The notes beneath the pieces were generated by a model. That model was not told where the DNA came from and did no database searches. It saw only the letters and a list, made by a program, of their open reading frames with translations. DNA of 64,000 bases from Thermincola carboxydiphila (lineage in GTDB: Bacteria > Bacillota > Thermincolia > Thermincolales > UBA2595). How positions within the stretch are numbered: the first letter of the stretch is position 1; each line of letters opens with the position of its first letter. The position numbers and the translations under genes are program-made. The stretch is from the NCBI GenBank assembly GCA_016841725.1, contig JAENYP010000001.1, forward strand, positions 248,001 to 312,000. Reading direction: 5' to 3'. Below are positions 1 to 64,000 of this stretch, piece by piece.

Positions 1-1075
1 CACCATCATCCTGCAGTTCCCTGACTATACTCAGACCGGTTTCTTTAACCAGTTCAATTTCCTGTACATGCTTAGGACCGGCAGGAGATTTATTGCTGTC
101 GGTGAGTATCTTCACCACCGGCTTATCCGGGTGGATGCGCCTGTTGCATACGACAAGCCCGATCTCACCTGAGCTTAGCTCCACTAACGAACCGGCAGCA
201 AACAGGGCGATATTTAGCAGGAAAAGTTCCGTTAGTGAGCTGTCTATTTTCAACCCTGCTTCCTCTTTCATCAATTCTATTGCTTCACGCGTACTGTAAG
301 CCTTCCGGTGTTTCCGCTCGCTGGTAAGGGCATCAAACAGGTCAGCAACGGCTGCAATCCTGGCAAATTCACAGATGTCGGTATTCTTTAAGGCTCTCGG
401 GTATCCAGTCCCATCTATGCGCTCATGATGCTGGAAAGCAACGTGTGCCGCCAGCAGGTTAACATCTTTCTGATCTCTCAGGAGGTTAAATCCTTTTATG
501 CTGTGCTGCTGCATTTGATTGAATTCTTCAGGTGACAGCCTGCCCGGTTTTTCCACCACCTTGGGATCAACATACATGGACCCGATATCATGCATAACTG
601 CCCCCACCCCCAGGTCCCGGAGCTGAACCTCGTTATAGTTTAAGGCCAGACCAATCCGCAGTGACAATATACATACATTCAGGCAGTGGGCATACAGGTA
701 ACTGTCATAAGAACGAATATCACAAAATTCAAAAAGCAGCTGCCTATTCTGCAGAATCTCGTCAGTCAGCCTGTTTACCAGGTCCTTAACCAGTTTGGTA
801 TTAATCTTTTGGTATTTTTTAGCCTCTTCGAAAACCCTTCTCAATGTTACAATCCCGTCAATTCTTGTACTGTCTGATACTATATCGGGGAACTCGATGT
901 CCCGGCAAAAACTGTCAATTATAATGATTGTCGGGAAACCCAGTGCCTGCAGCCTTTTGGCATAGGCGGGGTTAAGTTCACTCCCGGCAGAAAGCAAGAC
1001 ACTCCCATTGGCTGAATAAAGACTTTTCCCCAAAATCATACCGGACTGCAGTTTGCTAACAGGTAACCTGCGCAT
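1..1075 (-). CDS. HD-GYP domain cyclic-di-GMP phosphodiesterase (3' end outside window)
   Basis: The gene starts at ATG 1075, behind a GAGAGGGGG ribosome site, and runs off the window at base 1 after 358 codons, so it is truncated at its C-terminus here. The N-terminal ~110 residues are not assigned. The middle carries the HD-GYP signatures MHDIG and HHERIDGTGYP, which bind the metal pair and the dinucleotide. HD-GYP proteins hydrolyse cyclic di-GMP to pGpG or GMP. After the HD-GYP domain the sequence enters a short beta-rich tail with a GEIGLVVCNR stretch, common in this family. No GGDEF domain or membrane segment is visible. It sits directly behind a cyclic-di-GMP-I riboswitch, which suggests feedback control by its own substrate. 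The family is secure; enzymatic activity is inferred from the intact motifs. Confidence 0.93.
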   Translation of the reverse strand, partial: MRRLPVSKLQSGMILGKSLYSANGSVLLSAGSELNPAYAKRLQALGFPTIIIIDSFCRDIEFPDIVSDSTRIDGIVTLRRVFEEAKKYQKINTKLVKDLVNRLTDEILQNRQLLFEFCDIRSYDSYLYAHCLNVCILSLRIGLALNYNEVQLRDLGVGAVMHDIGSMYVDPKVVEKPGRLSPEEFNQMQQHSIKGFNLLRDQKDVNLLAAHVAFQHHERIDGTGYPRALKNTDICEFARIAAVADLFDALTSERKHRKAYSTREAIELMKEEAGLKIDSSLTELFLLNIALFAAGSLVELSSGEIGLVVCNRRIHPDKPVVKILTDSNKSPAGPKHVQEIELVKETGLSIVRELQDDG

Positions 1076-1110
1076 AGACCTGCCCCCTCTCATTTCGATT
1101 CTGTTATCTT

Positions 1111-1152
1111 AGAAAACAAAAATTCCGCCTTGCTTGCCGGAAAAGCAGACGG
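1111..1152 (-). terminator. Intrinsic terminator of the riboswitch expression platform
   Basis: The minus strand has a ten-pair stem (CCGTCTGCTT against AAGCAAGGCGG, with one bulged A) enclosing a short loop, followed by ATTTTTGTTTT. It stands between the GEMM-I aptamer and the HD-GYP ribosome site. Confidence 0.85.
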
Positions 1153-1156
1153 ATCA

Positions 1157-1240
1157 GTTTTTCGGCAGCCTGGCTGTCATAGCAAAAGCTTTAGACCCAT
1201 GGCTTTGCGTCCCTAACTTTCGGTAGGTTTGCCTTTACGG
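1157..1240 (-). promoter_or_regulatory. Cyclic-di-GMP-I (GEMM-I) riboswitch aptamer
   Basis: Read on the minus strand, the segment shows the conserved GEMM-I core in order: GGCAAACC, a GAAA tetraloop, GGGACGCAAAGCC, GGGTCTAAAG and a 3' GGCTGCCGA strand. These match the class I cyclic-di-GMP aptamer as I know it. It lies 80-165 nt upstream of the HD-GYP start and is followed by an intrinsic terminator, so ligand binding would control read-through into a cyclic-di-GMP-degrading enzyme. Whether ligand turns expression on or off cannot be read from the sequence. Confidence 0.93.
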
Positions 1241-1349
1241 TGAAAAAATATACGATTATCTTACTATATTTATACGCAATAAAACAATGTAAATAGGGTG
1301 TCTGGTGAAGAAACATAATATAGTTGACCAATAGTAATTAATACTGTAA

Positions 1350-1547
1350 TTAGTTATAATAATTATTAAACAAGGATGTGGTTATAAAGCAATTATATCT
1401 CTTCATATACTCTACTATCAAATAATCAAGTTCGCAGCTTTTGTCGTACACATCCGGGTCATTTAGACCCTTCTCCTTTACAAGGCTGTACATTTCTCTT
1501 TGTTTGTCCCGGATCTTTTTCCGGAATTGCCGACGGTTTGTCCACAT
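1350..1547 (-). CDS. Spo0E-like sporulation regulatory protein (aspartyl-phosphate phosphatase family)
   Basis: This is a small basic helical protein of 65 residues. It carries the Spo0E signature SCELDYLIVEY near its C-terminal half, in which the SxxxD motif removes phosphate from Spo0A~P. The reading frame is open back to a GTG at 1562, but GGGAGAG, the likely ribosome site, lies inside those first codons. The ATG at 1547 (protein start MWTNRRQF) is therefore the better start. An ATGTCGAA sequence resembling a Spo0A box lies at 1653-1660, about 100 nt upstream. The gene is downstream of the FtsA-like gene on the same strand. The family call rests on the motif and size. Confidence 0.85.
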   Translation of the reverse strand: MWTNRRQFRKKIRDKQREMYSLVKEKGLNDPDVYDKSCELDYLIVEYMKRYNCFITTSLFNNYYN

Positions 1548-1696
1548 TTTCATCTCTCCCACACTTTATTGTGGTTGGATTGTTAATCTGTCCTAAAGTA
1601 CGTTTTTTTTTTGTTTTCTTCTAGGAATTATTGCAAATATCCTTCAGAGAAAATGTCGAATACCGTCAGATTGAAATTTTTTTTTCGTAATTTTTA

Positions 1697-3820
1697 TTAT
1701 TTCCATTCTAATAACACATTGTCCCCGTTTTTGAGTGGTGTTGTAAATTCTGCAGGGGTTCCGTTGACTTTTAACTCAAGTCTCATTCCGGTTTCCGGAG
1801 GTCTTAACTGAAGATTGGTCCTTGTGAGTACATCAGTAAGAATGGCATCCTCTCCCGGAATCTCCACCATCTCATCATTAACAGTAACAACAGTACAGCC
1901 GGTGACCTTAGATTCTTCCTCACCTGCCGGATCTGCTGTCTCTTCACGCTCTGCTGCTGCTGTTAGCTCTGCCGCTGCTGTTGGCTCTGCCGCATATGTA
2001 CGCTGGGGCATGACTGTGGACTGTGCCTCCCCTGCCGCGATATCCGGCTCAGTACTGAGCGTTATTGGTTCAGCAGCACTTTCCAGAGTTATGTCATCAC
2101 CGTCATTAACTTCAGCCATGGAATCAACCAAACGCTCGTTAATATATATGCAGCAATCTTCACCGAAATCAGCACAGCCTGCTATTTCCAGGACCTCAGT
2201 CACAGTTCTGGGTAAATAGTGAACTATCCTGGCATTATCCACAAGCTCTTCGTGGTAAGACGCGGGTTTACCGTTCATAGTAATCACCGGGTTAATCACA
2301 AAAGGTTCGCTGTTAACAGAAATATTCAGAGCAAAGATGTGGGGCACCAGATCGTAAATGTGTCCCCGGGCGTTTTCACCATCCCGGGCCTCAACAAATT
2401 CTATAATATCATTATGTTTTACCGGGACATCAATAGTAACGTCTTCCCCGTTCAGCCGAATAACTGCCGGTTTGCCTCTTCCGCCTTTGATGATTTTTAA
2501 ATCTCCGTTGACCGTCAAAGTTAGGGCCATTCCCAGCCGCGGTTGTGTCTTGCGCATACTGATGCCGGCTGCCAGCAGGGCATCGGCAACCGTACCCCGG
2601 TTAACCTCAAAAAGCCGGATCTGCCGGTCATTGACCATCACTTTGGCAAAGCCAAGGCCTTTATGTTCATATGCTGTCACAGCTATTCCAATTGGGGTCA
2701 CGGCTTCCGGACCCATCAGTTCCTGGGTACCGAACACTTCCGAAATTGCCTCCCTGCCCCTTACTGCCACTCTTTGCCTGGTAAGCCCCAGGTTATCTGC
2801 CAGCACATCTTTCAGGAGAGGAGTAAGACTTCCTCCTCCTATACAGATAACTGCCTGTGGAGTCTTTCCGTTAAGTTCGATTATTTTGTCACTTATCTGT
2901 TTTGTTAAAACCTGTACAGATTCCCCTACAATATCAAGAACCTCCCTGGCGGAAACAGTATGTTCAATTCCCAGGACATCGGTAAAACTGAGGTCACTGT
3001 TATCCTGCAGGGACCGCTTAATCCTCTCTGCCGTGTTAAAATCAAGCAGGTATACTTCAGAAATCATCTCTGTTATTTCATCACCTGCTACCGGAACCAT
3101 TCCGTAACCGGCTATGGACCCATCGTCTGTAATGGCAATATCCGAAGTTCCGGCTCCTATGTCAACAAGTGCAATATTCAACTGTCTCATGCTGGGTGGC
3201 ACTACCACCGCACTTGCGGCAATAGGCTCCAGTGTCAGGCTGGCCATTTCCAGACCTGCCATCTGAAGGGCAGCAAAGAGGGAATCGACAACAACCCTGG
3301 GCAGAAAAGTCGCAATTACCTCAACACTCATATTCCTGCCCTTCTGGCTGTATAAACTGCCGATTTTATAGCCATCAAGCTCATAATAAACTACACTGTA
3401 CCCGACACAGTGATAATTCAGGGACTCTGCAGTCTGAGTGTCTTCCTCATTTGCCAAACGGCTTTGAGCCTCCTGAACAGCCTGAAGTTCAAGCCTGAGG
3501 ATATCATCCCGATGTATTTCCCGTAATTCCGGAATATCTGCACTCACATTAAGCCTTGTAGTCTTCAGGGCTCTTCCTGCTGCTGCCACAGCAGCCTGTT
3601 TAAGGGTCTGGCCCAGTTTGTTCTCGAGCTTGTCTTTAATAAGCTTAATCGATTCGGCCACCTGTTCAATATCATGTATCTGTCCGTCAATCATAGCCCT
3701 GTTTTGGTGCTCCCTTTGTTCTGCTGCCAAAATTTCAAGACCTTTTGTTGTCTCCTGCATTATGACACCGGTAATTGACCTGGTACCGATATCCAGGGCA
3801 AAAATTGTTTCACCAGACAT
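1697..3820 (-). CDS. FtsA/PilM-like actin-fold ATPase with long C-terminal extension
   Basis: The protein has 707 residues. The first ~400 form an FtsA-type actin-fold ATPase: DIGTRSITGV at residue 10 (phosphate 1), DIGAGTSDIAI near 220 (phosphate 2) and GGGSLTPLL near 325 (adenosine motif). FtsA tethers FtsZ to the membrane, but classical FtsA is about 420 residues and ends in an amphipathic helix that is not evident here. The remaining ~300 residues contain repeated short beta-strand patterns ending in NGD-type turns (LKNGDNVLLEW at the very end), resembling beta-grasp units, with an Ala/Glu-rich linker near 600. This points to an FtsA-like protein with another role rather than the division FtsA. 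Start ATG 3820 has GAGGGGG upstream. Neighbours are CheR and Spo0E. Confidence 0.8.
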   Translation of the reverse strand: MSGETIFALDIGTRSITGVIMQETTKGLEILAAEQREHQNRAMIDGQIHDIEQVAESIKLIKDKLENKLGQTLKQAAVAAAGRALKTTRLNVSADIPELREIHRDDILRLELQAVQEAQSRLANEEDTQTAESLNYHCVGYSVVYYELDGYKIGSLYSQKGRNMSVEVIATFLPRVVVDSLFAALQMAGLEMASLTLEPIAASAVVVPPSMRQLNIALVDIGAGTSDIAITDDGSIAGYGMVPVAGDEITEMISEVYLLDFNTAERIKRSLQDNSDLSFTDVLGIEHTVSAREVLDIVGESVQVLTKQISDKIIELNGKTPQAVICIGGGSLTPLLKDVLADNLGLTRQRVAVRGREAISEVFGTQELMGPEAVTPIGIAVTAYEHKGLGFAKVMVNDRQIRLFEVNRGTVADALLAAGISMRKTQPRLGMALTLTVNGDLKIIKGGRGKPAVIRLNGEDVTIDVPVKHNDIIEFVEARDGENARGHIYDLVPHIFALNISVNSEPFVINPVITMNGKPASYHEELVDNARIVHYLPRTVTEVLEIAGCADFGEDCCIYINERLVDSMAEVNDGDDITLESAAEPITLSTEPDIAAGEAQSTVMPQRTYAAEPTAAAELTAAAEREETADPAGEEESKVTGCTVVTVNDEMVEIPGEDAILTDVLTRTNLQLRPPETGMRLELKVNGTPAEFTTPLKNGDNVLLEWK

Positions 3821-3878
3821 AATTTAATCCCCCTCTTCCGTTAAGGGTAAATTGAAATCGTTGTTTGATTACCTTTCC

Positions 3879-4655
3879 TCAATCACCTTTCTTATAGAAA
3901 AAAGACGATACTAGAGAAAAGCCAATTTCCCTGGCCTGAAATATCTGTTCGGTACTCCCTGTAAAAAGAATTCCACTCTGTTTCAATGCACCATAAAACT
4001 TCCGGTAAAGCTGTGCCTTACTTTCCTCTGTAAAATAGATAACCACATTCCGGCACAGTATCAAATCAAAATTTCTGTCAAAAGCGTCTGTCAGCAGGTT
4101 ATGTTTCATAAAATTGACTCTTTTTTTAACTTCATCTTTTATCACCAAGTTGCTGCCTTCCTTGGTAAAATGCCCATTGATATAATTCTGGGGCAGATTC
4201 AGGACAGCCTTATCATTATATGCTCCCATTCGGGCTTTGTTTAACACCTCGTCATCAACATCGGTGGCCAGCATGGTGAATTTTACATTGGGAAAACGGT
4301 TCATCATCACCATAGTCAGGGTATAGGGTTCTTCACCGGTGGAACACCCTGCGCTCCATATTTTCAGTGACCGGGACGTCTGGATCAGTTCAGGCAAAAT
4401 CTGGTCCTCCAGGACCTGCCACTGAGAAGGGTTCCTGTAAAATTCTGATACATTAATAGTTAATGTATCAAGAAATTTCCTCCAATGGGTTATTTCTTTT
4501 TCCAGCAAACCCAGATAGGTGCCGTAATCAGTGATTTTCAGACTCCGCATCAGACTGTTGATACGCCTCTCCATCTGGGGACGCTTGTAACCGTTTAAAT
4601 CCAGACCTTTTTTTCTCCGCAAACCATCCAAAAATGTTTCATATGCATCCACCAT
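3879..4655 (-). CDS. cheR: CheR-type chemotaxis protein methyltransferase
   Basis: The length (258 residues) is normal for CheR. It has an N-terminal helical domain (RRKKGLDLNGYKRPQMERRI) and a SAM-binding domain with SAGCSTGEEPYTL near 100-112, followed by DLILCRNVVIYF near 200. CheR methylates glutamates of chemoreceptors using S-adenosylmethionine. No other chemotaxis genes are in the window, so it may serve a receptor elsewhere or a cyclic-di-GMP or surface-sensing pathway. Start ATG 4655 has AGAGAGG upstream. It follows the dihaem gene by 29 nt and precedes the FtsA-like gene by 58 nt, so the three may form one operon. Confidence 0.92.
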   Translation of the reverse strand: MVDAYETFLDGLRRKKGLDLNGYKRPQMERRINSLMRSLKITDYGTYLGLLEKEITHWRKFLDTLTINVSEFYRNPSQWQVLEDQILPELIQTSRSLKIWSAGCSTGEEPYTLTMVMMNRFPNVKFTMLATDVDDEVLNKARMGAYNDKAVLNLPQNYINGHFTKEGSNLVIKDEVKKRVNFMKHNLLTDAFDRNFDLILCRNVVIYFTEESKAQLYRKFYGALKQSGILFTGSTEQIFQAREIGFSLVSSFFYKKGD

Positions 4656-4684
4656 ATTGTTCTACCTCTCTGTGCAATAAATTA

Positions 4685-4933
4685 TTACTTTACCGGTTCA
4701 ACATTATTTGGAATATGGCACTTATTACAGAAGTTTTCCTTGGTATGGCTGAACTTTTTACTGTGACAGTCCAGACAAAATCTCTCAGGGTCCCCGCGGC
4801 GTTCCGTAATCACACCGTGTTCCTTCATCCACTCCTCCGGGTTCCCGTGTTGAGTCCGGTTAATATTAAAATAAATAACAAACACCAAGGCCGCTGCAAG
4901 CAGAATTGTGATAAGGTTCTTCCTGTTTATCAC
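4685..4933 (-). CDS. Small membrane-anchored dihaem c-type cytochrome
   Basis: This protein of about 82 residues has an N-terminal membrane helix (KNLITILLAAALVFVIYFNI) and an outward tail with two haem motifs, CLDCH and CNKCH, plus free histidines that could be distal ligands. GTG 4933 is preferred because AAGGAG lies 8 nt before it; an in-frame GTG at 4942 overlaps the ribosome site. It sits between hemL and cheR, at the end of the haem-synthesis run. No specific family was recognised. A role as a membrane electron-transfer subunit is inferred only from the motifs. A TTGTCGAA box lies about 30 nt upstream. Confidence 0.8.
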   Translation of the reverse strand: MINRKNLITILLAAALVFVIYFNINRTQHGNPEEWMKEHGVITERRGDPERFCLDCHSKKFSHTKENFCNKCHIPNNVEPVK

Positions 4934-4962
4934 CCTACCCACTCCTTAACAGTTATTAATTA

Positions 4963-4970
4963 TTCGACAA
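4963..4970 (-). promoter_or_regulatory. Putative Spo0A box upstream of the dihaem-cheR unit
   Basis: The minus strand reads TTTGTCGAA, which contains the full Spo0A box consensus TTGTCGAA, in the gap between hemL and the dihaem gene. Similar boxes stand at 13062-13069 and 53088-53096. An eight-base match can arise by chance, so the call is tentative. Confidence 0.4.
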
Positions 4971-5034
4971 AAATTAACGTTTTTCCTCTCTTTTTTTGAA
5001 AAATCTCCCTGTTTGGGAATAATTTTTTAAGTTT

Positions 5035-6327
5035 TTATGAAACCGCACGGAAGGCCTCGGAAGCTGCAGCAACTGTCCTGTCAATGTCTGCATCAGTATG
5101 TGCCAGGGAGACAAAAGCAGCCTCAAACTGTGACGGCGCCAGGTAAATACCCTTTTCCAGCATAATCCTAAAGAAGGCGGCAAATTTGTTGGTGTCAGAG
5201 CTGCAGGCAGTTGCAAAATCAATCACCTGCTCACCGGTGAAAAAGGTACATACCATCGAGCCGATCCTGTTAAAGGAGACGACGGCGCCGGCCTTATCTG
5301 CCACATCAGCGAGTCCTGCTGCCAGCCTGGAAGCCTTTTTCTCCAGTTCATCATAGATACCGGGTTTTTGCAGCTGTTTTAATGTTACCAGCCCTGCTGT
5401 CATTGCCAGTGGGTTCCCTGACAGGGTACCGGCCTGGTAAATGGGGCCTGCGGGAGCAATCTTTTCCATGATTTCTTTTCTTCCGCCATAAGCGCCTACC
5501 GGGAGCCCACCTCCGATAACCTTACCCAGGCAGGTCAGGTCAGGATTAATGCCAAAACGCAGTTGAGCTCCGCCATAAGCCACCCTGAACCCTGTCATTA
5601 CTTCATCAAATATCAGCAGGGCACCATATTTCCCCGTTATTTCCCGGAGTCCTTCCAGAAATCCGGGTTGGGGCGGGACAACTCCCATATTGCCGGCCAC
5701 CGGCTCTACGATAACGGCCGCAATGTCCTCACCCTCCAGCTCAAATATCTTTCTTACTGTTTCCAGGTCATTAAATTGGGCTGTAATTGTGTTAACCGCA
5801 ATATTCTCCGGCACCCCCGGACTGGTTGGAACTCCAAGGGTCAGCGCTCCTGAACCTGCTTTGATTAGCAGGGAATCGGCATGCCCATGATAACAACCCT
5901 CAAACTTGACTATCTTATTCCTCCCGGTATATCCCCGGGCAACCCTTAAGGCGCTCATTGCAGCCTCTGTTCCTGAATTAACCATCCTAACCATATCCAT
6001 GGCCGGAAAGGCATCAATAATGGTTTTGGCCATTTCAGTCTCCAGTTCGGTTGGCGCTCCGTAACTGGTCCCTTTATCCAGGTAAGATTTTAGGGCCGCA
6101 ACAACCTCAGGATGCTGGTGTCCGAGAATCATGGGGCCCCATGACCCTACATAGTCTATATATTCATTGCCGTCAGCATCATAAATTTTTGAACCATTGG
6201 CTTTCTCAATGAAAACAGGGTCGTGTCCGACAGATTTAAAGGCCCTTACAGGACTGTTGACCCCACCCGGAATATACTTTTGGGCCTCCTCAAAAAATTT
6301 GACAGATTGACTGTAGCCTTTATGCAT
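5035..6327 (-). CDS. hemL: Glutamate-1-semialdehyde 2,1-aminomutase
   Basis: HemL is a PLP enzyme that converts glutamate-1-semialdehyde to 5-aminolevulinate, the second step of the C5 route to tetrapyrroles. The protein of about 430 residues shows the family start [19 protein letters not shown], the [16 protein letters not shown] phosphate-binding segment, [10 protein letters not shown] and the PLP lysine region [17 protein letters not shown]. The frame is open to GTG 6339, but GAAGGGTGG overlaps those codons. ATG 6327 (MHKGYSQS) has the ribosome site at good spacing and is preferred. The gene completes a nearly full haem set running from 13.0 kb, although a 166-nt gap holding a large hairpin separates it from the radical SAM gene upstream. 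Confidence 0.97.
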
Positions 6328-6411
6328 TTTTTGTACCACCCTTCAACAGATTAGCGCCGGCAATAAGCGCACATATTATTGTTCCCACAGGTTTATTTTA
6401 TAATTATGTAA

Positions 6412-6472
6412 AAGGTAGAGAAGTACATTGGCTGCCCTTTCCTTCGGGTGCAGCCCAGTGCCTCTCTACCTT
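6412..6472 (-). terminator. Large hairpin between the AhbD-like gene and hemL
   Basis: Outer arms AAGGTAGAG and CTCTACCTT and inner arms GGCTGC and GCAGCC form a stem of about 60 nt. On the minus strand it is followed by CTTTTACATAATT, a poor T-run. It may terminate, attenuate or protect the transcript. Nearly the same fold forms on the other strand, so the direction is uncertain. Confidence 0.5.
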
Positions 6473-6505
6473 ATTTGTGTCATGCTGTCATTGCGGCTTA
6501 CAGCC

Positions 6506-7501
6506 TCAATAACCTTTTCTCCCCTGGTACAAGCACCATGGTTCTTCAGCCATATAGTCACCGTTATTGTAAAATGCAGCCCGGGCACGGCAGCCCCCGC
6601 AGACTTTCTTGAAACCGCAGTCGCCGCAGCCACCCTTGTAATCCAGTGTCCTCAGGGTCTGGAAAACCTCACTGTTGGCCCATATTTCGCTAAACGGAGT
6701 TTCCCTGACATTACCGACTTCCATGTCCATATAGGCACATGGTTGAACTTTACCCTTGGGACCGATAATGCAGTATGAGGTCCCCGCCAGGCAGCCGCGC
6801 CCAAACCTGAGGTCCATCCCCATCTGCTTGGCAATCCTCATGAACTGGGGCGCACAGGTGGGTTTCAGTTCAATATCAACCTGCTGCTGCTTTTTCATAA
6901 TCCTGGTCAGGATTTCTTCATACTGTTCCGCCCTCAGAGACTCTTCCTCAATATTTTTGGCCCTTCCGGTGGGAACAAGGAAGAAGAAGTGATGGGCCCT
7001 GGCCCCCAGGCCAATAGCAAAATCGGTAATTGCCTCCGCTTCGTTCCAGTTCCAGTCCATCAGGGTTGTATGGATCTGGAAGGGAACCCCGGCAGCGTGG
7101 CAGTTCTTCATTCCCTGTACAGCCCCGTCCCAGGCGCCTTTAAACTTCCTAAGCCGGTCGTGTTTCTCCCTGTCCAGGCTGTCCAGGCTGATGCCAACCC
7201 CATCCACACCGATTTCTTTCAACCGTTGTACCACCTCAGGGGTAATCAGTGTGCCATTGGTACCGAAAACTGTAATCAGGCCCAGGCTTTTTGAGTATTC
7301 AACCAGTTCGAAGATGTCTGGCCTCATAAACGGTTCCCCACCGCTGAAAATCATTATTTTAAACCCGGCTTTTTTAATCTCGTCAAGCAGAGCCTTACCT
7401 TCCTCGGTATTGAGTTCTTCATCTGCCCTGGCGCCGGCATCCCGGTAACAGTGATCACAGTACATATTGCACTGGTTTGTGGTATTCCAGGAAATGATCA
7501 T
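6506..7501 (-). CDS. Radical SAM haem-biosynthesis enzyme, AhbD/NirJ2-like (SPASM type)
   Basis: The protein of 331 residues has the radical SAM cluster motif CNMYCDHC near residue 11, a SAM-binding GGEP (FSGGEPFMRP), and a C-terminal cysteine-rich region with CGDCGFKKVCGGCRARA and a late Cys, which should bind auxiliary Fe-S clusters. This layout matches the AhbC/AhbD/NirJ group. In the sirohaem-dependent haem pathway, AhbC removes acetates and AhbD decarboxylates Fe-coproporphyrin III to haem b. Its position between hemB and hemL supports a haem role, and AhbD/NirJ2 is my best guess. ATG 7501 overlaps the hemB stop (TAATG) and has AAAGGAGG upstream. A start further upstream at 7522 would place the ribosome site inside the gene. 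No ahbA, ahbB or ahbC is in the window. Confidence 0.82.
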   Translation of the reverse strand: MIISWNTTNQCNMYCDHCYRDAGARADEELNTEEGKALLDEIKKAGFKIMIFSGGEPFMRPDIFELVEYSKSLGLITVFGTNGTLITPEVVQRLKEIGVDGVGISLDSLDREKHDRLRKFKGAWDGAVQGMKNCHAAGVPFQIHTTLMDWNWNEAEAITDFAIGLGARAHHFFFLVPTGRAKNIEEESLRAEQYEEILTRIMKKQQQVDIELKPTCAPQFMRIAKQMGMDLRFGRGCLAGTSYCIIGPKGKVQPCAYMDMEVGNVRETPFSEIWANSEVFQTLRTLDYKGGCGDCGFKKVCGGCRARAAFYNNGDYMAEEPWCLYQGRKGY

Positions 7502-8484
7502 TACTGTTCCTCCTTTAGCCATTTGGCAACATCTTTTGCATGATAGGTTATAATAATATCCGCCCCGGCCCTTTTCATACCGGTCAAGGCTTCCATGACA
7601 ACCCTTTTTTCGTCAAGCCAGCCGTTTTGGACAGCAGCCTTGATCATAGCAAACTCGCCGCTGACATTATAAGCTGCCACAGGCATATTGAATTCATCTT
7701 TGATTCTCCTGATGATGTCAAGATAAGGCAGGGCCGGTTTAACCATCACAATATCCGCCCCTTCCTCCACATCAAGCCAAACTTCCTTCAGAGCCTCATC
7801 ACTGTTAGCCGGGTCCATCTGATAACCCCTGCGGTCACCAAACTGCGGGGTTGATTCGGCAACATCCCGGAACGGCCCGTAAAACCCTGAAGCATACTTG
7901 GCTGAATAGGACATAATGGGCATATTACTGTAACCATTGGCATCAAGGGCCTTCCTGATCGCGGCAACCCGCCCGTCCATCATATCTGAAGGGGCCACCA
8001 TATCTGCTCCTGCCATTGCATATGACAGGGCAATCTTGGCCAGAATCTCAATTGTCTGGTCATTAAGCACATTACCCTTCTCGTCAAGGATGCCGCAGTG
8101 CCCGTGACTGGTGTATTCACACATACAAAGATCCGGAATCACCAGGAGGTCGGGGTATTTGTTCTTTATTTCCTTAATAGCACGCTGGACTGCTTCGTTT
8201 TCGTCATAGGCCGAAGACCCCTGAGGATCCTTGTAAGCGGGAATACCAAACAGCAGCACCCCTGGGATGCCCAGTTTAACAACCTCATCAGTTTCCTTTA
8301 AAATGTTGTCAACTGACTGCTGAAATACCCCCGGCATTGAAGCCACGGGATTATTGATACCTTCACCGTTGGTCACAAACAAGGGATAGATAAGGTCATC
8401 AGTTGTCAGCCGGTTTTCCCTGACCAGACGGCGCATATTCTCAGAACTTCTCAGCCTTCTCGCCCTTACAACCGGAAAAGCCAT
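7501..8484 (-). CDS. hemB: Delta-aminolevulinic acid dehydratase (porphobilinogen synthase)
   Basis: HemB joins two 5-aminolevulinates into porphobilinogen. The length (327 residues) is standard. The zinc-type cysteine cluster is present as [11 protein letters not shown] near residue 120, the Schiff-base lysines lie in [15 protein letters not shown] and [10 protein letters not shown], and the N-terminus [17 protein letters not shown] is typical. It follows cobA-hemD with no gap and overlaps the radical SAM gene by one base, so translation is probably coupled. Confidence 0.98.
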
Positions 8485-10017
8485 CTAATCCGCCTCCCGT
8501 CCTTTTATATAGTCCAAAACAGCCTGAACCAGGCCATCTATAGTATATACCTCGGCCTCAACAGCAACTTCAAGGCCCAGTTCCCGGGCTGCCGCAGAAG
8601 TAATCGGCCCGATACTGGCAACCATAACACCTTCTGTAAGCCTGGGGATATTTTCAGCCCCGATTTTCCTGACAAAATTCTTCACAGTTGATGAACTTGT
8701 GAAGGTGAGGACATGAATGCGCTTATCTTCCAGCATTTTAATAACCTCTGAACTGTCTCCGGACCCCATCGCCGTTCGGTAGGCAGTTACCTCATCAACC
8801 ATCGCCCCCATGGATTCAAGGGTATCAGGCAGCACCTTCCTGGCGATATCAGCACGCGGCAGCAGGAATCGCTTACCTCTGACATCCTGTCCCCGGAACA
8901 CGTCAATTATCGCTTCAGCAACAAACTCCTCAGGCATAAATTCGCAAAAGACCCCATATTTCTCAATCTCTTCCCTGGTTTTGGGGCCAATGGCAGCAAT
9001 CTTTGTATCCTTCAGGTTCCTGATATCTTTTTTAAGCTCCCTCATGCGATCCATAAAAGACTGGACACCATTCACACTGGTCAGAACCAGCCAGTCATAT
9101 GAGCCAATGTCCGTAATAGCTCTGTCCAGCGGTCCATAATCCTCGGGGGCTGTGATTTCAATGGTCGGAAACTCCCAGGGTTCACCACCCAAAAGCTCAA
9201 TCTTCTGGGCCAACGCACTGGCCTGGCTGCGCGAACGGGTAACCAGAACCCTTTGACCAAATAACGGTCTCTGTTCAAACCACATCAGTTTTTCTCGCAG
9301 AGAAACCACTTCACCAACCACAATTATTGCCGGGTGTCCCATCTGGGCCTCCCTGGCCTTTTCCACAATGTTGCTGAGGACGCCGGTCACTGTTTTCTGT
9401 TCCGGCCTGGTGCCCCACCTGATAACGGCCGCCGGGGTTTCCGGAGGTCTCCCGTTGGCGGTAAGCTTTTCTACTATATATGGAAGATTGCTCATTCCCA
9501 TATAAAAAACGATGGTCCCACATCCGGTGGCAACCTTATCCCATTCGACTGATGTATCCTCTTTGGTGGGGTCTTCATTTCCGGTAATAATTGCCAGGGT
9601 GGAATTGAAATCACGGTGGGTTACCGGAATTCCGGCATAAGCGGGAACTGCTATCCCGGAAGTTATTCCGGGTACTACCTCAAAGGGAATATCATGTTCC
9701 AGGAGGAATTCGGCCTCTTCACCCCCCCTGCCAAAAACAAAGGGGTCACCACCCTTGAGCCTGGTAACTGTCTTCCCTTCCCGGGCCTTTACAACAAGGA
9801 CCCGGTTAATCTCATCCTGTTTCAGGGTATGCCTGACGGGAGACTTCCCTGCATAAATCAGTTCCGCTCCCGGTTTTGCATGAGACAGCAGCCGGGGACT
9901 GGACAACCGGTCATATACAATGACATCTGCGGTCTGAATACATTCCAGGCCTTTCACCGTAATAAGTTTGGGGTCTCCGGGACCCGCGCCTACCAAATAC
10001 ACTCTACCATTTTCCAT
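8485..10017 (-). CDS. cobA-hemD: Fused uroporphyrinogen-III C-methyltransferase / uroporphyrinogen-III synthase
   Basis: The protein of 510 residues has two domains. Residues 1-245 are the SUMT methyltransferase (VYLVGAGPGDPKLITVKG at the start, KGGDPFVFGRGGEE, VVPGITSGIAVPAYAGIPVTHR), which makes precorrin-2 from uroporphyrinogen III. Residues from about 255 are HemD, which cyclises hydroxymethylbilane (RVLVTRSRSQAS, LVLTSVNGVQSF, FTSSSTVKNF). This fusion is known from many Bacillota. Together with the precorrin-2 dehydrogenase at 13 kb it directs flux to sirohaem, the precursor of the Ahb haem route. It is 2 nt from hemC and adjoins hemB. Confidence 0.97.
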   Translation of the reverse strand: MENGRVYLVGAGPGDPKLITVKGLECIQTADVIVYDRLSSPRLLSHAKPGAELIYAGKSPVRHTLKQDEINRVLVVKAREGKTVTRLKGGDPFVFGRGGEEAEFLLEHDIPFEVVPGITSGIAVPAYAGIPVTHRDFNSTLAIITGNEDPTKEDTSVEWDKVATGCGTIVFYMGMSNLPYIVEKLTANGRPPETPAAVIRWGTRPEQKTVTGVLSNIVEKAREAQMGHPAIIVVGEVVSLREKLMWFEQRPLFGQRVLVTRSRSQASALAQKIELLGGEPWEFPTIEITAPEDYGPLDRAITDIGSYDWLVLTSVNGVQSFMDRMRELKKDIRNLKDTKIAAIGPKTREEIEKYGVFCEFMPEEFVAEAIIDVFRGQDVRGKRFLLPRADIARKVLPDTLESMGAMVDEVTAYRTAMGSGDSSEVIKMLEDKRIHVLTFTSSSTVKNFVRKIGAENIPRLTEGVMVASIGPITSAAARELGLEVAVEAEVYTIDGLVQAVLDYIKGREAD

Positions 10018-10019
10018 AA

Positions 10020-10952
10020 TTATAATAACTCCTGCCTTACAGATTTTAGGATTTGATCCGCTCCCATCTCAATGAGCTTGTCAGCCAGCTGCTGTCCAAG
10101 TACAGCAGCATCATCTACCGGGCCGGATACACTGGCCTTGATCAGTTCCTTACCGTCAAGGCCTGCCACAACACCCTCCAGGGTCAACTTGTCACCGGTA
10201 ACGGTCCCAAGCGATCCGATAGGAATCTGGCAGCCGCCTTCAAGCTTCCTGAGCATCGCTCTTTCGGCGGTAATTGCAGCCTGTGAGGGAAAATGATTAA
10301 GTTTACCGACGATTTCATGGACCTCCCGGTCATCTTCCCTGATTTCTATACCAATGGAACCCTGTCCAACTGCAGGCAAGCTGACATCAGGTGAAAGGTA
10401 TTCAGTTATCCTGTCCTTCCATCCCATACGTTCAACCCCTGCCGCTGCCAGGACTATGGCATCAAGATTATTGCGCTCAAGTTTGGCCATTCTTGTGTTC
10501 AGGTTCCCCCGTAAGGGTTCCAGCTGCAGGTCAGGCCTGAATTTCAAGAGCTGGGCACACCTCCTGAGGCTGCTTGTCCCTACCCTGGCTCCCTCAGGCA
10601 GTTCTCCAAGAGTCTTGCCGTGCCTTGAGATAACCACATCCCGCGGGTCTACCCGCTCACATATGCAGCCTATCATCAAGCCTTCAGGCAGCACTGTCGG
10701 TAAATCTTTCATGCTGTGTACCGCGAGGTCAATATCCCCTTCCAGCATCCCTACCTCAAGTTCCTTGGTAAACAAGCCCTTATCACCGATTTTTGCCAGG
10801 GCCACATCAAGAATTTTATCTCCCTGGGTTTTCAGGCTCAGAATCCGGAAGGAGTAATCAGGATTATGCTTTTTGAGGTTATCCACAACCCAGTTTGTCT
10901 GCCACATCGCCAGTGCGCTGTCTCTGGTGCCGACTATAATTTCCCTTGCCAT
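10020..10952 (-). CDS. hemC: Porphobilinogen deaminase (hydroxymethylbilane synthase)
   Basis: HemC polymerises four porphobilinogens on a dipyrromethane cofactor. At 310 residues the length is typical. It shows GTRDSALAMWQTNWV at the N-terminus, LRGNLNTRMAKLE in the middle and the cofactor cysteine in EGGCQIPIGSLG near residue 240. It lies 61 nt after hemA and 2 nt before cobA-hemD. Confidence 0.98.
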   Translation of the reverse strand: MAREIIVGTRDSALAMWQTNWVVDNLKKHNPDYSFRILSLKTQGDKILDVALAKIGDKGLFTKELEVGMLEGDIDLAVHSMKDLPTVLPEGLMIGCICERVDPRDVVISRHGKTLGELPEGARVGTSSLRRCAQLLKFRPDLQLEPLRGNLNTRMAKLERNNLDAIVLAAAGVERMGWKDRITEYLSPDVSLPAVGQGSIGIEIREDDREVHEIVGKLNHFPSQAAITAERAMLRKLEGGCQIPIGSLGTVTGDKLTLEGVVAGLDGKELIKASVSGPVDDAAVLGQQLADKLIEMGADQILKSVRQELL

Positions 10953-11013
10953 GATTATACCTCCAAATCAACTGCCATATATTTTAAAGTCAATCATATC
11001 AAAATTCCCCGTC

Positions 11014-12420
11014 TTATTTACTGCCCACCGCATGGTTATGCATCGGGCGCCCTCCCGGGTATTCGCCCGGATGCCCTCCGGGGTGTGCTCCAGGATGACC
11101 CTGGGCATCAACAGGACATTCATCCGGCCTTTCCGCGGCGAACTGCTTTTCCTTGGGAACATCAAGATTAAACAGGTTTTGCAGGATTTCAGTATACAGG
11201 TGACCCTGTTTGGTCAGGGCAGACTTTTTCAGTTCCATTACCGGATCATGCAGCAATTGGTTGACAATAGAATTTGTCATGGAACTGATAATCTTTTTCT
11301 CCCGCTCGGTGATGTTGCCCAGGCGGTTATAAGCCTTCTGCATTTCTTTCTGCCTGATTTCTTCACCGCGCTTCTTCAGTGCAGCAATGGTAGGGGTAAC
11401 AAACTGCATGCTCAGCCATTTCCAGAACTCGTTAATTTCCTCTTTAATAATCTTTTCTGCCTTCTGGGCTTCCTTCTTCCTCTGTTCCAGGTTACTGTCA
11501 ACAACATGCTGCAGTTCATCAATATCAAAAAGGTTTACCCCCGGAATTTCAGCCACAGCAGGGTCAACATCCCTGGGAACCGCGATATCTATGATAAAAA
11601 TCTTCTTTCCATTTCTCATTTCCATAACCTTTACCAGTTCAGGCTTTTCCACGATATAATGAGGTGCGGCTGTTGCCGTTATTACAATATCTGCGGCAGC
11701 CATATGGTCTATGAGTTCATCAAACCGTACCGCCCTGCCGCCAAATTGTTTTGCCAGCGCCTCAGCCTTAACAGCAGAACGATTGGAAACGATAACACTC
11801 TCCACTCCATTGGCCACAAGATGCTTGGCTGTCAGTTCACTCATCTTGCCAGCCCCTATAACCATCACTGTTCTCCCGTCCAGTCCTTCAAAAATCTGCC
11901 GGGACAGCTCAACAGCCGCATAACTGATCGATACGGCATTCCGGTCAATCATGGTTTCAGTCCTGACTTTCTTGCCCACAGTAATTGCCTGACGGAAAAG
12001 AGTATTCAGGACCCTGTTGGTGGCGCCGTGTTCACATGCCACCTGGTAGGCAGTTTTAACCTGTCCGAGAATCTGGGTCTCTCCGAGAATCATGGAATCA
12101 AGTCCGGAGACAACTCTAAACAAATGAGGGATGACATCAAACAAAGTGTAGGTGTAGAGATAGTTCTTAAGTTCACTATGTTCACTGCGGCAGCATCTGG
12201 CAAGATGTTCCCTTATCCTGGTGAGTCCTTTATCAACATCCAGAACGGCAGCATAAATCTCGGTGCGGTTACAGGTAGACAGAATAACACAACCGCGGAC
12301 TATCCCGCTGGATGTCAGCTTGTCCAGATGCTTAGGAAGCGAATCCTCGGTAAAGCTGAGTTTCTCACGGATTCCCACCGGTGCAGTCCTATGATTGAGT
12401 CCAATCGTTACCAAGTACAT
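11014..12420 (-). CDS. hemA: Glutamyl-tRNA reductase with His-rich C-terminal tail
   Basis: HemA reduces glutamyl-tRNA to glutamate-1-semialdehyde with NADPH, the committed step of the C5 pathway. The protein has 468 residues. The N-terminus [20 protein letters not shown] and the catalytic-cysteine segment [13 protein letters not shown] are conserved, [16 protein letters not shown] is the NADPH site, and the dimerisation helices follow to about residue 415. The last ~45 residues are unusual: a low-complexity tail with repeated GHPG/HPGG units ([17 protein letters not shown]). Metal or haem binding by this tail is a possibility, not shown. The start overlaps the end of the precorrin-2 dehydrogenase gene by 32 nt, which suggests translational coupling. 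Confidence 0.97.
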
Positions 12421-13045
12421 AACTTATCCGCTCCTTCACTTTTTCACGCTGACCGTCTTTCAGCAATTGGATAATATCTGAATAAACAAGCTCTTTAAAC
12501 ATATCCCGGCGCTGTTCCTCATCAGGAACATTCCTTATAATGTGCTCTCTTAGATCAGACATCAGCTCGAGAAATTCGTGATATTCAGGCCCAAATTCCG
12601 TCTCCAGCTCTTCCCTGATGCGGCGGGCCAGCATAGGGCTTTTACCATCGGTGGAGATACTGATACTCAAAGACCCCTGTCTGAAAACTGAAGGGACTAT
12701 AAAATTGCAGTCTGCGGGACTATCAACTATATTCACCAGGATATTCCGGTCATGACAGTCACGGGCTATCCGGCTGTTAATAACAGGGACATCTGTAGCG
12801 CCAATGACCAGGAAGGCATTTTCCAGGTCAGTTGTAGTATAGTTTCTTCTTATCGCTGTAACTGTGCCCTTTGCAGCAGCCTCTTCCAGCCAATTGGTAA
12901 GTACAGGGCTGACAACATATACCCTGGCGCCTGCCTCCAGAATGCTCCTGACTTTTCGCTCAGCTACCTTGCCGCCGCCCACCACAAGACACTTTTTGCC
13001 ATCAAGCTTCAAATATACCGGATAATAATTAAGCAACCAAACCAC
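12389..13045 (-). CDS. Precorrin-2 dehydrogenase / sirohydrochlorin ferrochelatase-type protein
   Basis: This is a protein of about 215 residues of the CysG N-domain/Met8p/SirC family, which oxidises precorrin-2 to sirohydrochlorin with NAD and in some members inserts iron. The NAD fold opens with [19 protein letters not shown] and [15 protein letters not shown], and residues 115-140 ([20 protein letters not shown]) are typical of the active site. GTG 13045 has little space after AGGGAA; TTG 13036 (protein starting LNYYPVYL) is an equally good start. It is first in the haem operon, which favours sirohaem as an obligatory intermediate. A promoter lies about 85 nt upstream. Confidence 0.92.
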
Positions 13046-13061
13046 TTCCCTAAACAGCCTT

Positions 13062-13069
13062 TTGTCGAA
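13062..13069 (+). promoter_or_regulatory. Putative Spo0A box in the haem-operon leader
   Basis: The plus strand reads TTGTCGAA, the full consensus, between the predicted transcription start (about 13124) and the first gene. A downstream position would suit repression. The evidence is the eight-base match only. Confidence 0.35.
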
Positions 13070-13130
13070 AGTATTGTGTATATATTCTCTACAGTATCAA
13101 ATATTCCTGCAACCACAAACCACAGTTCTT

Positions 13131-13159
13131 ATTATATCGCAAAGGCCCGCCCTATCCAA
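13131..13159 (-). promoter_or_regulatory. Promoter of the haem-biosynthesis operon
   Basis: On the minus strand, TTGGAT and TATAAT are separated by 17 bp, a close sigma-A match. Transcription would start near 13124 and give an ~80-nt leader before the precorrin-2 dehydrogenase gene. Confidence 0.65.
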
Positions 13160-13206
13160 GGGAAAATCTTTTCCAAGTTATCTCCGGCACAAACTCGAAA
13201 CATCAG

Positions 13207-13231
13207 CAAGCCATGGGATTGCCATGGCTTG
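13207..13231 (-). terminator. Strong hairpin after ccsB
   Basis: CAAGCCATGG and CCATGGCTTG form a perfect ten-pair stem with a five-base loop, 22 nt after the ccsB stop. The minus-strand side lacks a clear T-run, so termination would be weak. It may instead stabilise the 3' end of the resB-ccsB transcript. Confidence 0.5.
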
Positions 13232-13252
13232 TTAATTTCCGGAAACTATATT

Positions 13253-14110
13253 TTATAGCCCTCCATAAGCGTGAAGTCCTGACAGAAAATAGTTTACTCC
13301 AAAGAAGGTAAACAGGACAAAAGCAAATCCCAGCACAGACATCCAGGCTGCCTTGTTGCCCCGCCACCCGTAAGTAAAGCGGGCATGCAGGTAGGCGGCA
13401 TAAACCAGCCAGGTGATCAGGGACCATGTCTCTTTGGGGTCCCAGCTCCAGTAACGGCCCCAGGCAAATTCAGCCCATATGGCCCCGGTAATAATTACAG
13501 CTGACAAGAGGGGAAACCCGATAGCAATGGCCTTATAGCTCATATCATCCAGGACGTCAAGTGAAGGCAAGCGCTTATTGAAGCTGCTTTTGGAATTATT
13601 ATCTTCCAGTACCTTCTTAACAATGTACATAATACTGGTTCCGCAGGAAAGGGCAAATGCTCCGTATGATACCATGGCAGTAGCCACATGAATGGTCAGC
13701 CAGTTGCTTTGGAGCGCCGGCATCAGGTTGCCTGCATACCTTGCCTGTTCCGGCATTTTCATGGCTATCCATGCCAGGAGAAACCAGGCAATGGGCATTA
13801 CAAAAGCCCCGATAATCCTCATCCGGTAGCGCCATTCAGCATACAGGTAAATCACAGCGATTCCCCAGGTAAAGGAAAGCAGGAACTCATACCCATTTAC
13901 AAAAGGTGCGTGACCGCTTATCTTCCATCTCAGAACAAGAAATGCTGTGTTGGTAATTAAACCTATTATGGTAGCAATAGTTCCCAGGCGGGCAAAACTT
14001 TCATTTTTATACCCCAGGTATATTACATAAATCAGTGATGCCGCTCCGTAAGCAACAAAAGTCGCCGTAAACGATTGCTGTTCCAGTGTAACCAGGTCCA
14101 TTAATTTCAC
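13253..14110 (-). CDS. ccsB: System II cytochrome c biogenesis protein CcsB/ResC (CcsA family)
   Basis: The protein is 285 residues with about eight membrane helices. It carries the tryptophan-rich haem-handling motif WGRYWSWDPKETW near residue 225 and histidines in outer-facing loops (TIHVATAMVSYGAF). With ResB it forms the System II haem lyase that attaches haem to CXXCH proteins outside the membrane. It lies 61 nt after resB and begins at ATG 14110. Its placement between the cytochrome island and the haem genes fits its role. A second copy is at 21.1-21.9 kb. Confidence 0.95.
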   Translation of the reverse strand: MKLMDLVTLEQQSFTATFVAYGAASLIYVIYLGYKNESFARLGTIATIIGLITNTAFLVLRWKISGHAPFVNGYEFLLSFTWGIAVIYLYAEWRYRMRIIGAFVMPIAWFLLAWIAMKMPEQARYAGNLMPALQSNWLTIHVATAMVSYGAFALSCGTSIMYIVKKVLEDNNSKSSFNKRLPSLDVLDDMSYKAIAIGFPLLSAVIITGAIWAEFAWGRYWSWDPKETWSLITWLVYAAYLHARFTYGWRGNKAAWMSVLGFAFVLFTFFGVNYFLSGLHAYGGL

Positions 14111-14149
14111 CCCTTATATTAGTTGGCTCCTGAAGTTCTATCAGAACTC

Positions 14150-14204
14150 CGGTTACTTCTTCAGAGCTCGGTTATTTCTTCAGAGCTGCGGTTATTTCTT
14201 CAAG
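14150..14204 (+). repeat. Three imperfect tandem copies of a 19-bp unit at the resB 3' end
   Basis: The unit CGGTTATTTCTTCAGAGCT occurs at 14150-14168 (one mismatch), at 14169-14187 (exact) and, shortened, from 14189. The resB stop codon lies inside the second copy, so copy-number slippage would alter the spacing to ccsB or the ResB C-terminus. Confidence 0.75.
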
Positions 14205-15527
14205 GTCACTGTCCAGACCGCGTTTATCCTTTGCTGATACACCGCCAATCTCAACCAGGGCTCCTTTGGCATCAGGCCTGATAATGGACCATATTTTTCT
14301 CTGCCTTAAGATAAAAGAAATAACCACTCCCACAATCAGCAGGATAGAACCGGCGCCTATAATAGGAACTCCGGGGTCTTTCTTGGTTGAGAGTACAGTA
14401 TAGCTCCTAACCCCTTCAAAAACCACTTCCACATTTTCATATTTAACCGGCTGGTTTATTACTGCATCAACTTCATCAACAATTTGTTGCCCCTTATATA
14501 TCTGCAGTTTGACCTTTTTGGTCTCATCCTCAAAACCGGTTGGTACAAATGCCAGGTTGGTTCCTTCATCCCAAAGGTACTCCTGCCCTCCCTGGCCTAA
14601 AATAAACTCCTGGTCTTCACCGGCAGTCCCGGAATACTTTCCGACATATTGATGACCGTAAGATGACTGGTAAAACTTAATCCCATTATAAACCATAGGC
14701 TGATTCACATAGATGCTGAAATCAGTTTCCTTATCCCCGTCAATTACCGTCACATCACTGAACCACTGTTTAATCTCATGACCGTCCGGCCTGTATTCTG
14801 TCCTGAAACTGTTCACCCTGATATCAAAATAATCGTCATAGTCAACATTCTGTATGCCGTGAACATCACCCAGGCTGTAAGTTTCCCCTTCCCAGCCGGC
14901 AAACTGGCCGTCAAAACCCACCAACCCACTGAATTTAACTACAATCGCAACTATCATTATAAAAAAACTCAGGTGGGTCAGGTAAGGCCCCAAGATGCCC
15001 AGATGTCCTTTATCTGATGCTATCTTAAATACTTCTCCCTCCTGGCTCGAAAAAATACGATATCCTTTTCTTTTAAGCAAATCCCTTACTTGATTCGCCG
15101 TCTGGGCAGGTTCTGCCTTAATCTTCAGGGCTTCCCCCGACTTTTTGACAATATTTTCGGCTGCTGCAACACTGGGACCACCTAGGGTGCTTTTGATTAA
15201 TTTCCACCTGTTGATGCTGCAGACCAGAATATTAAGCGCCAACAGGGCCAGAATAATATTAAACACCGGATGGTTATAAAACTTGAGGTAATCAGGCTGA
15301 CCGTACATATCCCGGGGCACCCAGATAGTACCTATTATTGAAGCCGCAGCTAACACCAGCAGGAGAACAATCCCCAGCTTCATGGAACTAAGAAAATTCC
15401 AGGCTATGTCGATTATGTTCCTGCCAGTTTCTGAGCCACCCTCTTTGCCTGTCAGGAGATTTCTTTCTTCGGCTCCGGTTGCATCTTTTTTCCTGTTTTC
15501 GGGCATTACTTGATAATCCTCCTTCAT
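14172..15527 (-). CDS. resB: Cytochrome c biogenesis protein ResB
   Basis: The protein has 451 residues. After a polar N-terminus there are paired membrane helices (MKLGIVLLLVLAAASIIGTI; HPVFNIILALLALNILVCS), a third helix near 165 (FIMIVAIVVKFSGL), a large outer domain with the VNQPMVYNGIKFYQSSYG signature, and a last helix near 400 (GAGSILLIVGVVISFIL). ResB works with CcsB to deliver and ligate haem to apocytochromes. It starts at ATG 15527. A good promoter (15609-15637) lies upstream, so resB-ccsB can be transcribed independently of the cytochrome genes. Confidence 0.95.
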   Translation of the reverse strand: MKEDYQVMPENRKKDATGAEERNLLTGKEGGSETGRNIIDIAWNFLSSMKLGIVLLLVLAAASIIGTIWVPRDMYGQPDYLKFYNHPVFNIILALLALNILVCSINRWKLIKSTLGGPSVAAAENIVKKSGEALKIKAEPAQTANQVRDLLKRKGYRIFSSQEGEVFKIASDKGHLGILGPYLTHLSFFIMIVAIVVKFSGLVGFDGQFAGWEGETYSLGDVHGIQNVDYDDYFDIRVNSFRTEYRPDGHEIKQWFSDVTVIDGDKETDFSIYVNQPMVYNGIKFYQSSYGHQYVGKYSGTAGEDQEFILGQGGQEYLWDEGTNLAFVPTGFEDETKKVKLQIYKGQQIVDEVDAVINQPVKYENVEVVFEGVRSYTVLSTKKDPGVPIIGAGSILLIVGVVISFILRQRKIWSIIRPDAKGALVEIGGVSAKDKRGLDSDLEEITAALKK

Positions 15528-15608
15528 GGTCGGTAGTCCAGACGTGCTTTAAAGCAACTATAACCTCACTTTCTTTAAATTCGCCTGAAACCTTATTTTT
15601 CCTTCAAA

Positions 15609-15637
15609 ATTATACTATTACCTGGCGTAGTTTACAA
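15609..15637 (-). promoter_or_regulatory. Promoter of resB-ccsB
   Basis: TTGTAA and TATAAT stand 17 bp apart on the minus strand, about 80 nt upstream of the resB start. This is a near-consensus sigma-A promoter. Confidence 0.65.
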
Positions 15638-15746
15638 CCCTTCCTGTCAATATTATCACTATTATGTGGCAAAAGTATGGCAATAACGGTACAAACTGTT
15701 TGAATTTTATTATGCCCGGCATAAATACAATTATTGAATAACTTCA

Positions 15747-18700
15747 TTAATTTAAACTGTGCGGGCTGCCATGGCAGGTGAGGCATGCTGTCGGGCTGTT
15801 CTGACCGTGTCCCCCTACAGACTGAGGTGGCGGCGACATTGCTATCCCGGCCACGGTTTTACCACTCTGGTGGCATGCCAGGCATTCATCCCTGCCATTA
15901 CCCAGGTCGGCGCCAAGGGCATCTTTGAGAGAATACTTATTATTGTTAGCAGAACCGTGCAGGGAGTGACAGGTCTCACAAGGCATCACAGAGCCAACTT
16001 CAAGAGTGCCCCCTGCGGTCTTGATTTTGTGTCCCCCTTCAGGAGCGTTATACTGAGTCTGGATATCATAGACAGGATTCAGGCTGCTTCCGTTATGGCA
16101 TTGGAAGCATATCCCGAAGTCTCCGGCAGTATAAGTGGTTTTCCCGTCATTATATACTCCTCTCAGGGTTTTTACACTAACCCCCGAGGTGCCATTAGCC
16201 GTCCCGTGGACATCATGGCAGTTGGCACACTGGCCTGCCTGGCCTGCCACACCGGGCAATTCCGTATTGGTGTTCAGACTGCTTACCAGGCCATGTTTTG
16301 AACTGTCAAATACCGCCTGTCCGGGAAACCTGCCATCAGAACCTGCCGTATTGTGGCACTCATAACAGAAATTACGGTCATTGGTCTTTACACTGGCAGC
16401 ATCTCCATTGGGATTTTCTTTTAGTATTGAAGATATCCCCGAACCATGATTATCATGACAGCCCAGGCAGGTGATATCAGTGCCTGAACTGCTGGTAAAG
16501 GGCTGAATTCCGTTGATTGTGAAATCAGGGTCATTATGCCCCTCCCCACTGGCAGGATAGTTGTCCGGTTCAATAGCCCCGAACCCGTCCCGCGCTGTTT
16601 GATGGCAGCTGAAACAGAACTGGCTGCCCTGATTGGCATTAGGGTCTGCAGAACTCTGCAGCAGCCTGGGCCAGTGTATAAAGTTACCGTCAGCATCCTG
16701 CCCCCCGTCATGGGGATTGTGACAGTCGGTACATTTCTGGGTTCCCTGAGGGATATTGTGATAGCTGGAGCTGTTTATTTCAAACTGACCTGCCGTATCA
16801 TACCTGCTTTGTCCGCCGGCATCATGGCACAGGTAACAAAGGGAATTCACCGATTCCACCGATATCAGGCCCGGTCCCTGGCCGTCATGGGTAATATGGC
16901 ATTTGGAACATTCATTAGTATCATCAAGGTAGCTCCCATGAGGAGTCCGGACTGCTGCCGCCGATCCGCTGAAACCGGCGGTGTTTTGGGCTGGGTCGAT
17001 AATGCTGCCGGCAAGGTCTCTGACGTTCTGCACCGTCACAGAATACTCCTGCCCCTGGGTGTGACCTGCCGTAGTGAGACTCACTGTCACACCGTCAGGC
17101 TGCAGATAAGCTTCAATGACACTAAGTTCCGGTGATATGGAGTAATTGGCGGCATCCTGTGCAGTATACGGATTAACCGCCTCACTGAATACCACATCAA
17201 CCCGGGAACTGTTGGGTGCTGAAGCAGATAATACAGATAGTGGCACACTGTCTGTCACAGCTCCGGTAAATGTACCGGAATTTCTGCTGCCTATGGCATT
17301 ACCGGACAGGTCTTCTATATTGGAGGCCTTCACCGTGTAAATGACATCAGGAGTCTGTGCTGCCGTGGTGAGGACAACGGTATTGCCATCCTGCTGCAGG
17401 GCAGCACTGCTAACCTCCAGTTCCGGAGTAATGGTATAATTGGCAATATCCTCAGCTGTCAGTGCATCCACTTTTTCGCCAAATTCCAACCTTAAGGAGC
17501 TGTTATTGGTAACGGTTACATACATGAGTTCAGGGGGAAGATTATCCACTGCCGCGAAATCCACTGTGTTCCCTTCAGTACCGGATATAATATTACCCGA
17601 CACATCACTTACACTGTTAACCGTAAGGGTATACTGAGTCCCCCACCCCTGTGGCTGCGTTGTCAGCCTGACTGTCTTCCCGTCAGGCTGAAGGGCTGCC
17701 CCGCTTACCGCCAGTTCAGGGGCGATGGCATAATTAACCGTATTTTCTGCAGCTGTCCGGTCCAACTGCTCACTAAAGACTACGTCCACAGCAGTACTGT
17801 TAACCGAAACCGCTGAGACTGCCACAGGCGGCGTAGTATCAATACCCGTAAAACTGACAGTCTCTTCTGCAGACATGATATTTTCGGAAACATCTTTTAC
17901 CCCGTTAACAGCAATAGAATAACCGGCATCCTTTGCCTGGGCAGCGGTCTGCAGTCTTACCGTGACACCGTCAGCCTGTAACACTGCTGTATTAACTGCC
18001 AGTTCAGGGCTGAGCGCATAATTTGAGGTATTTTCAGCTGTAATCCGGTCAACCTTCTCATTGAAAACAATGTCCGCCGAACTGTCGGTAACGGCAGCAG
18101 CAGATACCGGAGAAGGAGGTATGGTATCATATGCCGCATTGATCTTTACCTCATCAAACCACACTGTCATCCCGGCCGCAGGGTCACTGCCGGTTACCCC
18201 CTTTTGAACCAGCCTGAGTTCATATTGAGTATTTGCTTCATTAATCACATTCAGTTCCTCTGATGGCAAAGCAGTAAAATCGATATTGGCATTGCCCGCA
18301 TCGATAGCAATGGTTTTAAGCGGCTCAGTTCCGCCAACTTTCCATACCTCTGCCAGGACATCCCATTCTCCGGTCAAAGGCTGAACTGTGCTAAAGTTTT
18401 TCCGGTACGCCAGATCCAGGGTAACCGATACCGGAGCCCTGTCAGATGTAGTAAAACGGTAATAAACATAGCTGTCAAAAACAGTATCTGCCCCTACAGG
18501 TGAACTGAGCCTGCCGGAACCGCTCCCGGCAAACATCTGGGTATCATCCGGGTCCCAGGCGCTTGTCCCGGCGGCGTTTACCAGAGTCCAGGCGCCTACC
18601 TGTGCTGCACTATCCATTGCGCCGTCACCATTAAGCGCTTCCTCAACCGTTCCTGAAGCCGGCATCAGGAAATAGCCGGCAGCCATCCCGGCCGCCAGCG

Positions 18701-18779
18701 CTGTTGAAACCACGGCAATTATTGTTTTCTTTTTAATAAAACGGCCAAAGGTCCTGATATCCAGCTCTGGTTTCTTCAT
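15747..18779 (-). CDS. Undecahaem c-type cytochrome with Ig-like stalk
   Basis: The protein has 1010 residues. An N-terminal signal/anchor (KKTIIAVVSTALAAGMAAGY) is followed by a beta-rich domain, then four tandem SbsA-type Ig-like repeats (about residues 215-610; each with a VDVVFSE-like strand and a NYAISPELAV-like strand). Residues from about 620 carry 11 CXXCH motifs: CSKCH, CYLCH, CTDCH, CFSCH, CLGCH, CYECH, CANCH, CFQCH, CETCH, CLACH, CLTCH. The first is CSKCHITH, preceded by PHG, as in the hexahaem proteins. Ig-like arrays usually act as surface stalks, so the haem domain may be displayed on or beyond the wall. It follows an NHL gene by 49 nt and is probably co-transcribed with it. The electron-transfer role is inferred. 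Confidence 0.93.
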   Translation of the reverse strand: MKKPELDIRTFGRFIKKKTIIAVVSTALAAGMAAGYFLMPASGTVEEALNGDGAMDSAAQVGAWTLVNAAGTSAWDPDDTQMFAGSGSGRLSSPVGADTVFDSYVYYRFTTSDRAPVSVTLDLAYRKNFSTVQPLTGEWDVLAEVWKVGGTEPLKTIAIDAGNANIDFTALPSEELNVINEANTQYELRLVQKGVTGSDPAAGMTVWFDEVKINAAYDTIPPSPVSAAAVTDSSADIVFNEKVDRITAENTSNYALSPELAVNTAVLQADGVTVRLQTAAQAKDAGYSIAVNGVKDVSENIMSAEETVSFTGIDTTPPVAVSAVSVNSTAVDVVFSEQLDRTAAENTVNYAIAPELAVSGAALQPDGKTVRLTTQPQGWGTQYTLTVNSVSDVSGNIISGTEGNTVDFAAVDNLPPELMYVTVTNNSSLRLEFGEKVDALTAEDIANYTITPELEVSSAALQQDGNTVVLTTAAQTPDVIYTVKASNIEDLSGNAIGSRNSGTFTGAVTDSVPLSVLSASAPNSSRVDVVFSEAVNPYTAQDAANYSISPELSVIEAYLQPDGVTVSLTTAGHTQGQEYSVTVQNVRDLAGSIIDPAQNTAGFSGSAAAVRTPHGSYLDDTNECSKCHITHDGQGPGLISVESVNSLCYLCHDAGGQSRYDTAGQFEINSSSYHNIPQGTQKCTDCHNPHDGGQDADGNFIHWPRLLQSSADPNANQGSQFCFSCHQTARDGFGAIEPDNYPASGEGHNDPDFTINGIQPFTSSSGTDITCLGCHDNHGSGISSILKENPNGDAASVKTNDRNFCYECHNTAGSDGRFPGQAVFDSSKHGLVSSLNTNTELPGVAGQAGQCANCHDVHGTANGTSGVSVKTLRGVYNDGKTTYTAGDFGICFQCHNGSSLNPVYDIQTQYNAPEGGHKIKTAGGTLEVGSVMPCETCHSLHGSANNNKYSLKDALGADLGNGRDECLACHQSGKTVAGIAMSPPPQSVGGHGQNSPTACLTCHGSPHSLN

Positions 18780-18828
18780 ATATCATCAACTCCTGAACCG
18801 ATTAATATAACCAAATAAAGGATGGATT

Positions 18829-19797
18829 CTAATTGAGTGAAAAGACCTTGATATCACCGGTGCCGCGGTCGACAACATACAGGCTGCCATCATCGTGGAC
18901 AAAAATCCCGGCAGGGAAAACCAGCATCCCTTCACCTTCTCCTGTCCCGGGAAAAATGGAAACCTGCCTTCCGGTGGAATCAAATACCCTGATATGGTGT
19001 GAGATGGTATCAGAAATGTAAACCTTCCCCACTTTATCCACAGCGATGCCGCGAACCATCGAAAATGGGGTTTCCGGTTCCCCGCCTCCGGTTATTTTTT
19101 TGATGATAGTACCCTGATGGTCAAAAATAGCGACCGAGAAATTACCACTGTCTGCGACCCAAATCCTGCCTTCCTTGTCAACTGCCGTACCCTGGGGATA
19201 ACTTAATGGCTCCCGGGTATCGGAAACTTCCTTAAGATTCCGGCCATTTTCATCAACAGCCAGCACCCGGTTGTTCATCAGGTCGGAGACATAAATAACC
19301 CCGTCAATGCCCCTGGTCAGGGAACCCGGCTTAATACCTGCGGTGTTATCCATTATTGTCTTGATATACCGGCCTTCCGGACTGAAAACCCGGATGTTTT
19401 TCTGCACAGAATCGGCGATTATAAGACTTCCGTCTCCTGCAACAACAAGGCCGTTGGGGAAGCTGAAATCCGCCTGACCGCGGCCCTGCCCCCACTCGGA
19501 TATCTTCCTGCCTTTGGCCGAATAAACAAAAACCTTGGCTGTCCCGGCATCAGTTATATACACCCGGTCCTTCCCGTCGACAGCAACTGCATTTGGCCTC
19601 ACCGGACCGTCTTTTTCGCTGCCGATGGAATAAAGGTATTCAGGCACCTGTTTGTCCTCGTCCCCGGTAATCCCCAGTTCAGTTAAAAGCGGATTGGAAC
19701 CGGCCAGGCCGGGCCATAAAAAAACTCCGCCATAAACGATTAACCCGGTCACCAGGCATAAGGAGGCAATAGATGCCGCCACTCTTGCTGCCCGCAT
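18829..19797 (-). CDS. Membrane-anchored NHL-repeat beta-propeller protein (copy 3)
   Basis: The protein has 322 residues with an N-terminal membrane helix (VAASIASLCLVTGLIVYGGV) and then six NHL repeats, seen as recurring VAVDGKDRVYITDAG, VVAGDGSLIIADS, TAVDKEGRIWVADSG, IAVDKVGKVYISDT and IFVHDDGSLYVVDRG units. Such six-bladed propellers bind proteins or ligands. It stands directly upstream of the 11-haem cytochrome, and NHL genes precede both hexahaem genes as well, which suggests a shared role in assembly, docking or secretion of these cytochromes. Unlike the other two loci, no TPR gene precedes it. Confidence 0.92.
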   Translation of the reverse strand: MRAARVAASIASLCLVTGLIVYGGVFLWPGLAGSNPLLTELGITGDEDKQVPEYLYSIGSEKDGPVRPNAVAVDGKDRVYITDAGTAKVFVYSAKGRKISEWGQGRGQADFSFPNGLVVAGDGSLIIADSVQKNIRVFSPEGRYIKTIMDNTAGIKPGSLTRGIDGVIYVSDLMNNRVLAVDENGRNLKEVSDTREPLSYPQGTAVDKEGRIWVADSGNFSVAIFDHQGTIIKKITGGGEPETPFSMVRGIAVDKVGKVYISDTISHHIRVFDSTGRQVSIFPGTGEGEGMLVFPAGIFVHDDGSLYVVDRGTGDIKVFSLN

Positions 19798-20108
19798 TTC
19801 TGCATCATCTCCCGAGGTAATATTGGAGGCTGAAGTCTTTAGTTTGAGAAACTTTTCTTATGCTTAAACAGTTGTAAACATATAATAGGAGCTGTGTTCT
19901 ACTTTCTAGAATGTGAACATAATTCCTGCCCAGTCCCCCGGGAAGTTGTCTGAAAATTTCGGGAACTTGAGTTAAACTCTGCCTAAGCTGCCAGGAAAGT
20001 GTCTGTGGGCCTAATTTATCCAGAGAAATCCCTGTAATAACAAAACACCGCCTAACTCATTAAGCGGTGTTCATGGGTCCTTATCATTTACGTTTTCATT
20101 TCTAATCG
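19798..20108. other. Gene-free stretch with one terminator
   Basis: No coding frame is supported in these 311 bases. They hold the 5' region of the NHL-cytochrome pair and the terminator at 20036-20071. No clear promoter was found, although several AT-rich candidates exist near 19880. Confidence 0.6.
20036..20071 (-). terminator. Intrinsic terminator after the mntA/hepT-like locus
   Basis: AACACCGC and GCGGTGTT pair perfectly, and on the minus strand the stem is followed by TTTTGTTATT. Confidence 0.85.
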
Positions 20109-20393
20109 TCATATCTTCAATATATCTTCAATATTTTTCAAGAAACTGTCCACTTCACCCTTTAACCAATCAACCACTTCCGGCAAGTCTTTAGCCAGAT
20201 AGTCCATCTTTGCCCATTCCAGTTGGAATCCGTATATATTGCGGACCAGATGCCTGAAAGCAAGGTATTCCATCAATTTGCCGCCTAACTTTTCGCTAAT
20301 CACAGGAGGTCTTCTCTCATCTAATGTTAATGTCATTTGTTCAAGTAATGATTTATGCCAGTTATCCCCATCCGGCACATATTCATCTATACC
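20109..20393 (-). pseudogene. HepT-like toxin gene, C-terminal half (separated by inversion)
   Basis: On the minus strand the frame reads IDEYVPDGDNWHK, then RPPVISE, then FRHLVRNIYGFQLEW and a helical end. This is the C-terminal half of a HepT-like (HEPN) ribonuclease of the type with the FRHxxRxxY motif; the usual second His of RHxxRH is Asn here. Nothing before IDEY resembles the N-terminal half. That half is present immediately alongside on the opposite strand (20394-20573). The only start inside this half is a GTG at 20378, without a convincing ribosome site, so it is probably not expressed as a working protein. Confidence 0.85.
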
Positions 20394-20573
20394 TTTACGG
20401 CACGGATAAGAAAAGAATTAAAAAATCTTGAAATGCTTAAGAAAGAGCTTGTCGAAATGCTGGAACGGGGTGCTGCAGAGAATGATTCGGAAAGGAAGAG
20501 GGCTTTTTCATCACTGCTGCATGATTTTTATACCTGTGTGGGAAGAATGTTTCAGAATGTAGCCCAACCAATA
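20394..20573 (+). pseudogene. HepT-like toxin gene, N-terminal half, inverted
   Basis: On the plus strand the frame reads FTARIRKELKNLEMLKKEL, then AFSSLLHDFYTCVGRMF and QNVAQPI, the expected N-terminal half of the same HepT-like family. Flipping this ~180-bp segment would place it in frame behind an ATG that overlaps the mntA stop (ATGA) and would join QNVAQPI to DEYVPDGD in frame, giving a protein of about 154 residues, normal for the family. Short filler (ACC on the left, CAGTCCC on the right) marks the joints. The open frame from 20355 to 20588 is therefore a by-product of the inversion. Confidence 0.82.
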
Positions 20574-20582
20574 CAGTCCCTG

Positions 20583-20948
20583 TCATAAGGCCACTCCCCT
20601 GCTCCTGATCTCGTTACGAAAATCATCATCAATATCCTGAAACATCACCAGGTCAAGTTCAAAAGGTGATACCACTTCCCATGCTTCACCAAAGACCTTC
20701 AGGTATTGTTTTGGATCATCCAGCCCTTCCAATGCCAGGTCAATATCCGACTTCTCCCAAAACCCACCCCAGGCAAGAGAACCAAAAAGATATACCTGTA
20801 CTCCATATTTCTCTTTGAGAAATTTTGCAGCAGCCCGGGCTTTTTTTAAAGCCTCTGTTTTTCTCTTTCCAAGCAGCTGCTTTCTGGCATCTTCTCTTTT
20901 GCGCCATCCAAGGAAATATTCTCTTTTTTTCTTCGGTGACAATAACAT
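20583..20948 (-). CDS. MntA-like nucleotidyltransferase antitoxin
   Basis: The protein has 121 residues with the minimal nucleotidyltransferase signature GSLAWGGFWEKSDIDLALEG near residue 55 (GS followed by DID) and an ELDLVMF strand carrying the third acidic residue. MntA-type proteins AMPylate HepT toxins and neutralise them. The basic Lys/Arg-rich N-terminal 45 residues are longer than in minimal versions. The partner toxin gene is broken by inversion, so this antitoxin may be orphaned. The stop (TTATGACA) contains the ATG that would start the restored toxin gene. Confidence 0.85.
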   Translation of the reverse strand: MLLSPKKKREYFLGWRKREDARKQLLGKRKTEALKKARAAAKFLKEKYGVQVYLFGSLAWGGFWEKSDIDLALEGLDDPKQYLKVFGEAWEVVSPFELDLVMFQDIDDDFRNEIRSRGVAL

Positions 20949-21072
20949 AATAACATCTCCTCAGGAGAAAATGGATTATAAAATCCACTTGAGACAGTTT
21001 TTATTCAACTTAATTATACCAGTGATCAGCCATGCTGGCAAAAGGAAATGCTGTCGAAATCCTCCGGCCTGC

Positions 21073-21927
21073 TTATATAAAATACGGCGCATGAACAGAC
21101 TGGTATACCCAGCCTATTCCGGCCAGGATGAAAACCAGGGCCAGAAATGCGGCAAAGGAAAACCAGGCCGCCCTTTTCCCGGCCCACCCGTGGACTCTTC
21201 TTAAATGAAGGTAAATCCCGTACAGGAGCCATGAGATAAGTGACCAGTTCTCTACCGGGTCCCAGCCCCAGTACCGCCCCCAGGCATAGTTGGCCCAAAC
21301 GGCTCCTGAGGCAGTCATGACACCGACAGCCAGGAAGGCAAACCCATGAAACCTGTAGCTCAGCCTGTCCATGTTTTCCAGTGAGGGCATGTTCCGGTAC
21401 ACTCCTGTCACAGCCCCTCTGTTCTGAGCCTTTTCTTTCAACAGGTACAGCAGCGCCAGCCCTGCTCCAATCAGACCGGAACCGTAAGAGGCCTGGGCAA
21501 ACAGGACATGCAGCACAATCCAGACATAATTAAAGCTGGCCGGCATTTCCACAACCGCTGATGATGAAGTCAGGGCCAGACCCATAATTATCAGGGACAC
21601 AGGCATCACAAAAATCCCCGCTGTCCTTAAGCCGGGACGCTTCCTCAGGACTCCCAGATACATGTACATGGCTATCAGGACATATGATGACAGAATCTCA
21701 TATTTTTTCATAAACGGCCCATGCCCGGCAGCAGCCCACCTGACTCCCAGGGCAGCTGTATGGACAACAGTGCCGCAGATTATCAGAATAACCCCCGTTT
21801 TTGACCACCCATCTCTTTTAAAGGCAAACCCCAGAAAAAACAATACTGTGGCGGCAGCATAAATCACTACTGCCGCCCAGTGAAACCCTGCTGCTGTCAG
21901 GAGTAAAATGTCAGCCCCATCATTCAT
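21073..21927 (-). CDS. Second CcsB/ResC-like cytochrome c biogenesis protein
   Basis: The protein has 284 residues with about eight membrane helices and the WWD motif WGRYWGWDPVENW near residue 220. It has the same length and layout as the CcsB at 13.3 kb but differs clearly in sequence, so it is an older paralogue rather than a recent duplicate. It sits 1 nt after the lipoprotein gene and in one transcription unit with a ResB-like gene. A second System II lyase next to a 15-haem cytochrome may be specialised for particular substrates. Confidence 0.93.
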   Translation of the reverse strand: MNDGADILLLTAAGFHWAAVVIYAAATVLFFLGFAFKRDGWSKTGVILIICGTVVHTAALGVRWAAAGHGPFMKKYEILSSYVLIAMYMYLGVLRKRPGLRTAGIFVMPVSLIIMGLALTSSSAVVEMPASFNYVWIVLHVLFAQASYGSGLIGAGLALLYLLKEKAQNRGAVTGVYRNMPSLENMDRLSYRFHGFAFLAVGVMTASGAVWANYAWGRYWGWDPVENWSLISWLLYGIYLHLRRVHGWAGKRAAWFSFAAFLALVFILAGIGWVYQSVHAPYFI

Positions 21928-21928
21928 T

Positions 21929-22417
21929 TCAATTCACCAGTTCTTCCTCAAAATCAATACTGTCAACCAGCCATCCTTTGTCACTGCTTACAAGAAGGTA
22001 AACGGCCTTATATCTGATTTTGCTCCATTGGCCCAGCGGTTTAAGAGCAGCTCTGTCCAGATAGCGGTACTCCCATATTTCCAGAGCTTTTACAGACACC
22101 TCCCCAGAGGGATTCCGTTCGATTTCATTAACCTCCAGGGAGACCGGATTTACCCTGATTACCTTATTTTCTTCAGCCAACTGAACCTTAAACAGCTCCA
22201 CTCTTTGCATCTCCCGCTCAGTAGCCACACTTTTCAATATCGCCGTCTCCCCTGCATAAGCCAGGGGCAGGATTTCATTGTATTTGATAACAGTATTTCT
22301 GATCTGGCCGTCATCCTTAGCCTCAGTCCGGCTGCACCCGCTCACCATACTGAAAGTCAGCATTGCCAGAATTAAGAGTGCCGCCGCCCATACAGCAAAT
22401 AATTTAACTTTTCTCAC
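21929..22417 (-). CDS. Putative lipoprotein between the ResB-like and CcsB-like genes
   Basis: The frame is open from 22522, but GTG 22417 overlaps the ResB-like stop (GTGA), has GGGAGG upstream, and yields a clean lipoprotein signal: VRKVKLFAVWAAALLILAML followed by VSGC. The mature part (about 130 residues) is a single alpha/beta domain with a WEYRYLD segment and a final WLVDSIDFEEE, reminiscent of NTF2- or IMS-like folds, which I could not assign with confidence. Its coupling to both System II genes suggests an outer-surface accessory factor in cytochrome maturation, such as haem or apocytochrome handling; this is inference from position only. Confidence 0.75.
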   Translation of the reverse strand: MRKVKLFAVWAAALLILAMLTFSMVSGCSRTEAKDDGQIRNTVIKYNEILPLAYAGETAILKSVATEREMQRVELFKVQLAEENKVIRVNPVSLEVNEIERNPSGEVSVKALEIWEYRYLDRAALKPLGQWSKIRYKAVYLLVSSDKGWLVDSIDFEEELVN

Positions 22418-23472
22418 AGCTCCCGCCTCCCGTAGAGGATAAACATCCCGGCTGTGGCAATAAGCATACCGGCATAGATGATGTAAAAACCATATTCGTA
22501 CCTGGTGCGGAATATCATCCATGGAGTAAGGTGACTCAGAGTGATGTTGTACCGCTCCAGTGATACTGTATCCCCCACTGCAGCCCTGCCCTGATAGACA
22601 GTTTCCGCCTGCCCCCCCGAACCGGTTTTAGCCACGGTAATTTCAAATTCGGGAACATGCTGCGACTTAACCGAAATCACGTAATCTGTTCCGGAAATTG
22701 TCCTGCTGCCGCTGTATGCGCTGCCGCCGGGTGTCTCCATACTCTGCAGGAGCAGGGGATAAACAGACGTTTTACCCATGGTGTCAGAAAAATCAAGCAT
22801 AAGATAATATCCCATCCGGTTAAAGGCAATATCCATCCGTTTATGGGACAGGGAATCCCCCTTACCAACCCACTCTTTGGCGACAACATCCCCGTTCCTG
22901 ACCAGAGCAAGCAACCCCCTGATCTCTTCTGGGGCATTACCAGGCGGGATATCTGTCTTTTGCAGAAACAGTTCTGATTTTCCTGATTCCTGCAGGTGAA
23001 AAACTCCCTCTCTGGCAATATAGTACTGGTTCGGGCGGTTCTCAATGACAGCTCCTTCGGTGATGCGGACATATCCGGTAAAGCCAAAGGCAAGTTGAAT
23101 CAGGGCCCCCGAAACTATAATAATCAAACCCGTGTGGAATAAAACCGAGGCCTTCATGTGCGGGGTGACCGCCTTTTTCAACTGCCTGACGGTACAACTG
23201 ATAAGGTTAATCTCAAATATGAGAACCACTGCTAAGAACAGTGGGGAAAAAAATATCTCAGAACTAAGGCTGCCGGTTTCTGAAGTGCCCTTGAACATAT
23301 CCGTTGTCCCCAAATACAGGAAGACAAGCAGAACCGCCAGGAGCGCAAGGGTCAGCACAGGGCTTGCCGGTAATCCTGCCAGCTTTCTGACAAGAACCAC
23401 ATCTATGTTGTCAGCCATGGCTTTGTTGCCTGCCGTTTCCCTGTCTGCTGCCGGTTTTGTCATGTCTGTCAC
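22414..23472 (-). CDS. Second ResB-like protein
   Basis: The protein has 352 residues, about 100 shorter than the ResB at 14.2 kb. Membrane helices occur near residues 38-55 (SPVLTLALLAVLLVFLYLG), 75-95 and 108-128 (LFHTGLIIIVSGALIQLAFG), then an outer domain with DVVAKEWVG and MGKTSVYPLLLQ segments and a last helix (GFYIIYAGMLIATAGMFILYG). The fold order matches the ResB family. It is 16 nt downstream of the 15-haem cytochrome gene and overlaps the lipoprotein gene by 4 nt, so the four genes to 21.07 kb are probably one operon. Confidence 0.87.
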   Translation of the reverse strand: MTDMTKPAADRETAGNKAMADNIDVVLVRKLAGLPASPVLTLALLAVLLVFLYLGTTDMFKGTSETGSLSSEIFFSPLFLAVVLIFEINLISCTVRQLKKAVTPHMKASVLFHTGLIIIVSGALIQLAFGFTGYVRITEGAVIENRPNQYYIAREGVFHLQESGKSELFLQKTDIPPGNAPEEIRGLLALVRNGDVVAKEWVGKGDSLSHKRMDIAFNRMGYYLMLDFSDTMGKTSVYPLLLQSMETPGGSAYSGSRTISGTDYVISVKSQHVPEFEITVAKTGSGGQAETVYQGRAAVGDTVSLERYNITLSHLTPWMIFRTRYEYGFYIIYAGMLIATAGMFILYGRREL

Positions 23473-23488
23473 CCTCCGCTGCTAATCT

Positions 23489-26400
23489 TTAATGCTTGCT
23501 GGTACACGCCGGGTCTGAAGATGTACAATTCTGCCAGACCAGCTCATCAGGGTGCGGAACAGCGCTGTCGATCACTGACTCGGGGTCATAACTTTCGTCA
23601 GCAGGGTTATTTGTCCTGATGATATGTGCCCTGTTGGCCCCATGGACCTTGATTCCATGGCACTTTTTGCAGGAGGCTGTTACATGGGCCGGGTTACGGT
23701 CCACATGTCCGGTCTTGTACCATGTCTCATCATGACACCGGAAACAGATAAAGTCAGAAGGCAGGTCTGCCCTTGTTTCAATAGAAGTATCATAGCTCCC
23801 CTTGAGAAGCCCGGGGTTCGGCGAACCGTGGGGCCCCCTGGCCCCTGAAGGTGTCCCGTGGCAGTCGGTACAGTACATTTTGCTGGTATTTGTCCAGGAA
23901 TTACCCTCATGGTCAACTGCACCTGCAACCAAGTGAAGAGAAACATTAGCGCTTGCATTGGGGTTAGAGGTTAATTCCACGAAGTGGAATGAATATACCC
24001 CACTGGTGCTCCCGGTTGTGGCCGTCCGGTAAAACTCGGCGGCAATGTCACGGCTCCCATCAAGATTGCCCCAATAGTCAGAATGGCACTTGTAGCATAT
24101 CTCCCAGTCCTCAGCCGCCGGGTTTACTTCTGTTAAACTGCTGCCTGAGCGGGTAACACCGGAAACATTCAACAGGGGTCCTGACAGGTTATCAGCAGAA
24201 TCCTCCCTGGCAGCATGGGGGTCATGGCAGTCCACACACTCAACATGGCGCGCTGCAGTGCCGAGGTTTTCTATGTCAACGTGGATCCCGGTACTTGAAA
24301 AGATAGGGTGCTTACTGGGTTGCTCAAACCCATTGGACCACACATCAAGCCTGCTGACATCATCTCCCGGGCTGCCGGCTATATCGCCATGACAGCGTAA
24401 GCACATCCCGTCAGATGACGGTCCTCCGGAAGTATCCTCATCATATTTGGACAATCTGACATATTCCGACCCATGAGGGTCATGACAGTTATCACACATT
24501 ACCGGGTCCAGAGCGGAACTCCTGGTCGGGTTGTAATGCCCGGCCTTGGTGCTGCTGGTAATGTCAAAGTATTCTTTTTTGTTCCAGCTATAACCAAAGT
24601 TGCTTATACTCAGGGAACCGTAATTGATGGTAAACGGCCTTATCTTGTTAGCTGAGGTCACTGCCGTCAACGGCTCACTATACAGCGGAATCCCCCCGGA
24701 ATCAGGAACATTATGGCACTTGTTGCAGTAGCCGGCCATGTCCTGAGTATCTGACCTGTACCAGTTCTGTTTGGTGTTTTCCGGGTCTGAAATTGCCGCA
24801 GGCGCTGCACTCCCTGACTCTGCAAACGGCCTCCCGGCGATACTATGGGGCCCGTGGCAGCTGCTGCAGGTCAGGCCTGTATTCAGGGGATCATTTATTT
24901 CGTGGGTACTGGTCAGGCCGAACTTTGCCTGGATATCCTCACCACTCATGGTGTTTGGGGTGAAATTGTTATGGCATTTGAAGCACAGGTCCTCCCTGTC
25001 ATTACCCGCCAGCGAATTATCAATCAGGCTGCGGTACTGGGAACCGTGCCGTTCGTGGCAGTTGACACAGGTTACATCTGTCCGGGAATCAGGGCTCATG
25101 TCCGTATAAGACTCGGAATAGTGCGGGATTGGCTGGAATCCCGGCAGGGGGCTGCCGTCAACACCCATACCCCAGGCATGGCTCCCTCCAATCTCATCCC
25201 AGTAAACCGCCATACTCACTGAAGTCCCCAGCGCCTTGCCCCCGGCACCGTCGCCGTGACATCCCAGGCAGACTCCATTGCCCTGTGTATACACCGTCCC
25301 GGCAACATCGGCAACCCGCAGCAGTTTGGGGTAGATATTGTTTGTCCCGGGGCGTTTATCCCCATGAGGGTTATGGCAGTCAGTACAGTAGAGGAAATTG
25401 TACCCGGCATCATCCAGTGACCTGTGCAGGGTATATGACATTGTGGAACCATCTGCGGTACGGCCGGTAAATTCCTCCTGGACCTTGTAGACACTGATAC
25501 CTCCTGTCCCATGGCAGATGAAACAGACCTGCTGGATGGTTGACCCGTTGACCAGCCTGGTCCCGACAGCGCTGTGGGCGCTGTGGCACTGACCGCACAG
25601 CATGGTATTATTCAGGTCGGTGGCATTGACTTTGGAGTACTTACCATGGGGGGTATAGCTGTCCCAATAAGCATAATTATAGACTGTATCGATAACATTC
25701 TCCCTGAGGTCATAGACCCCGTTGACCATTACCTTGTAGCGCTCCGGATTGGGATATTGATTGCCCGGGTCCTGGTCCACCCCTTCAGCCAGAGCGACCC
25801 TGGCTATCCTGCGGTCGGCATCAATAAGCTCAGGCGCTTGGTAAGCTACAGTGAATTCTTCACCGGAAACATATTTATAAATAGCCCAGTTAACCGGCGG
25901 GTCAGGATCAAAACTGACCGGCTCACTGAAAGTAAGGTAAATGAGCTGTTTACTGGTGGCTTCAGCCTTAATCAGGGCCGGCGGGATATTGTCCGGCACC
26001 CGCAGGGTCACTTCTACAAAAGCGCTGACCCCATTAGGGCTGTAGGTAACCTTTACCTTGGCCTCACCTGCCGAAACCGAGGTCAGGGACACAACTGCCT
26101 CACCTGACGAGTCGGTAACAGCAGTAGATGAGGACAAGTCCCCAAGGGTTGTAGCGAAAGTGACACTTAACGGGCTTTGCATGGGCACACCGTACTGGTC
26201 GAAAAATACAGCCGTTATCGCCGCTGCATCAGTGCCATCAGCATCAATGACAGATGGAACCGGCGAAACCTCCGCAGAACTGACCTCCTGGGCAACAAAA
26301 TGAATATCTGCAGTATTATTGGAACCATCCAGGAATACACGTACCGTAACCGTACCCACCGTTCCTGATTTCACCTGGACTGAAGCCCGTCCGAGGCCTC

Positions 26401-28933
26401 CCGTAATGGGCGCTTGTTTGCTTACCGTGCCATCACTGAAGGTTCCTGTTCCTGCAGTAATCTCAAAAGTAATCAGGGTCCCGTCAGGAAGCGGGATACC
26501 ACCGGCATCATTCACTTCTGCAGTAACTGTGGAGTTCGTGGTATTGTTGGCCGGAATGTTATCAGGCAGAACCGTCATAGCAATGGTCTGTGCCGGTGGA
26601 TAAAAGGTTACCTGTGCAGACCCGGTCACTGTTGTCCCGTTAACTGTTCCGGTCACTGTTGCAATTCCGGAGGTCCCGGACTTCAGGTCTGCTGTGGCAG
26701 TACCCGTAACATCTGTTTCAGCAGTAGCTGTAGAGGTTCCGGTCGACACAAATGTCCCTAAGTCAGTGGAAAAATCAACTGTCTTCCCTGCCATCACATT
26801 GCCATACTGGTCGGTAAGCAGTGCAGTAACAGCTGCTGTGGAAACATTATCATAAGGCACGGAAGTGGGTGCAGCCGTTATCTCTAAATTTTCCGGAGCC
26901 GGAACGGTCCTTAAGGTTACCGTAGCCCCTGAGTAAGGTACACCGGAATAAGTGTTCCCGGCCACGTCCTGGCCTGTAACTGAGATTGCCGCTGTATCCC
27001 CGTCATCAGCAATACTGACTTCCCATTCATATTTCCAGGCACCGGTGGCGGCATCCCAGGCAAATGCTTTACTGGCGATATCATTTGCCGTTCCCGGTGC
27101 ATCAATGGAGACTGTATTCACACCAGACGCCATGCTTAGAAACTCATTGGTAACAAGCTTGATATAGGTGGTTCCGGCCTTGACAACGGGTTTCCCGCCG
27201 GAAAGCGGCAGAGGGGTTGTCAAACCGGCATCTGAGTAATACTCCAGGCCCAGGACCGGCTCTGTTGTATCAATCCTGACAACCTCCCCGCTCTCCGGAG
27301 CCCCTGTAGTCTCATTCCCGGCCAGATCTGTTCCCTTCACGGTAATGGCAATGGTGTTCCCATCACTGCCGGCAGAAACTGTCCAGGGATAAACCCAGGT
27401 GCCCGTTATTTCATCCCAGGTAAAGTTGGCATTGGAAATATCATTGTTTATTCCTATCGCATCAATACTGATCTGATTAGCCCCGCCGGCAGAACTCAGC
27501 GACTCATCTGCACTCAGCCTTACATATACCGTACCGGCTTTAGCCGCGGGAATGCCGCCGGAAACCGGCAGCGGCTCGGTCAGGGCGCTATTGGAATAAT
27601 ACTCCAGGCTCAGGGTTGGCGCTGTATTATCAACGATAACGGTAATATAGCTGCCCGTCATACAGGTGCCTGCGGCATCGGTAACCACTGCCCTGATATA
27701 GCGTGTCCCGTCACCCATTGAGGATGTATCAAAAGAAGCAGCGGTCCATGTACCGTCAGTAACCGTCCCCAGGGTCAGTTCTGCTCCGGTGACTGTAGCC
27801 GCTCCGCTGAATGCGGTATTGTCTGCCCACTCAAAAACAACCGAACTGACCTTCATATTATCTGTGGCTGTGGCTTTAAGGTCAAGGACGCCCCTGATAC
27901 GGGCCGAATCAACAGGTGAAGTCACTGCGGCCGTATCCGGCGCCGTATTATCTATATAATAAGTAAAGTAACTTCCGGAGATTACTGCAGCATTAACCCC
28001 ATCAGCAGCCCTGGCCCTGACATAATAGGTCCCGTTAAGGCCCGTAGTATCCCAGTTTATCCCCCAAACACCGTTTTTAACGGTTCCGGAAGCAAGTGTG
28101 GCCCCTGACAGAGTTGTGGCCCCTGTAAATGCAGGGTTGTCAGCATACTCAAAATCAACCAGGGTGACTCCAAAATCGTCACTGCCGGATGCCGCTAGTG
28201 TTATCGTGCCTTTTTGGCTGCTCAGATCAGCAGGTGAAGAGATACTTACTGTGGGAGCACTATCTGTATAGACAGCATTTAAAACCACATCATCCCAGTT
28301 AACGGCAATACTGGAAGTACCGTATCTCTGAGCCTGATGCTGGGCATCAACAATCAGGCGGAGCTGGTATGTGGTATTTGGCTCCAGCCCGGTGACATCA
28401 GCCGAGTAAGGGGTCCCCCCCCAGGGAACACTGACAGTGGCTGAATCAATCACCGCACCGTAATTGATCACAGTTGTGCCCGTAGAGTTCATAACCTGCC
28501 ACTTGAGGTCACACTTGCTGACATTGGTTGTCCCGGATGAACCCGGAATAATACTTATCAGCTTGTTATAGTACAGGCTCAGGGTTGCTGTAAAATCAGC
28601 CACATCCGGTGTGGTAAAAGAATACCTGTACCCGCCGTTTAATGTCCGTGCCGTAACCCCATATCCTGATGTAATGCTGCTGGACTGCCCGGCAGAATAC
28701 GTGCCTGACTTGAAGGTACTGCTGTCCTGGGCATAACTCCAAACTGTATCCCCGCTGTCAAAATCACGCAGCCAGCTATTGTAGTGGTTTGAAGGATCGA
28801 GGTCTTCAAAATCCCCCTCACCGTTTAGTATATCTATAGTTACCTGTGCCGCCCCGGCTCCAATTACCTGGTAACCGGCAACTGCCGCAATTACCAGGAT
28901 CAGGCCTATACCGATAATTATTTTTTTCCGCAT
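23489..28933 (-). CDS. Giant 15-haem cytochrome with multi-domain Ig-like stalk
   Basis: The protein has 1814 residues. A signal/anchor (KKIIIGIGLILVIAAVAGY) is followed by a beta domain, two Ig-like repeats (SISSPADL..., VTSPVDSARIRG...), two larger tandem repeats (LEYYSNSALTEPLPVSGG and LEYYSDAGLTTPLPLSGG), three invasin/Big_1-like domains (e.g. VTALLTDQYGNVMAG) and an SbsA-like domain with VYLTFSE-type strands. The last ~620 residues hold 15 CXXCH motifs beginning CGQCHSAH with PHG upstream. The extreme C-terminus has an odd CTSSDPACTSKH with no complete CXXCH. It resembles an adhesin-like rod carrying a long haem domain at its tip. A 5' leader with promoter and terminator lies upstream; the second ResB/CcsB set follows. 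Confidence 0.93.
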   Translation of the reverse strand: MRKKIIIGIGLILVIAAVAGYQVIGAGAAQVTIDILNGEGDFEDLDPSNHYNSWLRDFDSGDTVWSYAQDSSTFKSGTYSAGQSSSITSGYGVTARTLNGGYRYSFTTPDVADFTATLSLYYNKLISIIPGSSGTTNVSKCDLKWQVMNSTGTTVINYGAVIDSATVSVPWGGTPYSADVTGLEPNTTYQLRLIVDAQHQAQRYGTSSIAVNWDDVVLNAVYTDSAPTVSISSPADLSSQKGTITLAASGSDDFGVTLVDFEYADNPAFTGATTLSGATLASGTVKNGVWGINWDTTGLNGTYYVRARAADGVNAAVISGSYFTYYIDNTAPDTAAVTSPVDSARIRGVLDLKATATDNMKVSSVVFEWADNTAFSGAATVTGAELTLGTVTDGTWTAASFDTSSMGDGTRYIRAVVTDAAGTCMTGSYITVIVDNTAPTLSLEYYSNSALTEPLPVSGGIPAAKAGTVYVRLSADESLSSAGGANQISIDAIGINNDISNANFTWDEITGTWVYPWTVSAGSDGNTIAITVKGTDLAGNETTGAPESGEVVRIDTTEPVLGLEYYSDAGLTTPLPLSGGKPVVKAGTTYIKLVTNEFLSMASGVNTVSIDAPGTANDIASKAFAWDAATGAWKYEWEVSIADDGDTAAISVTGQDVAGNTYSGVPYSGATVTLRTVPAPENLEITAAPTSVPYDNVSTAAVTALLTDQYGNVMAGKTVDFSTDLGTFVSTGTSTATAETDVTGTATADLKSGTSGIATVTGTVNGTTVTGSAQVTFYPPAQTIAMTVLPDNIPANNTTNSTVTAEVNDAGGIPLPDGTLITFEITAGTGTFSDGTVSKQAPITGGLGRASVQVKSGTVGTVTVRVFLDGSNNTADIHFVAQEVSSAEVSPVPSVIDADGTDAAAITAVFFDQYGVPMQSPLSVTFATTLGDLSSSTAVTDSSGEAVVSLTSVSAGEAKVKVTYSPNGVSAFVEVTLRVPDNIPPALIKAEATSKQLIYLTFSEPVSFDPDPPVNWAIYKYVSGEEFTVAYQAPELIDADRRIARVALAEGVDQDPGNQYPNPERYKVMVNGVYDLRENVIDTVYNYAYWDSYTPHGKYSKVNATDLNNTMLCGQCHSAHSAVGTRLVNGSTIQQVCFICHGTGGISVYKVQEEFTGRTADGSTMSYTLHRSLDDAGYNFLYCTDCHNPHGDKRPGTNNIYPKLLRVADVAGTVYTQGNGVCLGCHGDGAGGKALGTSVSMAVYWDEIGGSHAWGMGVDGSPLPGFQPIPHYSESYTDMSPDSRTDVTCVNCHERHGSQYRSLIDNSLAGNDREDLCFKCHNNFTPNTMSGEDIQAKFGLTSTHEINDPLNTGLTCSSCHGPHSIAGRPFAESGSAAPAAISDPENTKQNWYRSDTQDMAGYCNKCHNVPDSGGIPLYSEPLTAVTSANKIRPFTINYGSLSISNFGYSWNKKEYFDITSSTKAGHYNPTRSSALDPVMCDNCHDPHGSEYVRLSKYDEDTSGGPSSDGMCLRCHGDIAGSPGDDVSRLDVWSNGFEQPSKHPIFSSTGIHVDIENLGTAARHVECVDCHDPHAAREDSADNLSGPLLNVSGVTRSGSSLTEVNPAAEDWEICYKCHSDYWGNLDGSRDIAAEFYRTATTGSTSGVYSFHFVELTSNPNASANVSLHLVAGAVDHEGNSWTNTSKMYCTDCHGTPSGARGPHGSPNPGLLKGSYDTSIETRADLPSDFICFRCHDETWYKTGHVDRNPAHVTASCKKCHGIKVHGANRAHIIRTNNPADESYDPESVIDSAVPHPDELVWQNCTSSDPACTSKH

Positions 28934-29030
28934 CTACTTCTCCCCCCTATCCAAAAAAACCTTAAAGCTCTTACTACTATTTCTTGTAATATTACGTATA
29001 ATATTCAATTTATTACCATTCTTAGTAGGC

Positions 29031-29062
29031 GAAAAAAAACAGCCGCAACATAAGTTGCGACT
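29031..29062 (-). terminator. Leader terminator with flanking alternative stem
   Basis: AGTCGCAAC and GTTGCGGCT pair with one wobble around a TTAT loop, followed by GTTTTTTTT on the minus strand. An outer inverted repeat, CTACTAAG with CTTAGTAG (29061-29068 and 29021-29028), encloses it. Lying ~95 nt before the 15-haem gene start and after a promoter, it could be an attenuator. Confidence 0.7.
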
Positions 29063-29154
29063 ACTAAGTACATTATAAAAAATACTGACGGGGTATAAAT
29101 CACTTTTAACAAAATCACTACCAGCCTTTCGGAAACAAATGGCTAACTCCTATA

Positions 29155-29183
29155 CTTATAATATCGTATCAATTATAACACAA
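29155..29183 (-). promoter_or_regulatory. Promoter of the 15-haem cytochrome operon
   Basis: TTGTGT and TATAAG are separated by 17 bp on the minus strand, giving a leader of about 215 nt that contains the terminator at 29031-29062. A GTGTCGAA sequence near 29199 lies just upstream. No known riboswitch class was recognised in the leader. Confidence 0.55.
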
Positions 29184-29247
29184 CTAAAGTTATTTTTGTG
29201 TCGAAATCTGTTACCATACTATCCTGATCCAATACGGGTTAACAGTC

Positions 29248-30504
29248 CTACTTCTTATGGCAGGACTGGCATACTCCATAATTATCCAGTCTGAGCATTT
29301 TTTGACTCGATATCGTTTCACCTGTGTCAGGCAGATATACATTAAATGTTTTGTAGGTACCATGTGCAAAGTGGCACGTCTCGCAAACCACGGCATTTCT
29401 CTTGTCAGTGGTGCCTGCCCCGGGGTCTGCCTGCAGCGGCAGATAATCCCCTGCAGCAGGCCAGAGGCCTTTAGCTTCAACGGAATAAACGGTTGTACCA
29501 ACTGTCGTCGGGTGTTTGTATCCACTGTTATAAACACCGCCGGGATAATGAGCTGAACCTTCGTCATAGTCAAGGTGACAGGCGGCGCAGAATTCGGTAT
29601 TTCCGGAAATAAAATAGACTTCCTCACCAACTGTCACATCCCTGACAACTGCATATGCCCTGAAATCGACTTCCTGGGGATTCCATTCCTCATCTGCAGG
29701 ATAAATTGTTTTCTTCAGCAGGCGGTAATTATCGTTTTTCCCCCCATGACCCTTATGGCACGAAACACACGTAAAGGTCAGGAATCTGCCCGGGTCGCTT
29801 CCATATACAGTAGTCATAACATCAGTAGTATCATCCACATTATGTTTGGAGGTGATGCCGGTTACCCCGCTTCCTATGGGACCGGCCAGGGAATCAACCC
29901 ATCCCGTTTCCGGACCCATGTAAACCCTGCCGGTTTCCACATCATATTTGCTCTGAGAACTGCTGTTTCCATGACACAACAGACAGAGTTCGTAATATGT
30001 TGCCTGTTTTAACAGGTATGCGCCCAGGGCGGCATGGGTGGTGTGACACGCCGCACACATACTTGTGCCGGGGCCAAAGTTACCGTGAGCATAATCGTTC
30101 TGGTATCTTTCAGAATTGGTACTGTTGTTAAAATCTACCGGGAAAGCACGTGCAATTGTAACTCTGGTCCCATTACTGACCTTGAAAAAATAATTCGCGT
30201 ATTTGGTTACCGCAAGCTTAAAGACCGCATTCGCTGTTCCGGCATTATCAGGCGTACCGGTCTGCCAATCCAGGTCATCACCACTGGACAGCACATCATC
30301 TGCCCAGGCAAAATCATAAGGGCCTCCATTAGCATCAGAATCATTCCAGTAGACATAAGTATCCACACCGGTCCCGTTATTGAAATACCTGATATATACA
30401 TATGGCCCATCCTCAGCAGCGCCGGTTCCGGCAAAAAATGCCATGACCCCTAGCGCTATTATGGAAATTAATAAATATTTAACCTTAACTTTCATGCCAG
30501 ACAT
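29248..30504 (-). CDS. OmcS-like hexahaem c-type cytochrome (copy 2)
   Basis: The protein has 418 residues with a signal peptide (LLISIIALGVMAFFAGTGAAE), a ~115-residue haem-free beta domain, then six CXXCH motifs: CAACHTTH, CLLCH, CVSCHKGHG, CAACH followed by AHYPGGVYNSGYKHP, CETCHFAHGT and a terminal CQSCHKK. From memory, OmcS of Geobacter sulfurreducens (nanowire cytochrome) has the same order: CEGCHTMH, CLNCH, CSSCHDPHG, CANCH with AYP and RHP, CLSCHRAH, CNKCH. At least seven histidines outside the motifs are available as distal ligands. It is last in a TPR-NHL-cytochrome operon (19 nt after NHL). Filament formation is a hypothesis. Confidence 0.9.
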   Translation of the reverse strand: MSGMKVKVKYLLISIIALGVMAFFAGTGAAEDGPYVYIRYFNNGTGVDTYVYWNDSDANGGPYDFAWADDVLSSGDDLDWQTGTPDNAGTANAVFKLAVTKYANYFFKVSNGTRVTIARAFPVDFNNSTNSERYQNDYAHGNFGPGTSMCAACHTTHAALGAYLLKQATYYELCLLCHGNSSSQSKYDVETGRVYMGPETGWVDSLAGPIGSGVTGITSKHNVDDTTDVMTTVYGSDPGRFLTFTCVSCHKGHGGKNDNYRLLKKTIYPADEEWNPQEVDFRAYAVVRDVTVGEEVYFISGNTEFCAACHLDYDEGSAHYPGGVYNSGYKHPTTVGTTVYSVEAKGLWPAAGDYLPLQADPGAGTTDKRNAVVCETCHFAHGTYKTFNVYLPDTGETISSQKMLRLDNYGVCQSCHKK

Positions 30505-30523
30505 CCCCCGTAGCAGTTCCCAT

Positions 30524-31588
30524 TCAGTACCCCCACACCTGAACGCGGTTATTGCCCCAGTCAGCTATATAAATACTCCCTGAATCATCAACATAAACTC
30601 CCGTAGGATAAACAAATTCTCCATCACCTGAGCCCTGCCTGCCAAAACTGAATAAATATCCGCCATTTTTGTCAAATACCCTGACCATGCTGCTTATGGT
30701 ATCAACCACATACAGGCGACCATTTCCATCAACAGCAACTCCCCTAACCATACTGAAACGGTTTCCGGGCGCAATTGAGTCAATGACCCGCTGTGGTTCT
30801 CTTACCGTACCTATTGCCGCCTCTTTTTCCAACTCTCCTCCAGGCTCTCCTTCAAGTTCATAAACCTTCACAACTGATGCTCCGGAATCACTGACATAGA
30901 GTTTAGTTCTTTCCACATCAACTGCTATTCCGTGCGGGTACGAAATATTCCTGAATTTTTCCAAAACCCTGGCATCCCTGTCGAACTTTACTACCTGGTT
31001 TCCCGACAGATCCCCAACATAGATTTGTCCCCGGCTGTCAACACAGACCGGACCGGGTTTTTGGACCCCGGCTTTATTGCCCGGTCCCAGAAAAGTTCTC
31101 ACGAATTTCCCCTCAGGACTATACTCCTGTACTCTGTAATTGCCTGTCTCGGCAATTAGGATGCTGCCATCCGGTAAAATGCCAATCCCATAAGGGAACT
31201 TTAAATCTCCGGGTAAATTACCGACACTCCCAATAACTCCTTTGGGCTTTCCGTTTGGGCCGACTATTTCAACTGTATGATTTCTGTTATTGCTTACATA
31301 GATACTTGTCCTGTCCACAGCAACTGCTATGGGATGAGAAAACCTGTTACGGCCCTCGTAAATACTGAACCGAAACTCTGGCGGTTTTTTGTTTATAACC
31401 GGCAAAACACTTTCAGCGGGTTTTTGTCCGAGGTAATACAAACACCCAAAAACTGCGGAAATTATAATGGAAGTGAATACAATTAACAGCAGCAGGGTTT
31501 TCAGGGTTATGGTTTTCCGTCTCTTAAGGCGGTTCTTGCCACAGTCCTCTGATTTACCGGCAAAATCTCCGTCAATCTGCTTCTTCAC
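30524..31588 (-). CDS. Membrane-anchored NHL-repeat beta-propeller protein (copy 2)
   Basis: The protein has 354 residues: a basic N-terminus, a membrane helix (LLLLIVFTSIIISAVFGCLYY) and six NHL repeats (IAVAVDRTSIYVSNNRNHTVE, IGILPDGSILIAETGNY, VDSRGQIYVGDLSGNQ, AVDVERTKLYVSDSG, AVDGNGRLYVVDT, VYVDDSGSIYIADWGNNR). Its start overlaps the TPR gene stop by 4 nt and its stop is 19 nt from the hexahaem gene. The same arrangement at 42.2-43.2 kb makes this a conserved module. The propeller faces outward and could bind the apo- or holocytochrome during assembly. Confidence 0.92.
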   Translation of the reverse strand: MKKQIDGDFAGKSEDCGKNRLKRRKTITLKTLLLLIVFTSIIISAVFGCLYYLGQKPAESVLPVINKKPPEFRFSIYEGRNRFSHPIAVAVDRTSIYVSNNRNHTVEIVGPNGKPKGVIGSVGNLPGDLKFPYGIGILPDGSILIAETGNYRVQEYSPEGKFVRTFLGPGNKAGVQKPGPVCVDSRGQIYVGDLSGNQVVKFDRDARVLEKFRNISYPHGIAVDVERTKLYVSDSGASVVKVYELEGEPGGELEKEAAIGTVREPQRVIDSIAPGNRFSMVRGVAVDGNGRLYVVDTISSMVRVFDKNGGYLFSFGRQGSGDGEFVYPTGVYVDDSGSIYIADWGNNRVQVWGY

Positions 31589-32274
31589 CGGCGCACCACC
31601 TTCTTCAATGCCAACTCAGCATCTGTATAGTCTTTATTGATGGCCAATGCCCTCTCATATGCATTAATGGCATTTTGCCTGTCATTCAGCTTTTCATAAG
31701 CCTGCCCCAGGTAATAATAGGCAACGGGATTTGCCGGATCCCTCTCAACAGCCTTCCTGAGAGTAGACGCGGCAAGACTGTGGTCACCGGTTTCCAGATA
31801 GTTCCGCCCCTGATATAACAGGGCAATTCTGGTTTCAAGCCCCTGATTTTTCTCCAGATATCTGGTCAGAAATTCTATGGATTCCCGGTAATTTTTCTGT
31901 TCTGAAAGAATCAGCCCCAGGTACAAAACTGCAGTATCATTTTCCGGTTCATCTGCCAACACCTGACGCAGAACAGTTTCGCCCTTATCCGCCTGCCCGT
32001 CCAGGTAATAGGTCATTGCCAGTTCAGCCCGAATACTGTTGGGTTCTGGGTTTTCGGCAAGCTGGCCCTTTAATGATTCGATGCGGTACTCAAAAAGGCT
32101 TTGGTCTTTAACCCAAAACCACCGCTCCCCAATGTAAAATCCGAAAAGCACCATAATTACAACAAGGATGGCAACCAGAACAAGGGCTTTACTGCGGCTT
32201 ATCCTTTTGTTAAAATTTATTTTAAAATTGATTCTGTGATTTAATAATGAATTAAGGCGGTGTAGCAATCTCAC
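31585..32274 (-). CDS. Membrane-anchored TPR protein (copy 2)
   Basis: The protein has 229 residues with one membrane helix (ALVLVAILVVIMVLFGFYI) and about four to five TPR units after residue 75 (e.g. AELAMTYYLDGQADKGETV, AYYYLGQAYEKLNDRQNAI). TPRs are protein-docking scaffolds. A shared pattern near the first outer helix (FW, then an RI/RF segment, then NP) and the same neighbours mark it as a paralogue of the TPR protein at 43.2-43.8 kb. It is first in the TPR-NHL-hexahaem operon. Confidence 0.9.
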   Translation of the reverse strand: MRLLHRLNSLLNHRINFKINFNKRISRSKALVLVAILVVIMVLFGFYIGERWFWVKDQSLFEYRIESLKGQLAENPEPNSIRAELAMTYYLDGQADKGETVLRQVLADEPENDTAVLYLGLILSEQKNYRESIEFLTRYLEKNQGLETRIALLYQGRNYLETGDHSLAASTLRKAVERDPANPVAYYYLGQAYEKLNDRQNAINAYERALAINKDYTDAELALKKVVRR

Positions 32275-32445
32275 ATCATAATCCCTTCACAGCAATAATT
32301 TTCAAGAGCAATTATTTATATTTTCAACATTTATTCGGTAATTTCCTGCTGCAGTTAATAATTCTATGCTAATATTTTGCAATTTTCTTAACTTTCTCAA
32401 ATATTACCGAGGTTATATTTTGCTGCCCTAAAAAGCTGCAGATAG

Positions 32446-35265
32446 TTATTTAACCTCTTCTTTACTCTTCATCATCCCGTCGGCAACTGTGGAGCATGGC
32501 GCTCCATGGGCCGATGCCAGCATCTCGGCAGTTGCAGCCGAACACCCCTGGCCGGGATGTCCATCTCCGGCAGCTGGGTGACCATGACCGATGGCTGGGT
32601 GGCCGATACCTGTTGTAGGATATGCCCCGGCTGAGTCATGGCCCCGCCGGTGGCCTGCCAGTATCCAGTCCTTAACACTGGTCGGCTCAAGGCCAAAGCC
32701 CAGAAGATTACCCTGTGCCCTACCGATTATCTCAAACCCGCCATCTGTCTCATAGCCAATATTGTCGGTTTGCACAGCCAGTACCGTAGCCCGGTTAGTC
32801 AGATCATAATGCCGGATCAGCCCTATTTCCCCTTGGGGCAGCCGCTGCCCGGTCCTGGGGCCGACCACAACAGTCCTGGTCCAGGGAGGGGCAACCTTGT
32901 AACGTTCCTTTTCCACAAAACCATTGAAAAAGTTCCTGATAGTATTATCAAAATAGTTTGTCCCACTTTCACTCATCCCCAGGGTATTTATACACATTTT
33001 GGGGGATACCCCCAGGTACTCCTGACACCTGGCATAGAAATCATCCCGGGAACAATCGCCAAAAGTGGCCTGGTAACCTCCGCCGTCACAAATCCTGCTT
33101 CCTTCCGGGAGCCTAAAGCTAATTCCTTTTTCAATACAGTTGTTAAAGAAATGCACAAATCCGGAGGTCGCTCCAACTATAGCAACAGGTGTGCCATTTT
33201 TCTCAGCCTCACGTAAGGCCTCAATCAAGGCTTCGGTCTCAAAACCGTTAGGGGTAATAAAATACATACTGTCTTCGGTCCCAAACTCATTTTTCATTTG
33301 CTCCAATCCGAAGGCCATGGCCATTGCCGGCACCACCTTTGGGGAGGGAACCAGGAGCAGAATCCGCATCCGGTCAGTATCAGGAAACAAAAGGGATTTG
33401 GTAATCATCTTATTAGCCTGCAAAATCATATCCAGGCTGCCTTTATCGCGGTAAATTTTCCCCCTCATACCCGGATCGGTGGTCCCACTGGTCAATAAAG
33501 CCAGTTCGGCATCCTTTAAGGGAAATGAGGTAATTACATGCTCTTTGAAGGCAGAGGTGGGAATCGCAGGTATCTCAGACCAATGTCCCACAGTATCCGG
33601 AGTACGCTCCTGTTTCTTACAATACTCCCGGTAAACGGAACCGGCCATAAACTGAATCCTGAATTCCCTTAGCGCTAAGAAGTTAAATTTTTCTTCACCA
33701 TGGTAATTCAGGCCCTCTTCAATAAATTCAACTATATCGGCATCAAGCTCCCCTGATAGTCTGGCAGCTTCTTGCTCATTAACCATCTGGCCGTCCTCCT
33801 TCTTACTCATCCCAATTATGGAATCTATAATATTGCCCATTTCAGCAGGCAGTGATATCGTGTTTTTCCCGAAATTACTGACAAAAAAGTGAGTATGCAT
33901 GATTCGAACCGATTTCAACATATAGTCCTTCTTAAAACCGTCTTCCATCAATACCAACTGCTGCACCTTATTAAGGTAAAACACCCGGAAGCAGTTAATC
34001 AATGCTGACCATAAGCGTGGTATTTCCATTTGTGCTGGCTTTATCACCGGATAAACAAAATGGTATTTGGAGTAATCGTTTTCAACTATGTATTCCCTTA
34101 CCTGGTCATACATTTTGGTATAAGGCCACGGGGTCAGCAGCAAAAAATGTGCCAGGTCAGGTGCATAGTCCAGCGCTGTCTGCAGGGTTTTTTCAATATC
34201 CTCTTCAGTATCATCGGGATTCCCTATAATAAAAGAACATTCGGTAATAATATCATGCCGGTTTAAAAGGTCAATGGCCCTGCGGGATATATCAACCGTC
34301 AGCCCTTTTCCGAAATCATCCAGGGTTTTCTGATGTACTGTTTCCACACCCACATATATATGGACAATCCCTGCCTTTCTATATTTGTGCAGGATGTCAC
34401 TGTCCCTGATAACCGCATCTGCCCTTGTCTCCAGACTGACATGGATATCAAGCCCTTTAGAAATAAGCAGGTCCAGTACCTTTTCCCAAACCTCCCGCTC
34501 ACAGGTAGCAAATTCATCAGCCATCATAAACATACCGATGCCATAATCCCTGTGCAGGCTCTCCAGTTCTGCGACAAAGTTCTCAGGTGTCCTGGTGCGG
34601 TAGGAACCCTTCCAGAACAGGTGCTGGGAGCAAAAACTGCAGCTATGCGGGCATCCCCGTGACAACCCCACCAGAGCCAGCCGTCTTCCGGTTACATTAT
34701 ATTTATACAAGTCCCAGTCCAGCAAGTCCCATGCCGGGATAAGGCTGTCCAGATCAGGAGTAAATTCCCGCTCGGGGGTCATCCTGACAGAACCATTGGC
34801 AAACCAGGCCAGTCCTCTGACATGGTTGGGTGTAACCCCATGATTAATGGCCTGTGCCAGTTCCACAACGGTCTGCTCTCCCTCACCCCTTACTATATAA
34901 TCGATGACTCCGGGCATTTCCTTTAGTAATTCGCGGCTGCAGAAGGTGGCGTGAATACCGCCGAGACAGGTTACCATACCCGGGTTAATTTCCTTTGCGG
35001 CCTTCAGAACCTCAACAGCGGCATTAATGCTTGATGTAAAACTTCCGATCATAACCAGATCCGGGTTCTCCTCTGAGATAACCTTTCTGACTTCATTGAT
35101 ATCATGGTCCAGGGACATGGCATCATATATAGTAACCTGGAAACCGCCTGCCCTCAGGTGACCTGCCAGGTATACAAGGCTTAGCGGCGGCCATTTTCCG
35201 GTAACTTCAATTATGCCGGTATGGTATGGAGGTGTTACCAGAAGGATATTCAGTGACATAGACAA
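32446..35265 (-). CDS. B12-binding radical SAM / LuxE-like acyl-protein synthetase fusion
   Basis: The protein has 939 residues. Residues 1-130 form a B12-binding-like domain (LLVTPPYHTGIIEVTGKWPP; MIGSFTSSINAAVEVLKAA). Residues ~195-420 are a radical SAM core with CPHSCSFC and an EFATCERE region. From about 510 to 860 it resembles LuxE/acyl-protein synthetase, an adenylating enzyme, with LLTSGTTDPGMRGKIYRD, VGATSGFVHFF and GMSESGTNYFD. A final ~60-residue tail is rich in GHP/GHG. Radical SAM enzymes with B12 domains catalyse methyl transfer or ring and thioether chemistry, and LuxE-type enzymes activate carboxylates. The fusion is unusual to me and no product can be named. It lies between the 35-haem gene and a TPR operon and starts at ATG 35265. 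Confidence 0.85.
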   Translation of the reverse strand: MSMSLNILLVTPPYHTGIIEVTGKWPPLSLVYLAGHLRAGGFQVTIYDAMSLDHDINEVRKVISEENPDLVMIGSFTSSINAAVEVLKAAKEINPGMVTCLGGIHATFCSRELLKEMPGVIDYIVRGEGEQTVVELAQAINHGVTPNHVRGLAWFANGSVRMTPEREFTPDLDSLIPAWDLLDWDLYKYNVTGRRLALVGLSRGCPHSCSFCSQHLFWKGSYRTRTPENFVAELESLHRDYGIGMFMMADEFATCEREVWEKVLDLLISKGLDIHVSLETRADAVIRDSDILHKYRKAGIVHIYVGVETVHQKTLDDFGKGLTVDISRRAIDLLNRHDIITECSFIIGNPDDTEEDIEKTLQTALDYAPDLAHFLLLTPWPYTKMYDQVREYIVENDYSKYHFVYPVIKPAQMEIPRLWSALINCFRVFYLNKVQQLVLMEDGFKKDYMLKSVRIMHTHFFVSNFGKNTISLPAEMGNIIDSIIGMSKKEDGQMVNEQEAARLSGELDADIVEFIEEGLNYHGEEKFNFLALREFRIQFMAGSVYREYCKKQERTPDTVGHWSEIPAIPTSAFKEHVITSFPLKDAELALLTSGTTDPGMRGKIYRDKGSLDMILQANKMITKSLLFPDTDRMRILLLVPSPKVVPAMAMAFGLEQMKNEFGTEDSMYFITPNGFETEALIEALREAEKNGTPVAIVGATSGFVHFFNNCIEKGISFRLPEGSRICDGGGYQATFGDCSRDDFYARCQEYLGVSPKMCINTLGMSESGTNYFDNTIRNFFNGFVEKERYKVAPPWTRTVVVGPRTGQRLPQGEIGLIRHYDLTNRATVLAVQTDNIGYETDGGFEIIGRAQGNLLGFGLEPTSVKDWILAGHRRGHDSAGAYPTTGIGHPAIGHGHPAAGDGHPGQGCSAATAEMLASAHGAPCSTVADGMMKSKEEVK

Positions 35266-35283
35266 AAGCTCCTTTTATTTAAA

Positions 35284-35305
35284 GCTGTGCCTTAGAGGGC
35301 ACAGC
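35284..35305 (-). other. Hairpin directly before the radical SAM-LuxE ribosome site
   Basis: GCTGTGCC and GGCACAGC form a perfect eight-pair stem, with AAAAGGAGC just downstream on the minus strand. The same stem sequence recurs at 35449-35487. Confidence 0.6.
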
Positions 35306-35448
35306 CGATAATTCAAATTAAAACTTTTATTCAGTGGAGAAATCTTACCGAGTTGTATATTTCGACATCTCTTTCCATTATCCTTCTATATCAGGCAGCC
35401 AGTTATTACCGGTAATATTAGTATTACTTTCCTTAGGAGTTTTTGCCT

Positions 35449-35487
35449 GTTCAAAGCTGTGCCTGTGACCGGCACAGCTTTATGAAC
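35449..35487 (-). terminator. Long hairpin after the 35-haem cytochrome gene
   Basis: GTTCAAAGCTGTGCC pairs with GGCACAGCTT plus TGAAC around a seven-base loop (about 15 pairs, one small bulge), 28 nt after the 35-haem stop. It lacks a T-run. It may terminate weakly or protect the transcript. Confidence 0.55.
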
Positions 35488-35515
35488 TTATTGGTCTTCC
35501 TTGCAAAATACCAGT

Positions 35516-38500
35516 TTATCTTCCGTTTCGCTTCTGGGAACCAGACCCTTCGCCGCCCCGCTGGTGGGAAACAGATTGGTGGCAGCTTGTGCAGCTATAT
35601 TCTTTTACAGTTGTGTTGGAACTGAGATTCTGCTCGATGACCGCTGTGGTAATGGCTATAGCAGGATTGGCTGTATGGCAGACGACACAGTTTCCGTTAT
35701 GTGCCAAAACAACATCATTAGCGCCATTGCCGTGACAATTGATACAACCTTCACTATTAATAACCTGGTGCAGTTTCAGGTGTGTTTTGGCATCAGACCC
35801 GTTGTGGCATAAGGTACAGCTGTAAGTATTACTCTCACCAACCATGGGATTAATAATCTCCTGAATACCTGTATTACCGTGACAGGTATTGCAGCCACCC
35901 TCATGGACAGCAGATCCCTGACCGGTGAAAACATATTCTGTACCGGCTGTAATGTTAAAGGTATGACACACGCTGCAATCAAGGTTCTCCTGCTCGATAT
36001 CCTGGACAGCCTTGTGTTCAGGCAGGTGAGCAGCATCCCGGGTTACCGGGTAGCCATCTGCCGTATCACCGTTGTGGCAGTCACTGCAATAAATGGAAGT
36101 TGATCCGTTTACAAGCATATCAAGCTCTCCGTCCCTGGCAATGACTTCACCATAAAACGGCTCAGTATGGCATGCGGCGCAGTCTTTATCATACGCGTTA
36201 TGAAGTTCAGCCAATTCCGTATCGCCACTGGCAGAATCAGCAGCGTGGCAGGCAGCACAGTTTACTTCCTCAGGTTCCTCGTAAACAACTACGTTATGGG
36301 TGTGGTCTCCTTCCCCATGACAGCCCTGGCAGCTTACATCACCCGAGGCAATTGCCCCTTTTACCGAATCCCTGGCTGTTGTCCCGTGACAGGAGTCACA
36401 GGTCACTGTAGAACTGCTGCGTTTCTTATGCACGGCAAGGAGATTCTGCCCTGCAGCTGAATCATCTGTCTGGTGACAGTTAAGACAGAAAGCGGTATCC
36501 GGATAAAGCGCGGTATCAGCGTCATGGAAAGGTTTATGAGTTTCCGCCATATCCATTTCAGCATTGACTGAGGCGTCATGACAGCCTTCACAGGATACAT
36601 CAAGACCTACCACTGCAGGTTTAAATCGCTCATCAGTATGGCAGGCACCACATCCAACAGTGACAGCTGAATGGATGTCTATTAAGGAGTCGGCATGACA
36701 GGTACTGCAGTCAGGGCTGTATTCAGGCATAAATACCGGGAACAAATCCACCTCATGCTCCGGAGAGTATTGGGTTTCCGGGTGTTTTGCAGGTGCGGAA
36801 ACATCATTATGACATGCTTCACAGGCTGTCAAACCGGTGCTGATTTGATCTCCTACCGGTGCATCCGGGTCGTGGCACACACCACAGGTATATTCCTGGT
36901 TTAAAGTGATATTTGGCTCCACATGAACCCCTATGAGGTTATTTAAAGCATAGGTCTCATTGGTGGATGTATGGCACCAGGAACAGTCAACCGGCTTATC
37001 TGCAGCAATAAGGTCTGTCATTGACAAATCTGTGGTGCTTTGATGCATTGTGGCAATATCCCCATGACATGCGGAACATGAATAACCTGGGACAGGGACA
37101 TTGGCCCTAATGGGGTCAATATCAATCCGGTATTGACCATCAACCACTCCATGGCAGGTTTCACAGGACAATGGATGGTAGCCTACAATCTGTTCTCCAT
37201 CAGCCTGGTGAACAGGATAATATGGTGATGTGCCTTTTTCATGGTCTTCCAGGTGACAAGCCGAACAGTCGTAACCGTTACCGTCTTTTACATCTTCCTT
37301 CAGATCAGCAATAAGACTCTTATAGGCCTCGTTGTGGCAGTCTGTACATTTCAGGTGGAAGGCGGTTGTATCTTCATATTGAACCCCTTCAAAAGCGGCC
37401 TGGTGGCCTGATGATAAGTCAGTATGGCATTCTGTACAGGAATATCTGTCACTGCGGCCATCGGCAATGATTGTGTTAATCACTGCGGCAAATGCAGTGC
37501 CCGGAGTATGACATGATGCACAACTCGTATGTACATCCATAACAGCCATCTGCTGACCACTGTAATCCGCGCTGTGAACCGGAGCCTTGGGATTGGAACC
37601 GGTGGTGCCGTCACCGTTGTGGCAGTCAAGGCATGAATAGTTTTTAACTGAACTGCCCGCAAGTTCAGCAATGTCAGGAAGAATTTCCTGCCTCTGATGA
37701 CAGGTATTGCAGGAATCGTGCGGTGCCCCGTCAACCCGCAGATTGTTGCTTTCTGTGGCAATGTGGAAAAGTGGATGCTCTTCGGGTACTGGAATAACTC
37801 CGGCATTAAAGTGACACTTGTCACAGGAGCGGTTGGCTGCAATGTTGTCGGCAGTATCGATTACATTAAGTACGGCCGGATTGGTGGATTTGTGACAGGC
37901 CATACAGTCTTTATCCTGATTTGCGTGTTCAACATCAAGAGTACTGTTATGACATCCTGAACAATCTACCGGATATATACCGGTCAGTTGTAAGGTAAAT
38001 GATAATTCGTCAGGTAAAGTGGTGTTGTGAAATGACGTCAACTGTGCTGCGGTATGTCCTGTCTTGTCTGTAATATGGCAGCCGAGGCAAAGGTTGGTAG
38101 TATCTGTCGGACCCGAAGGCACAATCCCGGAATCATAATAGCCATGACATTTCGAGGCAGAACAGGTTAGTTCTTCCGGCCCCCAACTGATTCCCGTAGC
38201 TACAGTATAAGTTTTATAATCTGTGATTTGGGTACTGCCGTGCTGTTGGTGAGCCACAGGCTTATGACAGGCTTCACAGGTAGCAGCCCTGTGGCAATTA
38301 CCGCAATAACCGGTATTTGCCGGGGTATTCTTACCATTGTGGTAATTGTGAATGTCAGGAGGGCCTACCAGAAGGCTGGCAGTGCTTCTGAAATAGCCGG
38401 CATTGGGAACATATACTGCCGTCCATTTGGGGTACGGGTGGTCTTCATTAACCAAAAACCCCTCATGACAAACTTTACAGGTATCAGCTGGGGCAGGTGA

Positions 38501-38638
38501 TGCCAAAGTGAAATCACTTACCACTGTACCGTGACACTTGGTACAGTCTGTCAGGTCCGTCTCCGCACTGGCACTGTTCATAAATGAAAAACAGATGACA
38601 ACAATTAAGGTGAAAATTAGTAAAATTAATTTTTTCAG
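35516..38638 (-). CDS. Giant 35-haem c-type cytochrome (probable CTG start)
   Basis: From the first ATG (38581) the protein lacks a full signal peptide. Upstream in frame is KKLILLIFTLIVVICFSFMN, a perfect one, starting at CTG 38638 (8 nt after AAGGAGG) or ATT 38641 (5 nt after). The CTG aligns with the ATG of the paralogue at 40842 (MKKK). The mature part (about 1015 residues) carries 34 CXXCH and one CX4CH (CSASKCH) motif and almost no haem-free domain, roughly one haem per 29 residues. The first ~220 residues closely match the 16-haem protein (shared AVYVPNAGYF and NGKNTPAN). Size and density suit a long-range electron wire or store across the cell wall. Its redox partner is unknown. Confidence 0.93.
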   Translation of the reverse strand: MKKLILLIFTLIVVICFSFMNSASAETDLTDCTKCHGTVVSDFTLASPAPADTCKVCHEGFLVNEDHPYPKWTAVYVPNAGYFRSTASLLVGPPDIHNYHNGKNTPANTGYCGNCHRAATCEACHKPVAHQQHGSTQITDYKTYTVATGISWGPEELTCSASKCHGYYDSGIVPSGPTDTTNLCLGCHITDKTGHTAAQLTSFHNTTLPDELSFTLQLTGIYPVDCSGCHNSTLDVEHANQDKDCMACHKSTNPAVLNVIDTADNIAANRSCDKCHFNAGVIPVPEEHPLFHIATESNNLRVDGAPHDSCNTCHQRQEILPDIAELAGSSVKNYSCLDCHNGDGTTGSNPKAPVHSADYSGQQMAVMDVHTSCASCHTPGTAFAAVINTIIADGRSDRYSCTECHTDLSSGHQAAFEGVQYEDTTAFHLKCTDCHNEAYKSLIADLKEDVKDGNGYDCSACHLEDHEKGTSPYYPVHQADGEQIVGYHPLSCETCHGVVDGQYRIDIDPIRANVPVPGYSCSACHGDIATMHQSTTDLSMTDLIAADKPVDCSWCHTSTNETYALNNLIGVHVEPNITLNQEYTCGVCHDPDAPVGDQISTGLTACEACHNDVSAPAKHPETQYSPEHEVDLFPVFMPEYSPDCSTCHADSLIDIHSAVTVGCGACHTDERFKPAVVGLDVSCEGCHDASVNAEMDMAETHKPFHDADTALYPDTAFCLNCHQTDDSAAGQNLLAVHKKRSSSTVTCDSCHGTTARDSVKGAIASGDVSCQGCHGEGDHTHNVVVYEEPEEVNCAACHAADSASGDTELAELHNAYDKDCAACHTEPFYGEVIARDGELDMLVNGSTSIYCSDCHNGDTADGYPVTRDAAHLPEHKAVQDIEQENLDCSVCHTFNITAGTEYVFTGQGSAVHEGGCNTCHGNTGIQEIINPMVGESNTYSCTLCHNGSDAKTHLKLHQVINSEGCINCHGNGANDVVLAHNGNCVVCHTANPAIAITTAVIEQNLSSNTTVKEYSCTSCHQSVSHQRGGEGSGSQKRNGR

Positions 38639-38641
38639 AAT

Positions 38642-38991
38642 CGTTACCTCCTTTCTAGCAATTTTTGATTCAACTAATACCCGTTTCTATTCACCTCCTC
38701 TCACTTGTTACAAGTGAAAACAATCATTTGATTTATCAATTAAAGACAACAAAAATTGCTCACCTTTACTGGCAGCAAATTTAATTAGCCTCTATATTAT
38801 AATCGTGAGCCAAACAAAACAGGTTTAACCTTTGTCCATTTATTGGCTCCTATTTTTGGTTTTTTTTCCATCTTATTATACCACTAGATGTCATCAAATT
38901 TCAATAGTATCAAATCAGGAACAAAATTTAAGCCGGTACTTCAATAGCGTACCGACTTAAGATCAATTTGAGACAAATCCGTATATTTTAT
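38642..38991. other. Gene-free region between the 35- and 16-haem genes
   Basis: These 350 bases hold the 16-haem terminator (38921-38960), a palindrome TCACTTGTTACAAGTGA at 38701-38717 that could be an operator, a GAGGAGGTG sequence at about 38690-38700 that resembles an unused ribosome site, and the true AAGGAGG at 38647-38653. A TATAAT lies near 38800, without a matching -35. Confidence 0.55.
38921..38960 (-). terminator. Intrinsic terminator of the 16-haem gene
   Basis: TTAAGTCGGTAC and GTACCGGCTTAA pair with one mismatch on the minus strand, followed by ATTTTGTT. Confidence 0.75.
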
Positions 38992-40842
38992 TTACTTGTA
39001 CAAAATCTCTAACCTATAGCCGTCGGGTAAAACTGGAGAGGTCAGATGGTTTTCACCACCATAAAAGAACACAGTGGCATTTCTCCGGTCCTTTTTAAAC
39101 TGGGCCTTAAAGCTATCTTCGTTCAGTTCCAATGCAGGCAGTGTCCATCCGTTTGCAGCCATCTGTTTCTGATAATAATTCCAAACCGTTTCCCTGCTCA
39201 CTATTAACCTGTTGGAAATAAGCAGTTTACCACCCTCGTATCCGGTCGGCATCCATTCCTCGCCTGACCATATATCGGCAGGTTGCGGCAATGACCACTG
39301 ATACCCGGCGTATAGTGGAATGTCTGCAGGTATCTTCTGTACCAGATTAAAGTTATGGGCTACATCATGGCAGGCAATGCAATCGGTATTGCCCGTCACT
39401 ACTGCTGTCTTCACCGTTTCATTTGGGCTCTGATGACAGGTCACACAGTTTAAGGGATTATCGGCATTTCCCGCCTGAGTAATACTGTTGTTAAGGTGTT
39501 CCTCAGTTAAAACTGGTTTGTGACACACCTTTGTACAGTTGCTGTCAATTTCTCCTGTATGTCCGGCATCCAATGAAGCCCCAAAATGGCATTCGGTACA
39601 GGAATAGTCACTGCCATTATTAACCTGCAAAGCTATTGTCTCGACCTTGGCAGCGGCATTTGTCCCCGGAGTATGACAGGTCGCGCAGCCTGGGTGAACG
39701 TCCAGCAACCCCATATACTCTCCGTCAAGCCTGGCAGTGTGTTCCGGAGCAAGACCAGTTTCCTGATTGTGACAGGTAAAACAGTCGTACTTTCTCTCAG
39801 TAATAGGTAACCTTGCAAGGTCTTCTATCTTTGTCAGCAAATTAGTTCTGGCGTGACAGGTATTGCAATCCGAGTGGGCCCCGGCGGATATATCCAGATT
39901 GTCACTTAAGACAGCCTTATGATACGTCAGGTGTTCTGCGGGCCGTTCTGGGAGTACAGCTACATTAAAATGGCACACTCTACAGCTCCGGTTCGCATTT
40001 TTCATTGTTATATCAGTCAGCCCGCTATTTACAGTTTTAATCACCTGAACGGCATCCTGAACAGGCAGTTTGGCAGATGCCATGTGGCAGTAGCCGCATT
40101 CTGTATCTTCAGGCTGACTTAATTCCTGAGCAACCAGTTTATGTTCTACCGCCAAGTTTCCGGTATGGCAGCCTTCACATGAAATAACATTCTCAGTGAT
40201 CCCTAGCCTTAAGGTTTGGTTAGCCGAGTTATGAAAAGGTTCCAGGCGTTCCGGAGTATGACCAGTTTTATCAGTACTGTGGCAGTTTATACAAAGCTGC
40301 TCCCCATCAGTCCTGTTAATTACGACACCGGTGCTATAAAAACCATGACAGGTTTCAGTAGAACACGAAATCGGCTTCAAGCTGTACCCAGTGCCAGTGG
40401 ACACCGTATATTTCTTCAAACTATCCACAGGTATGCTTCCATGTGTTTTATGGGTTACAGCCTTATGGCAGCTTTCGCAGTCTGCAGCAACATGGCAGTT
40501 ACGGCACCATCCTGAGTTGGCAGGAGTGTTTTTTCCATTATGGTAGCTATGAATTTTCGGAACTCCTGTGGCAATACTTCCTGAATTTTTAAAATATCCG
40601 GCATTGGGAACATAAACTGCTGTCCAACTGGGGTAAGGATGATCTTCATTAATCAAAAAACCTTCATGACAAGCTTTACAGGTATCTGCAGGAGCAGGAG
40701 GCGCTACAGCAAAGTCGCTGATAACTGTGCCATGACACTTTTGGCAATCCTCTAACCCTGCAAATGCCTGCTGATTCCCGGTAAACAACATGATAACCAA
40801 TAAAACCAGGAAGGGAATGGCATATGTAATTTTCTTTTTCAT
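38992..40842 (-). CDS. 16-haem c-type cytochrome with non-standard haem motifs and C-terminal domain
   Basis: The protein has 616 residues with a signal peptide (YAIPFLVLLVIMLFTGNQQAFA). It has 14 CXXCH motifs, one CX4CH (CSTETCH) and one CX3CH (CTKVCH). The CX4CH position is conserved with the 35-haem paralogue downstream, so it probably binds haem; the CX3CH is unusual. The last ~115 residues contain no cysteines and look like a separate alpha/beta domain (VWNYYQKQMAANGWTLP; RNATVFFYGG). The two genes are a tandem duplication of a haem block, expanded in the 35-haem protein. They have their own terminators, so each may be transcribed separately. Confidence 0.92.
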   Translation of the reverse strand: MKKKITYAIPFLVLLVIMLFTGNQQAFAGLEDCQKCHGTVISDFAVAPPAPADTCKACHEGFLINEDHPYPSWTAVYVPNAGYFKNSGSIATGVPKIHSYHNGKNTPANSGWCRNCHVAADCESCHKAVTHKTHGSIPVDSLKKYTVSTGTGYSLKPISCSTETCHGFYSTGVVINRTDGEQLCINCHSTDKTGHTPERLEPFHNSANQTLRLGITENVISCEGCHTGNLAVEHKLVAQELSQPEDTECGYCHMASAKLPVQDAVQVIKTVNSGLTDITMKNANRSCRVCHFNVAVLPERPAEHLTYHKAVLSDNLDISAGAHSDCNTCHARTNLLTKIEDLARLPITERKYDCFTCHNQETGLAPEHTARLDGEYMGLLDVHPGCATCHTPGTNAAAKVETIALQVNNGSDYSCTECHFGASLDAGHTGEIDSNCTKVCHKPVLTEEHLNNSITQAGNADNPLNCVTCHQSPNETVKTAVVTGNTDCIACHDVAHNFNLVQKIPADIPLYAGYQWSLPQPADIWSGEEWMPTGYEGGKLLISNRLIVSRETVWNYYQKQMAANGWTLPALELNEDSFKAQFKKDRRNATVFFYGGENHLTSPVLPDGYRLEILYK

Positions 40843-41029
40843 CCAAATTCCCCCTTCAATTAAGTGACAAGGCTCAACACATTACACGTCAACATGTGTA
40901 AATATTTCTATGTTAATTGTATTAGCAACAAATTTTTTCTAAGTTTATAGTAATCTTTAACGATAAACTAGTAATCCCGTAAGTATTATAATCGGTTATT
41001 GAAGTATTACTTTTCGTAGTCTTTTAAAG

Positions 41030-41062
41030 GTGAAAACAGTGCCCGGCGCTGCCACCGGGCAC
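41030..41062 (-). terminator. Intrinsic terminator after the hexahaem gene (copy 1)
   Basis: GTGCCCGG and CCGGGCAC pair perfectly; TGTTTTCACCTTT follows on the minus strand. It closes the TPR-NHL-hexahaem operon of 43.8-41.1 kb. Confidence 0.85.
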
Positions 41063-41091
41063 CATTTCCGATATCTACAAATTTAACTTAA

Positions 41092-42192
41092 TTAACTCTG
41101 ATCACTTGGTTTGTTGAACTCTGCTGCCCCATGGCAGTCATAGCATACATCCCTGTTAGTTTCCCTAAGGAGGACACTGGAGTCAGACTCGTCATCTGTT
41201 GAGCCATCACTTAACTCGTAACTTGCTGATGCACGGGTCCATACGGTATCACTGGTGGATGAACCTGTACCGTGAGCCCTGTGGCAGGTCAGACAGACCA
41301 GCTTGTCATTAACTGAAAGAGCCACCTTCTCCAGAGACTGGTGAGTCACATCCGTCGGGTTGTCAAGAGTGAAGTTCATCCGGTGCATGTACTTGTCGGC
41401 GACACTTGTGCCGGCATCATCAACAGCAACCTGACCGGCATCAGCATCCATCTGGTTGAACAGGTCATGACAGCCGGCACACCAGATACCGACATTGTCC
41501 CCATAACCGGTTACAACCTGAGTCTTAAATCCGGTCGTATCAGATGCTCCGATACTGCCAAAGGTCCAGTCCCGATGGTCATAAACTGATTCACCAACAC
41601 CACCGTTGTCGGTAGCCTCCTGGACCAGTTTTGGCAGGTCAAGCCTCAGCAGACGCGGCATAATGGTACTGGTTGCGTAATTGCCGCCCTTGTGGGGGTC
41701 ATGGCAGGAACCGCAGCGGAAGTCGCCGGTTAAGGTAGTGGTACCACCAGGGATGATTGAAGTTTCATCCCAAACATCTCCGTCATAAGTCTCCACCCCG
41801 TGGACAGATGTACTGTAGACATAATCCGTCAGGGTATAGGCATGCGAAGCATAATTATGGTTGTCGAAATCAAAGGTCTTGTAGAAACCACCGGCAACTG
41901 AAGGCATAAAACCGCCTGCTGCTGGTGTTGCAATCATCCCGTTTTTAGCATCATAAGGACTCTTGGAAAGGCTGTTATGGCAGTAGTAGCAAAAATCCGT
42001 CTGGGTTGGTCCCGAAATCAACAGGGCCGCAGCCTGACCGGCGTGGGTGACATGGCACTTGGCGCAACCCAGTGAGTTGTCGGCAAAGTCACCATGATAA
42101 TATGGTTCAACCGCCATAGCAGTTGAGGCAACAGCAGCAACCATTATCACCGCCATTACCAAAGTTAAAGCTAACTTTTTCATCATTTTCAC
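41092..42192 (-). CDS. OmcS-like hexahaem c-type cytochrome (copy 1)
   Basis: The protein has 366 residues with a clear signal peptide (LALTLVMAVIMVAAVASTAMA) and mature start VEPYYHGDF. Six CXXCH motifs follow: CAKCHVTH, CYYCH, CGSCHDPHKGG, CAGCH, CLTCHRAHGTG, CYDCH. Order, first-haem CHxxH, third-haem CHDPH and fifth-haem CHRAH all parallel OmcS as I remember it. Compared with copy 2 it lacks the extra N-terminal beta domain. Ten histidines lie outside the motifs, enough for six bis-His haems. It is 13 nt after the NHL gene in a TPR-NHL-cytochrome operon and ends at a strong terminator. Likely secreted; polymerisation is hypothesised. Confidence 0.92.
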   Translation of the reverse strand: MKMMKKLALTLVMAVIMVAAVASTAMAVEPYYHGDFADNSLGCAKCHVTHAGQAAALLISGPTQTDFCYYCHNSLSKSPYDAKNGMIATPAAGGFMPSVAGGFYKTFDFDNHNYASHAYTLTDYVYSTSVHGVETYDGDVWDETSIIPGGTTTLTGDFRCGSCHDPHKGGNYATSTIMPRLLRLDLPKLVQEATDNGGVGESVYDHRDWTFGSIGASDTTGFKTQVVTGYGDNVGIWCAGCHDLFNQMDADAGQVAVDDAGTSVADKYMHRMNFTLDNPTDVTHQSLEKVALSVNDKLVCLTCHRAHGTGSSTSDTVWTRASASYELSDGSTDDESDSSVLLRETNRDVCYDCHGAAEFNKPSDQS

Positions 42193-42205
42193 CTCCTTTC
42201 AATGT

Positions 42206-43180
42206 TTATCTCGGTTTATATACCAATACACGTTTAAAAGCGTGTTCCAGTACATACATTCTGCCGGCATCATCAAGAGTGACATCTGTCGGCAGATAAA
42301 TTTCCTGCTCCTGGTCCTCAATAGTTTCACTCCTGGTTATCCGGGTAACTGTTTCGCCTTCTGTGTTCATGATACTGACCCGGTGCGCCATGCCCTCAAC
42401 TGTATAGAGCCTGCCGGCTTTATCAAATGCCAGGCCCCGGGGGACAAACAGAGCGCCTTCACCGGTTTCTTCATTTTTTTTGGGCAGTGTTCTGACCAAT
42501 TCACCTTCAGGATCATAGATATTTATCCTGTTATTCATGGAGTCGGCAACATAAATCTGGCCATCCCTGACTGTTAAATCGTACGGATAATACAGTTTTC
42601 CCGGGTCACTGCCATACCCGCCAAAGCTCTTCACCTTTTTCTTGGTAGCCAGTTCATATTTCTCAACGGTCTGGTCCTTATTATTTAAAAGGTACAAAAA
42701 TCCATTGTCAACTGCTACATCCGCAACCAGGATCCCATCAAGTTCCAGAGTATCCAGGATCTGACCTTCGGGGTTCAGCATAAAGACCTTGCCTGAGATG
42801 GGGTCGGCAACATACAGCCTGGTCCCATCCCAGAACATCCCCGAGGGTGACTGGATCTCCTTGCTGGCAATATCCCTTACATGGTCCCCTGTTTTATCAT
42901 AAACAGCTATTCTACCATTATCGGTGTCGGAAACGTAAATCAGGTTATTGAACACAAGGACTTCGTATGGATTGTTAAAATTCTTGGCGCCCCCATAAAC
43001 TGCAAATACATATTCATACTCAGGAATATCAACCGGCACAGTGGCACGAAATACATCCACAGGGCTGGTTTTTCTTAAATAAAAATACCCAAAGATGCAG
43101 ACCAGCACCAGTGTGGTTCCCAGAATTAGATTCAGCAAGATGGCTTTGGATATTTTTTTTCTGCCTGTTTGCATGTTCAT
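42206..43180 (-). CDS. Membrane-anchored NHL-repeat beta-propeller protein (copy 1)
   Basis: The protein has 324 residues with a membrane helix (ILLNLILGTTLVLVCIFGYFY) and six NHL-type blades (EVLVFNNLIYVSDTDNGRI, MFWDGTRLYVADPISGK, LTVRDGQIYVADSMNNR, LAFDKAGRLYTVEG, VTLDDAGRMYVLEH). It overlaps the TPR gene by 4 nt (ATGA) and precedes the hexahaem gene by 13 nt. Gene order and overlap are the same as at 32.3-29.2 kb. A docking or assembly role for the adjacent cytochrome is inferred. Confidence 0.92.
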   Translation of the reverse strand: MNMQTGRKKISKAILLNLILGTTLVLVCIFGYFYLRKTSPVDVFRATVPVDIPEYEYVFAVYGGAKNFNNPYEVLVFNNLIYVSDTDNGRIAVYDKTGDHVRDIASKEIQSPSGMFWDGTRLYVADPISGKVFMLNPEGQILDTLELDGILVADVAVDNGFLYLLNNKDQTVEKYELATKKKVKSFGGYGSDPGKLYYPYDLTVRDGQIYVADSMNNRINIYDPEGELVRTLPKKNEETGEGALFVPRGLAFDKAGRLYTVEGMAHRVSIMNTEGETVTRITRSETIEDQEQEIYLPTDVTLDDAGRMYVLEHAFKRVLVYKPR

Positions 43181-43815
43181 TTTGATTTTAATCCTTCCAA
43201 TAGTGTTTTTGCTTCTTCATAATTGGGAACAAAACTGAGCGCCCTGTTAAGGTCCTCACTGGCTTTTTCATTATTCTTCATCGCTATATAAGTCTTGGCT
43301 CGTTCCACCAATATATCGGCCGCTCCGGGACTTATGAGCAGCGCATTGTTAAACTTCTGCACAGCTTCTTCGTACTGTTTGTCATTACGGAGCAGTATAC
43401 CGTAATGTACATTTGCCTGAATAAAATACGGGGAGGTTTTCAGAACCTTGGCATACATTTCCTTTGCTGATTCTATGTCTCCGACTTGTTCTTTATAACT
43501 GGCGTAATTGAATAATACCGCATTATCTTTAGGATATTGTTTTACCAAATCCTGATAGATTTTTTCCGGAGACTTTTTATCACCTTTCTCTGCAAGCGAC
43601 AAAGCATAGGCTATCGCAGCGTTTCTTGATTTCGGGTTAGCTCGGTAAGCTTTTTCTATATCGTTAAAGCGGACTTCAGCAAATGACCTGGAATCAACCG
43701 GCTTCCAGAAAATTGCGTTACCCAGAAAAATTCCTACTGCACTTACAATTACGATTACACCAACTAAAACCAGGACGGCCGTTCTTAAGGATATTTCGGA
43801 ATTGTTCTGCTCCAT
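43177..43815 (-). CDS. Membrane-anchored TPR protein (copy 1)
   Basis: The protein has 212 residues with a membrane helix (AVLVLVGVIVIVSAVGIFLG) and about four to five TPRs (AIAYALSLAEKGDKKSPEKIY, LFNYASYKEQVGDIESAKEMY, VHYGILLRNDKQYEEAVQKF). It is a paralogue of the TPR protein at 31.6-32.3 kb and first in its operon. An FW pair just after the membrane segment is common to both. It starts at ATG 43815 with a GGAGGA site upstream. Confidence 0.9.
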   Translation of the reverse strand: MEQNNSEISLRTAVLVLVGVIVIVSAVGIFLGNAIFWKPVDSRSFAEVRFNDIEKAYRANPKSRNAAIAYALSLAEKGDKKSPEKIYQDLVKQYPKDNAVLFNYASYKEQVGDIESAKEMYAKVLKTSPYFIQANVHYGILLRNDKQYEEAVQKFNNALLISPGAADILVERAKTYIAMKNNEKASEDLNRALSFVPNYEEAKTLLEGLKSK

Positions 43816-43881
43816 TTCTTGTCCTCCTGCCGACTTTTTATAGTAAAAGATACTTGTCAGTTATGGGGCCACTATAAATTA

Positions 43882-45411
43882 TTAAGTTCCTGCTTTCTTG
43901 TTGATAACCTGTGTTCTGTTTGTACTCCGGGGTGGTACTTCGGTATCTATCGTCTTTTCCTTGGGTTCGTTTTTGGGTTTAATAACCTTATGAACACTAT
44001 AGTACTTCTCATTATCCTTCCGCCTCTCCCCATGACACTTCAAACACAATTCATCATCAGAAAGCAACGTAAACTGCTCATTCTCTGTCCCATGCGGCCC
44101 ATGACAACTGGTGCAATGGAGTGTGCCTCCGCGCCAGGGATCGGTATATTTATCCCCAAAGGGGTGGTTAATCCTGGCCTTGCCTATTTCCGTATGGCAG
44201 CTGTTGCACATCGGTTCCTGCTTATCTATCAGCAGGGGTTTATACTCTGACCCGTGGGGTACGTGACAGTTGGTACAGGCTCCCAAGCCTCCTTTCCCTT
44301 CGGCTTTGGTAGCATGCTGGAGCTTTTCATAGGTACTCTCGAGTCCAAGATGGCACATATAGCATAAATCGTTCCCGGCTTTCCTTACCAGGTTGGGTCC
44401 TGGTCCCACATGCGGGTCATGACACCCGTCACAGTCCAGGAGACCGTTGCCCACCGGATGGTGGGAGGCTTTTGCAAATTCAGGCCTCATGGATGAGTGG
44501 CACAGGTAACACAGTTCTGTCCTGGTTTCGGGAAGCAGGGCCGGTTTTGCCGATGCGTGAGGAACATGACAGTTGGTACACTTTTCTTTCACCGGGGTAT
44601 GGATATACCCGTTTTTCGCACCTGCCTGTATTTTATCGTTTAAGCCATAATGGCAGCTTAAGCAGAGTCCGTTTCCCGCCACCAGTGTCAGTTTCTCACC
44701 CGGGGTCGCATGAGCGCCGTGGCAGTTAACACAGTCACCGGTCGCATAGGGCTTATGCTGGACAGGCAGCAGCAGTTCATTTTGCCTGTCATAGTGACAG
44801 GTAAAGCATAAGTCCTTACCAGGCAGCCTGGTCATACCCCTGTTTTTTGATGCATGGGGGACATGGCAGTCGGAACAGGCACCTATTTCGTAAGGTTTAT
44901 GTTTGACTGGGAAATCATAAACCAAATCCAGTTTATGGCAGGCTGTACATAAAGTAGTAGGTGATGTCCGCAACAAATACCGGTAATCGGATGCATGTGG
45001 GTCATGGCAATCTGTACAGTGTCCCAGCTGGTATGGCTTGTGCTGGTAAATATAGGTGGTTTCATCAAGCCTGTTAAAGTGACAAGTGGTACAAAGCTGG
45101 TCAATATCAACCACAAACTCGTGTTTCCCTGAACCCACATTATGCGGTGCATGGCAGTCTTTGCAGTACCACTTGACAAAGGGCGCGTGCTGAAACTGCT
45201 TGTTAAAGTCTCTGCTTTTATCTGAATGGCAGATGCCACAAACCTCTTTATCAGATTCTCTGTCAGCCAGTTTTGGCCCTGTATCGGCAGGAACTGTCTG
45301 GAAGGATTGTAAAAACTCGCTGATTTGTTGGCGAACGGCAGGCAGGGATATTAATATACCAACAACCATCACCAACAGCAAACCGAATACCAATATCCTG
45401 TTGCGTTCCAT
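43882..45411 (-). CDS. 17-haem membrane-anchored cytochrome (doubled-CXXCH repeats)
   Basis: The frame opens at 45450, but ATG 45411 (MERNRILVF) follows AAAGGAG and gives a compact N-terminal membrane anchor (ILVFGLLLVMVVGILISL). The protein then carries 17 CXXCH motifs in regular pairs (CTDCHDPHAS, CSDCHVPHAS, CTNCHVPHGS, CTSCHGPHG alternating with CxxCH), the doubled-CXXCH pattern of NrfB/MtrA-like decahaem families, ending in a Lys/Pro-rich tail. Anchored outside the membrane, it is a candidate first relay between the quinol-linked NapC-type cytochromes upstream and the wall-spanning cytochromes. A 500-nt gene-free region precedes it. Confidence 0.93.
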   Translation of the reverse strand: MERNRILVFGLLLVMVVGILISLPAVRQQISEFLQSFQTVPADTGPKLADRESDKEVCGICHSDKSRDFNKQFQHAPFVKWYCKDCHAPHNVGSGKHEFVVDIDQLCTTCHFNRLDETTYIYQHKPYQLGHCTDCHDPHASDYRYLLRTSPTTLCTACHKLDLVYDFPVKHKPYEIGACSDCHVPHASKNRGMTRLPGKDLCFTCHYDRQNELLLPVQHKPYATGDCVNCHGAHATPGEKLTLVAGNGLCLSCHYGLNDKIQAGAKNGYIHTPVKEKCTNCHVPHASAKPALLPETRTELCYLCHSSMRPEFAKASHHPVGNGLLDCDGCHDPHVGPGPNLVRKAGNDLCYMCHLGLESTYEKLQHATKAEGKGGLGACTNCHVPHGSEYKPLLIDKQEPMCNSCHTEIGKARINHPFGDKYTDPWRGGTLHCTSCHGPHGTENEQFTLLSDDELCLKCHGERRKDNEKYYSVHKVIKPKNEPKEKTIDTEVPPRSTNRTQVINKKAGT

Positions 45412-45450
45412 ACTGAACCGGCTCCTTTCGCCGTTCTTGGACCATGACAA

Positions 45451-45915
45451 ATATGTGAGTCCTGATATATCGATTGGTATTCTTTGGGGATTCCTCGCCA
45501 GGTTATGTCAATACCATTATTTACTCTCTATGTATATATCGTCAAAATAGACTGATAAGATTAGAGAAAATCATCTCATTTAATCATTGAGGTTCTAACT
45601 AATAGAGTACGACACAACATGCCAACTTTCCTTCTGGGTGTTAAGAATTTTTTCTTTAGGAACCATATATTGTCATAATACCAATAATTAACTAATATTA
45701 TCTGTTCTTTAAAGCTGTCCTTCGACTGATTATTCTGAAAATTACCTTTACTAATCTAGGTCGGTTAGCCACAGAGGCATCACCAAGGCAAATTTTTCAT
45801 AACCAGGGTTAATCACCCAGTCAAAAAAGACCCGGTAAAAGCAGGAGAACTAAGTTCCCCTGCTTTTACACATGTCCCTGAATAATTCCTGTTAATTTGC
45901 CCTTGAAATTAGGTT
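45451..45915. other. Gene-free region upstream of the 17-haem gene
   Basis: In these 465 bases only the terminator of the 12-haem gene (45837-45867) is clear. No protein frame is supported. AT-rich promoter-like sequences occur (a TTGACA near 45510), but none has a good -10. The length suggests a regulated leader. Confidence 0.5.
45837..45867 (-). terminator. Terminator after the 12-haem cytochrome gene
   Basis: AAAAGCAGG and CCTGCTTTT pair around a 13-base loop that itself contains GAAC/GTTC; a TCTTTTTT run follows shortly after on the minus strand. Confidence 0.75.
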
Positions 45916-47136
45916 CTATAAGCTGTTGGTATGGCATCTTGAACAGTGTGTGGTATCATGACAGTTCCAGCAGCCTTCGTTGCTGGCACCTTTTTCTTTG
46001 ACAACAGTCGGATGGTAAGTGCGCCATCCCCCCGGGTGATATTTTTCAAACTGGACTTTACCGGGTTCAGCGGGTTCCCCCTGACCGTCAGGTTGGTCCC
46101 CTCCCGCCGGATCTGTACCCGTATCCTGTTTGCTGTGACATTTGGCACAATACGTAGGTACTGCCTTGTCCTCAGATTTCGGTTTGGCATTATTGTGGCA
46201 AACCAGGCACCCCGATACGTCTCCATTGGTAACATCCTGTTTATGGATCATCCGCCAGTCCCCGGTATGCCCTGCCGGCCTTTTCTGGTGACAGTCATAA
46301 CAGAAGACATTGCCCCTGGCATACCTGGCAACAGGATCATCCGCCGGAATATCCTTAGCCTCCAGTGAATAAGAGTGGCACTTGTTACAGTAATCCAGCC
46401 CTTCATTTTCCACCAGTATACTGTGGTTTGAGTCAAACTTTGCAACCTTGTGGTCAGCCGGCATGCTGATTTGAGTATGACAGGCCTCACAGGCCTGTGT
46501 TACACTCTTAACGTCTTTTATCCCAAATTTGGCCGGTTCCATATGACATGCCAGGCATCTGTTCATTTTCGGCTCGGTAAACTCTCTGGTCATCTGTGTC
46601 CTGCCTGCTTCCACGGTCCATGCCTCATACCTGCCGTCTTCGGTAACCTTCCTGGCGGCAATGGTACCATGGGCCACCCCATCATGGCACTGAACACACA
46701 ATACATTTTTTGCGGCATGTTTATCATGCGGAATAATCAAGTCCCCAGACGGGGTAAATTCCCTTTTCATAGAATGACAGGCGGTACAGATTTGATCCTC
46801 AAGCATATGATTCATCTTAACCGGGCGGTCATATGTGCCGGTAAAATAAAGATAAAGTTCTTTTGTTGCCGATAAATTATTAATCAGAAGATTACCGATT
46901 CCCGGCTTAATATGACAGTTAGTGCATGAAATACGGGCATGTGAGGATGCTTGCCAGGTAACATATTCAGGTGTCATTACATGACACTTGGAGCAAAATT
47001 CAGGGCTCATTGTCATGCTGACAGCTCCGGCTGTAAAAACAAGCAGTATGGTTATAACTCCGCTTACAAGGACAAAGGCCTTTAAACGATCTTCTTTTAT
47101 TTCCATATTAAGCTTGAGCCTTTTAAACATCCCCAT
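45916..47136 (-). CDS. NapC/NirT-like 12-haem membrane cytochrome
   Basis: The protein has 406 residues: a membrane helix (AFVLVSGVITILLVFTAGAV) followed by the NapC/NirT opening MTMSPEFCSKCHVMTPEYVTW and SSHARISCTNCH. Twelve CXXCH motifs in all, four to five in the NapC-like part and the rest in a C-terminal extension. NapC/NirT proteins oxidise membrane quinols and pass electrons to periplasmic partners, so this is a likely menaquinol-to-cytochrome entry point. The start is ATG 47136 or ATG 47130, both close behind a G-rich site. It is paralogous to the 10-haem protein upstream, 68 nt apart. Confidence 0.92.
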   Translation of the reverse strand: MGMFKRLKLNMEIKEDRLKAFVLVSGVITILLVFTAGAVSMTMSPEFCSKCHVMTPEYVTWQASSHARISCTNCHIKPGIGNLLINNLSATKELYLYFTGTYDRPVKMNHMLEDQICTACHSMKREFTPSGDLIIPHDKHAAKNVLCVQCHDGVAHGTIAARKVTEDGRYEAWTVEAGRTQMTREFTEPKMNRCLACHMEPAKFGIKDVKSVTQACEACHTQISMPADHKVAKFDSNHSILVENEGLDYCNKCHSYSLEAKDIPADDPVARYARGNVFCYDCHQKRPAGHTGDWRMIHKQDVTNGDVSGCLVCHNNAKPKSEDKAVPTYCAKCHSKQDTGTDPAGGDQPDGQGEPAEPGKVQFEKYHPGGWRTYHPTVVKEKGASNEGCWNCHDTTHCSRCHTNSL

Positions 47137-47204
47137 CCCCCACTGAAGACTCCCGTTAAGCCTGCCCGGGACCCCGGATCATACTTCCATTAAGAGTATT
47201 GCCT

Positions 47205-48272
47205 TTACTTAAACCAGTGACAGTTGTTGCAGGCAACTTCCTTAGCAGGTGAAGGCAAAGTTTCTCCTGCCTTGGGCTTTTGAATACTGTGGCATGCGGT
47301 ACAGTTATTCATGCCTTTGCCGGCAACAGCTTCCTTATGGTTTGGCATCCACTGCGACTTATCCTTGTGGTCATCTGGCTTTTGACTATGGCAGTTAATA
47401 CAGAACTCAGTGATCCACGCAAAATCTTTTGCAGTAGCCCCTGCTTTGATAACATTATTTTTCACACCGTCAGCGGCAAATGTCGGCTCCACACCCATGG
47501 CATGGCAGCTTACACAATCCTTAAGCTGTCCGCCTGCATCCAGACCATGATTCCTGGTCCAGGTGGCTTCTTTGTGTGAATTCGGGGTAAATATGTCCTC
47601 ATGGCAGGCACCGCAATCCCAGGTAACACTCTCTATTCCTTCAACCCCATATTTGGCAGGGTTGATATGGCAGGCAACACAGGTGTCCATATCAGGCCTT
47701 ACAAACTCCATCGCCATGTTTTCCTTACCTTCCTTATCGCTCCAGGCAGCAAGTTCACCTTCTGCGGTAGCAGACCTTCCGGCAATATTACCATGGGCAA
47801 CACCCGAGTGACACTTGACACAGCCAACGCCGACCTTTTCATGATATTCATGAGGGTCCTTAAGGTCTCCTGACAGGGTAAAAGCCCTGGTTTCAACTGA
47901 GTGGCACTGTTCGCACAAGTGACTGGGAAGTTCATGCTTCATTTTGATAGGCAGTTCTTCTTCATACGCGGCAGTAATGTAATCATAGAGGTGTCCGGTG
48001 GCCACAATTTTTTCCTTCACGATGTTAATGACTCCCGGTTCCATATGACAGTCCACACATGCTATATTGCTGTGGGAAGAATACTGCCAGGTCACATACT
48101 CCGGCTGCATGGCATTATGACAAAGTTTGCAAAAGTCAGGCGACATGGTCAGTGAAATTCCGCCTACTACAGCCACCAGCAGGAATAACAACGTACCACT
48201 AACCAGAATAAATAATTTTAGCTTATCTTCAGTTTTTGACAGGTCAAACTTAAACTTATCTCTTATACCCAT
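47205..48272 (-). CDS. NapC/NirT-like 10-haem membrane cytochrome
   Basis: ATG 48272 (MGIRDKFKFDL) with GAGGGAGG upstream is preferred over the open frame to 48362. The protein has 355 residues: a membrane helix (LFILVSGTLLFLLVAVVGGI), then MSPDFCKLCHNAMQPEYVTW and CVDCHMEPG, typical NapC/NirT features, and ten CXXCH motifs overall. A quinol dehydrogenase role is inferred from the family. It is the most upstream cytochrome gene of the island, next to a polyprenyl synthase gene that may make the menaquinone tail, which supports a quinol link. Confidence 0.92.
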   Translation of the reverse strand: MGIRDKFKFDLSKTEDKLKLFILVSGTLLFLLVAVVGGISLTMSPDFCKLCHNAMQPEYVTWQYSSHSNIACVDCHMEPGVINIVKEKIVATGHLYDYITAAYEEELPIKMKHELPSHLCEQCHSVETRAFTLSGDLKDPHEYHEKVGVGCVKCHSGVAHGNIAGRSATAEGELAAWSDKEGKENMAMEFVRPDMDTCVACHINPAKYGVEGIESVTWDCGACHEDIFTPNSHKEATWTRNHGLDAGGQLKDCVSCHAMGVEPTFAADGVKNNVIKAGATAKDFAWITEFCINCHSQKPDDHKDKSQWMPNHKEAVAGKGMNNCTACHSIQKPKAGETLPSPAKEVACNNCHWFK

Positions 48273-48495
48273 CTTAAACCAGCCTCCCTCAACCGTTAGA
48301 TTTCTTGCACTACAAATCACATTCCATCCAAAAAAAATTAAGAATCTTATTAGAGCCAGCATTACTCCGGATTCTTGTCTGTGAACCTATTCTACGCAAA
48401 ATAACAAAACCCTTCTTTTGTTTGGAATTTTTTGATTAGTAGGTAAATTCATACAAAACAAATGTCTGGCCTTTTGTTGGCGATTTTTTCTTTTT

Positions 48496-49464
48496 TCAGA
48501 ACCTTCTTTTACCAATAAAATCTGCAATAGTTCTCAAACTGTTGGTTGCTCTGCCAGCAGGTAGGTACTCTAGCTGTTTTTTTGCTTTGGAAAGATAGCG
48601 GTCTGATAGTTCGATAGCTTTCTCAATGGCTCCGCATTCCTTGATAATCTTAATAGCCTCTAGGACTTCACCCTCCTTTTTAACCTTTTTCTGAATAATT
48701 TCCGCCAGCCTGGTTCGCTCATCCGACCAAAGAAGTGCATAAATAGCCGGCAAGGTTACTATACCTTGTCTTAAATCATTCCCGACAGGTTTACCCAATT
48801 CCTGCGCACTGGCAGTGAAATCTAGGATATCATCAGTGATCTGGAAAGCCATACCAAGGTAATGACCATAGCGTTTCAGGGCTCTTACATGATACATAGG
48901 GGCCTCACACGCAATTGCTCCCAGTTCACAACTGGCCGAAATAAGTAAAGCCGTCTTCCTCTTGATTCGGAAAAAATAATCTTTCACCGTCTGTTGCGAA
49001 TCAAAAGTTGTCACAATCTGCTGAATCTCGCCTTCACACATCATAGCGCTGATGTCTGCCAGGATTCTACTGATAACAGGATGTTCGCACCTGGCAATCA
49101 GGACAAGGGACTGGGCGAAAAGATATGTTCCGGTATAAATAGATACCTGGTCTCCCCAGCTTGCCTTGACAGTAGGTATACCTCGTCTGGTATAGGAATC
49201 ATCTATCACATCATCATGTACCAGACTGGCCATATGGATAAGCTCCAGTGCGGTGGCCAGAGGGATCAGTTTATCAGAAGGCCTGGCACATGTTTTGCCG
49301 GCAACCAGGGCAAAGGCGGGTCTTAACCGCTTGCCTCCCGCATTAAGCAGATGAGCAGATGTTTCCGTAAGCAGCGGGTCATTAGTTCTGACAACCTTTT
49401 GCAATTCTTTTTCCACAATATCTAGTTCGTCTTTTATTATATTAAAAAACCCAAACCCCTTCAT
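48496..49464 (-). CDS. Polyprenyl diphosphate synthase (menaquinone side chain type)
   Basis: The protein has 322 residues with the first aspartate-rich motif DDVIDD (near residue 84), GGKRLRPAF near 47 and the second motif DDILD near 212, all intact. Trans-prenyltransferases of this length make C30-C40 chains for quinones (HepT/IspB-like). Gene position next to NapC-type cytochromes suggests menaquinone synthesis. It starts at ATG 49464. The chain length cannot be read from the sequence. Confidence 0.93.
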   Translation of the reverse strand: MKGFGFFNIIKDELDIVEKELQKVVRTNDPLLTETSAHLLNAGGKRLRPAFALVAGKTCARPSDKLIPLATALELIHMASLVHDDVIDDSYTRRGIPTVKASWGDQVSIYTGTYLFAQSLVLIARCEHPVISRILADISAMMCEGEIQQIVTTFDSQQTVKDYFFRIKRKTALLISASCELGAIACEAPMYHVRALKRYGHYLGMAFQITDDILDFTASAQELGKPVGNDLRQGIVTLPAIYALLWSDERTRLAEIIQKKVKKEGEVLEAIKIIKECGAIEKAIELSDRYLSKAKKQLEYLPAGRATNSLRTIADFIGKRRF

Positions 49465-49678
49465 TGTTCCACCCGCTCGCTAATTCCACCTTCTTGTTAT
49501 AATAAAAGCTCATCATAAAGCTTTTTCGGGAAAAAATTTGTCTAAATCACTCATCTAAATTACTCAATTGCAATATATTCGATATATCACGGAAAATTCC
49601 TGCCGGTTGTAAAAACTGTTAGACAAAAAGGTTTTTTTAAAAAAATACAACCAAGTTATTATTCCTTTTAATGTATCC

Positions 49679-49705
49679 AAAAAAGGAGCAGATTCATCCT
49701 GCTCC
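49679..49705 (-). terminator. Terminator after tatA
   Basis: GGAGCAG and CTGCTCC pair around GATGAAT, followed by TTTTTT on the minus strand; it lies 9 nt after the tatA stop. Confidence 0.9.
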
Positions 49706-49713
49706 AAAACTGA

Positions 49714-49899
49714 TTATTTATTGTCAGGTTCTTTCACCGCTTCATCGATTTCCTTCTGGATATCCTTAGAAGCGCTTCTGAACTCGTTTAACGCCCTACC
49801 CATTGCCCGCCCTACTTCCGGCAGTTTGCGGGGGCCGAATATGACAAGAGCAATAACAAGTATTAATGCCAACTCCTGAAAACCTAGGCCGAACACCAA
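49714..49899 (-). CDS. tatA: Sec-independent translocase TatA
   Basis: The protein has 61 residues: a membrane helix ([20 protein letters not shown]) with the FGPRKLPE hinge, an amphipathic helix ([17 protein letters not shown]) and an acidic tail. TatA forms the pore that exports folded proteins with twin-arginine signals. TTG 49899 or GTG 49896 is the start; both follow a GGGGGTGG site closely. tatC is not in the window. It has its own terminator. Confidence 0.93.
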
Positions 49900-50076
49900 G
49901 CCACCCCCAGCAAGACACTAAAAATTATATTGCCCGCAAAAACTAATTGCATTAACAATAGAGACAAGTTCTTTCAAACATATTATCTCACAAACTTCTC
50001 CAAAAGTAAACTGATATTACCATCAATTCTCTGTTTGCTTTGTTATTATCGTTATGTTATAATAAAATCTACTTGC

Positions 50077-50174
50077 GGGAGCGGAGTGGGCCTGGTGGCT
50101 CGCCTGGTCTTCAAAACCAGTTGACGGGCAGCGATCCTGTCCGTGGTGGGTTCGATTCCCACACGTTCCCGCCA
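50077..50174 (+). tRNA. selC: tRNA-Sec (anticodon TCA)
   Basis: The 98-nt RNA ends in an encoded GCCA. The acceptor strands GGGAGCG and CGTTCCC pair with one wobble. The anticodon stem CTGGT/ACCAG closes the loop CTTCAAA with TCA. A long variable arm (CGGGCAG with CTGTCCG) and a T arm GTGGG-TTCGATT-CCCAC follow. The long acceptor/T coaxial arrangement and the extended D stem are typical of selenocysteine tRNA. The organism therefore probably makes selenoproteins; selA, selB and selD are not in the window. Confidence 0.96.
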
Positions 50175-50216
50175 AATTATTTTTTTATTTTCACTACATA
50201 CCGATACTGGTAATAA

Positions 50217-50258
50217 CGGAACAATTTGCTGTCTCTTGGCAAATTGCTCCGTTTTTTT
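50217..50258 (+). terminator. Terminator after tRNA-Sec
   Basis: CGGAACAATTTGC and GCAAATTGCTCCG pair with one mismatch and are followed by TTTTTTT on the plus strand. Confidence 0.9.
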
Positions 50259-50298
50259 GTATATACATATACTAACTACATATATGGAGGTATATCTG

Positions 50299-50814
50299 TT
50301 GAAAAATAAAAATGTTTCTGTTACCGATTTGGTCCGTTACTCCCTTCTGGCCTCACTTACCGGATTGCTTCAGGTTTCGGCAGCCCTGTTTCCAGGCCCG
50401 GGGAATATGCTTAGTTTTTTCAGCACCCTGCCCATAGCCCTGGCGGCATATATCAGTCCAAGTGGAGGTTTGGCATGTGCCGTTATCTCCGGATGGCTGA
50501 CACTGGTCATCCGTCCCGTCGGGTTACCGGCCTTTGCTCTTATTATGGCACCTCTGGGACTCGCTGCCGGTACAGGCCTTCATTACTCCGTAAAACGGTC
50601 TGGCGCCATCTTAGCCGGCGCCGCTGCAGTTACGGCCGGACTGCTGTTTATCACTTATGTCCTCGGATTTCCGGCATTCGGCTATTCCCTGGAACAAAGC
50701 ACGATTCTGGTGGCGCTTCCGTTCTATGCTTCATTCTCACTGGTATACAGTTATGCCTGGTACAATTTCATCAAAAAAGTAATCAGCAGACTTACCAGAT
50801 TTATCAAACTGTGA
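50299..50814 (+). CDS. Small polytopic membrane protein, ECF-type S-component-like
   Basis: The open frame extends back into the tRNA, but TTG 50299 stands 8 nt after GGAGG and gives a protein of about 171 residues starting LKNKNVSVTDLVRY. It has five to six membrane helices with Gly/Pro-rich turns (ALFPGPGNMLSFFSTLPIAL, VIRPVGLPAFALIMAPLGL), a pattern reminiscent of BioY/ThiT-like substrate-binding subunits of ECF transporters. I am not certain of the family, and no energising ATPase is nearby. It is convergent with the GGDEF/HD-GYP gene, 1 nt apart. Confidence 0.6.
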   Translation: MKNKNVSVTDLVRYSLLASLTGLLQVSAALFPGPGNMLSFFSTLPIALAAYISPSGGLACAVISGWLTLVIRPVGLPAFALIMAPLGLAAGTGLHYSVKRSGAILAGAAAVTAGLLFITYVLGFPAFGYSLEQSTILVALPFYASFSLVYSYAWYNFIKKVISRLTRFIKL

Positions 50815-50815
50815 C

Positions 50816-53047
50816 TCAGCCCACCTTGACTTTTTCTGCCAGAAGAATACTCAAAAAGACTTCAACCACATCCGGGTCAAATTGTGTGCCTGAACATTTC
50901 CTGAGTTCTTCTATGGCTTCATCAAGATTTTTACTTTTCGTGTATGGCCTGTTGCTGGTCATGGCATCAAAGCTGTCGGCAACAGCCATTATCCGGGCTT
51001 GCAAAGGTATCTGCTTCTCCTTCAGGCCAAGCGGATACCCGGTGCCGTCAAAACGTTCATGGTGGTATTTGATTAGGGGCAGTGTGGGATGAAGTGATTC
51101 CACAGCCTTGATAATCCCCGCTCCCCAGAAGGGGTGCTGCCTGATAGTTTCAAATTCCTCCTCGGTCAATGGTCCCTTCTTCATCAGGATACTCCTGCTA
51201 ATTTCAATTTTCCCCACATCATGCAGGAATGCTCCCATCCTAATTGTCTTCACTTCTTCAGTTGTCAGTCCAATTGCCTCAGCAATGGAGACAGCGTACC
51301 TGCCAACCCGTTCCGAATGACCGTAAGTATACTTGTCCTTGGCATTTATAATCCTTACCAGCATTTTTATGGAATTGACCAGTTCGGCCTCTGACTTATT
51401 CAGGTCATGCTTCAGGTCATCAAGTACCGAGAAATAAAGTTCGACCTTGTTCCTTGAACAACACTTGGCCTTGTACAGGGCCTCATCAGCCAGCCTGACA
51501 AGTTCTTCCTTGCTTTTTGCGTTTTCGGGGAATGAGGCCACACCAATCGATACAGTCACTTTCCCATCAGGCTGCTGCTCCCGCCCCGGAAAAGGGAATG
51601 CTTCCACTGCAGCCCTGATCTTTTCCGCTGCCAGAATGCCGTTCCTGTTATCGGAATCATATAATATAACCGTAAATTCCTCTCCACCGTACCTGGCGAC
51701 CATATCATTGGGTCCCAGTTCCCGGATTAAAAGCTGGGCCAGTTCCTCAAGCAGTTTGTCACCTGCCTGGTGTCCAAAGAGGTCATTATAATATTTGAAA
51801 TAATCAATATCAAGAATCATCAGGGTTATCGACTTCACTTCCTGTTGGGCAAGGGAGACAGCTTTCCCCAGGCAGTCCTGGAAGTACCTGTGATTATACA
51901 GTTTCGTAAGACCATCGGTTATCGCCATAATCTGCAGTTCGATATTGGCCTTTTCCAGCTTTTCCTGTTTTTCCAGAATGTCCTCCCTCATATCCTTGAT
52001 CCGTTCCACCATTGCATTAAAGGAATCTGCCAATATACCTATCTCATTATTTGAGGAGACATTTACATTAAAATGGTAGTCACCGTCAGCAACTCTCTTG
52101 ACACCTTCCATTAGCTTCTCCAGAGGCTTCGTAATAGCTTTCGATTCCCGGTAAACGATGCAAAAAATTAATATACTCAGCAGCACGGTAACAATTGCAA
52201 TCAGGTTTCTCAGATAAATTGCTGACCGGAAGGCTGCTTTTGAAGGATAGCTGACAATTACTCCCCACCCGAGTTTCTCTACAGGAGCATACCCTATCAG
52301 ATACGGTTCATCACCGATTTCCAGAGCACAAGCGCCGGCCTGGCCTTCAAAAAGGGCCTCTGTAACGATACTTGGTTCGGCTCTTTTCATAATAAGCTGC
52401 TTATCCGTATTATAAATGAACATCCCTTTGTGGTCGATTATCTGGATAACCATTTCGGGATTATATGACCTGCTGCTGATAATAGTGGAAAACTTGGTGC
52501 TTTTCTTCAGGTCCATACTACCCCCGATAACACCGATAACTTTGCCGGTCTTATCTTTAACCGGAGTGGCGGTTACAACCACCTCATTGCCGGTTGCAGC
52601 TATATACGGTTCAGAAATAAACTGTTGGCCGCTCGTGAGGACCTCTCTAACCCAACTGCGCTGTGACAGGTCCAATCCGATTATTCCCGGTTGGTCAGGA
52701 ACAAAAGCCACTATTTCCCCTTTGCTGTCCGTGAGGGCCAGTCCGTCAAAAATCCCGGCAACCGGAAACAAACGCCGCATTTCCTGCTGCAGAACGGCAG
52801 GGTCCATTTCACTGACAGCCGGGTCCATGGCTAATAAAGCGCCGGCATTCAAAGCGCGTGACATGCGGACATTTATCTCATTAGAAATATATCCGGCAAT
52901 TTCTCTGTTCCTATCCAGCACCTGTTCCTTGGATTGCTGGTAAAATACCAACAGGGCACATACACCTAAAACAAATGATGCCCCAAGAGCCACACTGAGA
53001 GTCAATGCAAGTATTTCCTTATTCAAACCTTTAAGCCAGGATTTCAA
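50816..53047 (-). CDS. dCache sensor - HAMP - GGDEF - HD-GYP protein
   Basis: From TTG 53047 (GGGGTG 6 nt upstream) the protein has about 743 residues. A frame upstream to 53179 lacks a ribosome site and would contain a promoter. Layout: membrane helix (LTLSVALGASFVLGVCALLV), outer sensor domain of ~260 residues of dCache type, second helix (LIAIVTVLLSILIFCIVY), HAMP (KPLEKLMEGVKRVADGDYHF), GGDEF with RYGGEEF, and HD-GYP with HDVGK and HHERFDGTGYP. GGDEF makes and HD-GYP breaks cyclic di-GMP. The product-inhibition I-site RxxD is replaced by GPND. The window thus holds two HD-GYP proteins and one riboswitch for the same messenger. Confidence 0.93.
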   Translation of the reverse strand: MKSWLKGLNKEILALTLSVALGASFVLGVCALLVFYQQSKEQVLDRNREIAGYISNEINVRMSRALNAGALLAMDPAVSEMDPAVLQQEMRRLFPVAGIFDGLALTDSKGEIVAFVPDQPGIIGLDLSQRSWVREVLTSGQQFISEPYIAATGNEVVVTATPVKDKTGKVIGVIGGSMDLKKSTKFSTIISSRSYNPEMVIQIIDHKGMFIYNTDKQLIMKRAEPSIVTEALFEGQAGACALEIGDEPYLIGYAPVEKLGWGVIVSYPSKAAFRSAIYLRNLIAIVTVLLSILIFCIVYRESKAITKPLEKLMEGVKRVADGDYHFNVNVSSNNEIGILADSFNAMVERIKDMREDILEKQEKLEKANIELQIMAITDGLTKLYNHRYFQDCLGKAVSLAQQEVKSITLMILDIDYFKYYNDLFGHQAGDKLLEELAQLLIRELGPNDMVARYGGEEFTVILYDSDNRNGILAAEKIRAAVEAFPFPGREQQPDGKVTVSIGVASFPENAKSKEELVRLADEALYKAKCCSRNKVELYFSVLDDLKHDLNKSEAELVNSIKMLVRIINAKDKYTYGHSERVGRYAVSIAEAIGLTTEEVKTIRMGAFLHDVGKIEISRSILMKKGPLTEEEFETIRQHPFWGAGIIKAVESLHPTLPLIKYHHERFDGTGYPLGLKEKQIPLQARIMAVADSFDAMTSNRPYTKSKNLDEAIEELRKCSGTQFDPDVVEVFLSILLAEKVKVG

Positions 53048-53065
53048 ATCTTTCACCCCGGATTC

Positions 53066-53096
53066 ATAATACCTTCTAATTATTTTTTTCGACAAA
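53066..53096 (-). promoter_or_regulatory. Promoter with overlapping Spo0A box for the GGDEF/HD-GYP gene
   Basis: On the minus strand TTGTCG and TATTAT stand 18 bp apart, and TTTGTCGAA (a full Spo0A box) overlaps the -35, as at Spo0A-activated sigma-A promoters. The leader would be only about 12 nt. Confidence 0.45.
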
Positions 53097-53192
53097 TTAT
53101 TGAAATTTCCTTTAATTGCCTCTGCTTTTCCTTGCAAATACAAGAAAATTGACTTCGTCAAATTTATCTTCGATGTCAATTTTCTTGTTCAA

Positions 53193-53319
53193 AGGGGGCC
53201 AGCCCCCTATGACGTCGCTTCGCTCCTGTTACCCCCGGAGAATAGGGGGCATACCCCCTATAACCCCCATTATTAAGGAAATTATCCACAACCCTGCAAA
53301 ACGGTAATTTCCTTAATAA
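53193..53319. repeat. Cluster of GC-rich hairpins and a 15-bp inverted repeat
   Basis: GGGGGCCAGCCCCC, then AGGGGGCATACCCCCT, then a perfect 15-bp inverted repeat (TTATTAAGGAAATTA at 53270-53284 with its complement at 53305-53319, 20-base loop). The composition differs sharply from the AT-rich flanks. It may be a small non-autonomous mobile or REP-like element. No target duplication was found. Confidence 0.5.
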
Positions 53320-53363
53320 AAACAAATAGGGAATGCCCCGTATGTAACCACGGAATCATTCCC
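53314..53363 (-). terminator. Terminator of the RND pump gene
   Basis: GGGAATG and CATTCCC pair around a 21-base loop; TATTTGTTTTTATT follows on the minus strand, 35 nt after the stop. Confidence 0.7.
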
Positions 53364-53397
53364 CTTTCATATTTCCCCGGTGTTATCTCCTTCTGTT

Positions 53398-56300
53398 CTA
53401 CAGAGTTTCGCCTGTGGAGGTTTTCAAAGTGGATTTCTTGAATTTTCTTTTCAGGAATTTTTTAAAGTCATCCATAAGGGTATAAATTACCGGAATAATA
53501 ATTAGTGTAAATAATGTTGAGGTCAGCAGCCCGCCAATCAGAACCCATGCCATTCCGGACCTTGTCTCAGCGCCTTCCCCCAGCGCCAGAGCAGTTGGCA
53601 GCATACCGACTATCATGGTGGTGGTGGTCATTATAATCGGCCGCAGCCTGGTTTTCCCTGCTTCCAGCAGCGCCTCTCTTAGTGGTACACCGCGTTCCAT
53701 TACAGTATGGGTGTAGTCGATCAGGAGTGTGCCGTTCTTGGCCACCAGGCCGTCCATCATAATCAGGCCAATCATGGAAAACAGGTTTAGGGTATTTCCC
53801 GTCAAGGCCAGGGCCAGAAACGCCCCCACCACCCCCAGGGGCAGGGCCATCATTCTTATGAATGGGGTCATAAAGGATTCATAAAGCATCACCAGAACCA
53901 TATAGACCAATACAATGGATAATACCAGCGCCGAAATAAGGTCAGCAAAGGTTTCCTGCATCCCCTGGGCCTGACCGGCAAAATTGACCCTGTATCCCTG
54001 GGGCAGTTTTATTCCCTCCAGTTTTTCAGTAGCCTCTTTGAGGAAGTCATTCTGAGATTTTTCGCGCAGGCTTCCGCCAACAGTTATGGCCCTCTGCCGG
54101 TCAATCCGGTTAATCTGTGTCGGCCCGCTTCCGGGACCAATGTCGGCAACCTGCTGCAGCAGCACAATTGAACCGTCCATGGTGTTTAGGGGCAGGTTCC
54201 TGACATGGTCAATATCAGCTTTGCTGAGGCCGGCCATTTTTACCACAATATCTGTCTCATCATTACCTTCGCGGAACTTACCGGCCACATCACCTGTCAG
54301 GGCTGCCCGTACCGCACGTGATACTTCATCAACAGAAAGGCCTATTGAAGCCGCCTTTTTGCGGTCAATTTCCACCTGAATCTCCGGCTGGCCAAGTCGC
54401 CAGTCCGTATCCACATCTCTGGTCCCTTCAATTTCTGAGATAACCCTCTTAACCTCTTCTGATATGGCAATCAGCTGTTGGGTGCCCGGTCCGGTTACTT
54501 CTATCTGGATATCTCCTCCCGGAGGACCCATCGAGTCTGCCTCACTGACTGACACCTTGCCCTGAACAAAACCTTCCCCCCATTTTCGTATCTGGTCACT
54601 GATCTCCCAAACCGAACGTTCCCGTTCTTTTTTGTCATGAAGCTGGATACCCACACGCCCCAGGTGGGAGCCTGAAGAGGAACTCATCCCTCCTGTCGAA
54701 CCGAGGGTAGTATGATAGTATTTTATTTCATCAATGGTTTTGAGGTATTCCTCAATATCCAGTAACGCATCATCGGTTTTCCCGATGGGGGTTCCAATAG
54801 GCATCTCCAGGTTAACGGTCATCTCTCCCTGGTCAATCTTGGGCATCTGTTCAGCTCCGATAATATTAAGACCCGGAAGTAAAAGGCTGGCACAAAACAG
54901 CGCTGCAGCGATACCCAGTACAGTCCACCTGCGCCTGAGGGACCATTCCAGAAGGGAAATGTATTTTTGTTTCATCCCTTTACCCAGAGGCGCCGTCCTT
55001 TTCCACAGCCATCTCAGCATCGATTTCCTGCCTGAACTGGTCAGGTCTCCGTTCTCACCCGTAACGTCTTCCAATTCACTCGGTTTATTGCTGCTGTTTT
55101 CCTTCTTGAAAAGCCTGGCTGCCATCATGGGAGTCAGGGTGAAGGACACAAACAAGGAAAAAATAGCGGCAAACACCACCGTCAGGCCGAACTGGCGGAA
55201 AAACTGACCCACCATCCCTTGCATAAAAGCAATCGGGGTAAAGACAACTATATCTGAGAGGGTTATGGCCACTGCAGCCATCCCTATCTCCATCCTTCCG
55301 TCCAGAGCGGCCTGGGCAGGCTCCTTACCCATTTTGAGATGCCTGTGGATGTTTTCGAGGACAACTATAGAATCATCTACCAGGATACCGATACACAGGG
55401 CAAGGCCCATCAGTGACAGCATATTAAAGGTAAATCCGGCAAAATACATCATCATCAGAGCAGCCAGCAGAGATGTGGGGATGGCCAGGGCAACAATAAC
55501 AGTGGAACGCCATTCTCTCAGGAACAGGTAAAGGGCCAGGGCAACAGTAATTATGCCTTCAATAATTGAATTTCTGGTATCATCAAGGGATATCCTGATA
55601 AAATTAGATGTATCGCGTGAGACCATTATTTCCACATCTTCAGGCAGGTCCTGCTGTACCAGCTCTATCTCTTCTTTAACCCGTTCCCCGACTTCCACTA
55701 TGGAAGCATCACTCTGCTTGAACACCATCAGGGAAACAGCGCTGATACCGTTAACCCGGCTGTACTCACGAACTTCCTGAAATCCGTCTGTAACAGCAGC
55801 AACCGCACTTAGAGGAACTGAACCTCCCCCGGATAGGGGAATGTCAAGATTTCGGATGTCTTCAATATTTTTAAATTCACCAAGCACCCGGACATTATAT
55901 TCCGCTTCCGGACGGTCCAGCCGGCCACTGGGCTGGTTCATATTTTCGGCCCTGAGCCTGCCAATAATCTGGTTGAGGGATAAGCCATAACCTTGGAGTT
56001 TGGTCCTGTCAACAGCAACCGTTACCTCACGCTGCTGCCCGCCGACAACAGAAACATCTGCAACCCCTTCAATCCGCTGCAAGCGGTCCTTAATCAAGTC
56101 CTCTGCCAATTCCTTGGTCTCATAAAGCGGGCGATGGCTCTGCAGGGCCATAATGAGCACAGGCTGGTCGTTCATGTCCTGTTTGTAAACAATCGGGTCA
56201 GAGGCATCCTCAGGCAGGCGCCCCTTAAGCATGTCTATCTTTTTCTGAACATCAAGGGCAGCCTGGTCAGCATCTGCTGTCATTTCAAATTCCAGTACCG

Positions 56301-56571
56301 TAAAAGTAAAGCCCTCAGAAGCCTGTGAATTAATTCGTTTCAGCCTGCTGAGGGAAGCCAGTTCATCCTCCAGCGGTTTGACCACCTGTGTCTCTATCTC
56401 CTCTGCCCCTGCTCCGGGATAAGTTGTCACAACTGCCACATATGGCAGGTTAACAGCAGGAAACAGTTCAACCCCCATCTTGTTATATGTATAAAGTCCC
56501 AAGACCACAAAAACCATGATTATCATAGACATCATGGCAGGCCGCTTAATAGCGATTTTAGTAAGATTCAA
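53398..56571 (-). CDS. RND-family efflux transporter, HAE1/AcrB type
   Basis: The protein has 1057 residues and the 12-helix RND layout with two duplicated outer domains. The N-terminus (AIKRPAMMSMIIMVFVVLGLY), the VTTYPGAGAEEIETQVVKPLE segment, and helix-4 charges in LMGLALCIGILVDDSIVVLENIHRH (the DD proton site) are typical of hydrophobe/amphiphile pumps. Membrane-fusion and regulator genes are not next to it in the window, which is odd for a pump that normally needs a periplasmic adaptor. The promoter and palindromic operator upstream suggest control by a TetR-family repressor encoded elsewhere. Confidence 0.95.
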   Translation of the reverse strand: MNLTKIAIKRPAMMSMIIMVFVVLGLYTYNKMGVELFPAVNLPYVAVVTTYPGAGAEEIETQVVKPLEDELASLSRLKRINSQASEGFTFTVLEFEMTADADQAALDVQKKIDMLKGRLPEDASDPIVYKQDMNDQPVLIMALQSHRPLYETKELAEDLIKDRLQRIEGVADVSVVGGQQREVTVAVDRTKLQGYGLSLNQIIGRLRAENMNQPSGRLDRPEAEYNVRVLGEFKNIEDIRNLDIPLSGGGSVPLSAVAAVTDGFQEVREYSRVNGISAVSLMVFKQSDASIVEVGERVKEEIELVQQDLPEDVEIMVSRDTSNFIRISLDDTRNSIIEGIITVALALYLFLREWRSTVIVALAIPTSLLAALMMMYFAGFTFNMLSLMGLALCIGILVDDSIVVLENIHRHLKMGKEPAQAALDGRMEIGMAAVAITLSDIVVFTPIAFMQGMVGQFFRQFGLTVVFAAIFSLFVSFTLTPMMAARLFKKENSSNKPSELEDVTGENGDLTSSGRKSMLRWLWKRTAPLGKGMKQKYISLLEWSLRRRWTVLGIAAALFCASLLLPGLNIIGAEQMPKIDQGEMTVNLEMPIGTPIGKTDDALLDIEEYLKTIDEIKYYHTTLGSTGGMSSSSGSHLGRVGIQLHDKKERERSVWEISDQIRKWGEGFVQGKVSVSEADSMGPPGGDIQIEVTGPGTQQLIAISEEVKRVISEIEGTRDVDTDWRLGQPEIQVEIDRKKAASIGLSVDEVSRAVRAALTGDVAGKFREGNDETDIVVKMAGLSKADIDHVRNLPLNTMDGSIVLLQQVADIGPGSGPTQINRIDRQRAITVGGSLREKSQNDFLKEATEKLEGIKLPQGYRVNFAGQAQGMQETFADLISALVLSIVLVYMVLVMLYESFMTPFIRMMALPLGVVGAFLALALTGNTLNLFSMIGLIMMDGLVAKNGTLLIDYTHTVMERGVPLREALLEAGKTRLRPIIMTTTTMIVGMLPTALALGEGAETRSGMAWVLIGGLLTSTLFTLIIIPVIYTLMDDFKKFLKRKFKKSTLKTSTGETL

Positions 56572-56600
56572 GAAACATCATCCCCCTGGAAGCAAATTCC

Positions 56601-56616
56601 GACCGACTAGTCGGTC
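56601..56616 (-). promoter_or_regulatory. Palindromic operator, TetR-family type
   Basis: GACCGACTAGTCGGTC is a perfect 16-bp palindrome just downstream of the -10 of the RND promoter, at about the transcription start. The ACCGACTAGTCGGT core is typical of TetR/AcrR-family operators, as I recall. A bound dimer would block transcription. Confidence 0.75.
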
Positions 56617-56623
56617 TGATTCG

Positions 56624-56652
56624 ATTTTACCATATGAGGAAACCACTGTCAA
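56624..56652 (-). promoter_or_regulatory. Promoter of the RND pump gene
   Basis: TTGACA and TAAAAT with a 17-bp spacer on the minus strand, almost consensus, 50-80 nt before the start codon. Confidence 0.8.
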
Positions 56653-56653
56653 T

Positions 56654-56693
56654 CAACACAAAAACAAATCCACTGACTTTTGGAGTGGATTTG
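56654..56693 (-). terminator. Terminator of the amino-acid ABC operon
   Basis: CAAATCCACT and AGTGGATTTG form a perfect ten-pair stem, followed by TTTTTGTGTT on the minus strand. It abuts the RND promoter. Confidence 0.9.
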
Positions 56694-56736
56694 GTTAAAA
56701 AAATTATTCAATAAACTTTCAAATACCCAAATTCAT

Positions 56737-57462
56737 TTAAATCAGGATTTTGCTGAGGAAAGACTGGGTCCGCTCATGCTTGGGGCTGCCGAATACCTCT
56801 TCAGGGGTTCCCTCTTCAATAATAATCCCCTCATCCATAAAAAGAACCCTGTCACCGACCTCTTTGGCAAAGCCCATTTCATGTGATACCACAACCATGG
56901 TCATTCCTTCCCTGGCAAGTTCCTTCATGACTGCCAGAACTTCTCCGACCATTTCCGGGTCCAGGGCTGATGTGGGCTCATCAAACAACATCACTTTCGG
57001 CCTCATGGCCAGAGCCCTTCCAATGGCTACCCTCTGCTGCTGCCCCCCTGAAAGCTGGCCGGGATAATTGCCGGCCTTATCACTAAGGCCTACCTTATCG
57101 AGCATTTCGGCAGCCACGGACTCAGCCTGGGCTACAGGCATCTTGCGGACTTTTTCAAGGGCCAGGGCTACATTTTCCAGGGCAGTCATGTGGGGAAACA
57201 GGTTGAAATGCTGAAATACCATGCCTACCTCTTCCCGCACTTTATTAATATTGGTATCCTTATCTGTCATATTAAAGCCGTCTACAACTATTTCACCATC
57301 TGTAGGCATTTCCAAAAGATTTATACACCGAAGAAAGGTACTCTTTCCGGAACCGCTGGGTCCAATTACAACAACAACTTCCTTGGGCTTTATATGACAA
57401 TCTATCCCCCGCAGAACTTCAAGCTTATCGAAACGTTTATGGAGGTTACGCACGTATATCAC
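56737..57462 (-). CDS. Polar amino-acid ABC transporter ATP-binding protein
   Basis: The protein is about 241 residues. Walker [14 protein letters not shown] near residue 38, Q-loop [17 protein letters not shown], signature [19 protein letters not shown] and Walker [18 protein letters not shown] are all intact. It belongs to the GlnQ/ArtM group. GTG 57462 follows AAAGGAGG at usable spacing; TTG 57471 is the alternative. It overlaps the permease gene by 17 nt and powers the same importer. Confidence 0.96.
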
Positions 57463-58126
57463 TCTTGCCAAACCTCCTTTCCAGATAAGCTACAAATTGT
57501 GATAGAATCATTGTCAGTATCAGGTACATAATCGCTACCGGACCATAGGCTTCAAACGGTCTTGCTGTTCTTCCGTTAACCAGGGACCCGGTCATGGCCA
57601 GTTCCTGAACGGCAATAACAGAAACCAGGGATGAATCCTTAAGCATAGCAATAAATTCATTTCCCAGGGCCGGAAGCACTCTTTTAATAGCCTGGGGTAT
57701 AATAATATATCTCATTGCCTGTGGATATGACATCCCCAGTGACCTTGCAGCCTCCATCTGTCCCCTGTCAATTGACTGGATACCGGCCCGGAATATTTCT
57801 GCGATATAGGCCCCGCTGTTAAGACTTAAGGCCACAAAACCACTAACTATATTGGGAAAGCTCCCTATGGTAGGAAGTACGGCAAAATGGATAAACAATA
57901 TTTGGACCAACAGAGGAGTACCGCGGAAAAAGTCAATATATACTTTTGAAACCAGGGAAAACAACCTGAAATGGGAAAGGCGCATTAAGCTTAGAATAAG
58001 ACCAAGCAGAGTCCCAACACTTACGGCAACAACAGTTAGTTCAAAGGTGGTCTTGACACCGATTTTCACCAGCATCGGCATGTAATCTGAAATTATATCC
58101 CATCTGATAAGTCCAAAAGTAATCAT
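57446..58126 (-). CDS. Polar amino-acid ABC transporter permease
   Basis: The protein is about 226 residues (HisM/GlnP family) with five membrane helices and the inner-membrane EAA-type motif [20 protein letters not shown] near residue 145. GTTFELT at the start of the permease fold is also typical. ATG 58126 (MITFGLIRW) is preferred over GTG 58141. It lies between the binding protein and the ATPase. Confidence 0.95.
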
Positions 58127-58170
58127 ATTTAGAAAAATCACCTTTCTAGAATTTCAGTAGCATATCCATG

Positions 58171-58201
58171 AAAAGGCGCAATGCCTCAAAGGCATCACGC
58201 C
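58171..58201 (-). terminator. Hairpin between binding-protein and permease genes
   Basis: GGCGTGATGCCT and AGGCATTGCGCC pair around TTG with two internal mismatches, followed by TTTTC on the minus strand. Partial termination or RNA protection here would raise binding-protein levels over permease, a common arrangement. Confidence 0.7.
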
Positions 58202-58248
58202 GGGCTAAACAACTATGTTGTTATATTTTCATAGACCTGATGAATTAT

Positions 58249-59022
58249 TTATTCACTGAACCACTTGCTGTATACTTTATCATATTCACCGTTGTCTTTA
58301 ATCTTTTGCAGACCGCTGTTGACTTTTGCCAGCAGTTCGGCATTACCTTTGGTAACTGCAATACCATAGAACTCTTTGGGGAAATTCTCATCTTTAACTA
58401 TCTTCAAATTGGCATCAGGGTTGTTTTTCACGTAGTTGCCCACAACCCCGGAATCTGCAACAGCAGCATCGGCTTTTTTGTTTCTAAGCTCCAGGAAGGC
58501 TTCGGGAGTACCTTTAAACCTCTTGATATCTTTGTAATCCTTGCCCAGGAACTCAGTAAGGGCTTCGTCCCCGGTGGTCCCTTCCTGTACGGATACAACT
58601 TTGCCCTTCAGGTCTTCCATGGCGGCAATTGCAGAATCCTGAGGTACAGCAATGTAGTTGGTGGACTCAAAATACGGTTCGGAAAAATCCATTTCCTTTT
58701 TACGGTCATCTGTGATTGTCACAGCAGAAATAACAATATCATTCTTACCGTTAAGGGAGGAGAAAATCCCTTCCCAGGCGGTATTAATAAACTCAACCTC
58801 GAAACCTTCAGCAGCCGCAACAGCCTTCATGATATCAATGTCAAAACCTTCAATTTCCCCGCTCGGAGCTACTGATTCAAAAGGGGCATATGCAGCATCA
58901 GTGCCAACTTTGTACACTGCACCCTCATCTGTGGCAGCCTTTTCACCGCCACATCCGACAGCAAAAACAAGACCTAAAATAAGGATACTAAGGGTAACTA
59001 ACTTGAGAATCTTTTTCATCAT
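58249..59022 (-). CDS. Polar amino-acid ABC transporter substrate-binding lipoprotein
   Basis: The protein is about 257 residues with a lipoprotein signal (LVTLSILILGLVFAVGC) and the family-3 solute-binding fold: KVGTDAAYAPFES, GFDIDIMKAVAA, DIVISAVTITDDRKKEMDFS. The ligand class is polar amino acids. Paired ATGs at 59022 and 59019 follow AAAGGAGG; the longer frame to 59073 has no such site. It is first in the operon with permease and ATPase. Confidence 0.95.
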   Translation of the reverse strand: MMKKILKLVTLSILILGLVFAVGCGGEKAATDEGAVYKVGTDAAYAPFESVAPSGEIEGFDIDIMKAVAAAEGFEVEFINTAWEGIFSSLNGKNDIVISAVTITDDRKKEMDFSEPYFESTNYIAVPQDSAIAAMEDLKGKVVSVQEGTTGDEALTEFLGKDYKDIKRFKGTPEAFLELRNKKADAAVADSGVVGNYVKNNPDANLKIVKDENFPKEFYGIAVTKGNAELLAKVNSGLQKIKDNGEYDKVYSKWFSE

Positions 59023-59197
59023 CGTCCTCCTTTTTCCTTTTCCATTTGCATATGGAGCGAATTTCTTTTTCAAACTGTATTTCGCTTAAACTAACAAAAA
59101 TCCTGCTAAAAATCACATTTTATTTGCAGAACATTTTTAACTGTCAGTATAAAAGGTCGCGTATTATAACAATTATTGTTTTTCGTGGATTATATCC

Positions 59198-59226
59198 TTG
59201 ACACTGGGATTCCAATATGTGAGAAT
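59198..59226 (+). promoter_or_regulatory. Promoter of the plus-strand EamA gene
   Basis: TTGACA, a 17-bp spacer and GAGAAT preceded by TGT. The -35 is perfect and the -10 weak but extended-type. The start codon is about 60 nt downstream. Confidence 0.5.
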
Positions 59227-59291
59227 TATTTTTATAGGCGCAATTCAGGAAGCATATTCTTTAGGAAACGTATTCTTCAGGAGGTACATCA

Positions 59292-60200
59292 ATGGGAAGC
59301 AGAAAAGTGCAAATAATGGCAGACCTGGCCCTTGTCTTTGTCGCCCTCGTGTGGGGGGCCACTTTTGTTTCAGTTAAAGAAGCGATCAAACACATCGAAC
59401 CATTCTATTTCCTGGCCATAAGGTTTGCCATTGCCACAATCATCATGCTTGCCGTTACCAACAGGCGCCTTGTCAGATTAACTCTGCCCGCATTGATTAA
59501 GGGGATCTTAATCGGGCTTTTTCTCTTTGCCGGCTACGCCTTTCAGACCTTTGGCCTGAAATATACCACGGCATCCAATGCGGGGTTTATAACCGGGCTT
59601 ACAGTAGTGCTGGTCCCCGTTTTTTATACCCTGCTCACCAAAAAAACCCCCGGTATGATATCAATGTTTGGAATATTATGTGCAGCTGCCGGTCTGGGGC
59701 TGTTAACAATCAACGAAAGCCTGCAGTTTAACTATGGTGACATTCTGGTCCTCTTCTGTGCCGTTTCATATGCCCTGCATATTCTGGTGGTGGGCAAATT
59801 TTCTCCTGACAATGACTCTTTTATCCTGGCCACGGTACAAATAGCCACTGTTGCCCTTGCCAGCTTCATAGCTGCCATATTTAAAGAAGCCACCCCAACT
59901 ATGGGCAGCTTTAACACCCAGGTATGGAATGCAATCCTGATTACAGCTGTTTTTGCCACTGCACTGGCCTTTTTTCTGCAAACCTGGACTCAGAAATATA
60001 CCTCCCCTTCTCACACCGCGGTTATCTTTACCATGGAACCGGTATTTGCGGCTTTATTTGCATATCTTATCGGGGGAGAAACATTCACTCCCAGGCAGGG
60101 ACTGGGAGCGGCAGCCATCCTGACTGGGATGCTGGCATCAGAATTGGGCGGCCAGAGAGAAAACAAGAAAGAAATCATTGAAGATACTCTCAAAGCATGA
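59292..60200 (+). CDS. EamA/DMT-family transporter
   Basis: The protein has 302 residues and ten membrane helices in two EamA repeats (LALVFVALVWGATFVSVKEA; LVLFCAVSYALHILVVGKFS), with the conserved Pro/Glu end of the second repeat (FTMEPVFAALFAYLIGGE). The family exports or imports amino acids and other small metabolites; the substrate cannot be deduced. ATG 59292 follows AGGAGG. It is convergent with a second, distinct EamA gene. Confidence 0.93.
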   Translation: MGSRKVQIMADLALVFVALVWGATFVSVKEAIKHIEPFYFLAIRFAIATIIMLAVTNRRLVRLTLPALIKGILIGLFLFAGYAFQTFGLKYTTASNAGFITGLTVVLVPVFYTLLTKKTPGMISMFGILCAAAGLGLLTINESLQFNYGDILVLFCAVSYALHILVVGKFSPDNDSFILATVQIATVALASFIAAIFKEATPTMGSFNTQVWNAILITAVFATALAFFLQTWTQKYTSPSHTAVIFTMEPVFAALFAYLIGGETFTPRQGLGAAAILTGMLASELGGQRENKKEIIEDTLKA

Positions 60201-60219
60201 CGAATGACAGCGCACTTAC

Positions 60220-60262
60220 GCAGTACTTGTGCAATCTTGTGCAGTACTTGTGCAGTACTTAT
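60220..60262 (+). repeat. Four short tandem repeats between convergent EamA genes
   Basis: Units GCAGTACTTGT, GCAATCTTGT, GCAGTACTTGT and GCAGTACTTAT follow one another (10-11 bp each). The last overlaps the 3' end of the minus-strand EamA gene. Confidence 0.75.
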
Positions 60263-61188
60263 GCGGCATCTCTGCTGATGCCTGAAAGGATCACCCGGAA
60301 CCCCTTTTTAAACCATGTTCCTATATCAGCCAGATAAACAGCAAATACAACAAGGCCTCCGCCCGCAAGCTGGGTGGGGGTTATCTTTTCACCGATAATA
60401 AAATAACTGGCAATTACGGTAACCACCGGAATCAGGTTAATAAAAAGAGAGGCCATGCCTACTCCGATTTCCCCCATGGCATATACATAAAAATAATAGC
60501 CAATGGCTGAACAGAAAACCCCGAGGAACAGGACATTACCGGCAACAACCCAGTTAACCGAAGCCCATTTATTTGATTCAAAAAAAACAAAGGGAACAAT
60601 GGCAAGGGTCCCGAAAAGTGTTTGGTATGTAGTTATAGCAAGATTAGAGTAGCGTTTTGCCATAGGCCGGGTCAACAGGTTGTATGCCACCCAGGCAGCA
60701 GCAGCTCCCAGCATGGAAAGGTTGCCTAAAAAGTATTCTGATGAAAAACTTAACTCTCCCCGGTCTCTGAAAATCAGGTAAATTCCCAAAAAAGACAGTA
60801 CCACTCCCAAGGCCTTTGGCCAGGTGATCCTGCTGCCGCAGAAAATAAAGTCTGCCAGCACCGCCAGTACCGGTATCGTTGCTATTATTATCGAAGCCGT
60901 GGAAGCAGTGGAAAGTCTCACACCGTTATTCTCAAAGAAAAAGTACAGGGTAATCCCGATTACCCCGGAAAAAGCCATCAGGGGAAGGTCCGCCCGGTTA
61001 AGTTTTGCATCCGGCTCCTTGATTTTCAGGATTGCCAGAAGCATTATAGATGCTATGAGAAACCTGCTCAGGGCCAGGGTCATAGGACCCAGGACAGCCA
61101 CAGACACCTTGATGCTGAGAAAAGACAGCCCCCAAACAATCATTACAAAGGTAATTGCCGCAAACGGCAGCGCTCTGTTTTTTGACAT
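60259..61188 (-). CDS. EamA/DMT-family transporter
   Basis: The protein is about 309 residues with ten membrane helices and two EamA repeats (FVMIVWGLSFLSIKVSVAVLG; MLGAAAAWVAYNLLTRP), the second ending in LINLIPVVTVIASYFIIGE. ATG 61188 (MSKNRALPF) has GAAGGAG upstream; the frame to 61221 does not. The substrate is unknown. It is similar in size but not in sequence detail to the plus-strand EamA gene. Confidence 0.93.
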   Translation of the reverse strand: MSKNRALPFAAITFVMIVWGLSFLSIKVSVAVLGPMTLALSRFLIASIMLLAILKIKEPDAKLNRADLPLMAFSGVIGITLYFFFENNGVRLSTASTASIIIATIPVLAVLADFIFCGSRITWPKALGVVLSFLGIYLIFRDRGELSFSSEYFLGNLSMLGAAAAWVAYNLLTRPMAKRYSNLAITTYQTLFGTLAIVPFVFFESNKWASVNWVVAGNVLFLGVFCSAIGYYFYVYAMGEIGVGMASLFINLIPVVTVIASYFIIGEKITPTQLAGGGLVVFAVYLADIGTWFKKGFRVILSGISRDAA

Positions 61189-61345
61189 CTCGTTACTCCT
61201 TCTGGAAAATTGCTCCTGCACAAATTCTTGGAACTATAGTATTAATTCACTTTTCCATATCCTATACTATATTACTACAAAAGACTGCTGCTAACAATAC
61301 TGATACAAAGACCTGGGAATAAAGCAGTAAAATAGCCTTGATTTC

Positions 61346-62539
61346 TCAAGGCTGATTGTTATCACATTCATACATATACTTTCTGGTTAAAGGCAGTGAA
61401 TTATTAACACCCCTGGTGAACAGAAACTGATGAACATCAATATTGCCGGTATGAAATGAAGCTGCACAAGAGTTTAGATAAAGCCGCCACATCCGGATAA
61501 AGGTCTCATCTTTTGTTTTCCTTATTTCCGGAAGGGCATTCTCAAAATTCCGGGCCCAGTGTTCCAAAGTCCGGGTATAGTGTTCCCGCAGGCTCTCCAG
61601 ATCGATGAGATAAAACTTGTTGGAGGCCATCAGAGAAACCAGTTCGTGAATAGCCGGAATATAACCACCCGGGAAAATGTATTTATTCATCCAGCTATTT
61701 GTCTGCCCTTCCTGGTAGCTGGTAATACAATGCAGGAGGGATACTCCGTTTACATTTAGCAGTGATTCCACTGAGGAAAAATAGTCTTTGAGGTGTTCCT
61801 TCCCCACATGCTCAAGCATTCCGACACTTACTACCCGGTCAAAAGTCCTATCCCTTAATTCCCGGTAGTCGATTTGTTGAACTTCCACCAAATCCTGTAA
61901 TTTTTCTGCCTCGATTTTTTCCTGAACTGGGCAGTATTGCTCTGAACTAAGGGTAATTCCCAGTGATTTAACTCCAAAGGTTTTAGCTGCAGCAAGAATA
62001 AGTTCCCCCCAACCGCAGCCAATGTCAAGTAAGGTTTGTCCTTTTTGTAAATTGAGTTTACGCAGAATATGATCAACTTTATTCTTTTGAGCCCGGAGCA
62101 AGCTGTCCTCGGGAGATTTGAAATATCCACAGGAATAGGTCATAGTCTCATCTAACCACAACCTATAGAAGTCGTTACCAATATCGTAGTGATACTTTAC
62201 ATCAGCTTTGGCTTTACGTATACTGTTGGAAAACATTTTAGCTAATTTGGCGTAAGGCTTTTTCTGAGATAGAAAGCTATCGGTGTTTTTATAAATTGAT
62301 TCAATAACCTTTTGGACACTTCCTACAATTTCGATTTTTCCCTTCATATACGCTTCGCCAAAGGCAAGGGATGGGTCACTGATTAACTGTGATTTGGCAA
62401 TTGGCTCATTAAGTTCAATTCGAAACCGGGCCTCTCCCTGGCCATATTTTTTGACTTCTCCATCAAAATACTTTACTTCACAAACATCGGTGAACAAGTT
62501 TTTCATAAGATTGTGGTAAAAAGCCTTATCAGTGGTCAT
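61346..62539 (-). CDS. Cyclopropane-fatty-acyl-phospholipid synthase family methyltransferase
   Basis: The protein is about 397 residues. A non-catalytic N-terminal domain is followed by the CFA signature YHYDIGNDFYRLWLDETMTYSCGYF and the SAM site LLDIGCGWGELIL. Conserved SVGMLEHVG and FIFPGGYIP segments match CFA/MmaA enzymes, which methylenate or methylate unsaturated lipid chains. ATG 62539 has GGAGGT upstream. It stands alone. Desaturated-lipid methylation is the family role; the product is not determined. Confidence 0.93.
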   Translation of the reverse strand: MTTDKAFYHNLMKNLFTDVCEVKYFDGEVKKYGQGEARFRIELNEPIAKSQLISDPSLAFGEAYMKGKIEIVGSVQKVIESIYKNTDSFLSQKKPYAKLAKMFSNSIRKAKADVKYHYDIGNDFYRLWLDETMTYSCGYFKSPEDSLLRAQKNKVDHILRKLNLQKGQTLLDIGCGWGELILAAAKTFGVKSLGITLSSEQYCPVQEKIEAEKLQDLVEVQQIDYRELRDRTFDRVVSVGMLEHVGKEHLKDYFSSVESLLNVNGVSLLHCITSYQEGQTNSWMNKYIFPGGYIPAIHELVSLMASNKFYLIDLESLREHYTRTLEHWARNFENALPEIRKTKDETFIRMWRLYLNSCAASFHTGNIDVHQFLFTRGVNNSLPLTRKYMYECDNNQP

Positions 62540-62863
62540 TAGTCTACCTCCAGAAAAATTAATTGGTCTTTGTTGACCCAACTAAATAAAAGGTTGAAGC
62601 CTGCCCAAAGAAATCTGCGTTTTACTACATCTGTAGGATTAGTGTTTTCTCCTATTATATCACGAAAATATAAACTTCCAAAGAGCTATTTTAGCATAAC
62701 TGACTGCACTTGGCGGGTACACAGTCAGCTTTCATCCACAACTGAACCTGCTCCAAAAAAGCATCCGGGGACCGTCCCTTAGGAGACAATCCCCGCATCA
62801 TAATTTTCGTATATCTATTATCTGTAAATTGGTTCAGTCTGCCCTGATTATCCTGAACATATC
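62540..62863. other. Gene-free stretch between CFA-type and LysM genes
   Basis: No coding frame is supported in 324 bases. GGGGACCGTCCC with a nearby AGGAGACAATCCCC (62767-62794) resembles degenerate copies of a repeat common in Bacillota, but no second copy is in the window. Confidence 0.5.
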
Positions 62864-64000
62864 CTAATTTCCCGCCGCCTTTTGCACCATTGCCTGGTGT
62901 TCCGGGTCAATAGTGTTGGTACTGTGTTTCCTGCTGTTCAGGAAGTGAAGGTCAAAATGTCCCGGGAAACCATTTTCAGATAGGGTCTGAATGTCATGAG
63001 GCATCCCTGCCATTGACCCGGCGATCACCTTTCCGTCTACGGAAACCAGCACTGCCCGCCGGTTCCAGCTCCATGAACCCCCAAATATCTCCTTCATAAT
63101 GCGCGTATCTGCTGCAGTCAGAGGTTCCATATCGGCATGGTTCGAGCCGCCAAGGCGCCTGGCCGTAAAGCTTTTTCCCGTCACCAGGTCTTTCAATACC
63201 GCGGTGTTTTTAGTATCCAATATCCATGACACATACTCCCAATCGTAAAGCATGCCATATCCCGCTTTTTGCGTCGCTTCCGGATATGGTACACTAACCG
63301 GACTACTGCTGTTCACAGGTATGAACAGTGGCTGGTTTACCTGGAAAAGGTCTGTATGCAGATGGTTTGTTGTTTTAATGGCAGGCTGAGTGGTATTAAA
63401 CCGCTGTGCCAGCTCCCAGAGGGTTTCACCTGACCTGACATGGTAAAGGCTCACACCTTCAGGAACAGGACTCCACCGTCCCCCTACAGGCACAGGTGCT
63501 GTACCGCCATCGCTGCCGCCCCCATTATCCGTATCCGGCTGTGTAGTCCCGGTTTCACTGCCAGGAAGCAGGAGAGCCTGTCCGGGCCATAACTCCGTGG
63601 TTTTCAAGCTGTTTACCCTCACCAGGGCATCAATGGATGTGTCATACCTTTTGGCAATCAGATATAGGGTATCTCCGGCTTTGACAATATGCTGCCTTTG
63701 CTGCTGCCCGGGTATGGCCAGGAGTTGGCCGGGATAGATTTCAGTTGATTCAAGCCCATTGGCCTGAATTATGGCAGCGGCATTTGTGCCCAACTTCAGT
63801 CCGATGAGATAAAGGCTGTCACCGGGCTGTACAGTATACCGGACGGCTTCCGGAACGTCACCGGGAGAGTCCGCAGTGCCGGTAATCCTTAGCTGCTGGC
63901 CCGGATATATCTCGGTCGAAGTCAGATTATTGATTTCCATGAGGGCTCCGGGGGTTGTCTGATACTTTAATCCAATCAGCCACAGTGAATCTCCCGGCTG
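62864..64000 (-). CDS. LysM-repeat protein with conserved C-terminal domain (5' end outside window)
   Basis: The frame continues past the window end, since a LysM unit is already under way at 64000; the ATG at 63940 is internal. Four LysM units are seen (the first partial), each with PGDSLYLIGLKLGTN/AGDTLYLIAKRYDTS/SGETLWELAQRFNTT patterns, binding peptidoglycan. After a Gly/Ser linker the last ~130 residues form a domain with GGSNHADMEPLTAADTRIMK, SWSWNRRAVLV and GHFDLHFLNSRKH. The conserved His and Asp residues suggest a metal site and a hydrolase-like function, but I do not recognise the family. Confidence 0.85.
   Translation of the reverse strand, partial: QPGDSLWLIGLKYQTTPGALMEINNLTSTEIYPGQQLRITGTADSPGDVPEAVRYTVQPGDSLYLIGLKLGTNAAAIIQANGLESTEIYPGQLLAIPGQQQRQHIVKAGDTLYLIAKRYDTSIDALVRVNSLKTTELWPGQALLLPGSETGTTQPDTDNGGGSDGGTAPVPVGGRWSPVPEGVSLYHVRSGETLWELAQRFNTTQPAIKTTNHLHTDLFQVNQPLFIPVNSSSPVSVPYPEATQKAGYGMLYDWEYVSWILDTKNTAVLKDLVTGKSFTARRLGGSNHADMEPLTAADTRIMKEIFGGSWSWNRRAVLVSVDGKVIAGSMAGMPHDIQTLSENGFPGHFDLHFLNSRKHSTNTIDPEHQAMVQKAAGN

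Follow-up and report, generated by a model that had tools for sequence, protein, structure and literature searches.

A recurrent TPR-NHL-hexahaem gene cassette for OmcS-like cytochromes in Thermincola carboxydiphila and other monoderm bacteria

The Geobacter sulfurreducens nanowire cytochrome OmcS (structures 6EF8 and 6NEF) polymerises, with 11 of the 12 axial haem ligands supplied by its own subunit and one by the neighbouring subunit (PMC6584659). The neighbourhood of omcS in Geobacter includes GSU2505, a hypothetical protein, and GSU2506, a response regulator (PMC10599522), annotations that do not confirm the NHL and TPR neighbours named for Geobacter in the initial annotation. A Coriobacteriales homologue with all six CxxCH motifs and 28% identity to OmcS was reported in 2020 (PMC7399161). 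In 2021, the Thermincola hexahaem protein CwcA (Tfer_0075/TherJR_1122), encoded five genes after the 10-haem ImdcA (Tfer_0070/TherJR_1117), was modelled on OmcS at 18% identity and proposed to polymerise or stack through peptidoglycan; it was insoluble on expression (PMC7911101). In the EET clusters of Dethiobacter alkaliphilus, NHL- and TPR-repeat proteins were noted beside multihaem genes in 2023, with a suggested role in secretion, orientation or assembly (PMC10376724).

We analysed a window (the whole stretch of DNA studied, 64,000 nucleotides) within contig C25 of the 3.88-Mb genome of T. carboxydiphila. The host is of a heat-loving, iron-breathing type and belongs to the Thermincola lineage, which at that level bears out the Gram-positive (Bacillota) assignment. 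The window holds two modules, A and B, each comprising a TPR gene, an NHL gene and a gene for a hexahaem cytochrome, CytA or CytB. The family of these cytochromes agrees with OmcS in the order of its six haems, in carrying CHxxH at the first, third and fifth of them, and in its distal histidines; it differs in its low identity (about 18%, the figure published for CwcA), its monoderm host and its regular TPR-NHL partners, and its polymerisation is a proposal. CytA resembles CwcA in being a hexahaem protein encoded five genes after a 10-haem membrane cytochrome, whereas CytB belongs to a separate subfamily with a predicted Ig/FN3-like domain.

Earlier descriptions differ from the present one in scope. 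The CwcA paper deals with one protein, not a multi-copy cassette, and leaves TPR and NHL genes unmentioned (PMC7911101). The Coriobacteriales protein is likewise an actinobacterial hexahaem of OmcS type, reported as a single gene in a paper that does not mention NHL (PMC7399161). The Dethiobacter paper, the only one we found in the open-access literature on NHL and TPR proteins with multihaem EET, contains neither the word "nanowire" nor a fixed three-gene order (PMC10376724), and within the open-access literature searched we met no account that treats the three genes as one cassette. The initial annotation regarded the locus as its best candidate for a new system. This was too strong, since an OmcS-type wall polymer of Gram-positive bacteria had already been proposed for CwcA (PMC7911101), to which CytA corresponds by synteny; for CytA, then, a nanowire role had been put forward before, and it is a proposal there too. 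The conservation of the cassette as a whole appears to be undescribed, as does the B subfamily with its N-terminal domain. Our additions are that the cassette is general and occurs repeatedly, that one subfamily is Ig-decorated, and that the TPR and NHL proteins are predicted to be dedicated partners.

Two modules and their cytochrome-rich surroundings

According to the ORF list, both modules are read from the minus strand in the order TPR, NHL, hexahaem cytochrome (A, 43815-41092; B, 32274-29248). The TPR and NHL genes overlap by 4 nt in each case (43177-43180 and 31585-31588), and the cytochrome gene follows after 13 nt in module A and 19 nt in module B. The order, overlaps and gaps given in the initial annotation are thus all borne out by the coordinates. 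A Pfam search found TPR repeats, NHL repeats and multihaem (paired-CxxCH) domains in the expected ORFs of both modules. The features are as follows.

43177..43815, minus: TPR_A, 212 aa; predicted N-terminal membrane anchor (from sequence) and tetratricopeptide repeats (Pfam TPR)
42206..43180, minus: NHL_A, 324 aa; predicted N-terminal membrane anchor and NHL beta-propeller (Pfam NHL 8.4e-16)
41092..42192, minus: CytA, 366 aa; six CxxCH, OmcS family; probable CwcA orthologue by synteny
31585..32274, minus: TPR_B, 229 aa; predicted N-terminal anchor and TPR, resembling the CcmI/CycH TPR domain (PF23914 8.6e-13, above cut-off)
30524..31588, minus: NHL_B, 354 aa; predicted N-terminal anchor and NHL propeller (Pfam NHL 3.6e-32)
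29248..30504, minus: CytB, 418 aa; six CxxCH, OmcS family; extra N-terminal domain
30130..30414, minus: predicted Ig/FN3-like domain of CytB, residues 31-125, absent from CytA (AF2 and VIA-align)
29038..29065, minus: terminator-like hairpin after CytB, 12 pairs and a T run (consensus scan only)
47205..48362, minus: 10-haem cytochrome with NapC/NirT-type N-terminus (PF03264 5e-15); candidate ImdcA-like quinol oxidase, in the same order as TherJR_1117-1122
45916..47136, minus: 12-haem cytochrome with NapC/NirT-type N-terminus (PF03264 4.2e-15)
43882..45450, minus: 17-haem cytochrome immediately upstream of module A (ORF list, comparison with relatives)
38992..40842, minus: 14-haem cytochrome downstream of CytA, kept in relatives (ORF list, comparison with relatives)
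14172..15527, minus: ResB, System II cytochrome c biogenesis (PF05140 4.2e-57)
13253..14110, minus: CcsA-type cytochrome c assembly protein (PF01578 4.4e-55)
21073..21927, minus: second CcsA-type protein (PF01578 3.9e-37)
22414-23472: weak ResB-like partner of the second CcsA-type protein (PF05140 6.6e-5, below cut-off)

Around module A the genes run 10-haem, 12-haem, 17-haem, TPR, NHL, hexahaem. In a relative (genome G009), counting ORFs from the beginning of the contig puts the 10-haem gene at about the 59th to 73rd place, the rank varying with the size cut-off. The hexahaem gene comes five later, and its product is 58% identical to CytA. Because the order matches, these positions fit Tfer_0070 and Tfer_0075, and the identity is of this level, CytA is very probably the orthologue of CwcA, as judged by gene order.

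Relationship of the hexahaem proteins to OmcS

The haem motifs of CytA are, in order, CAKCHVTH, CYYCH, CGSCHDPH, CAGCH, CLTCHRAH and CYDCH, and those of CytB are CAACHTTH, CLLCH, CVSCHKGH, CAACH, CETCHFAH and CQSCHKK. CHxxH is limited to haems 1, 3 and 5 in both, which agrees with the OmcS-type order of six CxxCH motifs given in the initial annotation. CHxxH is common in multihaem proteins.

Searches of the PDB by phmmer with CytA or CytB alone did not find OmcS; lone sequences were uninformative and profiles were therefore required. A profile of 30 family members placed OmcS first (E=4.6e-21), with an alignment that runs from the first haem to the fifth; the runner-up, at 8e-7, spans one haem pair only. 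OmcS was again the top match (E=1.1e-10) of an eight-member profile of the CytA group. No structure of any family member was found in the PDB searches. As a control, the residues between the haem motifs of the OmcS stretch were permuted 1000 times, keeping motifs and spacing. OmcS scored 81.6 bits against 2.9 +/- 6.9 for the shuffled sequences, whose maximum was 27.3, and none of the 1000 reached the true score. Masking the haem motifs of OmcS abolished the profile score, which indicates that both the motifs and the intervening sequence are needed and does not reverse the result of the shuffles. In the reverse direction, all four matches to OmcS at E<1e-3 were hexahaem genes of the family, with none among 222 other multihaem ORFs. 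On this sequence evidence, the resemblance to OmcS noted in the initial annotation is true homology.

Across 34 sequences of bacteria from Bacillota, Chloroflexota and Actinomycetota, exactly six histidines outside the CxxCH motifs never vary (H140, H157, H221, H253, H331 and H381 in CytB numbering). Five of them share alignment columns with OmcS His16, 110, 147, 257 and 335; the column match was judged for these five, as H140 falls before the available OmcS stretch. The haem-1 CHxxH histidine is His50 in CytA, His157 in CytB and His16 in OmcS, the last of which we take to be the ligand given to the haem of the neighbouring subunit. Bis-His coordination of all six haems calls for precisely this number, so that an OmcS-like geometry is possible; a monomer would be suited as well.

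CytA and CytB are 28% identical. In the tree, CytA clusters with one protein of every relative and CytB with another, which places the split between them before the genera. A recent duplication was rejected, each paralogue having its own orthologues in other genera. The description of the locus as a duplication in two places is therefore right as to the two modules and too narrow otherwise, as A and B are old paralogues among six TPR-NHL-led cassettes of the genome.

The two cytochromes also differ at their N-termini. CytA has a plain signal peptide, with the haem region beginning about 15 residues further on, and CytB has some 95 additional residues, forming a domain of their own, ahead of haem 1. 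In AlphaFold2 models without haem, mean pLDDT was 59.8 for CytB and 45.2 for CytA, and the haem regions were too poor to judge their arrangement. The sole well-predicted stretch was residues 31-125 of CytB (pLDDT mostly 75-96), which VIA-align matched to an FNIII domain (Z 5.8, 81 aligned, rmsd 3.0). Foldseek and VIA-align of the models matched only this Ig-like domain and not OmcS, which, given the unreliable haem parts, is no evidence against OmcS. The predicted domain is a real difference from both OmcS and CytA; lying next to the haem-1 region of the presumed interface, it could block or modify stacking.

Recurrence of the cassette

Genome-wide, NHL matches were found in eleven ORFs. Eight are directly upstream of a multihaem gene, and a TPR gene precedes six of these eight. 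This gives six cassettes led by TPR-NHL, namely modules A and B and further ones on contigs C9 (L069), C29 (L071), C25 near 451 kb (L074) and C3 (L072). The cytochrome of the last is a heptahaem protein, and those of the other five are hexahaem proteins.

When 84,980 species genomes were scanned, 79 loci came up in Bacillota, Chloroflexota and Actinomycetota, as well as a single Nitrospirae MAG; the Bacillota loci include Carboxydocella, Desulfosporosinus, Dethiobacter and Paenibacillus. Genome loci that were fetched independently hold 83 hexahaem genes whose upstream context is visible. Of these, 45 are directly preceded by TPR-NHL, 12 by NHL, 15 by another cytochrome and 11 by something else, an arrangement far beyond chance. 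In the Carboxydocella thermautotrophica chromosome (G059), all four ORFs among the NHL matches listed are upstream of family cytochromes. The synteny search for triplets of TPR, NHL and CXXCH genes, proposed for other Bacillota, returned 62 distinct TPR-NHL-hexahaem triplets from the fetched loci and relatives, and these extend beyond Bacillota to Chloroflexota and Actinomycetota. The family is scattered and not universal, being matched at E<=1e-15 in 27 of 398 sampled genomes of the phylum. No relatives were found in a scan of viral contigs.

Partner proteins and a possible route of assembly

TPR_A, TPR_B, NHL_A and NHL_B each have one N-terminal hydrophobic stretch preceded by positive residues, as read from the sequence, which makes it probable that these proteins are membrane-anchored with the soluble part outside. 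Genes for TPR and NHL proteins with one such anchor each are the regular partners of the hexahaem family. The most economical reading is that the TPR protein is a subunit-handling factor heading the cassette and that the NHL protein docks or orients the cytochrome. The recurrence of the set in three phyla suggests that the two partner genes may help to assemble conductive chains of cytochromes that cross the wall.

We propose, with a probability of about 0.5, that each locus is a cassette for an OmcS-family hexahaem protein and two anchored extracytoplasmic partners that together build a haem-stacked conduit. From the gene content we infer localisation, polymerisation, ligation between subunits and partner function as follows. 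After export by Sec, the cytochrome would receive its six haems from the System II apparatus (ResB/CcsA), whose genes lie nearby. The membrane-anchored TPR protein, acting like CcmI/NrfG-type helpers, and the NHL propeller would keep the subunit, as apo- or holo-protein, on the outer side of the membrane and hand it on. Subunits would then stack end to end, the haem-1 CHxxH histidine of each coordinating a haem of the next. The product would be a conduit through peptidoglycan, fed by the membrane cytochromes of NapC/NirT type whose genes precede module A. This proposal is favoured by the OmcS homology, the invariant histidines, the 62 triplets, the presence of ResB and CcsA in the window, and the insolubility and OmcS-type model of CwcA. 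It is weakened by the unreliable haem regions of the AlphaFold2 models, the suitability of six distal histidines for a monomer, the Ig-like domain of CytB, the generic folds of the partners and the presence of NHL genes ahead of large cytochromes outside the OmcS family.

A serious alternative, to which we give somewhat less than even odds, is that the TPR and NHL proteins are general helpers of multihaem cytochromes, the former an NrfG/CcmI-like apocytochrome chaperone and the latter a scaffold on which any large cytochrome encoded next can dock. CcmI/NrfG-type TPR domains hold apocytochromes for haem attachment. TPR_B matches the CcmH/CycH TPR family PF23914 above its cut-off (48.9 bits against 42), whereas TPR_A falls below it (37.0 bits); PDB searches returned generic TPRs only for the TPR proteins and a generic propeller for NHL. 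Moreover, second NHL genes precede 11-, 15- and 25-haem proteins, so NHL is not specific to hexahaem genes, and NHL genes also adjoin ResB/CcsA genes. Against a general role, all six TPR-NHL pairs in this genome precede hexa- or heptahaem genes. The TPR, NHL and cytochrome trees also correlate (r 0.67-0.75), but we set this aside as a sign of interaction because linked inheritance gives the same.

Rather doubtful, in our estimation, is the possibility that the hexahaem proteins, though of OmcS ancestry, act as single wall-bound relays, with all twelve axial ligands intramolecular and no polymer. The six conserved distal histidines per chain would suffice for a bis-His monomer, and many family members have extra N-terminal domains or are large fusions (806-1495 aa), which fits a fixed surface relay. 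OmcS, however, has matching histidines and nevertheless polymerises with nearly all of its ligands drawn from its own subunit (PMC6584659), and recombinant CwcA could not stay soluble (PMC7911101).

We consider it improbable that the partners are permanent parts of the conduit, forming a base that anchors the cytochrome chain and helps contact with the 10- and 12-haem NapC/NirT-type proteins. Their single hydrophobic segments and outward soluble domains would suit such a base, as would the gene order of module A, shared by relatives, in which the pair separates the cytochromes of NapC/NirT type from CytA; neither protein, however, has a redox site. That the OmcS likeness merely reflects a CxxCH/CHxxH vocabulary shared by multihaem proteins, as the failed single-sequence searches might suggest, is very improbable, as the profile and reciprocal searches exceed haem-motif similarity and the shuffles contradict it.

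Extended to its widest form, the assembly proposal would make TPR-NHL-hexahaem a general nanowire-building cassette of monoderm Bacillota, Chloroflexota and Actinomycetota, in which dedicated anchored TPR and NHL proteins load OmcS-family subunits and polymerise them through the wall, and several cassettes per genome provide distinct conduits, plain and Ig-decorated. We offer this wider version only tentatively, as a rather unlikely possibility. The findings bear on nanowire assembly and on the passage of electrons across the thick Gram-positive wall, and the fixed three-gene cassette provides two named candidate assembly factors. They suggest that conduits of the OmcS type are distributed among monoderm phyla and are not mainly a Geobacter trait. 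The CwcA proposal, made for a single protein, would also be widened to a family that has several copies and at least two architectures.

Genes upstream of module B

The gene adjoining module B (a cassette of TPR, NHL and hexahaem cytochrome genes) on its upstream side encodes a fusion protein, and in the relatives read at loci L076 and L090 the same place is occupied by proteins of 983 and 1034 aa.

32446-35265, minus strand: B12-binding radical SAM enzyme fused to a LuxE-like acyl-protein synthetase
35516-38640, minus strand: region of the 34-haem ORF

Starting at ATG 38581, the 34-haem ORF would yield a product without a signal peptide. Upstream of this ATG and in frame lies a strong ribosome site, AAAGGAGGTAACG, followed by ATT CTG AAA AAA and a signal-like stretch, so the probable start of translation is the ATT or the CTG. 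The relative at locus L075 is longer by 32 aa.

An NHL cluster with haem-attachment genes

13253-19797, minus strand: NHL protein, 11-haem protein, ResB and CcsA, in that order
18829-19797, minus strand: NHL protein of this cluster

This may be a related cassette for a large cytochrome, carrying its own haem-attachment genes (ResB and CcsA, of System II). The 11-haem protein behind the NHL gene contains a Big_5 Ig-like domain.

TPR and NHL genes with other partners

L100 2431-6918 (relative G003): 1495-aa protein behind TPR-NHL
L072 8649-11216 (contig C3, own genome): two tandem seven-haem cytochromes behind TPR-NHL

The closest match of the 1495-aa protein is CytB, the module B cytochrome (7e-143), and its haem motifs number only six; in it the hexahaem unit is fused with about 1000 more residues. 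NHL repeats also occur in an open frame of 4195 residues on contig C35 of the own genome (about 74-75 kb). Searches with the cytochromes of the OmcS-like hexahaem family matched neither tandem seven-haem cytochrome of L072: the TPR-NHL pair serves another cytochrome type too.

Follow-up and report, generated by a model that had tools for sequence, protein, structure and literature searches.

Comparison of the gene with its homologues points, with good confidence, to a secreted 35-haem cytochrome, the last of an extracellular-electron-transfer cluster in Thermincola, being translated from a CTG codon (38638-38636), with a long Shine-Dalgarno (SD) sequence that would rescue the start and an upper start codon that would have been lost. 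The gene lies in the window, a 64,000-nt stretch of a 3.88-Mb draft genome, to whose genus the named relative Thermincola ferriacetica also belongs. Positions are those of the window, and features lie on the minus strand unless marked (+). Gene callers that take only ATG, GTG and TTG would begin this protein at 38581 and remove its signal peptide; stripped in this way, a 35-haem cytochrome would pass for a cytoplasmic protein, and a survey of electroactive bacteria might overlook it. In addition, a natural CUG start behind a near-perfect SD tests whether SD strength pays for a bad codon.

The coding sequence, from CTG to stop, spans 35516-38638 and specifies 1040 amino acids, as read from the frame and from its homologue in the same-genus genome G002. 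The open frame (35516-38686) begins after an in-frame TAG (38689-38687) and continues AAA CGG GTA TTA GTT GAA TCA AAA ATT GCT AGA AAG GAG GTA ACG ATT CTG AAA AAA TTA ATT. Its first 35 codons contain no ATG, GTG or TTG, i.e. none stands ahead of the hydrophobic leader, and its first ATG (38581-38579) would give a protein beginning MNSASAETD... A sequence-only reading of the region had proposed a complete leader preceded by AAGGAGG, with only CTG or ATT available as start. The frame, checked codon by codon, agrees: GGAGG lies 8 nt upstream of the CTG (38636-38638) and 5 nt upstream of the ATT (38639-38641). The same reading had placed the CTG opposite the ATG of the 14-haem paralogue (38992-40842), as the alignment of LKKL.. 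with MKKK.. also does. No other NTG supplies the conserved N-terminus, the SD is at a workable spacing and the start position is conserved. These features of the sequence support a leader that requires a non-standard start codon.

As that reading had counted, the protein carries 35 haem sites, made up of 34 CXXCH motifs and one CX4CH (CSASKCH) whose Cys, Cys and His are invariant across the family alignment. The putative signal peptide, MKKLILLIFTLIVVICFSFMNSASA (38564-38638), was identified by eye and by hydropathy and is likely cut before ETD. Maximum hydropathy over 15 residues is 3.21 for the CTG form vs 0.69 for the first-ATG form, so the earlier claim that starting at 38581 costs most of the signal sequence holds. 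With many CXXCH motifs and an export signal, the protein has the features of a secreted multihaem c-type cytochrome. Against NCBIfam profiles it scores below the curated cut-offs for DmsE (58.7 vs 192.2), OmcA-MtrC (29.6 vs 209.3) and HmcA (55.7 vs 400).

Relatives were surveyed in ten genomes of the class, and seven genes in six genomes were readable: the window gene and six others from five relatives (G001, G002a, G002b, G003, G007 and G009). A scan of genome contigs found only three close relatives. The window protein is 84-86% identical, over almost its full length and without stops, to a same-genus gene (G002:C6:115748-118792). Each member has a single CX4CH, accompanied by 34 CXXCH in both the window (start CTG) and G002a (TTG), 73 in G002b (2557 aa; TTG), 58 in G009 (GTG), 67 in G007 (TTG), 24 in G001 (TTG) and at least 40 in G003, which belongs to another genus and is cut by a contig end (CTG). 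The leader is present in all relatives. The window CTG is aligned with the TTG, GTG or CTG starts of the six other members; the aligned codon is never ATG (0/7), and a perfect SD match of 9-11 nt precedes each. CTG itself occurs only in the window and G003, the remaining members having TTG or GTG, and in G059, a relative from outside the class, the position is occupied by ATG. Since start position, SD and leader recur in six homologous genes of five genomes, the arrangement is more than chance. The 2557-aa cytochrome with 73 CXXCH and one CX4CH (locus L087, G002:C6, start near 292) adjoins the 35-haem orthologue and is apparently a tandem relative.

Start usage across the genome was sampled by sequence patterns. 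Among 31 sites combining an SD, an NTG and Lys-Lys, CTG occurs in just two, the other of which opens a 6-aa ORF; CTG starts are not in general use here. Codons other than ATG often follow a strong SD in this genome, at about half of the sampled sites. Of 46 AAGGAGG-N5-9-CTG sites, the sole other plausible gene without ATG, GTG or TTG is ppsR, for which a CTG start was rejected: an ATC at 8 nt fits better than the CTG at 5 nt (G000:C24, about 5330-5375). In the Thermincola group the SD of this gene (PF03618), which lies downstream of ccpN, is followed by none of ATG, GTG and TTG; its apparent start is ATA in G007 and G005, and several further families of the phylum use ATT or ATA (loci compared: L141, L193-L198, L200, L201, L215, L218, L224 and L225). 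An AUA start is reported for the neighbouring ccpN in S. aureus and B. subtilis (PMC13009471), and we found no report in the literature of a non-canonical start for ppsR.

The window gene could instead be translated from the ATT one codon upstream (38641-38639), as an infC/pcnB-type AUU start. This codon is in frame with the leader, AUU and AUA starts with extended SDs are documented in Firmicutes (PMC13009471) and ppsR in these bacteria apparently starts at ATC, ATA or ATT. On the other hand, a spacing of 5 nt is short for an 11-nt SD, most apparent ppsR ATH starts and the NTG starts of G002 and G003 having about 8 nt, and the ATT position reads TAT in both G002 and G003. Because that position is unconserved, CTG is the likelier start; the 8-nt spacing shared with G002 and G003 and the conserved NTG position support it as the better candidate, and we consider initiation at ATT unlikely.

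The CTG might also stem from a mistake in sequencing or assembly, the true codon being TTG or ATG, or from a recent mutation that removed the start of a now decaying gene. Either codon is one base change away from CTG, yet the 1040-codon frame is intact with its 35 haem sites and its stop-free identity to G002, the SD and leader are intact as well, and G003 has CTG at the same place. That a different genus carries this codon weakens the worry about sequencing error, though G003 has an in-frame ATG 16 codons upstream. Translation may begin at that ATG and read the CTG as an internal Leu, and this second CTG is for that reason not an independent proof. Taken in blocks of 100 residues, identity between the window protein and G002a is 49% in the first, 59% in the second and 85-97% thereafter, and the 5' part of the gene (the first ~215 residues) may have been exchanged as a block, in which case the CTG would not be a simple point change from TTG. 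Overall, an error or decaying start appears distinctly unlikely, and a genuine CTG remains the preferred reading.

The N-terminal part also resembles that of the 14-haem neighbour. Between mature residues ~28 and 110 (window 38309-38554 and about 40510-40758, with the matching genes of G001, G002, G003, G007 and G009), the giant cytochrome is 57-82% identical to its 14-haem neighbour in the same genome, and giant orthologues are 28-61% identical across genomes in most comparisons. Past residue 215 the likeness reverses, giant orthologues being closer to each other than to the same-genome 14-haem neighbour. Four-fold sites of the two genes within a genome are near saturation, G007 excepted, and recent gene conversion as the source of the common domain was therefore rejected in 5/6 genomes. 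The pattern suggests that giant and 14-haem proteins must carry matching N-terminal domains.

Two SDs precede the start. The proximal one (SD2; AGAAAGGAGGT, 38646-38656) is an 11-nt perfect match to the 16S tail used (-17.6 kcal/mol), and ranks in the strongest 11% of 88 nearby genes. The distal one (SD1; AGGAGGTGA, 38691-38699; -21.6 kcal/mol) is kept in all members: a second strong SD lies at -61 to -71 in 7/7, 42-54 nt above SD2. It reads AGGAGGTGA in the window and G009, identically or nearly so in G002, and AAGGGGGTGA, with G-U pairing, in G001, G003 and G007, with duplex energies of -18 to -22 kcal/mol. Among 92 control genes called in the same loci, the sole distal SD below -14 kcal/mol belonged to the G059 family member, and the best of an unrelated gene reached -13.7 kcal/mol. 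The out-of-class G059 has both SDs and a TTG in frame after SD1.

In each relative one standard start stands in range after SD1 (ATG in G002a, G002b and G003, GTG in G001 and G009, TTG in G007), and in 6/6 genes it shares the frame of the lower start, which it extends by 15-19 codons free of stops. Counting G002a and G002b as one, the chance of 5/5 being both open and in frame is ~1e-4, by a hand estimate that takes one third for frame and ~0.45 for openness. The six related genes thus have dual in-frame starts, and the window gene has lost the upper one: a TAG (38687-38689) closes the extension that all six relatives leave open, and, by comparison, GTA (38678-38680) stands where G002 has its upstream in-frame ATG, 13 nt after GGAGG. 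The fold of the 5' region has a z of -1.8, and SD1 could pair with a stretch of the leader coding sequence, UUUUCACCUU, that is not common to the relatives.

We propose the following course of events. The CTG is the only NTG able to supply the leader, at a position with a non-ATG start in all seven members. CUG accounts for 0.024% of bacterial starts and in E. coli supports 0.86% of the output obtained with AUG (PMC11497404), and weak starts tend to go with stronger SDs (PMC5622118). As fMet-tRNA would pair poorly with CUG, the start would be rescued by the unusually long SD (AGAAAGGAGGU) at good spacing. In the relatives, SD1 is likeliest a second initiation site, giving one protein two sites; a start there would add 15-19 leader residues and leave the mature protein unchanged. 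The window lineage would have lost its upper start codon, so that all product would come from the CTG, and SD1, a relic or a standby site, could do no more than give ribosomes a place to land. Output would be modest, limited by the start codon and not by ribosome recruitment.

More broadly, the giant cytochromes of the class might share a conserved tandem start device, in which two SDs and two weak in-frame starts tune the amount of a very haem-costly protein and which the window lineage would have stripped to one CUG, a serious possibility that we entertain without favouring. If it is true, the window lineage offers a natural experiment on the working of the device. The tandem SD, seen beyond the class, suggests translational control of giant cytochromes, of which we found no description in the literature; what is new is this arrangement, Firmicutes being already known to use non-AUG starts behind extended SDs.

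A different role for SD1 is that it drives a leader peptide, the CTG being reached by re-initiation. An out-of-frame mini-ORF, TTG AAT CAA AAA TTG CTA GAA AGG AGG TAA (38673-38644), has its stop overlapping SD2 and 5 nt ahead of the CTG, and uORF control is known in Firmicutes. A distance of 21 nt, however, separates its TTG from SD1, more than normal initiation allows, and the relatives carry an in-frame start in place of the mini-ORF, which is for these reasons probably meaningless; we regard this mechanism as most unlikely. A start at ATG 38581 or later, with a protein not secreted by this leader, is the choice of a gene caller limited to ATG, GTG and TTG, and is scarcely credible: no SD-like stretch lies ahead of 38581, the leader recurs in the relatives and the product would have no signal peptide, although a protein must be exported for haem to be attached to its CXXCH motifs (c-type cytochrome maturation).

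The CTG start with its strong SD may bear on how much protein is made. ATG starts are found in 18/19 small cytochromes of these clusters, 3/6 14-haem and 0/7 giant ones; Fisher's test of 18/19 vs 0/7 gives p 1.2e-5, a value that ignores relatedness among genomes and genes that are not independent. As about half of the sampled strong-SD sites in the genome are non-ATG, 0/7 in the family is only moderately surprising. Members with 59-74 haem sites combine a TTG or GTG start with a second upstream start. The earlier suggestion of a rare start that holds down the synthesis of a haem-costly protein stands in part: starts do weaken with haem number, as they would if costlier proteins had weaker starts. 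The rank of SD2 and the second upstream starts, however, speak against scarcity. Since strong SDs and a second site would favour ribosome recruitment, the weak codon may serve to adjust synthesis of the giant cytochromes and not to shut it off.

The neighbours of the gene run in the order 10-haem, 12-haem and 17-haem cytochromes, TPR and NHL-type proteins, and 6-haem, 14-haem and 35-haem cytochromes. In Thermincola, an extracellular-electron-transfer cluster reaches from ImdcA (Tfer_0070, 10 haems) to CwcA (Tfer_0075, 6 haems) (PMC7911101). The 10-haem gene (47205-48386) matches ImdcA (Tfer_0070/TherJR_1117) by order and haem number, and the 6-haem gene (41092-42192) matches CwcA (Tfer_0075/TherJR_1122) by position and haem number, which makes these genes the candidate counterpart of the ImdcA-CwcA pathway cluster (PMC7911101). 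Between them lie, by profile, a 12-haem NapC/NrfH-like cytochrome (45916-47136) and a 17-haem cytochrome with a DmsE-type decahaem profile (43882-45450). Matched by order and haem number, the giant gene would be the last cytochrome gene of this cluster.

The ATG-started 14-haem paralogue adjoins the giant gene in all relatives examined, at a gap of roughly 270-440 nt judged from coordinates. In the window, a terminator-like inverted repeat with a loop of 9, followed by AAATTTTG, was read 3' of the 14-haem gene (38930-38958), and G002 has a similar one. A promoter-like site (TTGAAA-18-TATAAT, 11/12, TG before the -10; 38875-38904) found by scanning would imply a 5' UTR of ~230 nt; such sites are no more numerous than chance, making the candidate weak. 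Gap, repeat and promoter-like site together indicate that the giant gene probably forms its own transcription unit. An Rfam scan of 35200-41200 gave no match.

Other genes were noted around the cluster. Directly after the giant gene, 32446-35265 encodes a 939-aa protein whose B12-binding radical SAM part resembles BchE/HpnR, at scores below the cut-offs, and is succeeded by a LuxE-like acyl-protein synthetase part. Downstream of the cluster, a 1814-residue frame with 15 CXXCH (23489-28933) is another very large cytochrome. A tRNA-Sec gene (50077-50174, (+)) indicates that the organism probably makes selenoproteins.

Several known systems can be compared with this gene. A stretch of the protein (677-741) has distant similarity, at an E-value of 6e-4 only, to the sixteen-haem cytochrome PDB 1z1n, with 16 haems vs 35 haem sites here. 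In E. coli, infC starts at AUU. So does pcnB of the same species (cited in PMC13009471). Both resemble the window gene in having a rare start codon thought to limit expression, and differ in being regulatory genes with AUU, not CUG. To our knowledge, neither has a tandem SD. Upstream standby sites (Espah Borujeni et al., PMC3936740) are, like SD1, ribosome-binding stretches above an SD that may change initiation; unlike them, SD1 is itself a near-perfect SD, with its own start codon in relatives. Within the genus, the 58-haem cytochrome reported for T. ferriacetica (PMC7096707), a possible member of this family, and the ImdcA/CwcA cluster (PMC7911101) offer the same cluster order and a very long multihaem protein, with 58 haems vs 35 haem sites. 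Experiments in S. aureus have shown that conserved AUA and AUU starts, directed by extended SDs, reach about 10% of the expression of AUG when the medium is poor (PMC13009471). The window gene differs from these sites in its probable CUG start, its giant secreted cytochrome product and its second strong SD upstream; with infC (AUA), ccpN (AUA) and cvfC1 (AUU) of that species (PMC13009471) it shares a weak codon, a long start-proximal SD and conservation across species.
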